Positions 1-40,882 of a stretch of 40,882 nt of DNA are shown here, one piece after another. The translations under genes and the position numbers were made by a program. Each line of letters begins with the position of its first letter. Positions within the stretch are counted from its first letter, which is position 1. A model generated the notes under the pieces. It did no database searches and was not told the DNA's origin. It saw only the letters and a list, made by a program, of their open reading frames with translations. This stretch comes from Nitrospirae bacterium GWC2_57_13 (GTDB lineage: Bacteria > Nitrospirota > UBA9217): contig MHDZ01000092.1 of assembly GCA_001805055.1 (NCBI GenBank), forward strand, positions 12,906 through 53,787, written 5' to 3'.

Positions 1-124
1 AGAGCAGAGAGCAGAGAGCAGAGAGCAGAGAGCAGAGAGCAGAGAGCAGAGAGCAGAGAGCAGAGAGCTTCATACCCTATGCGCCATGCCCCATGCGCTA
101 TGCTTTCTCTATGCCCCATGCCCT
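1..124. repeat. Heptamer array plus ATGC-type heptamer tail
   Basis: Bases 1-68 are almost ten perfect copies of the 7-base unit AGAGCAG, cut by the window edge. From about 79 to 124 a second 7-base family follows, of the form YATGCNY (TATGCGC, CATGCCC, CATGCGC and so on). The same two-part arrangement recurs at 12477-12540 and 39105-39187, always between genes on the same strand. It ends about 30 bases before the start of the NtrC-type gene. Function unknown. Confidence 0.9.
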
Positions 125-155
125 TTAAAGTAAAGACCAGAGGTGATGGAGACCC

Positions 156-1529
156 ATGCAGGAAGCACGTGTGCTGATAATGGATGACGAGGATAGGGAT
201 CGGAAGAGGATCGAGCAGTACCTCACGCGGAAGGGACATGACGTGCTCGGCGTCGGAACCGTTGAGGAAGCGGTCGATGCCATCAGGCGCGAACGGTTCG
301 ACGCCTTCCTGACGGACTGCAATATCCCGGGTGTTGACGCTCTCAAGACGTCCAGCGAAGCGCGGAAGATCAATCCTGACATGGCCGTGATCATCATGAC
401 CGCCTTCGGCACCATAGAAACGGCGGTGAAGGCCATCAAGGCAGGCGCCTATGATTATCTGCCCAAGCCCATCGACCTGGACCAGCTTGCTCTGCTCATC
501 GAACGCATCTCGGAGCGTCAGAACCTGATCCGCGAGAACACGGAGCTGAAAGAACAGCTTCGGGAGCGCTACAAGTTCAAGGAGATCGTGAGTACCAGCC
601 AGGCCATGGAAGACGCGCTGAACATGGCGGGCCGCGTTGCGGGAAGCACGGCCACGGTCCTGCTGCGCGGCGAAAGCGGCACAGGCAAGGAACTCGTGGC
701 CAAGGCGATCCACTTTCACAGCCCCCGGGCCGAAGCCCCTCTCGTGAAAGTCAATTGCGCGGCCCTTCCGGAAACGCTGCTCGAGAGCGAACTATTCGGC
801 CATGAGAAGGGCGCCTTTACGGGCGCGGCGGCGAGGCGGATCGGCAGGTTCGAGGCTGCTGACGGCGGCACCCTGTTCCTGGACGAGATCGGCGAACTGA
901 CGCCGGGCATGCAGGCGAAGCTGCTCCGGGCGCTGCAGGAGAAGGAGTTCGAACGGCTTGGCGGCAACCAGACGATCAAGGTCGACGTTCGGGTGATCGC
1001 AGCCACCAACCGGGACCTGGAGCAGGCGATGGGCGATGGAAAGTTTCGCGAAGACCTGTATTATCGCCTGAACGTGGTCTCCATCGTCATTCCGCCTCTC
1101 CGGGACCGCAAAGAGGACGTTCCCGCTCTCATCGACCATTTTGTTCAGAAGTACCGCGAGGAGAACCGGAAAAAGATCAGCGGCGTGTCCGCCGAGGCGC
1201 GAGATGTGCTGATGCGGTATGCGTATCCGGGAAATGTGCGCGAACTGGAGAATATCATCGAGCGGGCCGTGGTGCTGGCAAAAGGCGGGCTGATCGCCAC
1301 TGTTGATCTGCCGCTCCATCTGCGCTCAGCGGAAGGCGAGAAGAAGCTCACCTGCTGGAAGGCAGGCGGTTCGTTGAACGAGACCCTGGATACGGTGGAG
1401 CGGGGGCTGATCCTGGAAGCGCTCAAGGATGCGGGCGACGTCCAGACGCGGGCCGCCGAAAAGCTCGGCATCAGCGAGCGGGTGCTGCGGTACAAGATCA
1501 AGAAGCATCGGATCCGTTCGCCTGAGTAA
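156..1529 (+). CDS. NtrC-family sigma54-dependent response regulator
   Basis: The 457-residue protein has the full three-domain NtrC layout. The receiver domain (about 1-120) has acidic residues D10/D11, the phosphoacceptor D54, T82 and K104. The AAA+ domain has Walker A GESGTGKE at 172-179, the sigma54-contact loop GAFTGA at 219-224 and Walker B around 239-244. A Fis-type helix-turn-helix lies at about 425-450. By family knowledge it hydrolyses ATP to open sigma54 promoters when phosphorylated by a histidine kinase. No kinase lies next to it in the window, so the partner may lie upstream of base 1. The start ATG follows GGTGATGGAG, an acceptable ribosome site. The adjacent minus-strand cytochromes have a sigma70-like rather than sigma54-like promoter, so they are not obvious targets. 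The target genes are unknown. Confidence 0.95.
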   Translation: MQEARVLIMDDEDRDRKRIEQYLTRKGHDVLGVGTVEEAVDAIRRERFDAFLTDCNIPGVDALKTSSEARKINPDMAVIIMTAFGTIETAVKAIKAGAYDYLPKPIDLDQLALLIERISERQNLIRENTELKEQLRERYKFKEIVSTSQAMEDALNMAGRVAGSTATVLLRGESGTGKELVAKAIHFHSPRAEAPLVKVNCAALPETLLESELFGHEKGAFTGAAARRIGRFEAADGGTLFLDEIGELTPGMQAKLLRALQEKEFERLGGNQTIKVDVRVIAATNRDLEQAMGDGKFREDLYYRLNVVSIVIPPLRDRKEDVPALIDHFVQKYREENRKKISGVSAEARDVLMRYAYPGNVRELENIIERAVVLAKGGLIATVDLPLHLRSAEGEKKLTCWKAGGSLNETLDTVERGLILEALKDAGDVQTRAAEKLGISERVLRYKIKKHRIRSPE

Positions 1530-1546
1530 GGTTTCGGAGCGGGGCT

Positions 1547-1879
1547 TCAGCGGCTCCGTTGCGGAAGATGGCAGCGGGTGCAGTTCTTTGTTGACTGGGC
1601 GTCGAAGCCTTTCATGCCGTTGTGGCAGTGTTCGCAGAAATCCTTTTTTGTCAGCTTCTCGCGCTTCATCTGGTAGCTTTTTCCGGTTTTCTCGAACATC
1701 TGGAAGTGGCAGGCCATGCATCTTACGCCTTTGACCTTGGTATGGTGATCGTGGCTGAAGATAATGGGGTCCATGCCGGACGGCGTGAAGCGCAGGTCAC
1801 CTCCACTCTGGGCGATGATTACGTCGGGAATGCAGAGCATCGCAAACAGCACGAGAAAACCGAGTTTTCTAACCATCAT
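1547..1879 (-). CDS. Triheme c7-type cytochrome
   Basis: A 110-residue exported protein with a signal peptide (about 1-23) and three CXXCH heme sites at 54-58, 82-86 and 100-104. Extra histidines near H43-H46 could be sixth iron ligands. The size and spacing match the small class III / cytochrome c7 family, which shuttles electrons in the periplasm. Two consecutive ATG codons are possible starts, and GGAGGA precedes them at good distance. It is the second gene of a minus-strand pair with the paralogue at 1902-2231, separated by 22 bases. The donor and acceptor are not evident. Confidence 0.9.
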   Translation of the reverse strand: MMVRKLGFLVLFAMLCIPDVIIAQSGGDLRFTPSGMDPIIFSHDHHTKVKGVRCMACHFQMFEKTGKSYQMKREKLTKKDFCEHCHNGMKGFDAQSTKNCTRCHLPQRSR

Positions 1880-1901
1880 TCAATCTGTCCTCCTGGTCCT
1901 T

Positions 1902-2231
1902 CTATTTATGGCATCGCGCGCAATGCTGTTCGTCCGTCGCATCGAAGGCCTTGATGCCGTTGTGGCATTTGCCGCAGAAATCGCCTTTTGTGATTTTGCT
2001 CATTTGCATTTTGTACGAACCCTTGGTCATCTGGAAAATCTGGTAGTGACAGCCGGTGCATTTAAGACCCTTATCATGAACGTGTTTTTCGTGGCTGAAG
2101 ATCACTTCCTTGGCGTTTTTCGGCGTGAATATGATGTCGCCGCCGCCGATCGTGTCTGCCGCCGCTGTTACGCCGAGCATGATCACCAGCAGGCAGGCAA
2201 CTACTGCGCTGTTTCCAGGTACGTTTCTCAT
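1902..2231 (-). CDS. Triheme c7-type cytochrome, paralogue
   Basis: A 109-residue exported protein with a signal peptide (about 1-25) and CXXCH sites at 58-62, 86-90 and 104-108. The VIFSHEKH stretch at 43-50 matches IIFSHDHH in the downstream copy, so the two are a tandem duplication. The start at 2231 was chosen over a longer frame opening at 2300 because GGGGGAGGG lies just before it and the signal peptide begins there. The longer form would also run through the predicted promoter. Likely role: periplasmic electron carrier. The first gene of the pair, driven by the promoter at 2272-2300. Confidence 0.9.
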   Translation of the reverse strand: MRNVPGNSAVVACLLVIMLGVTAAADTIGGGDIIFTPKNAKEVIFSHEKHVHDKGLKCTGCHYQIFQMTKGSYKMQMSKITKGDFCGKCHNGIKAFDATDEQHCARCHK

Positions 2232-2271
2232 GGCGTTCCCTCCCCCTGACTTCTGATGGTACGTTGCGCAC

Positions 2272-2300
2272 ATTATAACAGTGAATGCATAGGAGCGCAA
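2272..2300 (-). promoter_or_regulatory. Sigma70-like promoter of cytochrome pair
   Basis: On the minus strand TTGCGC and a perfect TATAAT are separated by exactly 17 bases. The predicted transcription start is about 35 bases upstream of the first cytochrome start codon. Seen by eye only. Confidence 0.6.
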
Positions 2301-2391
2301 GGGGCTTGACTGGGGCGCTGAGATTTACCGTATCATTGCAGCCGTTGTATTTGATATACTTATATATATTCCGTTCACTGTTGAGGATGCG

Positions 2392-3177
2392 ATGATCACC
2401 GAAACAGACCGATCGTACATGAAAGATGCCTTCGCGCAGCTCCGGGATCCCGTGCGGCTCGTGGTATTTACGAGCGCCCTGGGGTGCGCCTCCTGTCAGG
2501 CCGCCGTGGAAACGGCGAAAGCGATCCGCACTCAGTCACCCCGGATCGGTCTGGAACCCTATGATCTGACCATGGACCGGGACAAAACCGACCAGTACGG
2601 CGTGCAGCGCGCCCCCTGCATCATTGTCCAGGGCGGAGACGGAAGGCTGATCAAGTTTTATGGTACGCCGAAGGACGTCTTCTTTCGCGTGCTTGTCGAC
2701 TGCATTGCAGCGGTCTCTACTGGCAAGGACTGGTTTCCCGAAGAGGTGCGTGCTCCGCTCGCCATGCTCACATCGGACGTTTCGATCCAGGTGTTCGTTG
2801 AAAACGGCTGCGAGGCTTGCCGGCCTGTTGCTGAAACGGCGATCGGACTCGGATTATCTAGCAACTACATCTATGCGGATGTTGTTATTGCCGAAGATTT
2901 TCCCGATCTCATGAAGAAACACCTGATCGGCAGCCTGCCCAAGACGGTGTTCGGCGGCAACCTCCATCTGGATGGCCATGTGACGGAAATCCTGTTCCTG
3001 GAGATGATCTTTCAGGCCGAAGGCCTGAAGCCGGGGCTCGGCAAACACTGTGTCGTGTGCGGGAATCCTTCGTCTGATGTCATTTGTACAACTTGCAAGA
3101 CGAAGATCCAGGCGGAAGCGGTGGACCACAAGCTGCGGTCGGAGAAGCTCGGGAAGTCCGATTCCCGTCGAAGCTGA
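2392..3177 (+). CDS. Double thioredoxin-fold protein with zinc ribbon
   Basis: The 261-residue protein has two thioredoxin-like halves, each with a CXXC site (CASC at 32-35, CEAC at 140-143) and a matching proline-containing loop (RAP at 73-75, SLP at 181-183). A C-terminal zinc-ribbon-like pair of cysteines follows (C220/C223 and C232/C235). The layout resembles protein disulfide oxidoreductases (PDO, glutaredoxin-like) of archaea and deep-branching bacteria, with an added ribbon. There is no signal peptide, so it is probably cytoplasmic. GAGGA precedes the ATG. It lies 120 bases upstream of the AmrS-type gene on the same strand. Redox activity is inferred from family and cysteine layout. 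Confidence 0.8.
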   Translation: MITETDRSYMKDAFAQLRDPVRLVVFTSALGCASCQAAVETAKAIRTQSPRIGLEPYDLTMDRDKTDQYGVQRAPCIIVQGGDGRLIKFYGTPKDVFFRVLVDCIAAVSTGKDWFPEEVRAPLAMLTSDVSIQVFVENGCEACRPVAETAIGLGLSSNYIYADVVIAEDFPDLMKKHLIGSLPKTVFGGNLHLDGHVTEILFLEMIFQAEGLKPGLGKHCVVCGNPSSDVICTTCKTKIQAEAVDHKLRSEKLGKSDSRRS

Positions 3178-3297
3178 ACATCGCGTCCTGCGCATCGGCT
3201 GTTGTCTCTCCGTTCTTATCCGCATTCGCTTATGCGTCTTCATCTTTTTCCGCGATAACGATCCTGATGCTGCGCTTGTCAGGCAGAGGAGACAGAT

Positions 3298-4308
3298 ATG
3301 AAGCAGGCGATGTTCCAGGAACCGAAGGAACAGCAGCAGGTGCAATGCAGCCTCTGCAGCCACCGTTGCCTGATCGCCGAGGGCAAGCGGGGGATATGCG
3401 CGGTGCGGGAGAACCAGGGCGGAATCCTCTACACCCTGGTGTATGACAAGATCATAGCGCGGAACATCGATCCCATCGAGAAAAAGCCGCTGTTCCACTT
3501 CCACCCCGGCAGTCTTTCCTACTCCATCGCCACTCCCGGCTGCAATTTCCGGTGCCGCCATTGCCAGAACGCCGACATCTCCCAGCTTCCCCGCGATCAG
3601 GGCGGTATGGTCCTCGGTGAAGAATTCACGCCGGAGCAGATCGTGCGGTCCGCGCGGGGACGGAGGTGCGCCAGTATTTCCTACACCTATACGGAGCCGA
3701 CGATCTACTTTGAGCTGGCCTACGACACGGCTAGGCTTGCCGCCGAGGTCGGCCTGCGGAACGTCTTTGTCACGAACGGCTACATCACTCCCGAGGCACT
3801 TGAAACGATCCGGCCCTATCTGCACGCGGCGAACATCGACCTCAAGGGCTTCAGCGACAACTTTTACCGCAAGGTTTGCGGCGCGCGGCTTGAACCGGTG
3901 CTGGACGCGATCAGGCTGTACAAGCAGTTCGGCATCTGGATCGAGATCACGACGCTGGTCATTCCCGGCCATAACGATTCCGATTCACAGCTCCGTGATA
4001 TCGCCCGCTTTATCGTTTCCCTGGGGAAGGACATTCCCTGGCACGTCTCGCGGTTCCACCCTACGTATAAGCTCACTGACCAGCCGAGTACGCCCCTCGA
4101 GACGCTGCGACGAGCCAGGGAGATCGGCCTGGAGGAAGGCCTGCGGTATGTCTATGAAGGCAATATCCCCGGCGAAGGCGAGGACACGGCCTGCTGGAGC
4201 TGCGGCAGGACGCTCGTGAAGCGGACGGGTTTTCATGTTGAAGAGAACAGGGTAAAAGAGGGAAAATGTTCTTACTGCGGAGTGCTGATGGACGGGGTGT
4301 GGGACTAA
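3298..4308 (+). CDS. amrS: AmmeMemoRadiSam-type radical SAM enzyme
   Basis: A 336-residue radical SAM protein with the 4Fe-4S signature CNFRCRHC (C82, C86, C89). Extra cysteines sit at the N-terminus (C17, C20, C24, C34), and CXXC pairs near the C-terminus (about C299/C302 and C324/C327) could bind metal. This combination is typical of the AmrS group of the PflA-like (COG1180) family, whose substrate is not established. The usual companions (Memo-like and AMMECR1-like proteins) are not in this window. The ATG follows AGAGGAGACAGAT, a good ribosome site. The archease gene starts 28 bases downstream, so co-transcription is likely. Confidence 0.85.
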   Translation: MKQAMFQEPKEQQQVQCSLCSHRCLIAEGKRGICAVRENQGGILYTLVYDKIIARNIDPIEKKPLFHFHPGSLSYSIATPGCNFRCRHCQNADISQLPRDQGGMVLGEEFTPEQIVRSARGRRCASISYTYTEPTIYFELAYDTARLAAEVGLRNVFVTNGYITPEALETIRPYLHAANIDLKGFSDNFYRKVCGARLEPVLDAIRLYKQFGIWIEITTLVIPGHNDSDSQLRDIARFIVSLGKDIPWHVSRFHPTYKLTDQPSTPLETLRRAREIGLEEGLRYVYEGNIPGEGEDTACWSCGRTLVKRTGFHVEENRVKEGKCSYCGVLMDGVWD

Positions 4309-4313
4309 AGCGA

Positions 4314-4338
4314 CGAGAAGTTAAGAAGGTAAGAAGGT
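4314..4338 (+). repeat. Octamer repeat that supplies a ribosome site
   Basis: Three near-copies of an 8-base purine-rich unit (TAAGAAGG and variants) lie between the radical SAM gene and archease. The last copy runs directly into the GTG start of archease and is the only ribosome-site-like sequence there. A related octamer run ends obgE at 36536-36580. Confidence 0.6.
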
Positions 4339-4756
4339 GGGCGCAATACAATATGAAACCTTTGAGCATGAGGCTGATATCGGCATCAGGGGCTTCGGCA
4401 GGACCGTCGAGGAAGCCTTCGAGAACGCCGCCTCATCCCTCTACTCCGTCATGGTGGATGTCGAGGCGGTCGAGCCTCGTGAACGCCGGGAGGTGAGGGT
4501 AGAGGCTGGTGACCCGGAGCTGCTGCTGCTGGAATGGCTGAACGGGCTGCTGGCTCTTTCAGATATCGAGCGCATGGTCTTTTCGCGGTTCCAGGTCCGC
4601 ATAGCAGGTTCGTCCCTTGAGGGCGAGGTCTGGGGCGAACAGCTTGACCTGGACAGGCACAGGGCGCATGTTGAGGTCAAGGCCGCGACGCTGCATATGC
4701 TTCGTGTTGCGGAGGAACAGGGGCGCTTTGTGGCGCAGTGCGTGGTAGATGTGTAG
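4337..4756 (+). CDS. Archease
   Basis: A 139-residue protein with the archease N-terminal pattern FEHEADIGIRGFG (9-21) and the conserved acidic end (D138). By family knowledge archease binds metal through acidic residues and speeds guanylylation and turnover of the RNA ligase RtcB. The RtcB gene lies 181 bases downstream on the same strand, which supports the call. The GTG start at 4337 gives the family's usual N-terminus. Its upstream AAGAAG is part of an octamer repeat. Confidence 0.9.
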   Translation: MGAIQYETFEHEADIGIRGFGRTVEEAFENAASSLYSVMVDVEAVEPRERREVRVEAGDPELLLLEWLNGLLALSDIERMVFSRFQVRIAGSSLEGEVWGEQLDLDRHRAHVEVKAATLHMLRVAEEQGRFVAQCVVDV

Positions 4757-4831
4757 AAATGCGGAGTGCGGAATGAACTGCGTTGAAAAGCAAATGCGGC
4801 ATTGCCAGCGCAGGCGCATTGAAGGCAGATA

Positions 4832-4898
4832 GCCGCTAAAAGGCGCAAGATGCGCAAGAAAGATAAACACTTTTGCGAATTTTGTGCATCTTTGCGGC
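4832..4898. repeat. Palindromic intergenic repeat, copy 1
   Basis: An imperfect inverted repeat lies between archease and rtcB. The left arm GGCGCAAGATGCGCAAGAAA (4842-4861) pairs with a right arm ending CTTTGCGGC. It belongs to the same family as the copies at 18098-18240 and 18923-19062 (GCCAAG / CTTTGCGAG arms). It could form a hairpin in the transcript. Confidence 0.6.
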
Positions 4899-4937
4899 TG
4901 ATAGGGAAGTGTTTGTTTAAAGAGCAGGGGAAGTATC

Positions 4938-6368
4938 GTGGATGTTAATTCGCTGCATAAAATAAACGACTATCTCTGGGAGATCCCGCAGCAAGGGGGG
5001 ATGCAGGTCCCGGGCAGGATCTTCGCAAGCGAGAAGCTGGTCAAAGAGATGGACGAGAAGGTGCGGGAGCAGGTCACGAACGTGGCCATGCTGCCGGGCA
5101 TCCAGATCGCTTCCCTGGCCATGCCCGACGCCCACTGGGGCTACGGGTTCCCCATCGGCGGCGTGGCGGCCTTTGATCCTGACGAAGGCGGCATCATCTC
5201 CATGGGCGGCGTGGGGTTCGACATCTCCTGCGGCGTGCGCACGGTCAAAACAGGCATGACTCGCGAGCAAATGGAGCCGCAGCTCACGAAACTCGTTGAC
5301 GAACTCTTCCGGCGCGTGCCCGCAGGCGTTGGGTCCGAAGGCCTGATCAAACTCACTACGAGTCAACTTGACGAGATGCTTCTGGGCGGCGCGGAATGGG
5401 CCGTGCAGAAGGGTTATGGTTTGAAGCAGGACCTGGAATATATCGAGGAGCACGGCAGGGTGAGCGGCGCTCAGCCTGAGCACGTCTCTCCAACAGCCAA
5501 GAAGCGGCAGGAGCGCGAGATGGGCACCCTCGGATCGGGCAACCATTATCTCGAAGCGCAGGTTGTCGATGAAATATTCGACAAAGAGGGGGCCCTTGCC
5601 ATGGGGCTTAAAAAGGACGACGTGGTCATATCGATCCATTGCGGCTCCCGCGGCCTGGGCCATCAGGTCGGGACGGATTATATTAAAAGCCTGGCCGGTG
5701 CGGCATCAAAGTACAATCTCCCGATCAGAGACCGTGAACTTGCATCAGCGCCGATCGATTCCCCTGAGGGCAGAAAGTACTTCGGCGCCATGTCGGCAGG
5801 CATCAACTGCGCCCTGGCCAATCGCCAGATCATCACCCATCTGGTGCGCGAGATCGTGCAGGATATCTTTCCTGAAGCAAAGGTCAGCATGCTCTACGAC
5901 ATCAGCCACAATACCTGCAAGGTCGAGACGCACATGGTGAAGGGGAAGAAGAAGCGGCTGTACGTGCATCGCAAGGGGGCCACGCGTGCCTTCGGGCCCG
6001 GGCAGATCGACCTGCCGAAGGAGTATCAGCACGTGGGTCAGCCCGTGCTGATCGGCGGCACCATGGGCACGGCATCATATATCCTTGCAGGCACGGACGA
6101 GGGGATGAAGGTCGCTTTCGGGTCTGCCTGCCACGGCGCAGGCAGGGCCATGTCGCGCACGCAGGCGAAGCGGCAATGGAAAGGTCGGGAGGTGATCGAC
6201 CAGCTTGCGGCACAAGGCGTCGTCGTGCGCGGCCACTCCTATTCCGGCATCGCTGAAGAAGCGCCGGAATCCTACAAGGACGTGACCGAGGTGGTGGATG
6301 CAGCCCACTACGCCGGACTGGCGCGGAAGGTGGCGAAGGTGAAGCCCTGGGCCTGCGTGAAGGGGTGA
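4938..6368 (+). CDS. rtcB: RNA-splicing ligase RtcB
   Basis: The 476-residue protein carries the full RtcB metal and GMP site set: the metal-binding cysteine C98 in DISCGV, N202/H203 in GSGNHYLE, H234 in HCGSRG, H324 in DISHNTCK, and H344 in HRKGATRAFGPG, the residue that becomes guanylylated in E. coli RtcB. It joins RNA 2',3'-cyclic phosphate or 3'-phosphate ends to 5'-hydroxyl ends using GTP and Mn2+. The GTG start follows GCAGGGGAAG. Pairing with archease suggests an RNA repair or tRNA-healing role. No sigma54 RtcR-type regulator is adjacent. Confidence 0.95.
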   Translation: MDVNSLHKINDYLWEIPQQGGMQVPGRIFASEKLVKEMDEKVREQVTNVAMLPGIQIASLAMPDAHWGYGFPIGGVAAFDPDEGGIISMGGVGFDISCGVRTVKTGMTREQMEPQLTKLVDELFRRVPAGVGSEGLIKLTTSQLDEMLLGGAEWAVQKGYGLKQDLEYIEEHGRVSGAQPEHVSPTAKKRQEREMGTLGSGNHYLEAQVVDEIFDKEGALAMGLKKDDVVISIHCGSRGLGHQVGTDYIKSLAGAASKYNLPIRDRELASAPIDSPEGRKYFGAMSAGINCALANRQIITHLVREIVQDIFPEAKVSMLYDISHNTCKVETHMVKGKKKRLYVHRKGATRAFGPGQIDLPKEYQHVGQPVLIGGTMGTASYILAGTDEGMKVAFGSACHGAGRAMSRTQAKRQWKGREVIDQLAAQGVVVRGHSYSGIAEEAPESYKDVTEVVDAAHYAGLARKVAKVKPWACVKG

Positions 6369-6787
6369 TGTTGTTCTGCTACCATGATGAACGGTATTCG
6401 CCCTTCGCTCGTCCTGTATACTTATCGTGTCTGTTTTTTCTTTGATCTGTTTCTGTTCATGAACTACCTTGCACTGCTTTTACAGGCCTCGTGAGTTTCG
6501 AAACACTCCCCGTTTATCATGCTTTTCTCTCATCATTTTCACTCATCACAATTCTTCAAAAAAAACAATAAGCTGATTTTCACTTTAATAGCATAGTACT
6601 TTTGTAATTAAAGCGAGTACTTTTTCATCACAAAACATTTCCCGAATATTCAAGGAATTGACGCTCCGCGCAGCAACTATTTGCAGCTTTGGATTTTGTT
6701 ATACTGACAGCTATATGAGCGGGAAAGGAGGTGCGTCATCATCGGAGCGCTCGAGCAACCATCCAATGCAGAAGGAGGTGGTATATC
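6369..6787. other. AT-rich intergenic region upstream of nitrite reductase
   Basis: These 419 bases hold no convincing gene. They are clearly more AT-rich than their surroundings. Two AGTACT hexamers (6595-6600 and 6616-6621), each followed by TTT, are spaced 21 bases apart, about two helical turns. A TATACT hexamer at 6700-6705 is a possible -10 element about 83 bases before the reductase start. No good -35 is seen at the right distance, which would fit activator-dependent transcription. Confidence 0.5.
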
Positions 6788-8521
6788 ATGAGTTACCAGA
6801 AGCGGAACAGCATACTGGTCGTACTGGGCATTCTTGTCTTTTCCGGAGCGCTCATCGTTTCCTTTAGTGCGCCTGCTGTCGCCCTGAACGAAGGGTGCGC
6901 CTCGTGCCATCAGGGTAAGGTGAGCAGCATTGCTACATCGCTTCATGCGACACTGGCATGCGAGACCTGCCACGATGGCGCCGCCGGCCATGCCTCGAAC
7001 ACAGCGATCAGGCCCGCCGTTCATTTCGACCTGCAGCTCTGCGGATCCTGCCATCCTGATCAGTACACGACCTACATCAAGGACGTGCCGATGAAGACGC
7101 TCTTCGGCGGCAGCGTGAACCCCCCGACGGATTGGGCGAAGACGAAGGATTTCCCCTACTACAACACGATCATCGACGGATACGGGTTCGTCAAGGAATA
7201 TAATGAAGAGCGGGCGCACGCGTATATGCTGAAGGACCACCAGGAGGTGACGCGGTTCAAGTACGACACCTGCATGCAGTGCAAATCAACGAAGGTGGCA
7301 TACTACTGGGACAGCGGTAAGGCGCGCACACTGGAGAATGATGTTCATGTTGAAGCCGGACACTTCGATGCCGGTGAGACCATCACGGTGCCTGAAGGAA
7401 CCACCATATCGCTCTCCACGGACAGGATAACGCCATACAGCGCGACCGGACGGCCCAACCACGAGGTGAAGGTGCTGGCCGCGCTGCCGGACGGGACCCT
7501 GTATGCGAGCTATGCGTACCCGGGTGCGATCACCGGCGTCGACCCTGACCCCGCAATAGCGAAGAAAGCCCGGAAATGGACCTGGGCGGCGGTGTATGCC
7601 CTCTTCCGCGATGGTTTGAGCGTCGGGTCGCCCACGGTGGATGCAGGCGTCGCCTGCAACCATTGTCATGATCCGCACACGGTGAAGCCGCGCATCATAC
7701 GAAAGTCCCTTATCGACGCCATAAGCAGGAACGGTATCAATCCCTATGCGCGCAGGAAGGTCTATGCGTTCGATAGCGCATCCCGGCAGGACAAATTGAA
7801 CACGCTCTGCGCCCAGTGCCACGTGGAGTACGTATGCGGCAACAGCGCTCTCGACGTGTATGACCGGGATTACTTCCCCTGGGCCAAGGTCAGCGCGCTT
7901 GAATCCATCTACTCGACGATGTTCGATTATAATGTTGACTGGAAGCATGGCATCGGCATGCGGCCGTGGCAGAGCGTCGATCCGGCGCTAGCCGGGTATT
8001 ATCCGCCGGGCGCCCTGTACCCCATCACGGAAAAACTGATCAAGAGCCAGCATCCGGAGACGGAGACCTACTGGTCGAGCATGCACTATCAGGAGCGCGC
8101 AAGCTGCGCTGACTGTCATATGCCCAGGACCGTGAATGCGGAGGGAGAGGCGTTCACCAGCCACTGGTTCACGTCGCCCGTGAAGCTGCTGAAACTGGGT
8201 GTCAACCCCTGCCTGTCCTGCCACCGGGAGGAATCCATCAGCAGGAAGCTCGAGCAGATCGAGAGCCGGCAAAAGGGCATCTTCAGCCTCCAGGCCGAGG
8301 TGCAGCAGGCGCTGGTAGAGTCGCTCAAGGCCATTCAGGCAGCAAAGGCGCTGGGCAGGAACGTGGACTCAGCGGTGTCGTACCACCAGATGGCCCATAT
8401 TCGGTGGGAGAACCTGGTCGTGTCCGAGAACAGCATGGGATTCCACAATTGGGACGAAGTGGAGCGTGAACTTGAAGCGGCCCGGTCCTATGCGCGGACC
8501 GCCAGGTCACTTGCACACTGA
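6788..8521 (+). CDS. Octaheme c-type nitrite reductase (ONR / TvNiR-like)
   Basis: The exported 577-residue protein has a signal peptide (about 1-32) and eight heme-binding sites: CXXCH at 37, 58, 85, 290, 341, 440 and 475, and CXXCK at 162-166. Lysine at the fourth heme is the hallmark of octaheme nitrite reductase, described in Thioalkalivibrio. The NrfA-like active-site set follows: Y348, K419-S-Q421-H422, and a candidate arginine R142. Y348-V-C350 matches the Tyr-X-Cys pair that is cross-linked in the Thioalkalivibrio enzyme. Expected reaction: six-electron reduction of nitrite to ammonium in the periplasm. The start at 6788 is fixed by AAGGAGGTG nine bases upstream; a longer frame from 6731 lacks this. 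No NrfH-type quinol partner is adjacent, so the electron donor is unknown. Confidence 0.92.
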   Translation: MSYQKRNSILVVLGILVFSGALIVSFSAPAVALNEGCASCHQGKVSSIATSLHATLACETCHDGAAGHASNTAIRPAVHFDLQLCGSCHPDQYTTYIKDVPMKTLFGGSVNPPTDWAKTKDFPYYNTIIDGYGFVKEYNEERAHAYMLKDHQEVTRFKYDTCMQCKSTKVAYYWDSGKARTLENDVHVEAGHFDAGETITVPEGTTISLSTDRITPYSATGRPNHEVKVLAALPDGTLYASYAYPGAITGVDPDPAIAKKARKWTWAAVYALFRDGLSVGSPTVDAGVACNHCHDPHTVKPRIIRKSLIDAISRNGINPYARRKVYAFDSASRQDKLNTLCAQCHVEYVCGNSALDVYDRDYFPWAKVSALESIYSTMFDYNVDWKHGIGMRPWQSVDPALAGYYPPGALYPITEKLIKSQHPETETYWSSMHYQERASCADCHMPRTVNAEGEAFTSHWFTSPVKLLKLGVNPCLSCHREESISRKLEQIESRQKGIFSLQAEVQQALVESLKAIQAAKALGRNVDSAVSYHQMAHIRWENLVVSENSMGFHNWDEVERELEAARSYARTARSLAH

Positions 8522-8536
8522 CGCATTTCGATCGCA

Positions 8537-8561
8537 GGGGAGGCGGCGAAGCCGTCTCTCC
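8537..8561 (+). terminator. Possible terminator after nitrite reductase
   Basis: GGGGAGGCGGC and GCCGTCTCTCC form an 11-base near-complementary stem with a GAA loop, 16 bases after the stop codon. The following tract is only moderately T-rich, so termination strength is uncertain. Confidence 0.45.
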
Positions 8562-8677
8562 TGGTCATTTGCTTCTTTCGTTCTTCTTCGAGCCATCGTG
8601 TGAACCGTGAGACGGCCGCCTGATCATAATCATTCCATAGCTGCGCGAAGCGCAAATAACGGTTGCAGAAAAGATCC

Positions 8678-8706
8678 TTGACAAAAAACGCTGCGACCAG
8701 TAGAAT
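8678..8706 (+). promoter_or_regulatory. Sigma70-like promoter of tetR-exporter operon
   Basis: TTGACA (8678-8683) and TAGAAT (8701-8706) are separated by exactly 17 bases. An 18-base palindrome begins one base after the -10 element and covers the predicted start site. Confidence 0.75.
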
Positions 8707-8707
8707 G

Positions 8708-8725
8708 TAAGTAAATACTCACTTA
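8708..8725. promoter_or_regulatory. Likely TetR operator
   Basis: TAAGTAAATACTCACTTA is an inverted repeat with 5-base perfect outer arms (TAAGT/ACTTA) and a partly symmetric centre. It lies just downstream of the -10 element and 14 bases before the tetR start codon. This is the usual place for an autorepressing TetR-family site. Confidence 0.65.
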
Positions 8726-8739
8726 AAAGGAGCGCATGC

Positions 8740-9348
8740 ATGGGGCGGAATGGTGGTGCAAAGATACGCGGAGAGGTCAGGCGCGAACAGGTGGTTACCG
8801 CAACGCTCCGAATCATCGGAAAGAAGGGTGTGAGCGGCCTGACCACGGCCGCAATCGCCAGGGAAGTGGGCATGTCGGAGGCAAACATCTATCGTCACTT
8901 CAAGAACAAGGAAGAAATACTCTACGAGACAGGGAAGAGCATCGGTCGGTCCCTCAGCAGTAATCTTGATGCTGTGTGGAAAATGGAAATACAACCTATT
9001 GCGAAACTGAAAAAAATCTTTCAACTTCATCTCGAATTTCTTAAGGCGAATGACGGGATACCCCGCCTGGCCTTCTCCGAGGAAATGCATGTGAACAACG
9101 CACGGCTGCGCAAATTATTTTTACAGAATATCCAGGCATACTCCACGGGCCTTGAGGAAATTATCGGACATGGTGTGCGTTCGGGGATCATCAGGAAGAA
9201 CGTCGATCCTCAAGGAGCGGCACTTATGATGATCGGTATGATACAGGTCACGCTGATGCGTTGGTCGCTTTCCGGACGCGCCTTCGATCTTGTAACGGAA
9301 GGCATGAAATTATGGACGAATTGTGAGCGCTACCTTTCCGAAGGGTAG
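8740..9348 (+). CDS. TetR-family transcriptional repressor
   Basis: A 202-residue protein with a TetR N-terminal helix-turn-helix at about 33-60 (TTAAIAREVGMSEANIYRHF) and a divergent C-terminal ligand domain. It is the first gene of an exporter operon, 22 bases before the TolC-like gene. The palindrome at 8708-8725 overlaps its promoter, so it very likely represses itself and the exporter until a ligand binds. The start at 8740 gives the usual N-terminus, with AAAAGGAG upstream. The ligand cannot be told from sequence. Confidence 0.9.
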   Translation: MGRNGGAKIRGEVRREQVVTATLRIIGKKGVSGLTTAAIAREVGMSEANIYRHFKNKEEILYETGKSIGRSLSSNLDAVWKMEIQPIAKLKKIFQLHLEFLKANDGIPRLAFSEEMHVNNARLRKLFLQNIQAYSTGLEEIIGHGVRSGIIRKNVDPQGAALMMIGMIQVTLMRWSLSGRAFDLVTEGMKLWTNCERYLSEG

Positions 9349-9370
9349 CGCAGAAAGAGAGGGTCGAGCT

Positions 9371-10693
9371 ATGCGAGTGGTAATCGCTCTCGTCTGTCTG
9401 CTGATGCCTGGTATGGCCTGGTCCTCCGGGAAAAATGATGTATTTACTCTGGACGAGGTCATCGCCTATGGCATGGAAAACAGCGCGGTTGTCAGATCGG
9501 CACAGGCCGATGTTGCAGCGGAGTCCACGGGTGTCAGGGCGGCAGAGGCCGCCAGGATGCCGAAATTCGACCTTCAAGGCGGCGTGACGAAGTACAGCTA
9601 TCCGTCGCCGGTGACGCCGATTGCAGGTTCTCCAACTGCCGGTCTGGCGTTCCCGGAATTCGATAGGACGATCTACAACGCCGGGCTGACCTTCAACCTG
9701 CCGCTGTTCCAGGGCGGAAGGCTCATCCGCGGCGTAACGATCGCGAAATTGAGACGATCGATAGCTGAAGACACGTTTCTCATGAGCAGGCAGGATCTTA
9801 TCTACAATCTTACGAGCACCTATTATAAAATCCTTCAGCTTGATAAAATGCTGCAAGCACATGAGGCGTCCGTACGGCAGCTCGAAGCGCATAAAAGGGA
9901 CGTTGAAGTCGCCCTTGTGGCGGGCACGGTTGCGAAGGTGCAGTTGCTCAAGGCAGAAACAGAACTGGCCCACGCTCGACAGGCGGCGCTCATCAGCAAG
10001 AATAACCTTGAAAGCGCCTACGAGCTGTTAAAAGCTCTCATGGGTATCGAAGACAGTAATCGGTCCATCACGGTCATTGAGGCGCCGCAGGCACACGACC
10101 CGCATCTTTCTCTCGAGGAGAGCATGCCATTGGCTCTCAGGCAAAGGCATGATTACCAGGCGTCCAGGAAGAAGCTCGAAATGCATGAGGAGCGGGTAAA
10201 GCGGACGGAAGGAAAGAAGCTTCCCTCGCTGAGCGTCACGGGCGAATATGCCGATACCGCCGGAACGGACCTTGAGTTAAATGAAAACTGGGCGATCGGT
10301 CTCCGTTTGACCATTCCTCTCTTCGACGGCGGCGCCGTCGCGGCGGAGATAGGCCGGGAAAAGGCGGAGCTGCTGAAGGCAAAGGAGAATGAGCGGGCCT
10401 TGAGGATCGACATCTTTCGCGAGGTGAGGATCGCCCACCTGAGCATAGAAAACGCGGCCGACAGAATAGACGCAGCAGGCACATCGATTGAATCGGCGAA
10501 GGAGAATCTGCGGATCGAGCGGTTGAAGTATAAGGCCGGGGGAGGGACGAGTACGGACGTGATCGATGCCCAGGAAGCTCTTCTCCGGGCTGAGACGGAT
10601 TACTACCAGGCGCTGTTCGATAAAAAGATCGCTCTGGCTTCCTTGCGGAAGGCGATAGGAAAAGAGTTCATTGGCGAGGAGGGGGAGAAATGA
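9371..10693 (+). CDS. TolC-family outer membrane efflux protein
   Basis: A 441-residue protein with a signal peptide (about 1-18) and two repeats of the OEP family, each rich in long alpha-helical heptads. It forms the outer-membrane/periplasmic channel of a tripartite exporter. The ATG at 9371 is preferred over an in-frame upstream start at 9323, because the signal peptide begins there and the upstream start lies inside tetR. Its stop overlaps the start of the HlyD-like gene (ATGA), showing tight coupling. Confidence 0.9.
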   Translation: MRVVIALVCLLMPGMAWSSGKNDVFTLDEVIAYGMENSAVVRSAQADVAAESTGVRAAEAARMPKFDLQGGVTKYSYPSPVTPIAGSPTAGLAFPEFDRTIYNAGLTFNLPLFQGGRLIRGVTIAKLRRSIAEDTFLMSRQDLIYNLTSTYYKILQLDKMLQAHEASVRQLEAHKRDVEVALVAGTVAKVQLLKAETELAHARQAALISKNNLESAYELLKALMGIEDSNRSITVIEAPQAHDPHLSLEESMPLALRQRHDYQASRKKLEMHEERVKRTEGKKLPSLSVTGEYADTAGTDLELNENWAIGLRLTIPLFDGGAVAAEIGREKAELLKAKENERALRIDIFREVRIAHLSIENAADRIDAAGTSIESAKENLRIERLKYKAGGGTSTDVIDAQEALLRAETDYYQALFDKKIALASLRKAIGKEFIGEEGEK

Positions 10694-11559
10694 AAAAGAG
10701 AGCTTTGATCGCGGGTATCGTCGTCCTTATCGGAACGACTGTTTTTCTGATACGACATTTCGGCGGCGAGCACGATGACCATACGCTGATCGTGTCGGGA
10801 AACGTTGAAGTAACCGAGATTAACATGGGGTTCAAGAGCTCCGGCCGCGTGATCTCGCTTCTCACCGATGAGGGCCGCACGGTCAAGAAGGGAGAAAAGC
10901 TCGCAATTCTCGACAACGACGAATACGAAAGCCAGGTGGCGCAGCTCAGGGCGGGACTGAGGAACGCAGAGGCGGAGCTCGAGAAGGCGAAAAAGGATCA
11001 TGAGCGGGCCGCTTTTTTGTATGAAAATGGAGCCATATCGGCCCAGTTGATGGACAACGCACAGAAAGCGTACGACGTTGGCCGTTATCGCGTCCAGGAA
11101 GCGACGGCGGCGCTCAGGACTTCCGAGGCGCGATTGCACGATACGGCGATCCATGCCCCGGTCTCCGGGGTGGTCCTTCGGAAAAGCATCGAGGCCGGAG
11201 AGACCGTTGGAGCCGGAACGCCGGTCTTGGCCATCGGTGATCTCGAAAATCCGTGGATCAAGGTGTACGTGAAGGAAGATAAACTTGGTCTCGTGAAACT
11301 TGGCCAGAAGGCGGAGGTAACGGTGGATTCCTACCCTGGAAAAGTGTACGACGGTACGGTCACTTACATATCCTCGGAGGCTGAATTCACCCCGAAGAAC
11401 GTACAGACGCAGGAAGAGCGGGTCAAACTCGTGTTCGGCGTGAAGGTAAGCGTCAAGAATGAAAAGGACGAACTCAAGCCGGGCATGCCGGCGGATGTGA
11501 AGATACTGCTGCAGCCGGCAGTCAGCAGCCAGGAGTCAAGAGTCAGGAGTCAGGAGTGA
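10690..11559 (+). CDS. HlyD/YbhG-type membrane fusion protein
   Basis: A 289-residue periplasmic adaptor. It has one N-terminal membrane anchor (about 5-22), a split biotinyl-lipoyl-like domain (GNVEVTEINMGFKSSGRV and DTAIHAPVSGVVLRKSIEAG), an alpha-helical hairpin between (about 80-155) and a beta-barrel. It links the ABC-2 permeases to the TolC-like channel. It starts within the tolC stop codon. The last dozen residues (SSQESRVRSQE) are encoded by a GAGTCA-type heptamer run, so the C-terminus looks like a repeat-derived extension. Its stop overlaps the GTG start of the first ATPase. Confidence 0.9.
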   Translation: MKKRALIAGIVVLIGTTVFLIRHFGGEHDDHTLIVSGNVEVTEINMGFKSSGRVISLLTDEGRTVKKGEKLAILDNDEYESQVAQLRAGLRNAEAELEKAKKDHERAAFLYENGAISAQLMDNAQKAYDVGRYRVQEATAALRTSEARLHDTAIHAPVSGVVLRKSIEAGETVGAGTPVLAIGDLENPWIKVYVKEDKLGLVKLGQKAEVTVDSYPGKVYDGTVTYISSEAEFTPKNVQTQEERVKLVFGVKVSVKNEKDELKPGMPADVKILLQPAVSSQESRVRSQE

Positions 11560-11566
11560 ACGAGTC
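11531..11566 (+). repeat. Heptamer run inside hlyD-like gene end
   Basis: Four to five copies of a 7-base unit GGAGTCA/AGAGTCA span the last codons of the adaptor gene and the first codons of the next gene. Period seven is shared with the AGAGCAG and AGTAGAC arrays nearby, though the unit differs. Confidence 0.65.
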
Positions 11567-12476
11567 AATTGCCATCAAAACAGCAGGTCTTACCAAGTCC
11601 TTTGGGGACAATATTGCCGTCGATCGTCTCAATCTCGAGATCCGGAAAGGCGAGCTCTTCGGGCTGGTTGGGCCTGACGGCGCAGGCAAGACCACGACCA
11701 TGCGGCTGCTCACGGCGATCCTGGAGCCCACGTCGGGCGAGGCATGGGTGTCCGGCAGTTCGATCCAGACGGACGGTGAGCGCATCAAGGAAAAGATCGG
11801 CTACATGTCGCAGCGCTTCGGCCTCTACGAGGACCTGACGGTGATAGAGAATATCAATTTCTACGCCGATCTTTATGAGGTGCCGAAAAAAGAACGGCCG
11901 TCGCGGATCGAGCGACTGCTCGGCTTCAGCAACCTTATGCCGTTCAAAGAGCGGCTCGCCGGCAAGCTCTCGGGCGGCATGAAGCAGAAGCTCGGCCTGG
12001 CCTGCGCGCTCATCCACACGCCGGAGGTCCTCTTTCTGGACGAACCGACGAACGGCGTCGACCCCGTTTCGCGAAGGGATTTTTGGCGGATACTTTATGA
12101 TCTTTTGCGGGAGGAGGTGACTATCTTCGTCTCAACCGCATATCTGGATGAGGCTGAACGCTGCACAAGGATCGGGCTCCTGCATAGGGGGAAAATCCTG
12201 ATAGAAGGCATGCCGGTGAATGTGAAGAATTCCCTCGGCCTGCCCATGATCGAGGTGTGGTCAGACGATTCGCGGACTGCGCAGGAGATCGTCAAAGGGA
12301 TAGCAGGCGTCAAGGGAGTGAGCATCTATGGCGACAAGCTCCATGTTACTCTCGATGCAAAAGAAACCGCAGAAAAGGTCGTGAATACGCTGAAAAGCGA
12401 GGGGGGGACGATTAAAGATTACCGGGAAATAACGCCGTCCCTTGAAGATGTGTTCATTTCCATGGTGGAGAAGTAA
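11556..12476 (+). CDS. ABC exporter ATPase (YbhF N-half-like)
   Basis: A 306-residue nucleotide-binding protein. Walker A is GPDGAGKTT (39-47), the signature is LSGGM (138-142), and Walker B is VLFLDEP (158-164). The switch histidine of the H-loop is replaced by alanine (STAYLDEA, A195). GPDGAGKT and STAY are features I recall from the first half of the fused E. coli YbhF ATPase. Here the two halves are separate genes. The GTG start overlaps the adaptor's stop codon. It probably works as a heterodimer with the ATPase at 12548. The missing histidine suggests weak ATP hydrolysis at its own site. Confidence 0.92.
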   Translation: MNESIAIKTAGLTKSFGDNIAVDRLNLEIRKGELFGLVGPDGAGKTTTMRLLTAILEPTSGEAWVSGSSIQTDGERIKEKIGYMSQRFGLYEDLTVIENINFYADLYEVPKKERPSRIERLLGFSNLMPFKERLAGKLSGGMKQKLGLACALIHTPEVLFLDEPTNGVDPVSRRDFWRILYDLLREEVTIFVSTAYLDEAERCTRIGLLHRGKILIEGMPVNVKNSLGLPMIEVWSDDSRTAQEIVKGIAGVKGVSIYGDKLHVTLDAKETAEKVVNTLKSEGGTIKDYREITPSLEDVFISMVEK

Positions 12477-12540
12477 GAGAGCAGAGAGCAGAGAGCAGAG
12501 AGCCTCATACCCTATGCGCTATGCTCTATGCGCTTTGCGT
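12477..12540. repeat. Heptamer array plus ATGC tail between ATPase genes
   Basis: 12477-12503 holds about four AGAGCAG units and 12513-12537 the TATGCGC/TATGCTC heptamers. It has the same architecture as bases 1-124. It splits two genes that should be translated in equal amounts. Confidence 0.85.
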
Positions 12541-12547
12541 AAGGTAA

Positions 12548-13501
12548 GTGCCTGCACCAAAAAACGAGGATTCTATCTTGAAGGATGACATAGCCGTCAA
12601 AGTAGAAGAGCTCACCCGCACGTTCGGTGATTTTACGGCCGTGGACCATATCGACCTCGAGGTCAAAAAGGGCCAGATCTTCGGTTTCCTGGGTCCTAAC
12701 GGCGCAGGAAAATCAACAACGATCAAGATGCTCTGCGGTCTTCTGCTGCCCACGAGCGGCAGCGGCTTAGTGGCCGGGTACGATGTTATGCGTGAATCCG
12801 AAGAGATAAAGAAAACCATCGGCTACATGTCACAGAAGTTTTCACTCTACGATGATCTCACGGTAGAGGAAAATATCAACTTCTTCAGCGGCATCTACAA
12901 CGTCAGGCAGGATAAAAAAGAGGGGCGCAAGGAATGGGCGCTGGAAATGGCGGGGCTGAAGGATAAGAGAGGCGTTCTGACGAGGACCCTCCCTGGCGGA
13001 TTCAAGCAGAGGCTTGCCCTGGGCTGTGCAATTTTACACGAGCCGCCGATCCTGTTCCTCGACGAGCCAACATCCGGCGTGGACCCCATATCTCGCCGGA
13101 ACTTCTGGACGCTGATCTACGAAATGTCGCAGACGGGTACCACGATATTTGTTACGACGCATTACATGGATGAAGCGGATTACTGCGACCGGCTTGCGCT
13201 CATCTATCGAGGAAAGATCATTGCTGAAGGCACGCCGGACGAACTCAAGCAGAAACACATGGTCAAGACCGTGCTTGAGATCGACGTTGACAGGGTGGTC
13301 GAGGCCATGGAGGCGCTCTACAAGAATAAGATCGAGACCGCGATCTTCGGCAGTCTGCTCCATGCGACGGTGGATGAAGCCGGGACAGCGGTTCCGGAGA
13401 TCAGAAGAATACTTGGAGAATCGAACATCACGATCAATAAGATTGAAAAGATCGTCCCGTCGCTGGAGGACGTGTTCGTGACGCTGATCGAGGTGTCGTA
13501 A
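12548..13501 (+). CDS. ABC exporter ATPase (YbhF C-half-like)
   Basis: A 317-residue nucleotide-binding protein. Walker A is GPNGAGKST (49-57), Walker B is ILFLDEP (168-174), and the H-loop histidine is intact (TTHYMDEA, H205). The signature motif is altered to LPGGF (148-152). Its defects therefore complement those of the upstream ATPase. The start is uncertain: GTG at 12548 has a weak site (TAAGG), while TTG at 12578 is preceded by GAGGA at seven bases and would remove ten residues. Partner of the 11556 ATPase and the two permeases. Confidence 0.9.
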   Translation: MPAPKNEDSILKDDIAVKVEELTRTFGDFTAVDHIDLEVKKGQIFGFLGPNGAGKSTTIKMLCGLLLPTSGSGLVAGYDVMRESEEIKKTIGYMSQKFSLYDDLTVEENINFFSGIYNVRQDKKEGRKEWALEMAGLKDKRGVLTRTLPGGFKQRLALGCAILHEPPILFLDEPTSGVDPISRRNFWTLIYEMSQTGTTIFVTTHYMDEADYCDRLALIYRGKIIAEGTPDELKQKHMVKTVLEIDVDRVVEAMEALYKNKIETAIFGSLLHATVDEAGTAVPEIRRILGESNITINKIEKIVPSLEDVFVTLIEVS

Positions 13502-13511
13502 ATGCAGGAGA

Positions 13512-13556
13512 CAGTAGTCTAAACATAGTAGACAGAAGACAGCATGCAGTAGACAG
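13512..13556. repeat. AGTAGAC-type heptamer run
   Basis: Degenerate 7-base units (AGTAGAC, AGAAGAC) fill the gap between the second ATPase and the first permease. It is another member of the 7-base repeat class. Confidence 0.55.
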
Positions 13557-13571
13557 CACTTGGACTTCACC

Positions 13572-14681
13572 ATGAAATTATTGCGAATAAAAGCCATAGC
13601 AAAAAAAGAGCTGATCCAGGTATGGCGCGATCCCCTTAGTCTCGCCATGGCGTTCCTGATGCCCGTCATGCTGCTGTTCCTGTTCGGTTACGCGATCACA
13701 CTTGATGTAAATAACCTTACGACACTCGTCTATGATCTTGACAAGAGCAGCTTCAGCAGGGAACTCGTCGCTCAGTTTCGGGAGTCGGGGTACTTTACGG
13801 TCGTAGAGCATGTACATGAACATCGGGAGATCGACAGATACCTCGATACGGGCAGAGCCCAGGTGGCGCTATCCATACCGGAAGACTTCTCGGAAAACAT
13901 CCGAGCGGACAGAAAAGCCCAGTTTCAGGTGATCGTCGATGGGAGCGACTCGAACACGGCGACGATAGCCCTGGGTTACATAACCGCAATTACGGAACGC
14001 TATTCCCAGAGCGTAAAGGGTATTCATATAACGCCGCTGATCGATGCGCGATCGAGGGTCTGGTATAATCCCGAACTTGAGTCGAGAAACTACATCATAC
14101 CAGGGCTGATCGCAGTGATCATGGCGGTGATTGCCGCCCTTCTCACCTCGCTTACCATAGCGCGGGAGTGGGAGCGGGGCACGATGGAACAGCTCATCTC
14201 CACGCCGGTAAAAACACCTGAGCTGATCACGGGAAAGCTGATACCCTATTTCCTCATCGGCTTCATAGACATGATCCTGTCCATTCTCATGACCGTCTTC
14301 GTTTTTGGCGTCCCCCTGAAGGGAAATGTCCTTCTGCTCATGGCGCTTTCGAGCGTATTTCTTTTCGGCGGCCTCAGTCTGGGGATACTCATATCGGTCG
14401 CGGCCAAGTCCCAGCTTGTGGCGAGCCAGTTCGCCATGGTGGCAACGTTTCTTCCGGCGTTCCTGCTTTCCGGCTTCATGTATGCCATATCGAATATGCC
14501 CCAGGCGCTCCAGATTGTTACGTATTTCATCCCTGCCCGGTATTTTGTGACCATCCTCAAGGGGATATTCTTAAAGGCGAACACGCTCGGTTTCCTGATG
14601 TTCGAGACCGTGCTCCTGACCGTATTCGGGTTGGCGGTATTTGCGCTGGCAAACATGAAATTCAAAAAGAAGGTCCAGTAA
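13572..14681 (+). CDS. ABC-2 type permease (YbhS/YbhR-like), first copy
   Basis: A 369-residue membrane protein. One N-terminal membrane span (about 22-40) is followed by a large periplasmic domain (about 45-175) with the family motif VDGSDSNTA, then about five C-terminal spans. It is the transmembrane half of a drug-type ABC-2 exporter. The ATG at 13572 was chosen over TTG at 13560. Its stop lies two bases before the next permease, so the two are translationally coupled and likely form the heterodimeric pore. Confidence 0.9.
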   Translation: MKLLRIKAIAKKELIQVWRDPLSLAMAFLMPVMLLFLFGYAITLDVNNLTTLVYDLDKSSFSRELVAQFRESGYFTVVEHVHEHREIDRYLDTGRAQVALSIPEDFSENIRADRKAQFQVIVDGSDSNTATIALGYITAITERYSQSVKGIHITPLIDARSRVWYNPELESRNYIIPGLIAVIMAVIAALLTSLTIAREWERGTMEQLISTPVKTPELITGKLIPYFLIGFIDMILSILMTVFVFGVPLKGNVLLLMALSSVFLFGGLSLGILISVAAKSQLVASQFAMVATFLPAFLLSGFMYAISNMPQALQIVTYFIPARYFVTILKGIFLKANTLGFLMFETVLLTVFGLAVFALANMKFKKKVQ

Positions 14682-14683
14682 CC

Positions 14684-15796
14684 ATGTGGGAACGCATCAA
14701 ACAGATGATCATAAAGGAATTCATCCAGGTCTTCAGAGACAGGAGGATGAAGGCCATTATCTTCGCGACGCCCATCATGCAGCTTCTTATGTTCGGTTAC
14801 GCGGTCACGACAGACGTAAACAATATATCGACGGCATTCTACGACCTCGACAGGTCCTATGAAAGCCGGGAGCTGGCGCGAAGGCTCGAATCGTCAGGAT
14901 ACTTCAACATTGCATATACTCCCGCGTCTCCGAATGAAGTTCAGGAACTGGTCGACAGGGGAAAAGTGACCATGGCCCTTCAGGTCAACCGGGGATTTTC
15001 CAAGGATTTGAAAAGGAATATTCCCACCGAGGTCCAGATAATCGTGGACGGATCCGACTCAAATACGGCCACTGTTGCCATGGATTATGCGAACAAGATC
15101 ATCATGCAGTACACAAAGGATAGGGGCCTGCAGACCGGCAAGATATCGCCCGCAAAGATCGACCTCCGCACGCGGGCATGGTACAATCCCGAACTCAGGA
15201 GCAAAAACTACAACGTACCGGGTGTGATCGCCATCATTATCATGCTCACCTGTCTGCTTCTCACCGCCATGGCGGTGGTGCGGGAACGGGAGATCGGCAC
15301 CATGGAGCAGCTTATGGTCACGCCGCTCAGGCCGGTCGAGCTGGTTCTCGGGAAGACCCTGCCCTTCGCCGCCATAAGTTTTTTCGATATGGCCCTGGTA
15401 ACGCTGGTCGGCGTATTCTGGTTTGCGATTCCGATAAAGGGATCAGTCGTGCTCCTTACGGCGAGCACGGCGATATACCTTTTGTCCGTGCTGGGCGTGG
15501 GACTGTTTATCTCCACGATCTCAAGAACGCAGCAGCAGGCCATGATGGCGACTTTCCTTTTTTATATTCCGGCGGTGCTGCTATCGGGGTTCATGTTTCC
15601 CATCGCCAACATGCCCCAAGTGATCCAGTACGGGACATACCTGAATCCTCTGCGGTATTTTCTGGTCATCATCAGGGGGATATTCCTGAAAGGCAACGGC
15701 CCCGACGTTCTTTGGCCGCAAATGGCGGCGTTGCTGGCTCTTGGCGTGGTGGTGCTTACCTTCAGCACGCTCCGGTTTAGAAAGAGGCTGGGATGA
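14684..15796 (+). CDS. ABC-2 type permease (YbhS/YbhR-like), second copy
   Basis: A 370-residue paralogue of the upstream permease with the same layout: N-terminal span, periplasmic domain containing VDGSDSNTATVA, and about five C-terminal spans. The pair corresponds to YbhS/YbhR of E. coli. With the adaptor, the two ATPases and the TolC-like channel it completes a tripartite efflux pump. The exported compound is unknown. Confidence 0.9.
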   Translation: MWERIKQMIIKEFIQVFRDRRMKAIIFATPIMQLLMFGYAVTTDVNNISTAFYDLDRSYESRELARRLESSGYFNIAYTPASPNEVQELVDRGKVTMALQVNRGFSKDLKRNIPTEVQIIVDGSDSNTATVAMDYANKIIMQYTKDRGLQTGKISPAKIDLRTRAWYNPELRSKNYNVPGVIAIIIMLTCLLLTAMAVVREREIGTMEQLMVTPLRPVELVLGKTLPFAAISFFDMALVTLVGVFWFAIPIKGSVVLLTASTAIYLLSVLGVGLFISTISRTQQQAMMATFLFYIPAVLLSGFMFPIANMPQVIQYGTYLNPLRYFLVIIRGIFLKGNGPDVLWPQMAALLALGVVVLTFSTLRFRKRLG

Positions 15797-15837
15797 GATA
15801 AGGGAGATTGAAACCGAAATCAGAAAGGAGAAAACAT

Positions 15838-16470
15838 ATGATCGGAAGAGCAAACGCAGTAAGAATGGTTATTCTGTTGGCATTGGCAGGGAGTATCTGG
15901 TTTTTACCGCAAATGGCGGTCGCGCATTGCGACACGCTCGACGGGCCGGTGGTGGCGGATGCGAGGAAGGCATTGGATAAGGGTGATGTCACGCCTGTGC
16001 TCAAGTGGGTGCGACAGGATGATGAAAAGGAAATACGGGAGCTTTTTACGAAGACCCTGGTCGTCAGAAAAAAAGGGAAAGAAGCAAGGGAGCTGGCTGA
16101 CCTGTACTTTTTCGAGACCCTCGTCCGCATCCACCGGGCCGGAGAAGGAGCGCCCTACACCGGCCTGAAGCACGAAGCTGCCGAGCCGATCATTCTGGCC
16201 GTTGACAAGGCGCTCGATACAGGGTCCGCGGCTCACGTGGTGAGGCATGTTTCGGGAACCGTCGCATCAGGCATCCAGGAGCGATATGATCGGACCAGGG
16301 AGGCGCTGAAACACGCTCAGGAGAGCGTCGAGGCTGGCAGGAAATACGTCGAGGCCTATGTTGAGTTGACGCATTATGTAGAGCGGCTGTTTCATGACGC
16401 GTCGCACAGCGCCCATGGGGGAGGCAAAGAGTCCTCTTCGCTCAAACAGCCTGCTGCGCACGGGCATTGA
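15838..16470 (+). CDS. DUF6448-family exported protein
   Basis: A 210-residue protein with a signal peptide (about 1-29); the mature chain begins HCDTLDGP. It carries patterns I associate with DUF6448: DTLDGPVV, KWVRQDDEKEI and YFFETLVRIHRAGEGAPYTG (the last at 90-109). The mature part is largely helical and ends in a His-rich tail with seven histidines in the last 25 residues, so metal binding is possible. The ATG follows AAAGGAG. It lies 41 bases after the last permease on the same strand, so it is probably the last gene of the exporter operon. No activity is known to me; a periplasmic accessory role is a guess from position. Confidence 0.75.
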   Translation: MIGRANAVRMVILLALAGSIWFLPQMAVAHCDTLDGPVVADARKALDKGDVTPVLKWVRQDDEKEIRELFTKTLVVRKKGKEARELADLYFFETLVRIHRAGEGAPYTGLKHEAAEPIILAVDKALDTGSAAHVVRHVSGTVASGIQERYDRTREALKHAQESVEAGRKYVEAYVELTHYVERLFHDASHSAHGGGKESSSLKQPAAHGH

Positions 16471-16549
16471 CGCACTGGGAGATGCTGGCGGGATCATGGT
16501 CTCAAGGTTTTTCTTCATGGCTTTTTGACTTCGTGGTACAATGACGTCT

Positions 16550-16571
16550 CGGCTCACCGCTCTGTGAGCCG
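16550..16571 (+). other. Perfect hairpin in leader of ASKHA gene
   Basis: CGGCTCAC and GTGAGCCG form a perfect 8-base stem around a six-base loop, 24 bases before the ASKHA start codon. No T-run follows, so it is not a simple terminator. It could stabilise or block the leader. Confidence 0.4.
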
Positions 16572-16594
16572 CGCGAAAAGGATGTCTTGACTCC

Positions 16595-18067
16595 ATGATC
16601 CCGCTTTTCTTTCAAAAAGAGATCATTCTGCCTGCCGCAACGGACGACGACCGGCGTGCCGACGACCAGCGTATTCGCGACAGCCTGGATCTGCATCCGC
16701 TTGCGATCCCCCTTGGAGTGCTTCGCAAGGTCCCGCAGACGGTGCGGGGCAAGGACCGGATCTCGTGCATCATCGGCAGGGACAGTGCCGGGTTTCGGCT
16801 GATCAGCATCGGGACCGGACGGTCCTGCTCCGTGGCTCTTGATATCGGGACTACGAATCTCGTGGCCACGCTCTGCGACAATGTGACGGGCCGCGACCTT
16901 TCGACCTTGCATGTTGAGAATCCCCAGATCGCCTTCGGCTCCGACATCCTGACCCGCCTGCATCACGCCATGTCAGGCCGGGCAGAGGAGCTATTCAGCG
17001 TATTAGTCACGGGCATCAATGGGCTTATTGCACGGCTTTGCAGTGACGTCGGCGTTGACCAGCAGGACGTGCATGGCCTGGCCGTGGCAGGCAACACAGT
17101 CATGAGCCACTTTTTCCTCGGCCTCGACGTCAGCACCATCCCCGTGGACCCTTTCGTTCCTGTGGTCAGGACGCCGGGGTTCTTCGATGCCTCGGAACTG
17201 GGGCTGGCAATCCACCCCCAGGCCCTGGTCTATGTCTTTCCGAACGCAGGCAGCTACGTGGGCGGGGACATCGTGGCAGGCATCGTGGCCTCAGGTCTTG
17301 CGTCGTCAGCGGAAACATCCATCCTGATCGATGTGGGCACGAACGCCGAGGTGGTAATCGGGAACAAAGACTGGATGCTGGTCGGAGCAGGGGCTGCGGG
17401 TCCGGCGCTGGAGGAAGGAATATCCCTGATCGGCAAGCGCGCCAGCAAGGGGATCATCTACGACGTGGCGATCACGGGCAAAGGCATTGCCTGCTCCACC
17501 TTCGACAACGCTGCGCCTGAAGGCATCTGCGGCTCAGGTATGGTGAGCCTGCTGCATGAACTGTATGCAGCCGATATCGTGGATAAAAGCGGTGCCTTCA
17601 AGTCCGGGGCGAAGAACGTGGAAACGATGAACGGCGAGCAGGCCTTCCGGATCAATTGTTCCGGAGGGGAGGGCCTGGCGATCACGCAGAGCGAGATCAG
17701 CAACTTCATGAAATCCAAGGCAGCCATGTTCACGCTGCTGCTGGTGCTGACGCGCGCTGTGGGGATAAGCTTCAGGGATATCCGGCGCGTTTTCGTTGCC
17801 GGAGCACTCGGCACGGGCATTGATGTCAGGAAGGCGGCAGGCATCGGCATGCTTCCCGGCTGGGAGCCGGGCATCATCACGCCCCTTGGGAATGCCTCGC
17901 TTACGGGGGCGCGGATGCTGCTTGCAAAGGGCGATCTGCTGAGAACGATCGATGCGATCAGCGACAGGATCACCTATAAACACATGCACGATGACCCGGA
18001 GTTCATGAAGGAGTTCCTCGGCGCCGTGTTCATCCCCCATACGGACCCGTCGCTTTTGAAGGTCTGA
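16595..18067 (+). CDS. ASKHA-domain protein (RACo/DUF4445-like) lacking ferredoxin domain
   Basis: A 490-residue protein in the family of ATP-dependent reductive activators of corrinoid proteins (RACo, RamA). The sugar-kinase/Hsp70-type ATPase site is visible: DIGTTN (83-88), a second DVGTNAEV motif, and AGAAGPALEEG. Known RACo proteins are over 600 residues and begin with a 2Fe-2S ferredoxin domain. This one lacks it and starts with about 75 residues resembling the linker region. No cluster-binding cysteine set is seen, so a separate electron donor would be needed. No corrinoid protein or methyltransferase gene lies nearby. The actual partner is unknown. Confidence 0.75.
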   Translation: MIPLFFQKEIILPAATDDDRRADDQRIRDSLDLHPLAIPLGVLRKVPQTVRGKDRISCIIGRDSAGFRLISIGTGRSCSVALDIGTTNLVATLCDNVTGRDLSTLHVENPQIAFGSDILTRLHHAMSGRAEELFSVLVTGINGLIARLCSDVGVDQQDVHGLAVAGNTVMSHFFLGLDVSTIPVDPFVPVVRTPGFFDASELGLAIHPQALVYVFPNAGSYVGGDIVAGIVASGLASSAETSILIDVGTNAEVVIGNKDWMLVGAGAAGPALEEGISLIGKRASKGIIYDVAITGKGIACSTFDNAAPEGICGSGMVSLLHELYAADIVDKSGAFKSGAKNVETMNGEQAFRINCSGGEGLAITQSEISNFMKSKAAMFTLLLVLTRAVGISFRDIRRVFVAGALGTGIDVRKAAGIGMLPGWEPGIITPLGNASLTGARMLLAKGDLLRTIDAISDRITYKHMHDDPEFMKEFLGAVFIPHTDPSLLKV

Positions 18068-18097
18068 GACGCAGAGGCCGCAGAGAAAAGCAAAACA

Positions 18098-18240
18098 AGA
18101 TGGTTTCTCGCCAAGGCGCCAAGGTCGCAAAGAAAGGCTATAGCCTCTGGTTTTAAAACCAGGAGGAAAAGGTTTCCTTTGCGAACTTTGGAGCTTTGCG
18201 AGAGACGCCTTTGGGTTCCGATCTGTCCGGGTCAGGCCAA
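18098..18240. repeat. Long palindromic repeat, copy 2 (after MOSC gene)
   Basis: It begins TTTCTCGCCAAGG and ends CTTTGCGAGAGACGC...TCCGG. The two ends are inverted repeats of about 27 bases with around 80% complementarity. It is homologous along about 140 bases, in the same orientation, to the copy at 18923-19062. Its right end overlaps the stop codon of the minus-strand MOSC gene, so it could serve as a structured 3' end. Confidence 0.75.
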
Positions 18241-18882
18241 CTGACTCCTCAACTTCTCAAACGACTCGCGCCAGGAAGCGGAGAGTGCAGGGGCCGACAG
18301 GACACGCTCGATGCCGTCGCTGTCCTTCCTGTTGTGGTGAAATACGCTGTTTGCGAATGCGACGGTGATGGCGTGATCGTCCTTTTTGACAAGGCTGAGT
18401 GCATCACCCTGTTTCACGACCCCTTCTTTCAGCATCCGCATATAGAATCCGGTCCTGCCTGCATCCACCACGAGCTTCACCATGTCGCTTCTGCCGAACC
18501 GGGCCGCGAGCGTGTTGCAGGGCTGGCGGGGCTGGCTCACCTGGACCAGCGCGGTCCCGAGCTGGAAGATATCTCCGATGTTGACATCGGCCTCCTGCAG
18601 TCCGGAGACCGTCAAATTTTCACCAAAGGCCGCGTCAGGCAGCTTCGTGCCAAGCGTCCGTTCCCAGTACTGGTAATGCTCCAGGCTGTAGACGCAGACC
18701 GCTTTGTCCGGGCCGCCGTGGTGTTTCGTGTCGCCGACGCCGTCGCCTTCGAAGCCGTTCATGGTGAGCCTGACCGGTCCTGATGCTGACTTCTTGACGA
18801 TCCCCGTAAAATATTCCTTGCCCTGGAGCAGTTCTTTGCGGGGCAGTCCGATATTGAGTGATTCAATGAGTGGCAGGGTCAT
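18232..18882 (-). CDS. MOSC-domain protein (YiiM-like)
   Basis: A 216-residue protein with the MOSC patterns GDTKHHGGPDKAV (50-62) and FGENLTVSG (86-94), and the conserved cysteine C122 in QPRQPCN. It has a C-terminal three-helix extension, as in YiiM. MOSC proteins bind the molybdenum cofactor and several reduce N-hydroxylated compounds; that role here is by family only. AAAGGCG precedes the start codon. Two homologous repeats flank it on both sides in direct orientation. Confidence 0.9.
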   Translation of the reverse strand: MTLPLIESLNIGLPRKELLQGKEYFTGIVKKSASGPVRLTMNGFEGDGVGDTKHHGGPDKAVCVYSLEHYQYWERTLGTKLPDAAFGENLTVSGLQEADVNIGDIFQLGTALVQVSQPRQPCNTLAARFGRSDMVKLVVDAGRTGFYMRMLKEGVVKQGDALSLVKKDDHAITVAFANSVFHHNRKDSDGIERVLSAPALSASWRESFEKLRSQLA

Positions 18883-18922
18883 GAGTCGCCTTTAGGCGCT
18901 TAGGCCTATATTATCGATAAAA

Positions 18923-19062
18923 GAGATGTTTTCTCGCCAAGGAGCAAAGAGCGCCAAGAAATGCATAGTCTTTTGGATTTAAACCCTGGACTTAAAGGTT
19001 TCCGTTGCGTCCTTTGCGAGCTTTGCGAGAGACGCTTTTTGGTTCCCGCTTTTCCGGATCAA
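18923..19062. repeat. Long palindromic repeat, copy 3 (after HPP gene)
   Basis: It is homologous to 18098-18240: TTTTCTCGCCAAGG at the left, CTTTGCGAGCTTTGCGAGAG and TTTTCCGGATCA at the right, with an AAAGGTTTCC block in the middle. It ends just before the stop codon of the minus-strand HPP gene, as copy 2 does for MOSC. Confidence 0.75.
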
Positions 19063-19065
19063 GAT

Positions 19066-19608
19066 TCAATACCAGAATTCGGGATACCTGCGGTTCCTGG
19101 GAATATTGTTCACCAGCAGGGCTATGAGCAGCATAACTAAAGCGCCGGCGCCGGCAGGGACCAGGGCATAGAGATAGCCCAGACTGTGGATATTCTCGCC
19201 GCCGATCACGGCGATGAGCGCTGTGGCGCCGCCGGGAGGATGGAGCGTCTTGGTGGCGTGCATCAGGGCGATGGCCGTTGCAACAGCAGCGGCCCCGGCC
19301 AGCCAGAGGTTCGGACCGAAGAGCTGAAAGCAGGCCACGCCGATGATCGCCGAGAGCACGTGGCCTCCGAGAAGGTTCCGCGGCTGGGCGAGGGGGCTTT
19401 TGACGGCGCCGTAGATCAGGACAGCCGAGGCGCCGAAGGAACCGATGATCATCACCGCGCCTGTGCCGTCGATAAGCGTGAAGTTGATCAGCCCTACGGC
19501 CGCAATGCCCAGGAACGCTCCCACCCAGGACCAGAATATTTCCAAAGCGCTCACGCCCGGCGGGCTCTTGGTGATACCTTTCATCTTGGCGATGTAGTCG
19601 GTTATCAT
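19066..19608 (-). CDS. HPP-family membrane protein
   Basis: A 180-residue protein with about four membrane spans and the family motif HPPGGATA (123-130), plus GSFGASAVLIYG and SPLAQPRN. HPP proteins have been reported as nitrite transporters in plastids and cyanobacteria. The start at 19608 is set by AAGGAACT and by the family N-terminus; a much longer frame runs back into the CBS gene and is rejected. It follows the CBS-pair gene by 44 bases on the same strand. Many HPP proteins carry fused CBS domains, so this looks like a split version. Nitrite transport here is an inference supported by the nitrite/NO genes nearby. Confidence 0.88.
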   Translation of the reverse strand: MITDYIAKMKGITKSPPGVSALEIFWSWVGAFLGIAAVGLINFTLIDGTGAVMIIGSFGASAVLIYGAVKSPLAQPRNLLGGHVLSAIIGVACFQLFGPNLWLAGAAAVATAIALMHATKTLHPPGGATALIAVIGGENIHSLGYLYALVPAGAGALVMLLIALLVNNIPRNRRYPEFWY

Positions 19609-19652
19609 TAGTTCCTTATACAATGCATGATGGTCTTTGTGAAATTCGTGGT

Positions 19653-20288
19653 TCAAGTCTTTGATCGCGGTTCGGGTTTTCCCTTGTGTGTGGCCATGAT
19701 GATATCTTCCCTGGACACGATCCCGATGATCTCTCCCGTTTCTCCCACTACCGGCACACGATTTATCCGTCTCTCCGTAAGGAGCGTCGCGATCTCGAGC
19801 AGGGTGGTTCCCGGAGAGATCGTGACAGGCGGAATGGACATGATGTCTTCCGCTTTCTTTGCGCGGATAGGAAGAGCTACGCACCCGGAGCCTTTGAGGC
19901 AGTCGGCGATCACGGCCATGAAGGTCGTTCGGCCGCTTGAGCCCATATGGGCAAGAAAATCCTTCTCGGAAATTACACCTGCCACCTTGTTGTCGTTGTC
20001 CAGCACCGGCAGGCCGGAGATGCCTTTGTCCGCCATGAGCAGGGCCACATCGCGAAGAGGCATGGACCGCTTCGCCGTGACCACGGGAGCGGTCATGATG
20101 TCACGGGCCGTGATCGATCGATTGATGCGATCAGTCGCGTGGCGGAAGGCAAGGCGGTATACCTCGCGGAAATCCGCGGCCGTGATGTCCAGATAGCCCT
20201 GGATCTCCTTCATGGCCTCGTGGACATCGTCGTCGGTCATCTCCAGACCCCGGGGAAACCCCAGATCGCTGTTCTCGCTCCTTTTCAC
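19653..20288 (-). CDS. Two-CBS-domain regulatory protein
   Basis: A 211-residue protein with CBS domains at about 61-115 (DIMTAPVVT...GLPVLDNDNKVAGVISEKDF) and 146-200 (DIMSIPPVTIS...NRVPVVGETGEIIGIVSRED). CBS pairs bind adenine nucleotides and usually control an attached or neighbouring protein. The direct neighbour is the HPP membrane protein, its likely target. The start is GTG at 20288, supported by AAGGAG; no ATG lies at the right place. Its predicted promoter shares an FNR-like palindrome with the divergent globin gene. Confidence 0.88.
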   Translation of the reverse strand: MKRSENSDLGFPRGLEMTDDDVHEAMKEIQGYLDITAADFREVYRLAFRHATDRINRSITARDIMTAPVVTAKRSMPLRDVALLMADKGISGLPVLDNDNKVAGVISEKDFLAHMGSSGRTTFMAVIADCLKGSGCVALPIRAKKAEDIMSIPPVTISPGTTLLEIATLLTERRINRVPVVGETGEIIGIVSREDIIMATHKGKPEPRSKT

Positions 20289-20326
20289 GAATGCTCCTTA
20301 GCTTGAGATATCTGCACTTGCTGACG

Positions 20327-20332
20327 ATTGTA
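20327..20332 (-). promoter_or_regulatory. Possible -10 element of CBS-HPP pair
   Basis: Minus-strand TACAAT places a transcription start near 20320. The palindrome at 20355-20370 would then be centred about 42 bases upstream, the class II activator position for FNR/CRP proteins. No good -35 is present. Confidence 0.4.
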
Positions 20333-20354
20333 TGCTTTACAGTATAGCATGAGA

Positions 20355-20370
20355 TATGATCTGGATCATA
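20355..20370. promoter_or_regulatory. FNR/DNR-like palindrome between divergent genes
   Basis: TATGATCTGGATCATA is a perfect inverted repeat (7-2-7). It contains the FNR/CRP-superfamily core TGAT-N4-ATCA, with A/T in place of the outermost T/A of the classical FNR site. It lies between the CBS gene (minus) and the globin-PsiE gene (plus). Confidence 0.65.
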
Positions 20371-20410
20371 ATTCTGAAAATAGTGATGGAATGTAATGAG
20401 CCCTCTTTGC

Positions 20411-20416
20411 TATACT
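20411..20416 (+). promoter_or_regulatory. Possible -10 element of globin-PsiE gene
   Basis: TATACT predicts a start near 20424. The FNR-like palindrome is then centred at about -61.5, the class I activator position. The -35 region (GGAATG) is poor, as expected for an activator-dependent promoter. Confidence 0.45.
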
Positions 20417-20477
20417 GACATATATCACCTGAAAAAGCATACTACCAACGTAGCAGAATATTGACAAAGGAGCCCCC

Positions 20478-21380
20478 ATGCCTGTCCGATCGTTCAGGGA
20501 GATAAAACACGATTACCGGTTCACCGACGAAGATGAACAACGCCTCGCAGGGCTCAAGACCGTCATGGATGACCACGCTGACATGGTGATGAGCACGCTC
20601 AGCCTCTGGATCATGGGCACCAAGGGCGCTGCGCAGTTCTTTACCGACGAAACGCGTCAGAAGCACGTGTTCGAGGCCCAGCGGCGGTGGTTCCTGGAGC
20701 TGTTCTCAGGCGTCTATGACAACAGCTTTTACGAGAAACTGATCAAGATCGGCAGAGTGCACGTGAAGTTCAACGTGGACGCCCACTACATGAACCGGGC
20801 CATGAACATCGTGAAGAACTCCTGCATTGACGTTCTGCAGCGCACGGAAGAAGTGAAGGAGGAGTACACGAACAAGATCATCTCTCTCGGCAAGCTGCTT
20901 GACATCAGTCTGGACGTTATAACCACGGCCTATATCGACGAAGAGCTCAAGACCTATTCGCCGGCCTATAAGGTCAAGAGCGCGCTCATCGCCTTTGCAG
21001 AGCGCTTCTCGCAATCCATGAACCTCGTGCTGGTGCTGGCGCTGATCGGGCTGACCATTGGCGTGGTCTGGCTCTTTGTGATCGACGTGGGCAAGCTGAT
21101 CAACGGCGATCTGGAGCGGGGCATTATCGGCGCATTGGGCTCGCTCCTGCTCCTGTGGGTGATCATCGAACTGATGAACACCGAGATATCCCATCTTAAG
21201 GGCGGGAAGTTCCATATCAGCGTGTTCATCGGCGTGGCCCTGGTCACGACGATCCGGGAGACCATGATCGCGACGTTGAAGCACGAGAAAGCCGAAATGA
21301 TCTATTACCTCGTGGCCGCCATTCTGGTGATCGGCGTGGTCTACTGGCTCGTGGTCCGGACCGAGGACAGGACGCGATGA
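20478..21380 (+). CDS. Globin sensor domain fused to PsiE-like membrane domain
   Basis: The 300-residue protein joins two parts. Residues 1 to about 165 resemble a globin-coupled-sensor/protoglobin domain, with the proximal heme histidine H95 in IGRVHVKFNV. Residues about 175-295 have four membrane spans (about 181-203, 214-234, 246-266, 273-293) and a PsiE-like core, IIELMNTEISHLKGGKFHISV. The globin half would bind O2, NO or CO. PsiE-like domains have no established activity. The ATG follows AAAGGAG. It lies upstream of norC on the same strand, 355 bases away, and shares a candidate FNR-like operator with the CBS-HPP pair. The output of the membrane part is unknown. Confidence 0.8.
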   Translation: MPVRSFREIKHDYRFTDEDEQRLAGLKTVMDDHADMVMSTLSLWIMGTKGAAQFFTDETRQKHVFEAQRRWFLELFSGVYDNSFYEKLIKIGRVHVKFNVDAHYMNRAMNIVKNSCIDVLQRTEEVKEEYTNKIISLGKLLDISLDVITTAYIDEELKTYSPAYKVKSALIAFAERFSQSMNLVLVLALIGLTIGVVWLFVIDVGKLINGDLERGIIGALGSLLLLWVIIELMNTEISHLKGGKFHISVFIGVALVTTIRETMIATLKHEKAEMIYYLVAAILVIGVVYWLVVRTEDRTR

Positions 21381-21735
21381 TCCTTATGATATAGACCATA
21401 TCGTTTGAGAGCGATCTGTCCAACTCTTTCACTAACCCGCATAAAGCGGAATTGAAAATTGTAAATTGGAAAGTGCAAATTTGCGGAAAACGGCGGTCCA
21501 AAAACAGCCGTTTCATCCTTTGTTTGCAGGGCCTTTATGATTTTAGTAAATATATTCAACCCGTTTTGAGAAGCTTTTGATTCCTTAGTTATTAAAGCAA
21601 TGCGTCACCAGGCGGATGTACGAGATCGATGGCTGAGGAGGTGGTGGCCAATGAGATGATCGTCCGTGGTGCCCGTCTTATTTTCCTTCCGTAACAGCAT
21701 TCGCCTTTATTCAGTTCGAACACAGGAGGTGCGGT
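21381..21735. other. Intergenic region upstream of norC
   Basis: The 355 bases hold no convincing gene. A perfect 7-base stem AAACGGC/GCCGTTT (21488-21494 and 21507-21513) with a 12-base loop may end the globin transcript. A perfect 10-base palindrome GCAAATTTGC lies near 21475. AGGAGGT is present just before norC. I find no TGAT-N4-ATCA site here. Confidence 0.5.
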
Positions 21736-22437
21736 ATGACCAAGAAGGTTGCGTTATGGATCTTTCTTGTCGGCACCATCTCCTCGTCGGCCCTGTTCCT
21801 GTGGCTCACCTGGGACACGCACCGCCAGGTGGAGTTCCTTGCCAACGTGGACAAGCTATCCGACGATGTGGTGGCCGGAAAGAGGGTATTCGAGAAGTAC
21901 AACTGCAATGACTGCCATACCATTCTCGGCTTCGGTGCTTACTATGCGCCGGACATGACAAAGGTCGTGAAGCGCATCGGCGTCGACGGTATCCGCTACC
22001 GGGTGAAGAGCCCGGAAAAGGCCTTCGCGAACTCCTCGCGCAAGATGCCGCAACAGAACCTCACGGACGATGAGATCGAGAAGCTCATCGCCTTCTTTAC
22101 CTGGGTGGGCGAAATCGACAACAATGACTGGCCCCCCCAGGACAGCGCGAAGCGGCTGACCCGGAGCGAAGAGGTGATGGTCGCCTCGGCAGGTCTTTCG
22201 CCCGGTGCGGCCGTGTACCAGCGCCGGGGATGCATGAACTGTCATTCCCTGCAGGGGAAGGGCGGTTCCGTGGGGCCGGCCCTGGACAAGGTCGGCAAGC
22301 GATTGAAGCAGGCCGAGATCCGGCGGTACATCCGGGACCCGAAAGCGGTGAATGCGAAGGCTATCATGCCGGCGCAGAAGGACCTTTCCAACAAGGAACT
22401 GGATGAGGTCGCCAGGTTCCTGGCGAATTTGAAATGA
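21736..22437 (+). CDS. norC: Diheme NorC-like subunit of nitric oxide reductase
   Basis: A 233-residue protein with one N-terminal membrane span (about 5-27) and a NorC heme c domain. The first heme site is CNDCH (57-61) with its usual TILGFGAYYAPD context, and its methionine ligand is in KMPQQ. After NDWPP, where standard NorC ends, a second class I cytochrome c domain follows, with CMNCH (166-170) and a methionine in IMPAQ. Usual NorC is about 150 residues with a single heme. It passes electrons to NorB. GGAGGTGCGGT precedes the ATG. NorB starts ten bases downstream. Confidence 0.9.
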   Translation: MTKKVALWIFLVGTISSSALFLWLTWDTHRQVEFLANVDKLSDDVVAGKRVFEKYNCNDCHTILGFGAYYAPDMTKVVKRIGVDGIRYRVKSPEKAFANSSRKMPQQNLTDDEIEKLIAFFTWVGEIDNNDWPPQDSAKRLTRSEEVMVASAGLSPGAAVYQRRGCMNCHSLQGKGGSVGPALDKVGKRLKQAEIRRYIRDPKAVNAKAIMPAQKDLSNKELDEVARFLANLK

Positions 22438-22447
22438 GGAGGCTGCC

Positions 22448-23776
22448 ATGACATACCAATCCCAACGGATATCGCACTGGTACTTCAAGGCCGCCCTGCT
22501 TCTCTTTGCGCTGCAGGTGGTCCTGGGGCTCTGGCTCGCGATCAACTACAGTTATACACTCCCCCAGTCGATTGTAAACGTGTTTTCCTTTGCCACGGCG
22601 CGGGCCATCCATACGAACCTGCTCGTGCTCTGGATGCTTCTGGGGTTCATGGGAGGTACGTACTATATCGTACCTGAGGAGACGCAGAGCGAGATATACT
22701 CTCCGGCCATCGCCTGGTTCCAGCTCATTGCCTTAGTCGTGACCGGCGTAGTGGCCATTGTGGGCTTCGTGTTCGGCTGGACCCAGGGAAGACCGCTCCT
22801 GGAGATCCCCCGGCCCCTGGACGCAGTTGTGGTCATCGGCGCCCTGCTGTTCCTGTTCAACGTGGGCATGACCATGTTCAAGGCCAATCGGTGGACAGTG
22901 GTGCAGGGAACGCTCCTGGGCGGGCTGCTGTTTCTGGCCCTGCTGTACCTCTTCGGCATTCCGTTCTATAAGAACGTTGTCATCGACTGGTACTACTGGT
23001 GGTGGGTGATCCACCTCTGGGTGGAGGGTGCCTGGGAGCTGGTGACCGGAGCGATCCTGGCCTTCATCCTGATCAAGACCACCGGCGTTGACCGCCACGT
23101 GGTTGAAAAGTGGCTCTATGTGGAGATCGGGCTGTTCCTCTTCACGGGCATCGTGGGAACGGGCCATCACTACTACTGGATCGGCGCTCCGAAGTACTGG
23201 CTCTGGTTCGGCGGCATCTTCTCGGCTTTGGAGCCGCTCCCGATCCTGCTGATGATGATCGACACGATCATGCACGTGAAGAAACGGAAGCTGGAGATCA
23301 AGAACCCCTTTACGTTCACCCTCGCCGTGGGCTGTGCCGTGCTGCATATGATCGGCGCTGGCGTGCTGGGGCTGCTGCACACCCTTCCGCAGATCAACTA
23401 CTATACGCACGGCTCCCAGGTCACCGTGGCCCACGGCCACCTGGCCTTCTACGGCGCCTATGCACTGCTGAACTTCCTGGTCTTCTACTACGCCATGCCG
23501 AAGTTGAAGGGTATCGAGGTCTACAACGATACGAAGGGCAAGATCGCGTTCTGGACCATGTCGAGCGCCATGTCGCTGATGGCTGTCACCTTCGGCATCG
23601 CGGGTGTGGTGCAATCCTACGTGGAGCGCATGCTCGGCATGGGCTACATGACGGCCCAGCACTACATGCGGCTCTGGTTCGAGGTAACGCTCGTTCTTGG
23701 TATTTTTTTCTTCATCGGCATGCTGTTCATGGTATATGATCTGTTCACGCTCAAGCCGGCAAAAGTAAAGAAGTAG
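22448..23776 (+). CDS. norB: Nitric oxide reductase catalytic subunit NorB (cNOR)
   Basis: A 442-residue membrane protein of the heme-copper oxidase superfamily with about 12 spans. Active-site residues of cNOR are present: H189 and E193 in HLWVEGAWEL, H240/H241 in GTGHHYYW, and E262 in SALEPLP. Heme-ligand histidines lie in RAIHTNLL and VAHGHLAFYGA. No qNOR N-terminal extension is present, which fits the separate NorC. It reduces two NO to N2O. The usual accessory genes norQ and norD are not in this window. GAGGAGGCTGCC precedes the ATG. A strong terminator follows. Confidence 0.95.
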   Translation: MTYQSQRISHWYFKAALLLFALQVVLGLWLAINYSYTLPQSIVNVFSFATARAIHTNLLVLWMLLGFMGGTYYIVPEETQSEIYSPAIAWFQLIALVVTGVVAIVGFVFGWTQGRPLLEIPRPLDAVVVIGALLFLFNVGMTMFKANRWTVVQGTLLGGLLFLALLYLFGIPFYKNVVIDWYYWWWVIHLWVEGAWELVTGAILAFILIKTTGVDRHVVEKWLYVEIGLFLFTGIVGTGHHYYWIGAPKYWLWFGGIFSALEPLPILLMMIDTIMHVKKRKLEIKNPFTFTLAVGCAVLHMIGAGVLGLLHTLPQINYYTHGSQVTVAHGHLAFYGAYALLNFLVFYYAMPKLKGIEVYNDTKGKIAFWTMSSAMSLMAVTFGIAGVVQSYVERMLGMGYMTAQHYMRLWFEVTLVLGIFFFIGMLFMVYDLFTLKPAKVKK

Positions 23777-23792
23777 TGTGCATAGAAAATGC

Positions 23793-23827
23793 AAAGACCG
23801 GAGGGGTTTACCCTCCGGTCTTTTTTG
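23793..23827 (+). terminator. Rho-independent terminator after norB
   Basis: AAAGACCGGAGGG and CCCTCCGGTCTTT form a perfect 13-base stem with a five-base loop, followed directly by a T run. It lies 17 bases after the norB stop codon. Confidence 0.92.
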
Positions 23828-24107
23828 TTGTTCAGTCTGGACAAGCCTCGAAACAGCCGCGCAGGCAAGAACGGAAGTTTTTTTGACCGACCCTAAAAAG
23901 AGCAGTTGGGACGCGGAAAAATCGGATAAACGCAGATAACGGCCGGAACAAGAGACCTTCTTGGAATACCATAAGATTCATCAGCAGAGTGAACCGTCTT
24001 TCACGGAGAATGCTTTTGAATTATTCGCTCGTATCTGCCTCCAAAAAGCCGCTTCTCGGCCTGCCTGATACAAATCGAAAATCGGCATTCCAAAAGCCGA
24101 AATCGAG

Positions 24108-24422
24108 TTACTCCACCGGCGTCACCACGGCCATGACCACCAGCCGTTCGCCCTGGTCCGCGGCAAACCCATGGAGTACGCCGGGGTCGCAGGGGATGCA
24201 GGTCTTCTCGCCGGCAACGATCTTTTCGTCACCGACCGTGAAGGTCCCTTTTCCTTCCACGCAGTACATCAACAGCCGGAGCGGCGCCTTGTGCGGTTCG
24301 AGCTTCTGCCCCTTCTCCAGACACATGAGCGCGATGCGCATCTCAGGCTTGTCGGACAGCATTTCGCGGGAGATGCGGTCAGGCAAGAACTTAATAAGTT
24401 TTTTCAGGTCAAGGGTTTCCAT
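24108..24422 (-). CDS. Small cupin-fold protein
   Basis: A 104-residue single cupin domain: LEPHKAPLRLLMYCVEGKGTF (41-61) and PGVLHGF (80-86). Of the usual metal ligands only H44 and H84 are clear; E56 may be a third. Function cannot be assigned from this. The start at 24422 is set by AAAAAAGGAGG; the longer frame to 24479 is rejected because it crosses the predicted promoter. Upstream lies a half-conserved FNR-like site with good class II geometry. It is the only gene on its strand between norB and the CopD-b5 gene. Confidence 0.8.
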   Translation of the reverse strand: METLDLKKLIKFLPDRISREMLSDKPEMRIALMCLEKGQKLEPHKAPLRLLMYCVEGKGTFTVGDEKIVAGEKTCIPCDPGVLHGFAADQGERLVVMAVVTPVE

Positions 24423-24477
24423 GGCTGCCTCCTTTTTTCTGGGAACACATGAGATCATTGAGCTTGCATCTGGGGAC

Positions 24478-24518
24478 ATTATGCCACAAGCGAAAAGAGA
24501 ATGGTATGATCTGCGTCA
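24478..24518 (-). promoter_or_regulatory. FNR-like site and -10 of cupin gene
   Basis: On the minus strand CATAAT (24478-24483) predicts a start near 24471. TGACGCAGATCA (24507-24518) is then centred at -41.5. One half-site, read on the plus strand as TATGATCTG, is identical to that of the palindrome at 20355. The other half is GTCACA rather than ATCATA. Confidence 0.45.
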
Positions 24519-24527
24519 CACGGCCAG

Positions 24528-25454
24528 CTACCACCAGCGCCACAGGGCGATGACGAAGGTGATCACGAAGACCAGTGTAAGGTTCATGTAGGCGAAGAAA
24601 TAGAAGAGCCGCACATGGAAGGGGCGGTGTGGCTGCTCGCCTGTGGACAGGCGCTTGCTGACGACCGTCATGGCTTTGACCTTGTCCTCGCCGTGCGGGG
24701 CCGTGGATAGCAGGGACGTAAGGTCATGACCTGCCGCGTGCTTCATCATGTGAGATCCGTTCTTCCAGAGCCTGCTGCCGGTGACATCATATATGCGTCC
24801 CTGATAGGCAATGTAGGCGGGTCGGCCATCCTTCCCGTCAAAGTGCGGGAGCTGTTCGGGCGTGATTCCTCCAGCGATGTTCAGGGCCGCAGGCCCGCCC
24901 CGTTTCCTGAGCCGCGGTCCGATATAGATAGTCACGATAATGGCGCTCGAGAACATGACCAGGAAGAGCAGGATCTTGATGCCAAGCAATGCGCCGTAGC
25001 GGGTGGAGAAGAACAGGTCCCAGGAGGGGACCTTCCAGAAGGTCAGATAGGTCCCGGTGAGCAGGACCACGATCATCGAAAGCCAGCCAAGGCGCAGTTC
25101 GCCTTTGGGAAGCCCCTTTGATGCATAGGCAGGCTTGAGCAGAACATGGACATAGAGGATCGTGCCGAACCAGACGATAGAGGCAAGCAGATGGAAATAG
25201 CCCATGATGATTCGCAGAAGCGTCTTTGTCACGGGCGTAGTGTGCCCGCCGGAGTGCTGCAGTGCCGGCAGGAATTTTGATCCCGCCGCGGTCAGTTCCC
25301 TGCCGCCGCCGGGACTTACGTGGCAGTGCGAGCATGCTTGCCCGGACTGCAGGGCGAATTCCGGTGTGGCGGCAGCTTGGCGGGGGAATAGCGCGAGCAT
25401 GCAGAAGAGAAGGGTCGCGCAGCAGGCCACGGTGATGGAAACGCGAGAGAACAT
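24528..25454 (-). CDS. Heme c / CopD-like / cytochrome b5-like membrane fusion
   Basis: A 308-residue protein. The signal peptide (about 1-29) is followed by one heme c site CSHCH (41-45), a CopD-like set of membrane spans (about 80-106, 122-142, 152-178), a cytochrome b5-like domain (about 198-263: YIAYQGRIYDVTGSRLW, then HMMKHAAGHDL with H235, H239 and H243), and a final span (about 283-305). It could carry electrons between a c heme, membrane hemes and a b5-like heme. The ATG at 25454 is preferred because the signal peptide starts there. No ribosome site precedes it, and a promoter ends seven bases upstream, so translation may be leaderless. Partner unknown. Confidence 0.8.
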   Translation of the reverse strand: MFSRVSITVACCATLLFCMLALFPRQAAATPEFALQSGQACSHCHVSPGGGRELTAAGSKFLPALQHSGGHTTPVTKTLLRIIMGYFHLLASIVWFGTILYVHVLLKPAYASKGLPKGELRLGWLSMIVVLLTGTYLTFWKVPSWDLFFSTRYGALLGIKILLFLVMFSSAIIVTIYIGPRLRKRGGPAALNIAGGITPEQLPHFDGKDGRPAYIAYQGRIYDVTGSRLWKNGSHMMKHAAGHDLTSLLSTAPHGEDKVKAMTVVSKRLSTGEQPHRPFHVRLFYFFAYMNLTLVFVITFVIALWRWW

Positions 25455-25461
25455 GGCCGTT

Positions 25462-25490
25462 ATTATAGTGGAACGGGGCCGGTATTTCAA
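25462..25490 (-). promoter_or_regulatory. Sigma70 promoter giving a possibly leaderless transcript
   Basis: Minus-strand TTGAAA (25485-25490) and TATAAT (25462-25467) are 17 bases apart. Only seven bases separate TATAAT from the ATG of the CopD-b5 gene, so the first transcribed base would be at or next to the start codon. Confidence 0.65.
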
Positions 25491-25572
25491 GGGGTGGAGA
25501 TCCCGCTGCTGCCATCCAGCTTTAGTTTGACAAAATGCAGCAGGCGCCTGCAGCACGGATGGCAGGGTTTTA

Positions 25573-28263
25573 CTATTCAGCAGGCTGGTCGGCAGACGAC
25601 GTGAGCACCGCATGCAGCACCCGGCTCATTTCGTGGATGCCGCATGGTTTGGTTACGACGCCGCTGAATCCGTGCAGCCGAAAGTCTGCCATGACAGGAT
25701 CGTTCGAATATCCACTCGAGACGATGGCCTTGACCGCGGGATCGATGCTTTGCATGGCCCTGATGGCGTCCTTGCCGCCTTGTCCACCGGGAACCGTCAG
25801 GTCCATGATCACCGCATCGAAGGGCCGGCCTGATTGACGATGCTTCCGGTAGATATCAACGGCCTCGTCGCCGTCCTTTGCGAACTCCACTTCATAGCCG
25901 AGTCGCCGCAGGATCTCGCCGGTCACGTCGCGCACGGCCTCTTCGTCGTCCATGATCAGGATCCTGCCTTTTCCGCTCATCAGGGCGCCGTTCTCCACTC
26001 GCTCCATGCGCGTTTTTTTGCGGGATGGCGGCAGATAGATATGGATCTGCGTTCCCTTGCCGACAATCGATTCGGCGACGATATGTCCGTCGTGCTTCGT
26101 GATGATGGAATAGGACGTGGCGAGGCCCAGCCCGCTGCCCTTTTTTTTGGTTGTGAAGTAGGGGTCGAAGATATTGCCAAGATGTTCCTCAGGGATGCCG
26201 ACACCTTCATCTTCAACGGTGATCTTGACGAACTTTCCTTTTCGTTCCAGTTCAGGCTGTTTCCGGGTGAAGGTGACGTTTTCGACGGTGATGCGTATGG
26301 TACCACCTTTCGGCATCGCCTGATCAGCGTTGATGATCAGATTGTTCAACACCTGGGTGATCTGTCCGGGGTCTATCTCGACGGGCCAGAGGTCTTCGCT
26401 GATCCTGCAATCGCACCGCACGTCGGCACCCCGCAGAGCGAAGGAGGATGATTCATTTACGATATCCGCAACGGACATGGTTTTTTTGATCGGGACGCCG
26501 CCCTTGGAAAAGGTGAGAAGCTGCTGGGTCAGGTCACGGGCGCGGAGCGACGCTTTTTCAGCCTCGTCAAGCCGGGAGGTTACGGTATCATGGCCGTCGG
26601 CATGGAGTTTGGCCAGGCTGACATTGCCGAGGATCGCGGCGAGCAGATTATTGAAGTCATGGGCGATGCCGCCGGCGAGGATCCCCAGGGATTCGAGCTT
26701 CTGTCCCTTGAGGAGCTCGCGCTCCATCCGGAGGCGTTCTGAAATGTCGCGGGCTATGGTGCGTGTGCGCACGAGGCTGCGGGTTTCATTGAATTCAGCA
26801 TAGACGTTGAGGCTTGCCGGGAAGGTCGTGCCGTCTTTCCGGACGAACTCCCGTTCAACAGTGATCAGGGCGTTTTCGGGGGTGAGGGCCTCGAACTGCT
26901 CGCGGAATTGTTTCCGAGATTTTCCAGTCAGGAAGTCCACGAATCGCCGTCCGATGATCTCATGCTTGCTGCAGCCGAGCATCCGCGCCTCTGTTTCATT
27001 GCAGTCAATGATGATCCCGTTCCGGTCGAGGGAGTGGTACATGTCGGGGGCATTGTCAAAGAAGTCCCGGTGCTTCCGCTCCGACTCTTCAAGGGCCTGC
27101 AGGTTCTTGGAATTGGCGATGGCGAGTGCCGCCTGGTTGGCAATGTTCTGATATACCGCGATGTCTTCATCTGAGAAGGCGCGCCGTTCGCGGGTATGCC
27201 CGATCAGCACGCCGAGCACTTCGTGCTCCGTCATAATGGGAACACAGACGCCGGAGGTGATATGGTTTTCAAAGACCATCGGCGGTACTTCGAAGCGAGA
27301 TTCATTCTGGAAATCCGCGACTGTTCCCGCGGTCCTCTGTGCCATGACATAAGATGCAAGCCCCTGCCCGCTGACGAGACTGAACGTGCTGATCGCGGAC
27401 TCCGGAAATCCGATCGTATCCTGAATGATGAGGCGGTCCTTTGAACCGCTCAGGAGCATGAGGGTGGAATAATCGAACCGAAGCAGCTCCCGGGCGGTCG
27501 TGATGATCTTTCTGAACAGGAGCGGCAGCTGCGGGGTTGTGACAATGTCGCGGGAAACGATGAGCAGTTTTTCCAGGAATTGTGCACGCCGGGTCAGTTC
27601 TTCCTCAGACCGTACACGGTCTGCAATGTCCCTGATGATTGCGAGCATGATCTTTCGGTCTCCCAGTTCCGTTACAGCTGCGCTGATCTCGACGGGGACC
27701 CTTACGCCCCGTGCCGTGATAAGAACCAGGTCCCGGATGCATGATGACTGCGAGCTGCAGGTCCTGAGGAGTTTTTCGTGATATCCCCCTGCCTCTTCGG
27801 GGGGATAGAGCTGCGTCAGAGATGAGCCGACGATCCGGTCTACGGGAGTGCCGAGCAGATCACTCATCTTTTTATTGGCATCGATCACCAGGCCTGTCTC
27901 GATATCCGCCGCGATGATGGCATCGTTTGCGGTGTCGAGCAGCTTCCGGTACTTGATGTCCGACTCCCGCAGGGCGCGCTCTGAACGCCTGAGCGAGAGA
28001 TATATGATGGATATCCAGCTGATGCCGACAGCGAGGAATATCGAGATGGTCAGCGCAATGAGCTCAGCGGACAGGTCCGGGTGCTGGAAGAGGCTTTCAT
28101 AATGTATGAGGGTGAACGATCGTTGGACGGCCATGAGCAGGATCGCAGACGCGATCAGCAACCATGCGGTCTTTCTGGTGGTGACGAGAGCGAGGCGGAA
28201 GGAAAAGAAGGCAGCGACGAACTGGAGAAGGATGGACAGGACCAGCACCAGGGTAACGAGCAT
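25573..28263 (-). CDS. Membrane hybrid histidine kinase (PAS-GAF-PAS-HK-REC)
   Basis: An 896-residue sensor. Three N-terminal membrane spans (about 1-24, 32-50, 68-90) are followed by a PAS domain (about 100-215), a GAF domain (about 235-390), a second PAS (about 395-515), a HisKA domain with H535 in GGIAHDFNNLL, a HATPase domain, and a C-terminal receiver with phosphoacceptor D821 (VIMDLTVPGG) and lysine in VTKP. It lacks an output domain, so it needs a separate regulator or phosphotransfer protein, none of which is adjacent. Signals are unknown. GAGG lies upstream of the start. The gene ends 118 bases before the CopD-b5 promoter region, with no clear functional link. Confidence 0.9.
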   Translation of the reverse strand: MLVTLVLVLSILLQFVAAFFSFRLALVTTRKTAWLLIASAILLMAVQRSFTLIHYESLFQHPDLSAELIALTISIFLAVGISWISIIYLSLRRSERALRESDIKYRKLLDTANDAIIAADIETGLVIDANKKMSDLLGTPVDRIVGSSLTQLYPPEEAGGYHEKLLRTCSSQSSCIRDLVLITARGVRVPVEISAAVTELGDRKIMLAIIRDIADRVRSEEELTRRAQFLEKLLIVSRDIVTTPQLPLLFRKIITTARELLRFDYSTLMLLSGSKDRLIIQDTIGFPESAISTFSLVSGQGLASYVMAQRTAGTVADFQNESRFEVPPMVFENHITSGVCVPIMTEHEVLGVLIGHTRERRAFSDEDIAVYQNIANQAALAIANSKNLQALEESERKHRDFFDNAPDMYHSLDRNGIIIDCNETEARMLGCSKHEIIGRRFVDFLTGKSRKQFREQFEALTPENALITVEREFVRKDGTTFPASLNVYAEFNETRSLVRTRTIARDISERLRMERELLKGQKLESLGILAGGIAHDFNNLLAAILGNVSLAKLHADGHDTVTSRLDEAEKASLRARDLTQQLLTFSKGGVPIKKTMSVADIVNESSSFALRGADVRCDCRISEDLWPVEIDPGQITQVLNNLIINADQAMPKGGTIRITVENVTFTRKQPELERKGKFVKITVEDEGVGIPEEHLGNIFDPYFTTKKKGSGLGLATSYSIITKHDGHIVAESIVGKGTQIHIYLPPSRKKTRMERVENGALMSGKGRILIMDDEEAVRDVTGEILRRLGYEVEFAKDGDEAVDIYRKHRQSGRPFDAVIMDLTVPGGQGGKDAIRAMQSIDPAVKAIVSSGYSNDPVMADFRLHGFSGVVTKPCGIHEMSRVLHAVLTSSADQPAE

Positions 28264-28390
28264 TGCGGGTAGACCTCATCAGGAGATGTTATTCAGCGCC
28301 AAAAGAGACGACCGTCATGGCCGGGAATACGCTCATAAGTTTATCATACTTTAGTGCGACCTTCCCGAAAATTATAATTTTTATCAAAAC

Positions 28391-28506
28391 TGCCAGAAAA
28401 CCCCTGCCTTTTAAGGCTGGGGATGAATGGCAGCCCGGAGCGAGGCGGAGGCAGAAGTGCCTTTGCTTGAACCGGAAACCACGGGCTTTAGCCCGTGGTA
28501 GTTCAT
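28391..28506 (+). mobile_element. Orphan IS200/IS605-like end (omega-RNA-like)
   Basis: A chain of hairpins: outer TGCCA/TGGCA enclosing CCCCTGCC/GGCTGGGG (28391-28431), then GGCA/TGCC around 28450-28461, then a perfect 10-base stem ACCACGGGCT/AGCCCGTGGT (28478-28499) followed by AGTTCAT. The last hairpin plus TTCA is typical of IS200/IS605 right ends, and the whole resembles the 3' region of tnpB elements that makes the guide RNA. No tnpA or tnpB reading frame is present. It may be a deletion remnant or a small non-autonomous element. Confidence 0.5.
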
Positions 28507-28560
28507 TTGATTTTTTTTGGGATTTATTATGATCGACGGATCAGCAAACGATCATGCAGA

Positions 28561-28918
28561 TCAACGATGAGGGGCGGACGCCACGATAACTTCCGAGCTG
28601 ATACTGAAGGAGGAGACGATGGACCGGTGTTCGATGGACCAGGCGTTCCGATCGATGAACTCGAGGAGTTCCACGGGCCGGCATCCTCCGACGAGGGCTG
28701 GTCTGAAGGAATGGACGCGTTTCCAAAGTCCCGACACTATCCTGCCTGAGAGAGTCTGTCCCGCACCCAAGCTCGAAGACGGCCTGAGCGTGCTCAAACC
28801 CGGCATAGGAAAGGAGGCGTTCGATCGCGGGATTTTCGTAAAAGGCCTGCGCATCCTGCCGCGAGCCGAATCGGTCATGAAATTTCCTGGCGTCTTCGGG
28901 CCTGAACTCATGAGACAT
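28561..28918 (-). pseudogene. Remnant of a SAM-dependent methyltransferase
   Basis: One frame from 28918 begins MSHEFRPEDARKFHDRF and reaches a motif-I-like FELGCGTDSL at about residue 48-57. The sequence then makes sense only in another frame, which ends VELLEFIDRNAWSIEHR... and SEVIVASAPHR, like the C-terminal strand region of the same enzyme class. The middle (about 100 residues) is missing. It reads as an internal deletion plus frameshift of a class I methyltransferase gene. The orphan IS605-like end lies 55 bases beyond its 3' end. Confidence 0.6.
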
Positions 28919-28942
28919 CGCGGTTACCGGCGTAAATGCAGG

Positions 28943-29425
28943 TCACTTTTGCCGCTCGTCACGTGACGGGGCAGGGATCTGAAAATCGGGGCGTGCTTCC
29001 TGGTGGCGTATCTGGCCGCCGAGATTGGCAGTGAGCCCGGCCACACCGGCGCCTGACAGGGACAGGATCAAGGCAACGAGCATGAACCATCGAGGAATGC
29101 TTTTCGTACCCCGAAAGGTGAAGAGGCCTGCTGCTGCGACAGCGCCCATCAGCAGCAGCGTGGTGAGGGCAACGGACGCCATCTCTTCGTGCTGTTCAAC
29201 ATGGTTCTTGTTGACGCCAGGAAGCCTTTCAACCATGTCTTCAGCAGCTCCACCCGTGAAGTAGGCGGGCAGGGCCGCGAGGGCGACGAGGACGAGGAAG
29301 ATCAGAGCGAGCCGGTTCACTTCATCGTTCTTGCGCACAAAGGCATAGAGGGCCAGCAGAAGGCCGAACAGGATGCCGATGACGGGAAGGTGGTTGACCA
29401 TGAGATGCAGATGGGCCCAGTTCAT
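28943..29425 (-). CDS. DUF2231-like four-helix membrane protein
   Basis: A 160-residue protein with about four membrane spans: LPVIGILFGLLLALYAFV (13-30), a second span near 38-58, ALTTLLLMGAVAAAGLF, and FMLVALILSLSGAGVAGL. Histidines H6, H8 and H12 in the first span region and H75/H79 near the second loop could bind heme, but this is a guess. It resembles DUF2231 proteins, whose role is unknown. GGAGG lies seven bases before the ATG. It is 24 bases from the methyltransferase remnant and has no other linked gene. Confidence 0.75.
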   Translation of the reverse strand: MNWAHLHLMVNHLPVIGILFGLLLALYAFVRKNDEVNRLALIFLVLVALAALPAYFTGGAAEDMVERLPGVNKNHVEQHEEMASVALTTLLLMGAVAAAGLFTFRGTKSIPRWFMLVALILSLSGAGVAGLTANLGGQIRHQEARPDFQIPAPSRDERQK

Positions 29426-29741
29426 GTTATGTTTCCTCCGAGAGAGATAGGCGCTGCGACAAACGTTTTCTGCAAGAGCCGCGAATGTTTTATTAACATC
29501 ATGGCCTTCGGCCAGGCATCAAGTTTGCAATTTGAAATTTCCAATTGCCACGCGAGGCCGCGCTATGGATTGATCCATTTTCTCACAGTGCGAGAAGGCG
29601 AAATGCGAAATGAAATTATCCTTGATTCATAATATCACAACAAGGAACGCTTATCAACCGGTCGCCACGGGTGCAGAAGGTGACAAAAAGATGGCTTTCC
29701 GGTACTATGGTCCCATGGGCAAAGGAGTGAATAGTGAAGGT
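29426..29741. other. Intergenic region before sfsA gene
   Basis: No gene is supported between the divergent DUF2231 and SfsA genes. It contains a short AT-rich block (TTTGCAATTTGAAATTTCC near 29522) and the promoter described at 29680-29708. Confidence 0.5.
29680..29708 (+). promoter_or_regulatory. Sigma70-like promoter of sfsA gene
   Basis: GTGACA (29680-29685) and TACTAT (29703-29708) are 17 bases apart. The predicted start at about 29715 falls on an in-frame ATG, so either a 27-base leader or a leaderless start at 29715 is possible. Confidence 0.45.
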
Positions 29742-30887
29742 ATGGAGTTATTCGACGATCTGAAAGAGGGCATTTTCCAAACCAGGCCGAACAGGTTCGT
29801 AGTCGAATGCACGGTAGAGGGCAGGAATGTTCGTGCTTATCTTCCGAACCCGGGAAGGCTGACAGAGCTTTTTTTGCCCGACAGCAGGCTGCTGCTCGTG
29901 AAGCATGATCCGGCTTCCGGCAGAAAGCTGGCCTACACGGTCGTGGCAGTGGAAAAGGACGGGGTCCCCGTCATGCTCCATACTCATAGCACGAACGATG
30001 TGGCGCGGGTCCTTATCGAACATGACAGGATATCGGGCCTCGAAGGAGCCCGGATTGTGAAGACCGAGCACACGATCGGGCATAGCAGATTCGACTTCCT
30101 GCTGAGCAGGGAGGGACGGGAGCTGGTGCTGGAGGTCAAGTCCTGTACGCTTTTCAGCGGCCGGATAGCCATGTTCCCTGATGCGATCACGGACCGGGGG
30201 CGTCGGCACCTGATGGAGCTGGCGGAACTGTCCCGCACGGGAATGCAGACAGCAGTCTTGTTTATTGTACACTCGCCTTCTGTAGATTATTTCATGCCCG
30301 AGCACCACACGGACCTTGCCTTCTCGCGCACGCTCTTTGACGTGCGTCATGATGTCATGGTCAAGGCGGTCGGGGTCACGTGGGCGCAGGACCTGCGTCT
30401 CGGCAGCGCAGTACGGGAACTTTCGATCCCCTGGGACCTTGTTGACCGCGAGTCCCATGATCGAGGGAGCTACATCGTGGTCCTGCGGCTGTCGCGTGAC
30501 CGGGTGATGGAGATCGGCGATCTCGGGAAGATGCGGTTCCGGAAAGGCTATTATCTGTATACAGGTTCAGCCAAGGCTGATCTCACGCAGCGCATCGAAC
30601 GGCATCGTCGGATAACAACGAAAGTCCAGGGGCATATCGATTATCTTCGTCGGTGCGCTGAGTGGCACGCTTCCTTTCCCATCCGGACTTCCGATGAACT
30701 TGAATGCGACCTTGCATCAGCCCTTGGCAGCATCGCTGAGTGGTCCGTTCCGGGCTTCAGTGCTATTGATTGCGCCTGCGCCACTCATCTTTTCGGCATG
30801 GCAGGTGATCCATTGCACAATGCGGCGTTCATAGATATATTGATGGACTTCAGGATCAGGAGGTTGGAGAAGAAAATCGAGGCGTGA
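29742..30887 (+). CDS. sfsA: SfsA fused to DUF123 (GIY-YIG-like) domain
   Basis: A 381-residue protein with two parts. Residues 1 to about 230 are SfsA: RPNRFVV, YLPNPGRL, and the PD-(D/E)XK-like nuclease residues D118, E131 and K133 in RFDFLL...LEVKSCTL. Residues about 240-372 match DUF123, a GIY-YIG-related domain: GSYIVVL (242-248), GYYLYTGSA (269-277), R287/H288, E320. Both parts suggest nucleic-acid cleavage or binding. SfsA alone is about 230 residues. The start is uncertain: ATG at 29742 fits the family; ATG at 29715 is in frame and coincides with the predicted transcript start. Cytoplasmic. The physiological role of both domains is unclear. Confidence 0.88.
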   Translation: MELFDDLKEGIFQTRPNRFVVECTVEGRNVRAYLPNPGRLTELFLPDSRLLLVKHDPASGRKLAYTVVAVEKDGVPVMLHTHSTNDVARVLIEHDRISGLEGARIVKTEHTIGHSRFDFLLSREGRELVLEVKSCTLFSGRIAMFPDAITDRGRRHLMELAELSRTGMQTAVLFIVHSPSVDYFMPEHHTDLAFSRTLFDVRHDVMVKAVGVTWAQDLRLGSAVRELSIPWDLVDRESHDRGSYIVVLRLSRDRVMEIGDLGKMRFRKGYYLYTGSAKADLTQRIERHRRITTKVQGHIDYLRRCAEWHASFPIRTSDELECDLASALGSIAEWSVPGFSAIDCACATHLFGMAGDPLHNAAFIDILMDFRIRRLEKKIEA

Positions 30888-31011
30888 GACGGGGGCAACG
30901 CTTTTCCCGTTGTATGATGCATGCTGAATGAAGATTTAGGAAGCATCTCCGCCGATAAACGAAAGAGCTGGTATGCGGTTCAATCGCTCGCACTGGCCGG
31001 AGAACGTTCCC

Positions 31012-31854
31012 TCATCGTGAAACTGCCAGGGTCACCCATTTCCCGTCATGGAGGGAATCCATGACGCCCAGTCCTGCCTTGTTAAAAGCAGTGATCACAT
31101 CCTGTTCCTGCCCTTCGATCATCCCTGAGAGTATCACGCTGCCGCCTGGCGCCACATGCAGAGCGATATCATGCGCGATATGAATAAGAATGCCGGAAAA
31201 GAGATTGGCGGTGATGAGCGGGAAAGTGCCCTCCACATCATCGATGGTGCCATTGCGAAAGGTTATGTTGCCGAGAGCGTTCAGTTCAGCGTTCCTGCGC
31301 GATGCGTCGACGGCCAGGGGGTCTGTATCCACGGCGTTGATTTCCCGGAACCCGAGATGAGCGGCTGCGATGGCAAGGATGCCTGTGCCTGTACCGACGT
31401 CAAGGAACCGGTCCTTCGGCTGCCCGGCAGCGAGCTTCTCCATCAAAAGAAGGCATGAGCGCGTTGTTTCGTGGTGGCCCGTGCCGAAGGCCATGCCCGG
31501 GTCGATGATGATGTTCGTTCTGCTGCTGTGCGGTTCTTCCCAGGGCGGGAGGATAGTGAACCGTGCACCTACATCAAGGGCAGTGAATGCTTTTTTCCAT
31601 GCCTCGTTCCAGTCCGTGTCAGGTAGCCGCGAATAGCGGTATGTCAGGCCCTGTCCTGCGCCCGTCTTATCGAGCAGCGCCTTTGCCAGGTCCAGTTCAA
31701 GCAGCAGTGTGGGCAGATCAAAGGACGCCGGGAAATACGCGACAAGGTCGTTCTCCCTCTCGTTGAGGCCGAGCGTTCCCGCCTCGGACAGCTTCTGGAT
31801 AAGACTGTCCCTGACGACGTCGGGAACGGTTATGGTGAGCTCGTAATACTCCAT
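31012..31854 (-). CDS. prmA: Ribosomal protein L11 methyltransferase
   Basis: A 280-residue protein with the PrmA layout. The N-terminal substrate domain (about 1-95) is followed by a linker and a class I methyltransferase domain, with DPGMAFGTGHHETT (118-131), SAM-binding LDVGTGTGIL (151-160) and ITANLFSGIL, which replaces the usual TANIL. It adds methyl groups to ribosomal protein L11 using SAM. The gene is convergent with sfsA. Only a weak ribosome-site-like CAGG precedes the ATG. Confidence 0.92.
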   Translation of the reverse strand: MEYYELTITVPDVVRDSLIQKLSEAGTLGLNERENDLVAYFPASFDLPTLLLELDLAKALLDKTGAGQGLTYRYSRLPDTDWNEAWKKAFTALDVGARFTILPPWEEPHSSRTNIIIDPGMAFGTGHHETTRSCLLLMEKLAAGQPKDRFLDVGTGTGILAIAAAHLGFREINAVDTDPLAVDASRRNAELNALGNITFRNGTIDDVEGTFPLITANLFSGILIHIAHDIALHVAPGGSVILSGMIEGQEQDVITAFNKAGLGVMDSLHDGKWVTLAVSR

Positions 31855-32192
31855 GCTTGTACCTGTATTTCTTAGTGCCTTCGCGCCGACCTGGTATATT
31901 CGACTCCAGCTTGTACAGTTCAGGATGCTCGTAAAAAAATCTCAGGCACTAAAGTACCACAAAATGCCACGTCAGAGCAAAATCTTTCCTTCGTTTAGAC
32001 GATTCTATCCGAAATCCGGTCTTCCTGTGAAACAAATATCCATTTCGACCGTCTAAAGAACAAAGATATGATTTGTGTGCGCCGACTTTGTTTCAGGGGG
32101 CTTCGTTGAGCATGCATCAACCCGGTGAGCGCCGGGCAAGAGGATGAGCAGCAGGCAGCCATACGTTCCTTCTGAATGGAGAGGTGCGCACG
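31855..32192. other. Intergenic region between prmA and sigma gene
   Basis: No gene is supported. TTTAGACG (31994-32001) and CGTCTAAA (32050-32057) are perfect 8-base inverted arms 48 bases apart, of unknown role. GGAGAGG (32178-32184) is the ribosome site of the sigma factor gene. Confidence 0.45.
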
Positions 32193-33170
32193 ATGAGCGG
32201 ACGAGAGGTGCTATCGCGAAATTCGTCAGGCAATGTGCAGGAAGACTACGAGTGCTCCTATCCGGAGACGGCATGCAATGAAGAGCAGAAAGAGCATGAT
32301 GAGACAGGGAAGAGTCGATCAACGGTCCGGTTCAAACCGGCGGAGCAGGATGCTGTATCGCATTACCTCAAGGATATACGAAAGACGAACCTGCTGACAA
32401 GGGACGAGGAACGGGAGCTTGCGTGCCGGGTCGCCCGCGGAGATGCCGAAGCGCGGCAGCGGATGATCGAGGCAAATCTGCGGCTTGTTGTGTCCATCGC
32501 GAGACGATATCTCTACGCAGGGCTTGAGTTTTCTGACCTCATCGAGGAAGGGAATATCGGCCTCATACGGGCGGTCGAGAAATTTCAATGTGAGAGAGGC
32601 TTCAAGTTCAGCACCTATGCGACCTGGTGGATACGGCAGGCCATTGAACGGGCGATCGTGAACCAGGCGAGGACCATCCGCCTGCCTGTGCACGTTGCAA
32701 CGACCGTCAACGCCTACACCCGGGCAGTACGGCGGCTGACGCAGCAGGACAGCAGGGAGCCGCGCATCGAGGAGATCGCGGAACTGATGCAGGTGTCCGT
32801 GACGACGGCGCGGAGGGTGTCGCAGGTCGTTCGGGAAACAACGTCGCTTGATGTGCTTATCGGCGAGCATGAGGAAGATACGCTGAAGGACATGCTGCAG
32901 GACAGGAGCGCTGTATCGCCCGACGTTGCTGCGACTTTCGCCCGCAGGAATAAAGACATTCAGGAATGGCTCTCGCATCTCACGGCGATCGAACGCAGGG
33001 TCATCGAGTTGCGGTATGGGCTGTATGACGGCGATGACCGGACATTGGAAAGCATCGGCAGGGAGTTCGGGGTCACGCGGGAACGGGTGCGGCAGAAAGA
33101 GGTGCAGGCGCTCAACAAGCTCCGGGCGATCTCAAGAGAAAGGAACGTCGAACTGGCAAGCATGCTGTAG
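32193..33170 (+). CDS. Group-2 (RpoS/RpoD-like) sigma factor
   Basis: A 325-residue sigma70-family protein. Region 1.2 lies at about 55-88 ([17 protein letters not shown]...), region 2 at about 92-160 with the core-binding and -10-recognition stretch [13 protein letters not shown]...[15 protein letters not shown], region 3 at about 170-240 and region 4 at about 255-315 with VTRERVRQ. It lacks the long region 1.1 and non-conserved insert of RpoD, so it is an alternative group-2 factor, RpoS-like in size. The N-terminal 50 residues are acidic and low in conservation. The ATG at 32193 is favoured over GTG at 32184, because the GTG lies inside the ribosome site. Confidence 0.92.
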
Positions 33171-33192
33171 CAGGTCGGGAAAGGGGGGCGTG

Positions 33193-33390
33193 ATGAAATG
33201 TCGGTTCCTGACAGGGCGGTATATGCTGTCTTGCACGGCCATACGGATCGGTTACGTACCGAGCCGCTTTGAACTGGATGAATATTGCACCAGCCGGCGG
33301 CATACGATGTGCCCGTTTTTTCGCGGTTTAGCCGGCGAACAGGGACAGGCCGGTCCCGTCGGCAGCGACGGGCCACGCTGCATCGGGTAG
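33193..33390 (+). CDS. Small conserved-looking Cys-rich protein
   Basis: A 65-residue frame starting ATG with AAGGGGGG just upstream, 22 bases after the sigma gene. Residues 1-43 look constrained: MKCRFLTGRYMLSC, YVPSRFELDEYC and MCPFF, with cysteines C3, C14, C32 and C40. I recall similar small proteins in anaerobic bacteria but know no function. Four cysteines could bind zinc or an iron-sulfur cluster. The tail after residue 45 is Gly/Pro-rich and may be a read-on extension. Probably co-transcribed with the sigma gene. Confidence 0.6.
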   Translation: MKCRFLTGRYMLSCTAIRIGYVPSRFELDEYCTSRRHTMCPFFRGLAGEQGQAGPVGSDGPRCIG

Positions 33391-33455
33391 TGCCCGCCTA
33401 TATGCGAGGCAGGACTACAGGGATGGACCAGCAGCCCTATCCTGCGTTTTTTCCC

Positions 33456-33485
33456 TTGACAACTCCGCAACTTACATGGTATTGT
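33456..33485 (+). promoter_or_regulatory. Promoter of rplU-rpmA
   Basis: A perfect TTGACA (33456-33461) and TATTGT (33480-33485) are 18 bases apart. The predicted start is about 38 bases before rplU. Confidence 0.7.
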
Positions 33486-33529
33486 AAGCCCCTTGTCACA
33501 GGGCTTCATACTTATCAGGAGGCAGAGAA

Positions 33530-33841
33530 ATGTACGCAGTCATTAAGACGGGGGGCAAGCAGTATAAAGTGTCGCCCGGAGACATGGTAAAGGTTGAGAC
33601 GCTCGAAGCAAAGCTTGGCGACACCGTCGAGTTCAAGGACGTATTCATGGTCGCCGACGGCGACAACATGAGCGTGGGCAAACCAATGCTGGCATCGGCG
33701 ATGGTCACGGCCGAGGTCATGGAGCAGGGCAGGGGTGAGAAGCTTCTCATCTTCAAACACCGGCGGCGCAAGAACTTCCGCAAGACCATCGGGCACCGGC
33801 AGAACTACACGGCGCTCAGGATCAAGGAAATCAAGGCGTAA
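33530..33841 (+). CDS. rplU: 50S ribosomal protein L21
   Basis: A 103-residue protein of normal L21 length: MYAVIKTGGKQYKVSPGD at the N-terminus and FKHRRRKNFRKTIGHRQNYT near the C-terminus, with the rRNA-binding basic stretch. It is a component of the large ribosomal subunit, binding 23S rRNA. AGGAGGCAGAGAA precedes the ATG. It is followed by rpmA after 150 bases, the usual order. Confidence 0.97.
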   Translation: MYAVIKTGGKQYKVSPGDMVKVETLEAKLGDTVEFKDVFMVADGDNMSVGKPMLASAMVTAEVMEQGRGEKLLIFKHRRRKNFRKTIGHRQNYTALRIKEIKA

Positions 33842-33991
33842 CGGGTACAGCAAGCACGAAATTCGAAGTTCTAAACGATAGCAGACCAAAGCCTGTGGTC
33901 ATCTGAGGCTGTTTCGAATTTTGATAATGATAGTTCGAGATTGTTTAGGGTTTCGGTATTCGGATGTAGAATTTTTTCGGAGGAATAAGCA

Positions 33992-34249
33992 ATGGCTCAT
34001 AAAAAAGGCGTTGGCAGTTCAAGGAACGGTCGTGACAGCAATCCCCAGTACCTGGGCGTAAAGCGTTATGCGGGAGAGAAGGTGAACGCAGGCACGATCA
34101 TCGTGCGGCAGCGGGGCACCAAGATCCACCCGGGCACGAACGTGGGCAAAGGGAGCGATGACACACTCTTCGCCAAGATCAACGGCGTGGTGAAGTTCGA
34201 GCGCAAGGACAAGACCCGCAAGAAGGTGAGCGTCTACGCAGAGGCGTAA
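33992..34249 (+). CDS. rpmA: 50S ribosomal protein L27
   Basis: An 85-residue protein starting [16 protein letters not shown], with the standard L27 core [24 protein letters not shown]. Its N-terminus reaches the peptidyl-transferase centre. The start begins directly with MAHKKG, so there is no cleavable N-terminal extension of the Firmicutes type. GGAGGAATAAGC precedes the ATG. A terminator follows 26 bases after the stop. Confidence 0.97.
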
Positions 34250-34275
34250 GCGATCACTCATCGGACCATTGATCG

Positions 34276-34310
34276 AAAGGCGGCATGGTAACACCATGAC
34301 CGCCTTTTTT
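34276..34310 (+). terminator. Terminator after rpmA
   Basis: AAAGGCGG/CCGCCTTT, extended by CATGGT/ACCATG with a one-base bulge, forms a long stem ending in a T run. It lies 26 bases after the rpmA stop. Confidence 0.88.
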
Positions 34311-34344
34311 GTTTACCTGGTACGGATTTCTCGATCCAACAATA

Positions 34345-34640
34345 CGTAGTGCCTTCCCCGTCCCGCATCCTATTTTTTTATGAGACGGGGCGGGGCGTGA
34401 TTTTCTCCGTCTCCTTCCCGCATCGATAAGATGTATAACTCGGAGCGGGGCCCGCATCCAATAGTAAATGGTAACGCCCGCCCCGGATTCAATAAAGAGT
34501 GGGCACGGGTCCCGCACCTTTGCCAATAGTAGTGGACGCGGGACTCTCGCCCGCCCCGGATCAAATGCTACTATGACGAGGGCCGGGGAAACGGAGCCGT
34601 GGGAGCGGGGGTGGTGGATTTTGATCCGGCCTTGTCCCGC
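34345..34640. repeat. Cluster of G/C-block hairpin repeats
   Basis: About five related units alternate C-rich blocks (CCCGCATC, CCCGCACC, GCCCGCCCCGGAT) with G-rich blocks (GACGGGGCGGGG, GGAGCGGGG, GGGCACGGG). Between them lie AT-rich bits such as AATAGTAAATGG and AATAGTAGTGG. CCCCGTC/GACGGGG in the first unit is a perfect 7-base stem, and CGCCCGCCCCGGAT occurs twice, 79 bases apart. No gene is supported here. Confidence 0.65.
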
Positions 34641-34676
34641 TTGCGGGGCTTGTCCGGGCTAGGAGGGAATGGCGAC

Positions 34677-35366
34677 ATGAGATCATTGGCGAACAGATTG
34701 TCCGCATTTTTTCTTGTTTTAGCTTTTGCCCTGTCCGCAGCGGGCTGCGCAAGTAAGGCAGCATTTTCCGACGTTTCAGCTCCTGTCGGGGAGCGAGCGC
34801 AGCAGGCGGAATTTGAGGCTGCCAGGCCCGACCGCATGCTGGTCTGGCGGGCAAGCATGAAGCTTGAGGTCAAGGACGTGGAGGACGCCGCCGGAAAAGC
34901 GGACTCCGCGGTCAGGCAGGCCGGCGGTCATGTGGACGATTCGAACGTGAACGCGCCGGAGAGAGCGACCCTCAGGATCAGGGTTCCTGCCGATCGGCTC
35001 AACGCAACATTGGACACGCTCGCGGCGCTCGGTGCGGAAAAAAACCGGTCTGTTTCGTCTCAGGACGTGACGGAGTCAATGATCGACATGGAGGCGCGGC
35101 TCAAGAACGCCATCGCGTTGCGCGACCGGCTTCGAACTCTGCTCGACCGGGCAAAGGACGTGAAGGACGTTCTTGATATCGAACGGGAGCTGGTGCGGGT
35201 CCAGAGCGAGATCGATTCCATGGACGGCAGGCTGAAGAATCTACGGTCCCAGGTGCAATACGCCACCGTGAGTCTGTATTTGGAGCGGAAAACGATTCTG
35301 GGGCCGCTGGGGTATATCGGAAATGGCATCATGTGGGTCATTGAAAAACTCTTTGTTATCCAGTAA
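34677..35366 (+). CDS. DUF4349 lipoprotein
   Basis: A 229-residue protein with a lipoprotein signal (basic MRSLANR, hydrophobic stretch, then SAAGC with C at about residue 24). A DUF4349 body follows (about 55-215): SMKLEVKDVEDAAGKADSAV, RIRVPADRLNATLDTL, and a long coiled coil from about 135 to 190 (RLKNAIALRDRLRTLLDR...). A hydrophobic helix closes the chain. Located in the cell envelope; function unknown. The ATG at 34677 follows AGGAGGGAAT; earlier in-frame starts lie in the hairpin cluster. Confidence 0.85.
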   Translation: MRSLANRLSAFFLVLAFALSAAGCASKAAFSDVSAPVGERAQQAEFEAARPDRMLVWRASMKLEVKDVEDAAGKADSAVRQAGGHVDDSNVNAPERATLRIRVPADRLNATLDTLAALGAEKNRSVSSQDVTESMIDMEARLKNAIALRDRLRTLLDRAKDVKDVLDIERELVRVQSEIDSMDGRLKNLRSQVQYATVSLYLERKTILGPLGYIGNGIMWVIEKLFVIQ

Positions 35367-35479
35367 GACTCGGAACCCGATACCGGCGTTTTCGAAGCGA
35401 GATCATAATGCAGGAGATGGATACGATGCCGGCGGTGTGGAGCAATAGATGCGCTACCCGCCGGTTTTATTTCCAGGGC

Positions 35480-35508
35480 TTGCAATTTCTCGACAAAATC
35501 TGTATAGT
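35480..35508 (+). promoter_or_regulatory. Promoter of obgE
   Basis: TTGCAA (35480-35485) and TATAGT (35503-35508) are 17 bases apart. The predicted start is only about 13 bases before the obgE ATG, with no visible ribosome site, so the leader is very short. Confidence 0.6.
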
Positions 35509-35527
35509 TCCCACTACTTAGCCAGCT

Positions 35528-36568
35528 ATGTCTAATTTTATCGACAGAGTCAAGATCTACGTCAAGTCCGGCCATGGTGGCAAAGGCTGCATGTCCTTCC
35601 GGCGTGAGGCCTATGTTCCCAAAGGCGGACCAGACGGCGGCGACGGCGGCAAGGGCGCCGACGTGATCATCCGCGCCGACAAGCAGCTCGGCACGCTGAT
35701 CGACCTCAAGTACCAGCAGAACTATTTTGCCCGGAGCGGCGAACAGGGCCGGGGCAAACAACAGACGGGCGCTGATGCCGCGGACGTGATTATCCGTGTG
35801 CCGATGGGCACCGTGGTGCATCTGGTCGAGACGGGCGAGGTGATCGCCGACATGGACCAGGACGGCATGGACTTCGTGGCAGCCCATGGCGGCCGCGGCG
35901 GCAAAGGGAATGCCTTTTTCAAAACCGCCACGAATCAGGCGCCGCGTCATGCCCAGCCCGGCGAGGATGGCGAGGAGATCACCCTTTTTCTGGAGCTGAA
36001 GCTCCTGGCCGACGTGGGGCTCGTGGGATTCCCCAACGCGGGCAAGTCCACGCTCATTTCGCGCATTTCCGCGGCAAAGCCGAAGATTGCCGACTATCCC
36101 TTCACCACGCTCACACCCGTGCTCGGGATGGTGAAGCCTGAAGGCAGGCCGGGTTTTGTGGTTGCCGATATCCCCGGCCTGATCGAGAATGCCCATAAGG
36201 GAGCTGGCCTTGGTTTCGAGTTCCTGCGCCACGTGGAGCGCACAACCATCCTGCTGCACCTCGTGGACGTATCGGGCATCGTGCCTGGCGATCCTGTCGA
36301 GAATTTCCGCAAGATCAACCAGGAGCTTGAGCTCTATAGCCCCGAACTTATCAAAAAGTACATGGCCGTGGCGGCAACGAAGATCGATGCCGTCATCCCT
36401 GAGCATCTCGCGGCCCTCGAGAAACATTGCCGCGGCGCAGGCTATGAGTTTTTCCCCATCTCTGCCGTGGCAGGCGAAGGCCTGGACCAGCTGCTTTCCT
36501 TTCTTTCCGATCGGGTGGAGGAAGGGAGGAAGCTGAGAAGAGGCGAAGATGAGAAGATGGGAAGTTGA
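35528..36568 (+). CDS. obgE: GTPase Obg
   Basis: A 346-residue protein. The glycine-rich Obg fold (about 1-158, FIDRVKIYVKSGHGGKGC...GGPDGGDGGKG) is followed by the GTPase domain with GFPNAGKSTL (about 168-177), FTTLTPVLG, DIPGL and TKID. It acts in ribosome assembly and stress control. The C-terminal OCT domain seen in some homologues is absent. The last residues (RRGEDEKMGS) come from an octamer repeat, so the end looks eroded or extended by it. No ribosome site is seen before the ATG. It heads obgE-proB-proA-nadD-rsfS-rlmH. Confidence 0.96.
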   Translation: MSNFIDRVKIYVKSGHGGKGCMSFRREAYVPKGGPDGGDGGKGADVIIRADKQLGTLIDLKYQQNYFARSGEQGRGKQQTGADAADVIIRVPMGTVVHLVETGEVIADMDQDGMDFVAAHGGRGGKGNAFFKTATNQAPRHAQPGEDGEEITLFLELKLLADVGLVGFPNAGKSTLISRISAAKPKIADYPFTTLTPVLGMVKPEGRPGFVVADIPGLIENAHKGAGLGFEFLRHVERTTILLHLVDVSGIVPGDPVENFRKINQELELYSPELIKKYMAVAATKIDAVIPEHLAALEKHCRGAGYEFFPISAVAGEGLDQLLSFLSDRVEEGRKLRRGEDEKMGS

Positions 36569-36580
36569 GAAGGTAGGAAG
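36536..36580 (+). repeat. Octamer purine run at obgE end
   Basis: Units of GAGAAGAT, GGGAAGTT, GAGAAGGT and AGGAAGGC (period eight) cover the last codons of obgE and the start of the spacer. They are related to the run at 4314-4338. Confidence 0.6.
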
Positions 36581-36592
36581 GCGTCGTAACAC

Positions 36593-36620
36593 TATGCGCC
36601 AGGCCCTATGCTCTATGCAA
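36593..36620. repeat. ATGC-type heptamer tail without AGAGCAG array
   Basis: TATGCGC, CAGGCCC, TATGCTC and TATGCAA follow with period seven between obgE and proB. It is the same tail as at 79-124, 12513-12540 and 39159-39187, here without the AGAGCAG part. Confidence 0.7.
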
Positions 36621-36654
36621 AGTTCTCATACAGCAATCATAAGCCCAAATAAAT

Positions 36655-37791
36655 ATGAGCATCAATAGAAAAGAACTATTCTCCAAGTCCCGCCGTATCG
36701 TGATCAAGATCGGCAGCGCCGTGCTTACGTCATCGGGCATCGGTCTGGACCAGGAGCGCATCGGCAAGCTTGCGGGTGAGATATCGGATATCATTGCGTC
36801 AGGCCGTGAGGCCCTCGTGGTCTCTTCAGGTGCCATTGCCGCCGGTTTCGCCAAGCTGGGCATCGAGAAGAAGCCCCGGGGCATGCCCCTGCCTCTGAAG
36901 CAGGCCGCTGCTGCTGTCGGACAGTCCAGCCTTATGTGGATCTACGAAAAGAGTTTCGGTGAATGCGGCCGGAAAGTGGCCCAGGTGCTGCTGACAGGGG
37001 AGGACCTCTCGAACCGCGAGAGATTCCTGAACGCGCGCAACACGCTTCACACGCTGCTTGAGTACGGCGTGGTGCCTATTATCAATGAAAACGACACCGT
37101 TGCTGTCGATGAGATCAGATTCGGCGACAACGACAACCTTTCGGGCATGGTGGCGCATCTGGTAGATGCCGACCTGCTCGTTATCCTGTCGGACATTGAC
37201 GGCCTCTACAGCGCAGATCCCCGCCTGAACCCCGCTGCGAAGCTCATTCCCCTGGTCGAGAAGATCACACCCGAGATGGAGCAGGCAGCAGGCGACGCCC
37301 TTTCCGCTGTCGGCACGGGAGGCATGCGGTCCAAGATCATGGCGGCCAGGAAGGTCGGCGCCTATGGCGTGCCCATGGTGATCATCGACGGCAAACGCGA
37401 GGGTGTTCTTGCCGAGTTGTTCGAAGGCGGCGACGTGGGAACGCTCTTCCTTCCCAAGGAGCACAAGAACCGCAGCCGCAAGCACTGGATCGCCTACACG
37501 GCCTGTGCAACGGGAAGGATCGTGGTCGACGATGGCGGCAGAACGGCCCTTGTGGAAAAGAACAAAAGCCTCCTGCCCGGCGGCGTCGTAACAGTGGAAG
37601 GGACGTTCAAGGCAGGTGACTGCGTGACCTGCTTTGACAAGGCGGGGAATTCCTTTGCCCGGGGACTCACGAACTATTCGGCAACAGACCTGGAGCGGAT
37701 AAAGGGTCACAAGACAATTGAGATCGAGAGCATCCTGGGCCGGAAGGATTATGATGAAGTGATCCATAGGGACGATTTGGTGATATTGTAA
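36655..37791 (+). CDS. proB: Glutamate 5-kinase
   Basis: A 378-residue protein. The amino-acid kinase domain (about 1-260) has KIGSAVLT, VSSGAIAAG, INENDTVA, FGDNDNLSGMVA and GTGGMRSK. A PUA domain follows at about 285-365. It phosphorylates glutamate with ATP, the first step of proline synthesis, and is normally inhibited by proline. No clear ribosome site precedes the ATG at 36655, which follows an AT-rich stretch. proA follows, separated by a REP-like hairpin. Confidence 0.96.
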   Translation: MSINRKELFSKSRRIVIKIGSAVLTSSGIGLDQERIGKLAGEISDIIASGREALVVSSGAIAAGFAKLGIEKKPRGMPLPLKQAAAAVGQSSLMWIYEKSFGECGRKVAQVLLTGEDLSNRERFLNARNTLHTLLEYGVVPIINENDTVAVDEIRFGDNDNLSGMVAHLVDADLLVILSDIDGLYSADPRLNPAAKLIPLVEKITPEMEQAAGDALSAVGTGGMRSKIMAARKVGAYGVPMVIIDGKREGVLAELFEGGDVGTLFLPKEHKNRSRKHWIAYTACATGRIVVDDGGRTALVEKNKSLLPGGVVTVEGTFKAGDCVTCFDKAGNSFARGLTNYSATDLERIKGHKTIEIESILGRKDYDEVIHRDDLVIL

Positions 37792-37792
37792 T

Positions 37793-37829
37793 AGGGACAG
37801 TCCCCCTTGTTTTTAAGGGGACTGTCCCT
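37793..37829. repeat. REP-like perfect hairpin between proB and proA
   Basis: AGGGACAGTCCCC and GGGGACTGTCCCT form a perfect 13-base stem around an 11-base T-rich loop. It starts two bases after the proB stop and ends just before the proA ribosome site. I recall the GGGACAGTCCC motif as common among dispersed palindromic repeats of many anaerobes. No T run follows, so termination is not expected. Confidence 0.8.
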
Positions 37830-37846
37830 GTGTGCAGGAGGTATCC

Positions 37847-39103
37847 ATGGACATCAAACACTATGTGACCGACAAAACGAAAAAAGCCAAGCAGGCGTCG
37901 CGGCTTCTGGCGAACGTTTCCACGGAGATCAAGAACAATGCCCTGTTCAAGATGGCTGCTGGTCTTGAGAAGGATATGGACCGGCTGATCACCGAGAACA
38001 GAAAGGACCTGGACGAGGGTGGGAAGAAGGGCCTTTCCGCGGCCATGCTGGACCGTCTGAAGCTTACGCCGGAGCGCATCAAGGCCATGGCCGATGGTCT
38101 GCGCGAAGTTGCGGCCCTTCCCGATCCCGTGGGCGACGTTATCAAGATGTGGCGCAGGCCGAACGGCATGCAGGTGGGCAGGATCCGCGTGCCGATCGGT
38201 CTTATCGGCATCATCTACGAGTCCCGGCCGAACGTTACAGCCGATTCGGCGGCACTCTGCCTCAAGTCCGGCAACGGCGTACTGCTGCGCGGCGGGTCCG
38301 AGGCGGTCCATTCGAACACAGCCATCGCGGCGATCCTGAACCGGGCAGGGACCGAAGCGGGCATCCCTGACGGTTCGGTCACTTTTATCGATAATCCCGA
38401 CCGTGCCTGCGTCATGGAGATGCTGAAGGCGAACCACTCCGTGGACCTCATCATTCCGCGAGGCGGCGAGGGTCTTATCAAAATGGTGACGGAGAACTCC
38501 ACCATCCCCGTAATAAAACACGACAAGGGCATGTGCCACACCTATGTGGACTGCGCTGCAGACCCGACAATGGCCGAGGATATCTGCTTTAATGCCAAGG
38601 TGCAGCGTCCCGGGACCTGCAACGCCATGGAGACCATGCTGGTGCACAAGGACCTGTCGTCGTCCTTCCTCCCGGCCATGGCGGCAAAATTCAAGAAGGC
38701 CGGCGTGGAACTCCGGGGGTGCCCGAGAACGAAAGTGCTGGTCCCGGACGCGAAAGAAGCAACGGACAAGGACTGGGACACGGAATATAATGATATGATC
38801 CTGAACGTGAAGGTGGTGGAAGGGATCGATGACGCCATGGCGCACATCGCTCGCCACGGGTCCCAGCATTCCGAGGCCATCGTCACCCGGGACTACGAGA
38901 CGGCCATGCGGTTTTTGCGGGAAGTGGACGCTTCCGGCGTTTTCGTGAACGCCTCGACACGTCTGAACGACGGCTTTGAGTTCGGACTTGGCGCCGAGAT
39001 CGGTATCTCGACCACGCGCATCCATGCCCGGGGGCCCATGGGGCTCGAAGAGCTCACGTCAACCAAGTTCATTGTCTTCGGGAACGGGCAGATAAGGAAA
39101 TAA
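37847..39103 (+). CDS. proA: Gamma-glutamyl phosphate reductase
   Basis: A 418-residue aldehyde-dehydrogenase-fold enzyme with catalytic C258 in RPGTCNAMET, plus GLIGIIYESRPNV, LRGGSEA and IIPRGGEGLI. It reduces gamma-glutamyl phosphate with NADPH, the second proline step. The ATG at 37847 follows CAGGAGGTATCC; an in-frame GTG at 37832 lies before the ribosome site and is rejected. It is followed by a heptamer array, then nadD. Confidence 0.96.
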   Translation: MDIKHYVTDKTKKAKQASRLLANVSTEIKNNALFKMAAGLEKDMDRLITENRKDLDEGGKKGLSAAMLDRLKLTPERIKAMADGLREVAALPDPVGDVIKMWRRPNGMQVGRIRVPIGLIGIIYESRPNVTADSAALCLKSGNGVLLRGGSEAVHSNTAIAAILNRAGTEAGIPDGSVTFIDNPDRACVMEMLKANHSVDLIIPRGGEGLIKMVTENSTIPVIKHDKGMCHTYVDCAADPTMAEDICFNAKVQRPGTCNAMETMLVHKDLSSSFLPAMAAKFKKAGVELRGCPRTKVLVPDAKEATDKDWDTEYNDMILNVKVVEGIDDAMAHIARHGSQHSEAIVTRDYETAMRFLREVDASGVFVNASTRLNDGFEFGLGAEIGISTTRIHARGPMGLEELTSTKFIVFGNGQIRK

Positions 39104-39104
39104 G

Positions 39105-39187
39105 GCAGAGAGCAGAGAGCAGAGAGCAGAGAGCAGAGAGCAGAGAGATTCTTACTCTATGCACCATGCTCCATGCGCTATGCCCTC
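39105..39187. repeat. Heptamer array plus ATGC tail between proA and nadD
   Basis: 39105-39148 holds about six AGAGCAG units and 39159-39187 the TATGCAC, CATGCTC, CATGCGC, TATGCCC heptamers. Same architecture as at 1-124 and 12477-12540. Confidence 0.85.
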
Positions 39188-39199
39188 GATGGAGGTCTA

Positions 39200-39859
39200 T
39201 TGGCACAGAAGATCGGCATTCTCGGCGGCACCTTCAACCCCGTCCACTACGGGCACCTCGCCGCTGCTGAAGAGGTGCGGGACCGGCTGAAGCTCGACCG
39301 TGTGCTCTTTGTCCCGTCCTTTCTCCCGCCCCATAAGAACGAGGAGGACATGCCGTCCGCGGCCCAGCGGCTCGAGATGGTGCGGCTGGCTGTGGCGGGA
39401 AGTCGAAATTTCCGGCCATCGGACATAGAAGTCCGGCGGGGCGGCAAGTCCTTTACCATTGACACCATCGAGGAATTGCAGGAGTCCCATCCCGGCGCAG
39501 AGCTCTATTTCATTACGGGACTGGACTCTTTTCTTGAGATCCGGAGCTGGAAGGACTGGGAGCGCCTGCTCCGGAAGTGTAGTTTTGTGGTGCTATCGCG
39601 TCCTGGTTTCCGGTTTCAGGACCTGGAAGAGCTGCCTTTTCTGGCCGGCTCAGGCAAGGAATTAGCCGCCCTCGACAATGGCGAACATATTCAGGCCATC
39701 GTGGAGCCCGACGGGTTCAGGATCTGCCTCGAGGTGGTCCCGCATTACGATATTTCGTCCACAGACATCAGAACGAGGGTCAAGCGCAGCGCTACGATCA
39801 AATATCACTTGCCTGATGCAGTGGAAACCTATATAATTGCAAACAAGTTATATGCTTAA
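39200..39859 (+). CDS. nadD: Nicotinate-nucleotide adenylyltransferase
   Basis: A 219-residue protein starting with the nucleotidyltransferase motif GILGGTFNPVHYGHL (6-20), with SFTIDTI in the middle and DISSTDIR near the end. It makes deamido-NAD from nicotinate mononucleotide and ATP. TTG at 39200 was chosen because GATGGAGG lies just upstream and the motif spacing fits. An in-frame ATG at 39173 lies inside the heptamer tail. Its end overlaps the rsfS start. Confidence 0.93.
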   Translation: MAQKIGILGGTFNPVHYGHLAAAEEVRDRLKLDRVLFVPSFLPPHKNEEDMPSAAQRLEMVRLAVAGSRNFRPSDIEVRRGGKSFTIDTIEELQESHPGAELYFITGLDSFLEIRSWKDWERLLRKCSFVVLSRPGFRFQDLEELPFLAGSGKELAALDNGEHIQAIVEPDGFRICLEVVPHYDISSTDIRTRVKRSATIKYHLPDAVETYIIANKLYA

Positions 39860-40220
39860 TTCACTCGAGACCGCCCTGCTCTGCGCCGAGGCAGCGGACG
39901 GAAAGAAAGCCTACAATATCGAGGTCCTCGATCTTCGGGGTCTCACCTTTATAGCCGATTATTTCGTGATCTGTTCCTGCGACAATACCACACAGATCGG
40001 GGCGGTGATCGACGGGATCGAGGAGTCACTCGCCCAGGCGGGGATACGGGCGCTGCACATCGAAGGGAAGAACGAAACGAACTGGGTGCTCATGGATATC
40101 GGGGACGTGGTGGTACATGTCTTCGATGAACAGACAAGGGCCTACTATAGTATAGAGCGCCTTTGGGGCGACGCTCCCCGGGTACTGCTGCCGATGCAGG
40201 CGAGAACAGGGAAGGGATGA
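39852..40220 (+). CDS. rsfS: Ribosomal silencing factor RsfS
   Basis: A 122-residue protein with the RsfS core: ALLCAEAADGKKAYNIEVLDLRG region, FIADYFVICSCDNTTQ, GKNETNWVLMDIGDVVVHVF and YYSIERLW. It binds L14 and blocks subunit joining when nutrients are short. The ATG at 39852 overlaps the end of nadD by eight bases, so the two are likely translationally coupled. TTG at 39837 is a less likely start. Confidence 0.93.
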   Translation: MLNSLETALLCAEAADGKKAYNIEVLDLRGLTFIADYFVICSCDNTTQIGAVIDGIEESLAQAGIRALHIEGKNETNWVLMDIGDVVVHVFDEQTRAYYSIERLWGDAPRVLLPMQARTGKG

Positions 40221-40269
40221 GGATCTTTCCGGCCCCGGAAGGGATGCTGTTTCCCGCTGGTGGCATGCA

Positions 40270-40740
40270 GTGAAGATCACCGTCCTGTGCGTCGGCAAGA
40301 CAAAAGAGCGGTTCCTGCAAGAGGGGATCGCGAAATACCTGAAGTATCTCAAGCACTATGCCGATGTAGAGGTCCGGGAGATCAAAGAGGAGAAGATTCG
40401 CGATCTCCGGGAGGCTCCGACGGTCAGGAAGAAAGAGGCGGAGCGGATCCTGAAGGCCCTTCCGCCGGGCGCCTTCGTGGCTGCCCTGGACGAGCGGGGT
40501 CAGTCGTTCACGTCCCATGAGTTCGCGGACTTCGTGAACGGCCTCCAGGAGTCTGGCGTGCGGCAGGCGGTCTTCGTCCTCGGCGGGGCCATGGGGCTTG
40601 AAGAGACCGTGACGGAGCGCGCCGACAAGGTCGTTGCCATGTCGCGGTGGACCTTCACACACGAGATGGCGCGGCTTGCATTGCTGGAACAGCTGTACCG
40701 GGCATTCACGATCATCACAGGCAAGACGTACCATTATTGA
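40270..40740 (+). CDS. rlmH: 23S rRNA pseudouridine-1915 methyltransferase
   Basis: A 156-residue SPOUT-class protein of standard RlmH length: KITVLCVGKTKERFLQEGI at the N-terminus, FVLGGAMGLEE in the SAM-binding knot, and the RAFTIITGKTYHY end. It methylates pseudouridine 1915 of 23S rRNA. The GTG start follows CTGGTGGCATGCA, a weak site. It lies 49 bases after rsfS, the usual order. Confidence 0.95.
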   Translation: MKITVLCVGKTKERFLQEGIAKYLKYLKHYADVEVREIKEEKIRDLREAPTVRKKEAERILKALPPGAFVAALDERGQSFTSHEFADFVNGLQESGVRQAVFVLGGAMGLEETVTERADKVVAMSRWTFTHEMARLALLEQLYRAFTIITGKTYHY

Positions 40741-40825
40741 ACCCCGCGGGTCACGGGAAGAGCGCGCGGCAGGGGGCAGGGAAGCGGGCATTGCAGTTCA
40801 GTATCTCATGAGAAAGGGAGCATGA

Positions 40826-40882
40826 ATGCGGATTATCGTCTCAGTCATTGTGATCGCCGTCTCGGTATTCATGGTGCTGCTC
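40826..40882 (+). CDS. Start of an exported or membrane protein (partial)
   Basis: An open frame of 19 codons runs to the window end from ATG at 40826, with AAAGGGAG upstream. The residues MRIIVSVIVIAVSVFMVLL form a hydrophobic signal or membrane segment. The ATG at 40822 opens a different frame. Nothing more can be said. Confidence 0.5.
   Translation, partial: MRIIVSVIVIAVSVFMVLL

Follow-up and report, generated by a model that had tools for sequence, protein, structure and literature searches.

A putative nitrosative-stress (NO) regulon in Nitrospirota: norCB, HPP-CBS and a conserved CRP/FNR-type operator

The closest described counterparts of the locus analysed here are the NO regulons controlled by DNR, NnrR and HcpR. 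In denitrifying proteobacteria, DNR and NnrR recognize the boxes CTTGAT-N4-ATCAAG and TTGcg-N4-cgCAA, respectively (Rodionov et al., 2005, PMC1274295); HPP, CBS and cupin proteins do not appear in the main text of this study. The HcpR regulators of Deltaproteobacteria, Clostridia and Bacteroidetes have operators of the forms TGTGA-N6-TCACA, TTGAC-N4-GTCAA and GTAAC-N4-GTTAC, and a cupin encoded beside hcp (Ddes_1828) is strongly induced by NO in D. desulfuricans (PMC1274295; PMC5701242). HPP proteins have been described as nitrite transporters in cyanobacteria and chloroplasts (Maeda et al., 2014, as cited in PMC4137279 and PMC7438415). Literature searches pairing HPP with NO reductase, CopD/b5 with NO, protoglobin with PsiE and Thermodesulfovibrio with HcpR returned nothing relevant.

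The window (the whole stretch of DNA analysed, 40,882 nucleotides) originates from a Nitrospirota MAG. All the genes named in the initial annotation are present where it placed them, and profile and structure comparisons matched each to the family it had been assigned. The features of the window are as follows.

15808..16470, plus strand: DUF6448 protein, an occasional member beside norB or CBS-HPP in other families
18232..18882, minus strand: MOSC (YiiM-like) protein, an occasional HPP neighbour, with its own operator in genome G041
19066..19608, minus strand: HPP membrane protein (TM_HPP, PF04982, E 4e-60)
19653..20288, minus strand: CBS-domain pair protein (E 1e-33), paired with HPP at most of the loci examined
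20327..20332, minus strand: -10 hexamer TACAAT of CBS-HPP, at a class II distance of 30 nt from the centre of the operator
20355..20370, no strand assigned: putative operator TATGATCTGGATCATA, a perfect palindrome centred at about 20362.5, in the intergenic region from which CBS-HPP and globin-PsiE diverge
20392..20397, plus strand: -10 hexamer TGTAAT of globin-PsiE, at 29 nt from the centre of the operator
20478..21380, plus strand: protoglobin-PsiE fusion (PF11563 and PF06146, E 8e-25 and 4e-23)
21385..21400, plus strand: TATGATATAGACCATA, a weaker operator-like site in the gap from globin-PsiE to norC
21736..22437, plus strand: NorC, a cytochrome c in which the haem c motif CxxCH occurs twice
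22448..23776, plus strand: NorB of the cNOR type (COX1-type; HLWVEGAWE, GTGHH)
23793..23823, both strands: terminator-like stem-loop after norB
24108..24422, minus strand: small cupin, 72-94% identical among Nitrospirota loci
24478..24483, minus strand: -10 hexamer CATAAT of the cupin gene, 29 nt from the operator centre
24505..24520, minus strand: TATGATCTGCGTCACA, an imperfect operator preceding the cupin gene, also present in locus L002
24528..25454, minus strand: fusion of haem c (CxxCH), CopD membrane domain and cytochrome b5, from family matches
25462..25490, minus strand: operator-free promoter of the CopD/b5 gene, sigma-70-like (TTGAAA-17-TATAAT)

The half-site TATGATCTG occurs four times in the window, against 0.25 copies expected from shuffling. 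Two copies, at 20355 and 24505, lie in promoters, as anticipated in the initial annotation, which had at least two promoters sharing it. The copies at 23735, inside the norB coding sequence, and at 2560, apparently inside another coding stretch, were rejected as regulatory. Class II spacing is found at three window promoters, those of CBS-HPP, globin-PsiE and the cupin. The site TATGATATAGACCATA at 21385-21400, absent from the initial annotation, has no good -10 hexamer at the expected place, and norC in the window, which has only this weak site, may be transcribed by read-through from globin-PsiE.

The FNR-like site first noted here is real, and constitutes a phylogenetically conserved putative operator that is also found at hcp and further genes of NO defence. 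An initial scan with the FNR consensus TTGAT-N4-ATCAA gave an excess at 8/10 matches that led to the form ATGAT-N4-ATCAT, and an unbiased enumeration of dyads ranked TATGA-N6-TCATA / ATGAT-N4-ATCAT highest (25/45, against a shuffle maximum of 2). Fourteen of 15 families have the palindrome TATGAT-N4-ATCATA ahead of norC, and nine of 12 have it ahead of CBS-HPP; matches of at least 9/10 precede norC at 35/47 loci and CBS at 31/41, with about one expected per set. Perfect 16-mers in the loci examined lie upstream of module genes in 37 of 45 cases (reversed control, 0), and 296 genomes contain 324 perfect sites versus 20 for the reversed control, counts that ignore kinship. Among 81 sites, a -10 hexamer starts 29 or 30 nt from the palindrome centre in 26 cases, compared with 0.66 per other offset, a spacing that implies a class II (-41.5) activator position. 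Further targets include hcp (about 85–93 bp from a site both in the genome of the window and in G255), NapH-like and YwiC proteins, a globin with an NO-inducible flavohaemoprotein as its best NCBIfam match, hemerythrin and multihaem cytochromes. Strong sites precede the cupin gene in just two of seven families and the CopD/b5 gene in one of 20 upstream regions; the latter gene seems either to be co-transcribed with norCB or to be expressed from a promoter of its own.

The initial annotation, which saw a single module here, named scattered neighbourhoods in relatives as the observation that would count against it. In this comparison the set is not scattered: it co-occurs far above chance in many families, and scattering was rejected on the basis of recurrent co-localisation. 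norC-norB, HPP-CBS, the cupin gene and the haem c/CopD/b5 gene lie together across many Nitrospirota families, in varying order (mixed neighbourhoods are found at L099, L122, L124, L125, L129 and L132), and the CopD/b5 fusion directly follows norB in many relatives. Despite fragmented contigs, norB and HPP are at most 10 kb apart in 16 of the 40 genomes possessing both, from five families (P ~1e-22 under random placement, kinship ignored). At genome level, HPP accompanies norB in 40 of 50 cases (Fisher 3e-19, kinship again ignored).

A candidate regulator is encoded outside the window in the same genome (G000:C33:96066-96734). It belongs to the CRP/FNR superfamily (cNMP_binding, PF00027, E 5e-25; Crp-type HTH, PF13545, E 1e-19), and has the recognition helix GTTVETSIRT/VETAIRT; the N-terminal cysteine cluster of FNR was not found in its sequence, which has a single cysteine in mid-protein. 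Its gene is convergent with that of a COX1-like protein, the promoter of which bears the operator in most loci, and in one Nitrospirota family (G072, G086 and G206) a homolog is divergent from hcp, about 105–160 bp away. The regulator is found in 45 of 50 norB genomes (kinship ignored), and genomes with it have 2.27 sites each versus 0.36 in those without, a six-fold difference that takes no account of kinship. G157, G241, G275 and G277 have several sites each, yet no match to the regulator. A second CRP-type factor of the same genome (L190) was rejected as the cognate protein, its helix SSREAVSK being of the CRP (RE) type. The protein with the VETSIR helix and without FNR cysteines is the likely regulator of the operator, and it would act as an activator. 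NO, rather than nitrite or O2, is the probable signal, judging from the genes in the regulon and from the absence of FNR cysteines in the protein.

Two parts of the initial annotation fared less well. Nitrite entry through HPP, which would follow from family membership only, was not supported. Globin-PsiE was rejected as a general member: it lies in the cluster only within the family of the window, where it has the operator in just a few genomes, and elsewhere it mostly adjoins purH and purD (six families with purH and/or purD).

The window is probably one chromosomal piece of a Nitrospirota nitrosative-stress regulon under a CRP/FNR activator of the HcpR/DNR type, as judged from sequence comparisons. 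The activator would bind TATGAT-N4-ATCATA at -41.5 and switch on norCB (NO to N2O), the HPP-CBS pair and the cupin, together with hcp and further redox proteins encoded at other loci of the genome. The CopD/b5/haem c protein would most likely pass electrons to the dihaem NorC, and globin-PsiE, a putative gas-binding membrane protein, has probably been recruited beside HPP-CBS in the family of the window; these individual roles, like those of HPP and the cupin, are ones that we infer. The core of the operator resembles TTGAT-N4-ATCAA, with the outer T replaced by A, and targets such as YwiC and NapH-like proteins would suit anaerobic respiration, as expected if the site were a classical FNR (anaerobiosis) box and norCB an incidental part of an O2-limitation regulon. 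This is unlikely, because the regulator has no N-terminal cysteine cluster, the target set, with norCB, hcp, globin and hemerythrin, is focused on NO chemistry, and the FNR box has a different sequence from the operator (PMC1274295).

That globin-PsiE is itself the sensor controlling the module, with the DNA site incidental to it, would be consistent with two observations: in the window and in L002 it and CBS-HPP diverge from a common operator, and it adjoins HPP in every one of the 13 genomes of its family in which HPP was found. It is nevertheless very improbable: in most families that possess norCB, HPP-CBS and the operator, globin-PsiE is either absent or encoded away from them, the six families mentioned above place it by purH and/or purD, and a domain search found no DNA-binding or kinase domain in the protein. 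The differences in gene order and strand between families could suggest neighbours by chance, or a common unrelated mobile island, but this is scarcely credible given the recurrence in several families despite the differing order, the common operator with its fixed -10 spacing and the co-occurrence at genome level.

The proposed NO regulon ties the poorly known HPP-CBS membrane pair, the cupin and the electron-transfer protein, on present predictions, to NO defence, in which the small COX1-like protein and DUF6448 would likewise be placed, with directly testable roles. For a phylum that is central to the nitrogen cycle and has mostly uncultured members, it also offers an NO-response network that can be tested. 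A broader reading, put forward tentatively as possible, is that the main NO-defence switch of Nitrospirota is a separate clade of CRP/FNR activators that respond to NO and recognize an operator of their own (helix VETSIR/VETAIR), that HPP-CBS is a core NO-defence component (CBS-gated nitrite or NO-related transport) rather than a nutrient nitrite importer, and that haem c/CopD/b5 feeds the dihaem cNOR.

Like DNR and NnrR, the candidate regulator is a CRP/FNR factor without FNR cysteines, with predicted control of nor and an FNR-like N4 palindrome, and, like HcpR, it would target hcp, from which its homolog is divergent in one family; nor and/or hcp, the targets of all three, are represented (norC in 14/15 families). 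It differs in its operator, TATGAT-N4-ATCATA, which dyad enumeration distinguished from the consensuses of PMC1274295, and, relative to HcpR, in its recognition helix, V-E-T-S-I-R. An exact-string search did not find this motif in the literature on CRP/FNR-type NO regulators, to which it adds an operator type. The globin-PsiE protein resembles the Geobacter globin-coupled sensor GsGCS (2w31) in having a protoglobin domain (E 4e-26) with an invariant proximal histidine (His95, 60/60 relatives) followed by a membrane domain; the distal histidine of GsGCS (bis-His coordination) is replaced by glutamine in half of the relatives, including the window protein (Gln68 at position E11), and is retained in 7/60. 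The best solved relative of the window NorB is the cNOR NorB of Pseudomonas aeruginosa (3o0r, E 1e-109), with HxWxExxWE in 50/52 relatives (HLWVEGAWE in the window) and the GHH motif as GTGHH. The catalytic subunit is, thus, that of cNOR, whereas NorC, in the window and in 45/47 relatives, has two CxxCH motifs rather than a single haem c, which implies that the electron-input subunit is of a dihaem form. The putative transporter HPP shares the TM_HPP domain with the cyanobacterial and chloroplast nitrite transporters, well above the family cut-off, but, unlike them, is paired in Nitrospirota with a CBS protein, under the operator.

The window is part of a 3.3 Mb Nitrospirota MAG (genome G000, contig C92, positions 12906-53787), and the genes named in the initial annotation were all found in it, each matching its family. 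The nearest relative with a name, Nitrospiraceae bacterium UBA9217 (locus L002), keeps the complete order MOSC-HPP-CBS-globinPsiE-NorC-NorB-cupin-CopD/b5-kinase, and norB lies near the globin-PsiE/HPP block (within about 10 kb) in eight of the nine norB-bearing genomes of the window's family. In a survey of 296 Nitrospirota genomes, norB was detected in 50 and HPP in 76; the two occurred together in 40 genomes (Fisher 3e-19, kinship ignored), and were separated by no more than 10 kb in 16 genomes from five families. Outside the window's family the parts are unchanged and their order differs, with MOSC, DUF6448 and an ABC permease as additional repeated neighbours:

L099: NorC-NorB-CopD/b5-cupin, with opposite-facing HPP-CBS
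L122, L125, L129 and L132: NorC-NorB, divergent from CBS-HPP

The proposed nitrite/NO response module was, therefore, not found scattered in relatives without co-occurrence, the outcome that the initial annotation had set against its own proposal. Other genes of the window include a large multihaem cytochrome-like protein with several CxxCH motifs that is not part of the module (6731-8518), an AcsV-like corrinoid activation protein with no counterpart to the N-terminal portion of the model (16595-18067) and, at 8740-15796, consecutive TetR-like, TolC-like and HlyD-like genes, two ABC ATPases and two ABC-2 permeases. Several relatives also have these permeases in the vicinity of globin-PsiE or CBS-HPP.

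The membership of globin-PsiE holds in the window's family, in which the gene is present in 14/14 genomes and adjoins HPP in all 13 in which HPP was detected, but not outside it, where globin-PsiE lies apart from norCB and HPP. In six families (f11, f15, f16, f20, f27 and f33) it adjoins purH and/or purD, mostly between the two, and in f8 its neighbours are UspA-like and P-type ATPase genes. The purH/purD-adjacent form (L044-L080) occurs in at least 27 genomes from six Nitrospirota families, placing a gas-binding membrane protein in a purine operon. The globin of the window's protein is related to that of a Geobacter globin-coupled sensor (2w31), but has Gln in place of the distal His of 2w31; the proximal His is kept in all 60 relatives compared.

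The half-site TATGATCTG, said to be shared by at least two promoters, is indeed present in two, at 20355 and 24505. This 9-mer has four copies in the window (0.25 expected); those at 23735, within norB, and at 2560, apparently within another coding stretch, were rejected as regulatory. The copy at 20355 is one half of a perfect palindrome, TATGATCTGGATCATA. Scanning about 250 bp 5' of module genes for the operator core ATGAT-N4-ATCAT (at least 9/10 matches) revealed sites upstream of norC in 35/47 loci and of CBS in 31/41 (shuffles, about one expected per set), corresponding to 14/15 and 9/12 families, respectively. Sites also precede cupin (6/20 loci), DUF6448 (3/6) and, in the same scan, HPP where it is the first gene of its operon. 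When every 5-mer dyad with spacers of 0-12 was enumerated, with the window and L002 excluded, the highest-ranking was TATGA-N6-TCATA, found in 25 of 45 norC regions, versus a shuffle maximum of 2. The 2.2 Mb of loci retrieved contain 45 perfect 16-mers, 37 of them located 5' of module genes, and zero matches to a reversed control pattern; the 296 whole genomes contain 324 perfect sites, versus 20 for the reversed pattern.

Among 81 sites, the distance from the operator centre to the start of a TATAAT-like hexamer is 29 or 30 nt in 26 cases (0.66 per other offset). A CRP/FNR dimer at -41.5 occupies the class II activator position; a hexamer at 29-30 nt is where the -10 box would fall for such a dimer. 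Three promoters of the window have their sole good hexamer there:

CBS promoter: TACAAT, 30 nt from the operator centre
globin-PsiE promoter: TGTAAT, 29 nt from the operator centre
cupin promoter: CATAAT, 29 nt from the operator centre, which lends credibility to the imperfect site of this gene

No good -10 hexamer is present at the expected spacing from the norC site at 21385, and norC may be transcribed by read-through from globin-PsiE. A separate sigma-70-like promoter precedes CopD/b5.

Elsewhere in G000, the operator precedes hcp (hydroxylamine reductase match, E 4e-249) and genes encoding a NapH-like ferredoxin, a 137-aa COX1-like protein (from which a DUF1858 gene diverges), a small protein with a zinc ribbon and a multicopper oxidase. 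In relatives it precedes MOSC, YwiC and multihaem cytochrome genes, a hemerythrin gene (f8) and a globin gene with an NO-inducible flavohaemoprotein as its top NCBIfam match (f10). Such target content is of the kind known from NO-response regulons (PMC1274295). The COX1-like gene (L193:3860-4273, L211-L239) has the operator in most genomes examined and is often divergent from the DUF1858 gene. In L182 and L183, operators lie 5' of a gene for a multihaem cytochrome that partially matches hydrazine dehydrogenase, beside a putative membrane transporter gene.

G000 encodes two HTH_Crp_2 proteins, one of which has a CRP-type RE helix and was rejected as the cognate factor. The other, the candidate regulator (contig C33, 96066-96734), has the helix VGTTVETSIRT, with VETSIR, VETAIR, VETTIR or IETSIR in the 30 loci examined; the FNR cysteines are absent from its sequence. 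Its gene is convergent with the COX1-like gene, the promoter of which bears the operator. In G103 and G125 it is separated from norB by about 5 kb, and in G072, G086 and G206 it is divergent from hcp. With a match of E about 1e-50 or lower taken as presence, the regulator occurs in 114 genomes, which average 2.27 perfect sites versus 0.36 in the others, and in 45 of the 50 norB genomes (kinship ignored in both comparisons). In six f10 genomes (L253, L254, L256-L259), perfect operators precede a single-domain globin and the close regulator form is absent. The FNR helix E-T-I-S-R recognises TTGAT; relative to FNR, Ser is replaced by Ile in the regulator and the outer T by A in the operator, and we infer that these changes are consistent with each other.

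In Desulfovibrio desulfuricans, NO strongly induces a hcp-adjacent cupin (PMC5701242). Nitrite transport by HPP has been reported in cyanobacteria and chloroplasts (PMC4137279), and anammox bacteria upregulate HPP genes when nitrite is limiting (PMC7438415); among the papers searched, none was found to link HPP to NO reductase in bacteria. NO-responsive CRP/FNR regulons (DNR, NnrR, HcpR) are a kind already known, from which the system described here differs in its operator sequence, regulator helix and dihaem NorC, and in its HPP-CBS, CopD/b5 and COX1-like members.
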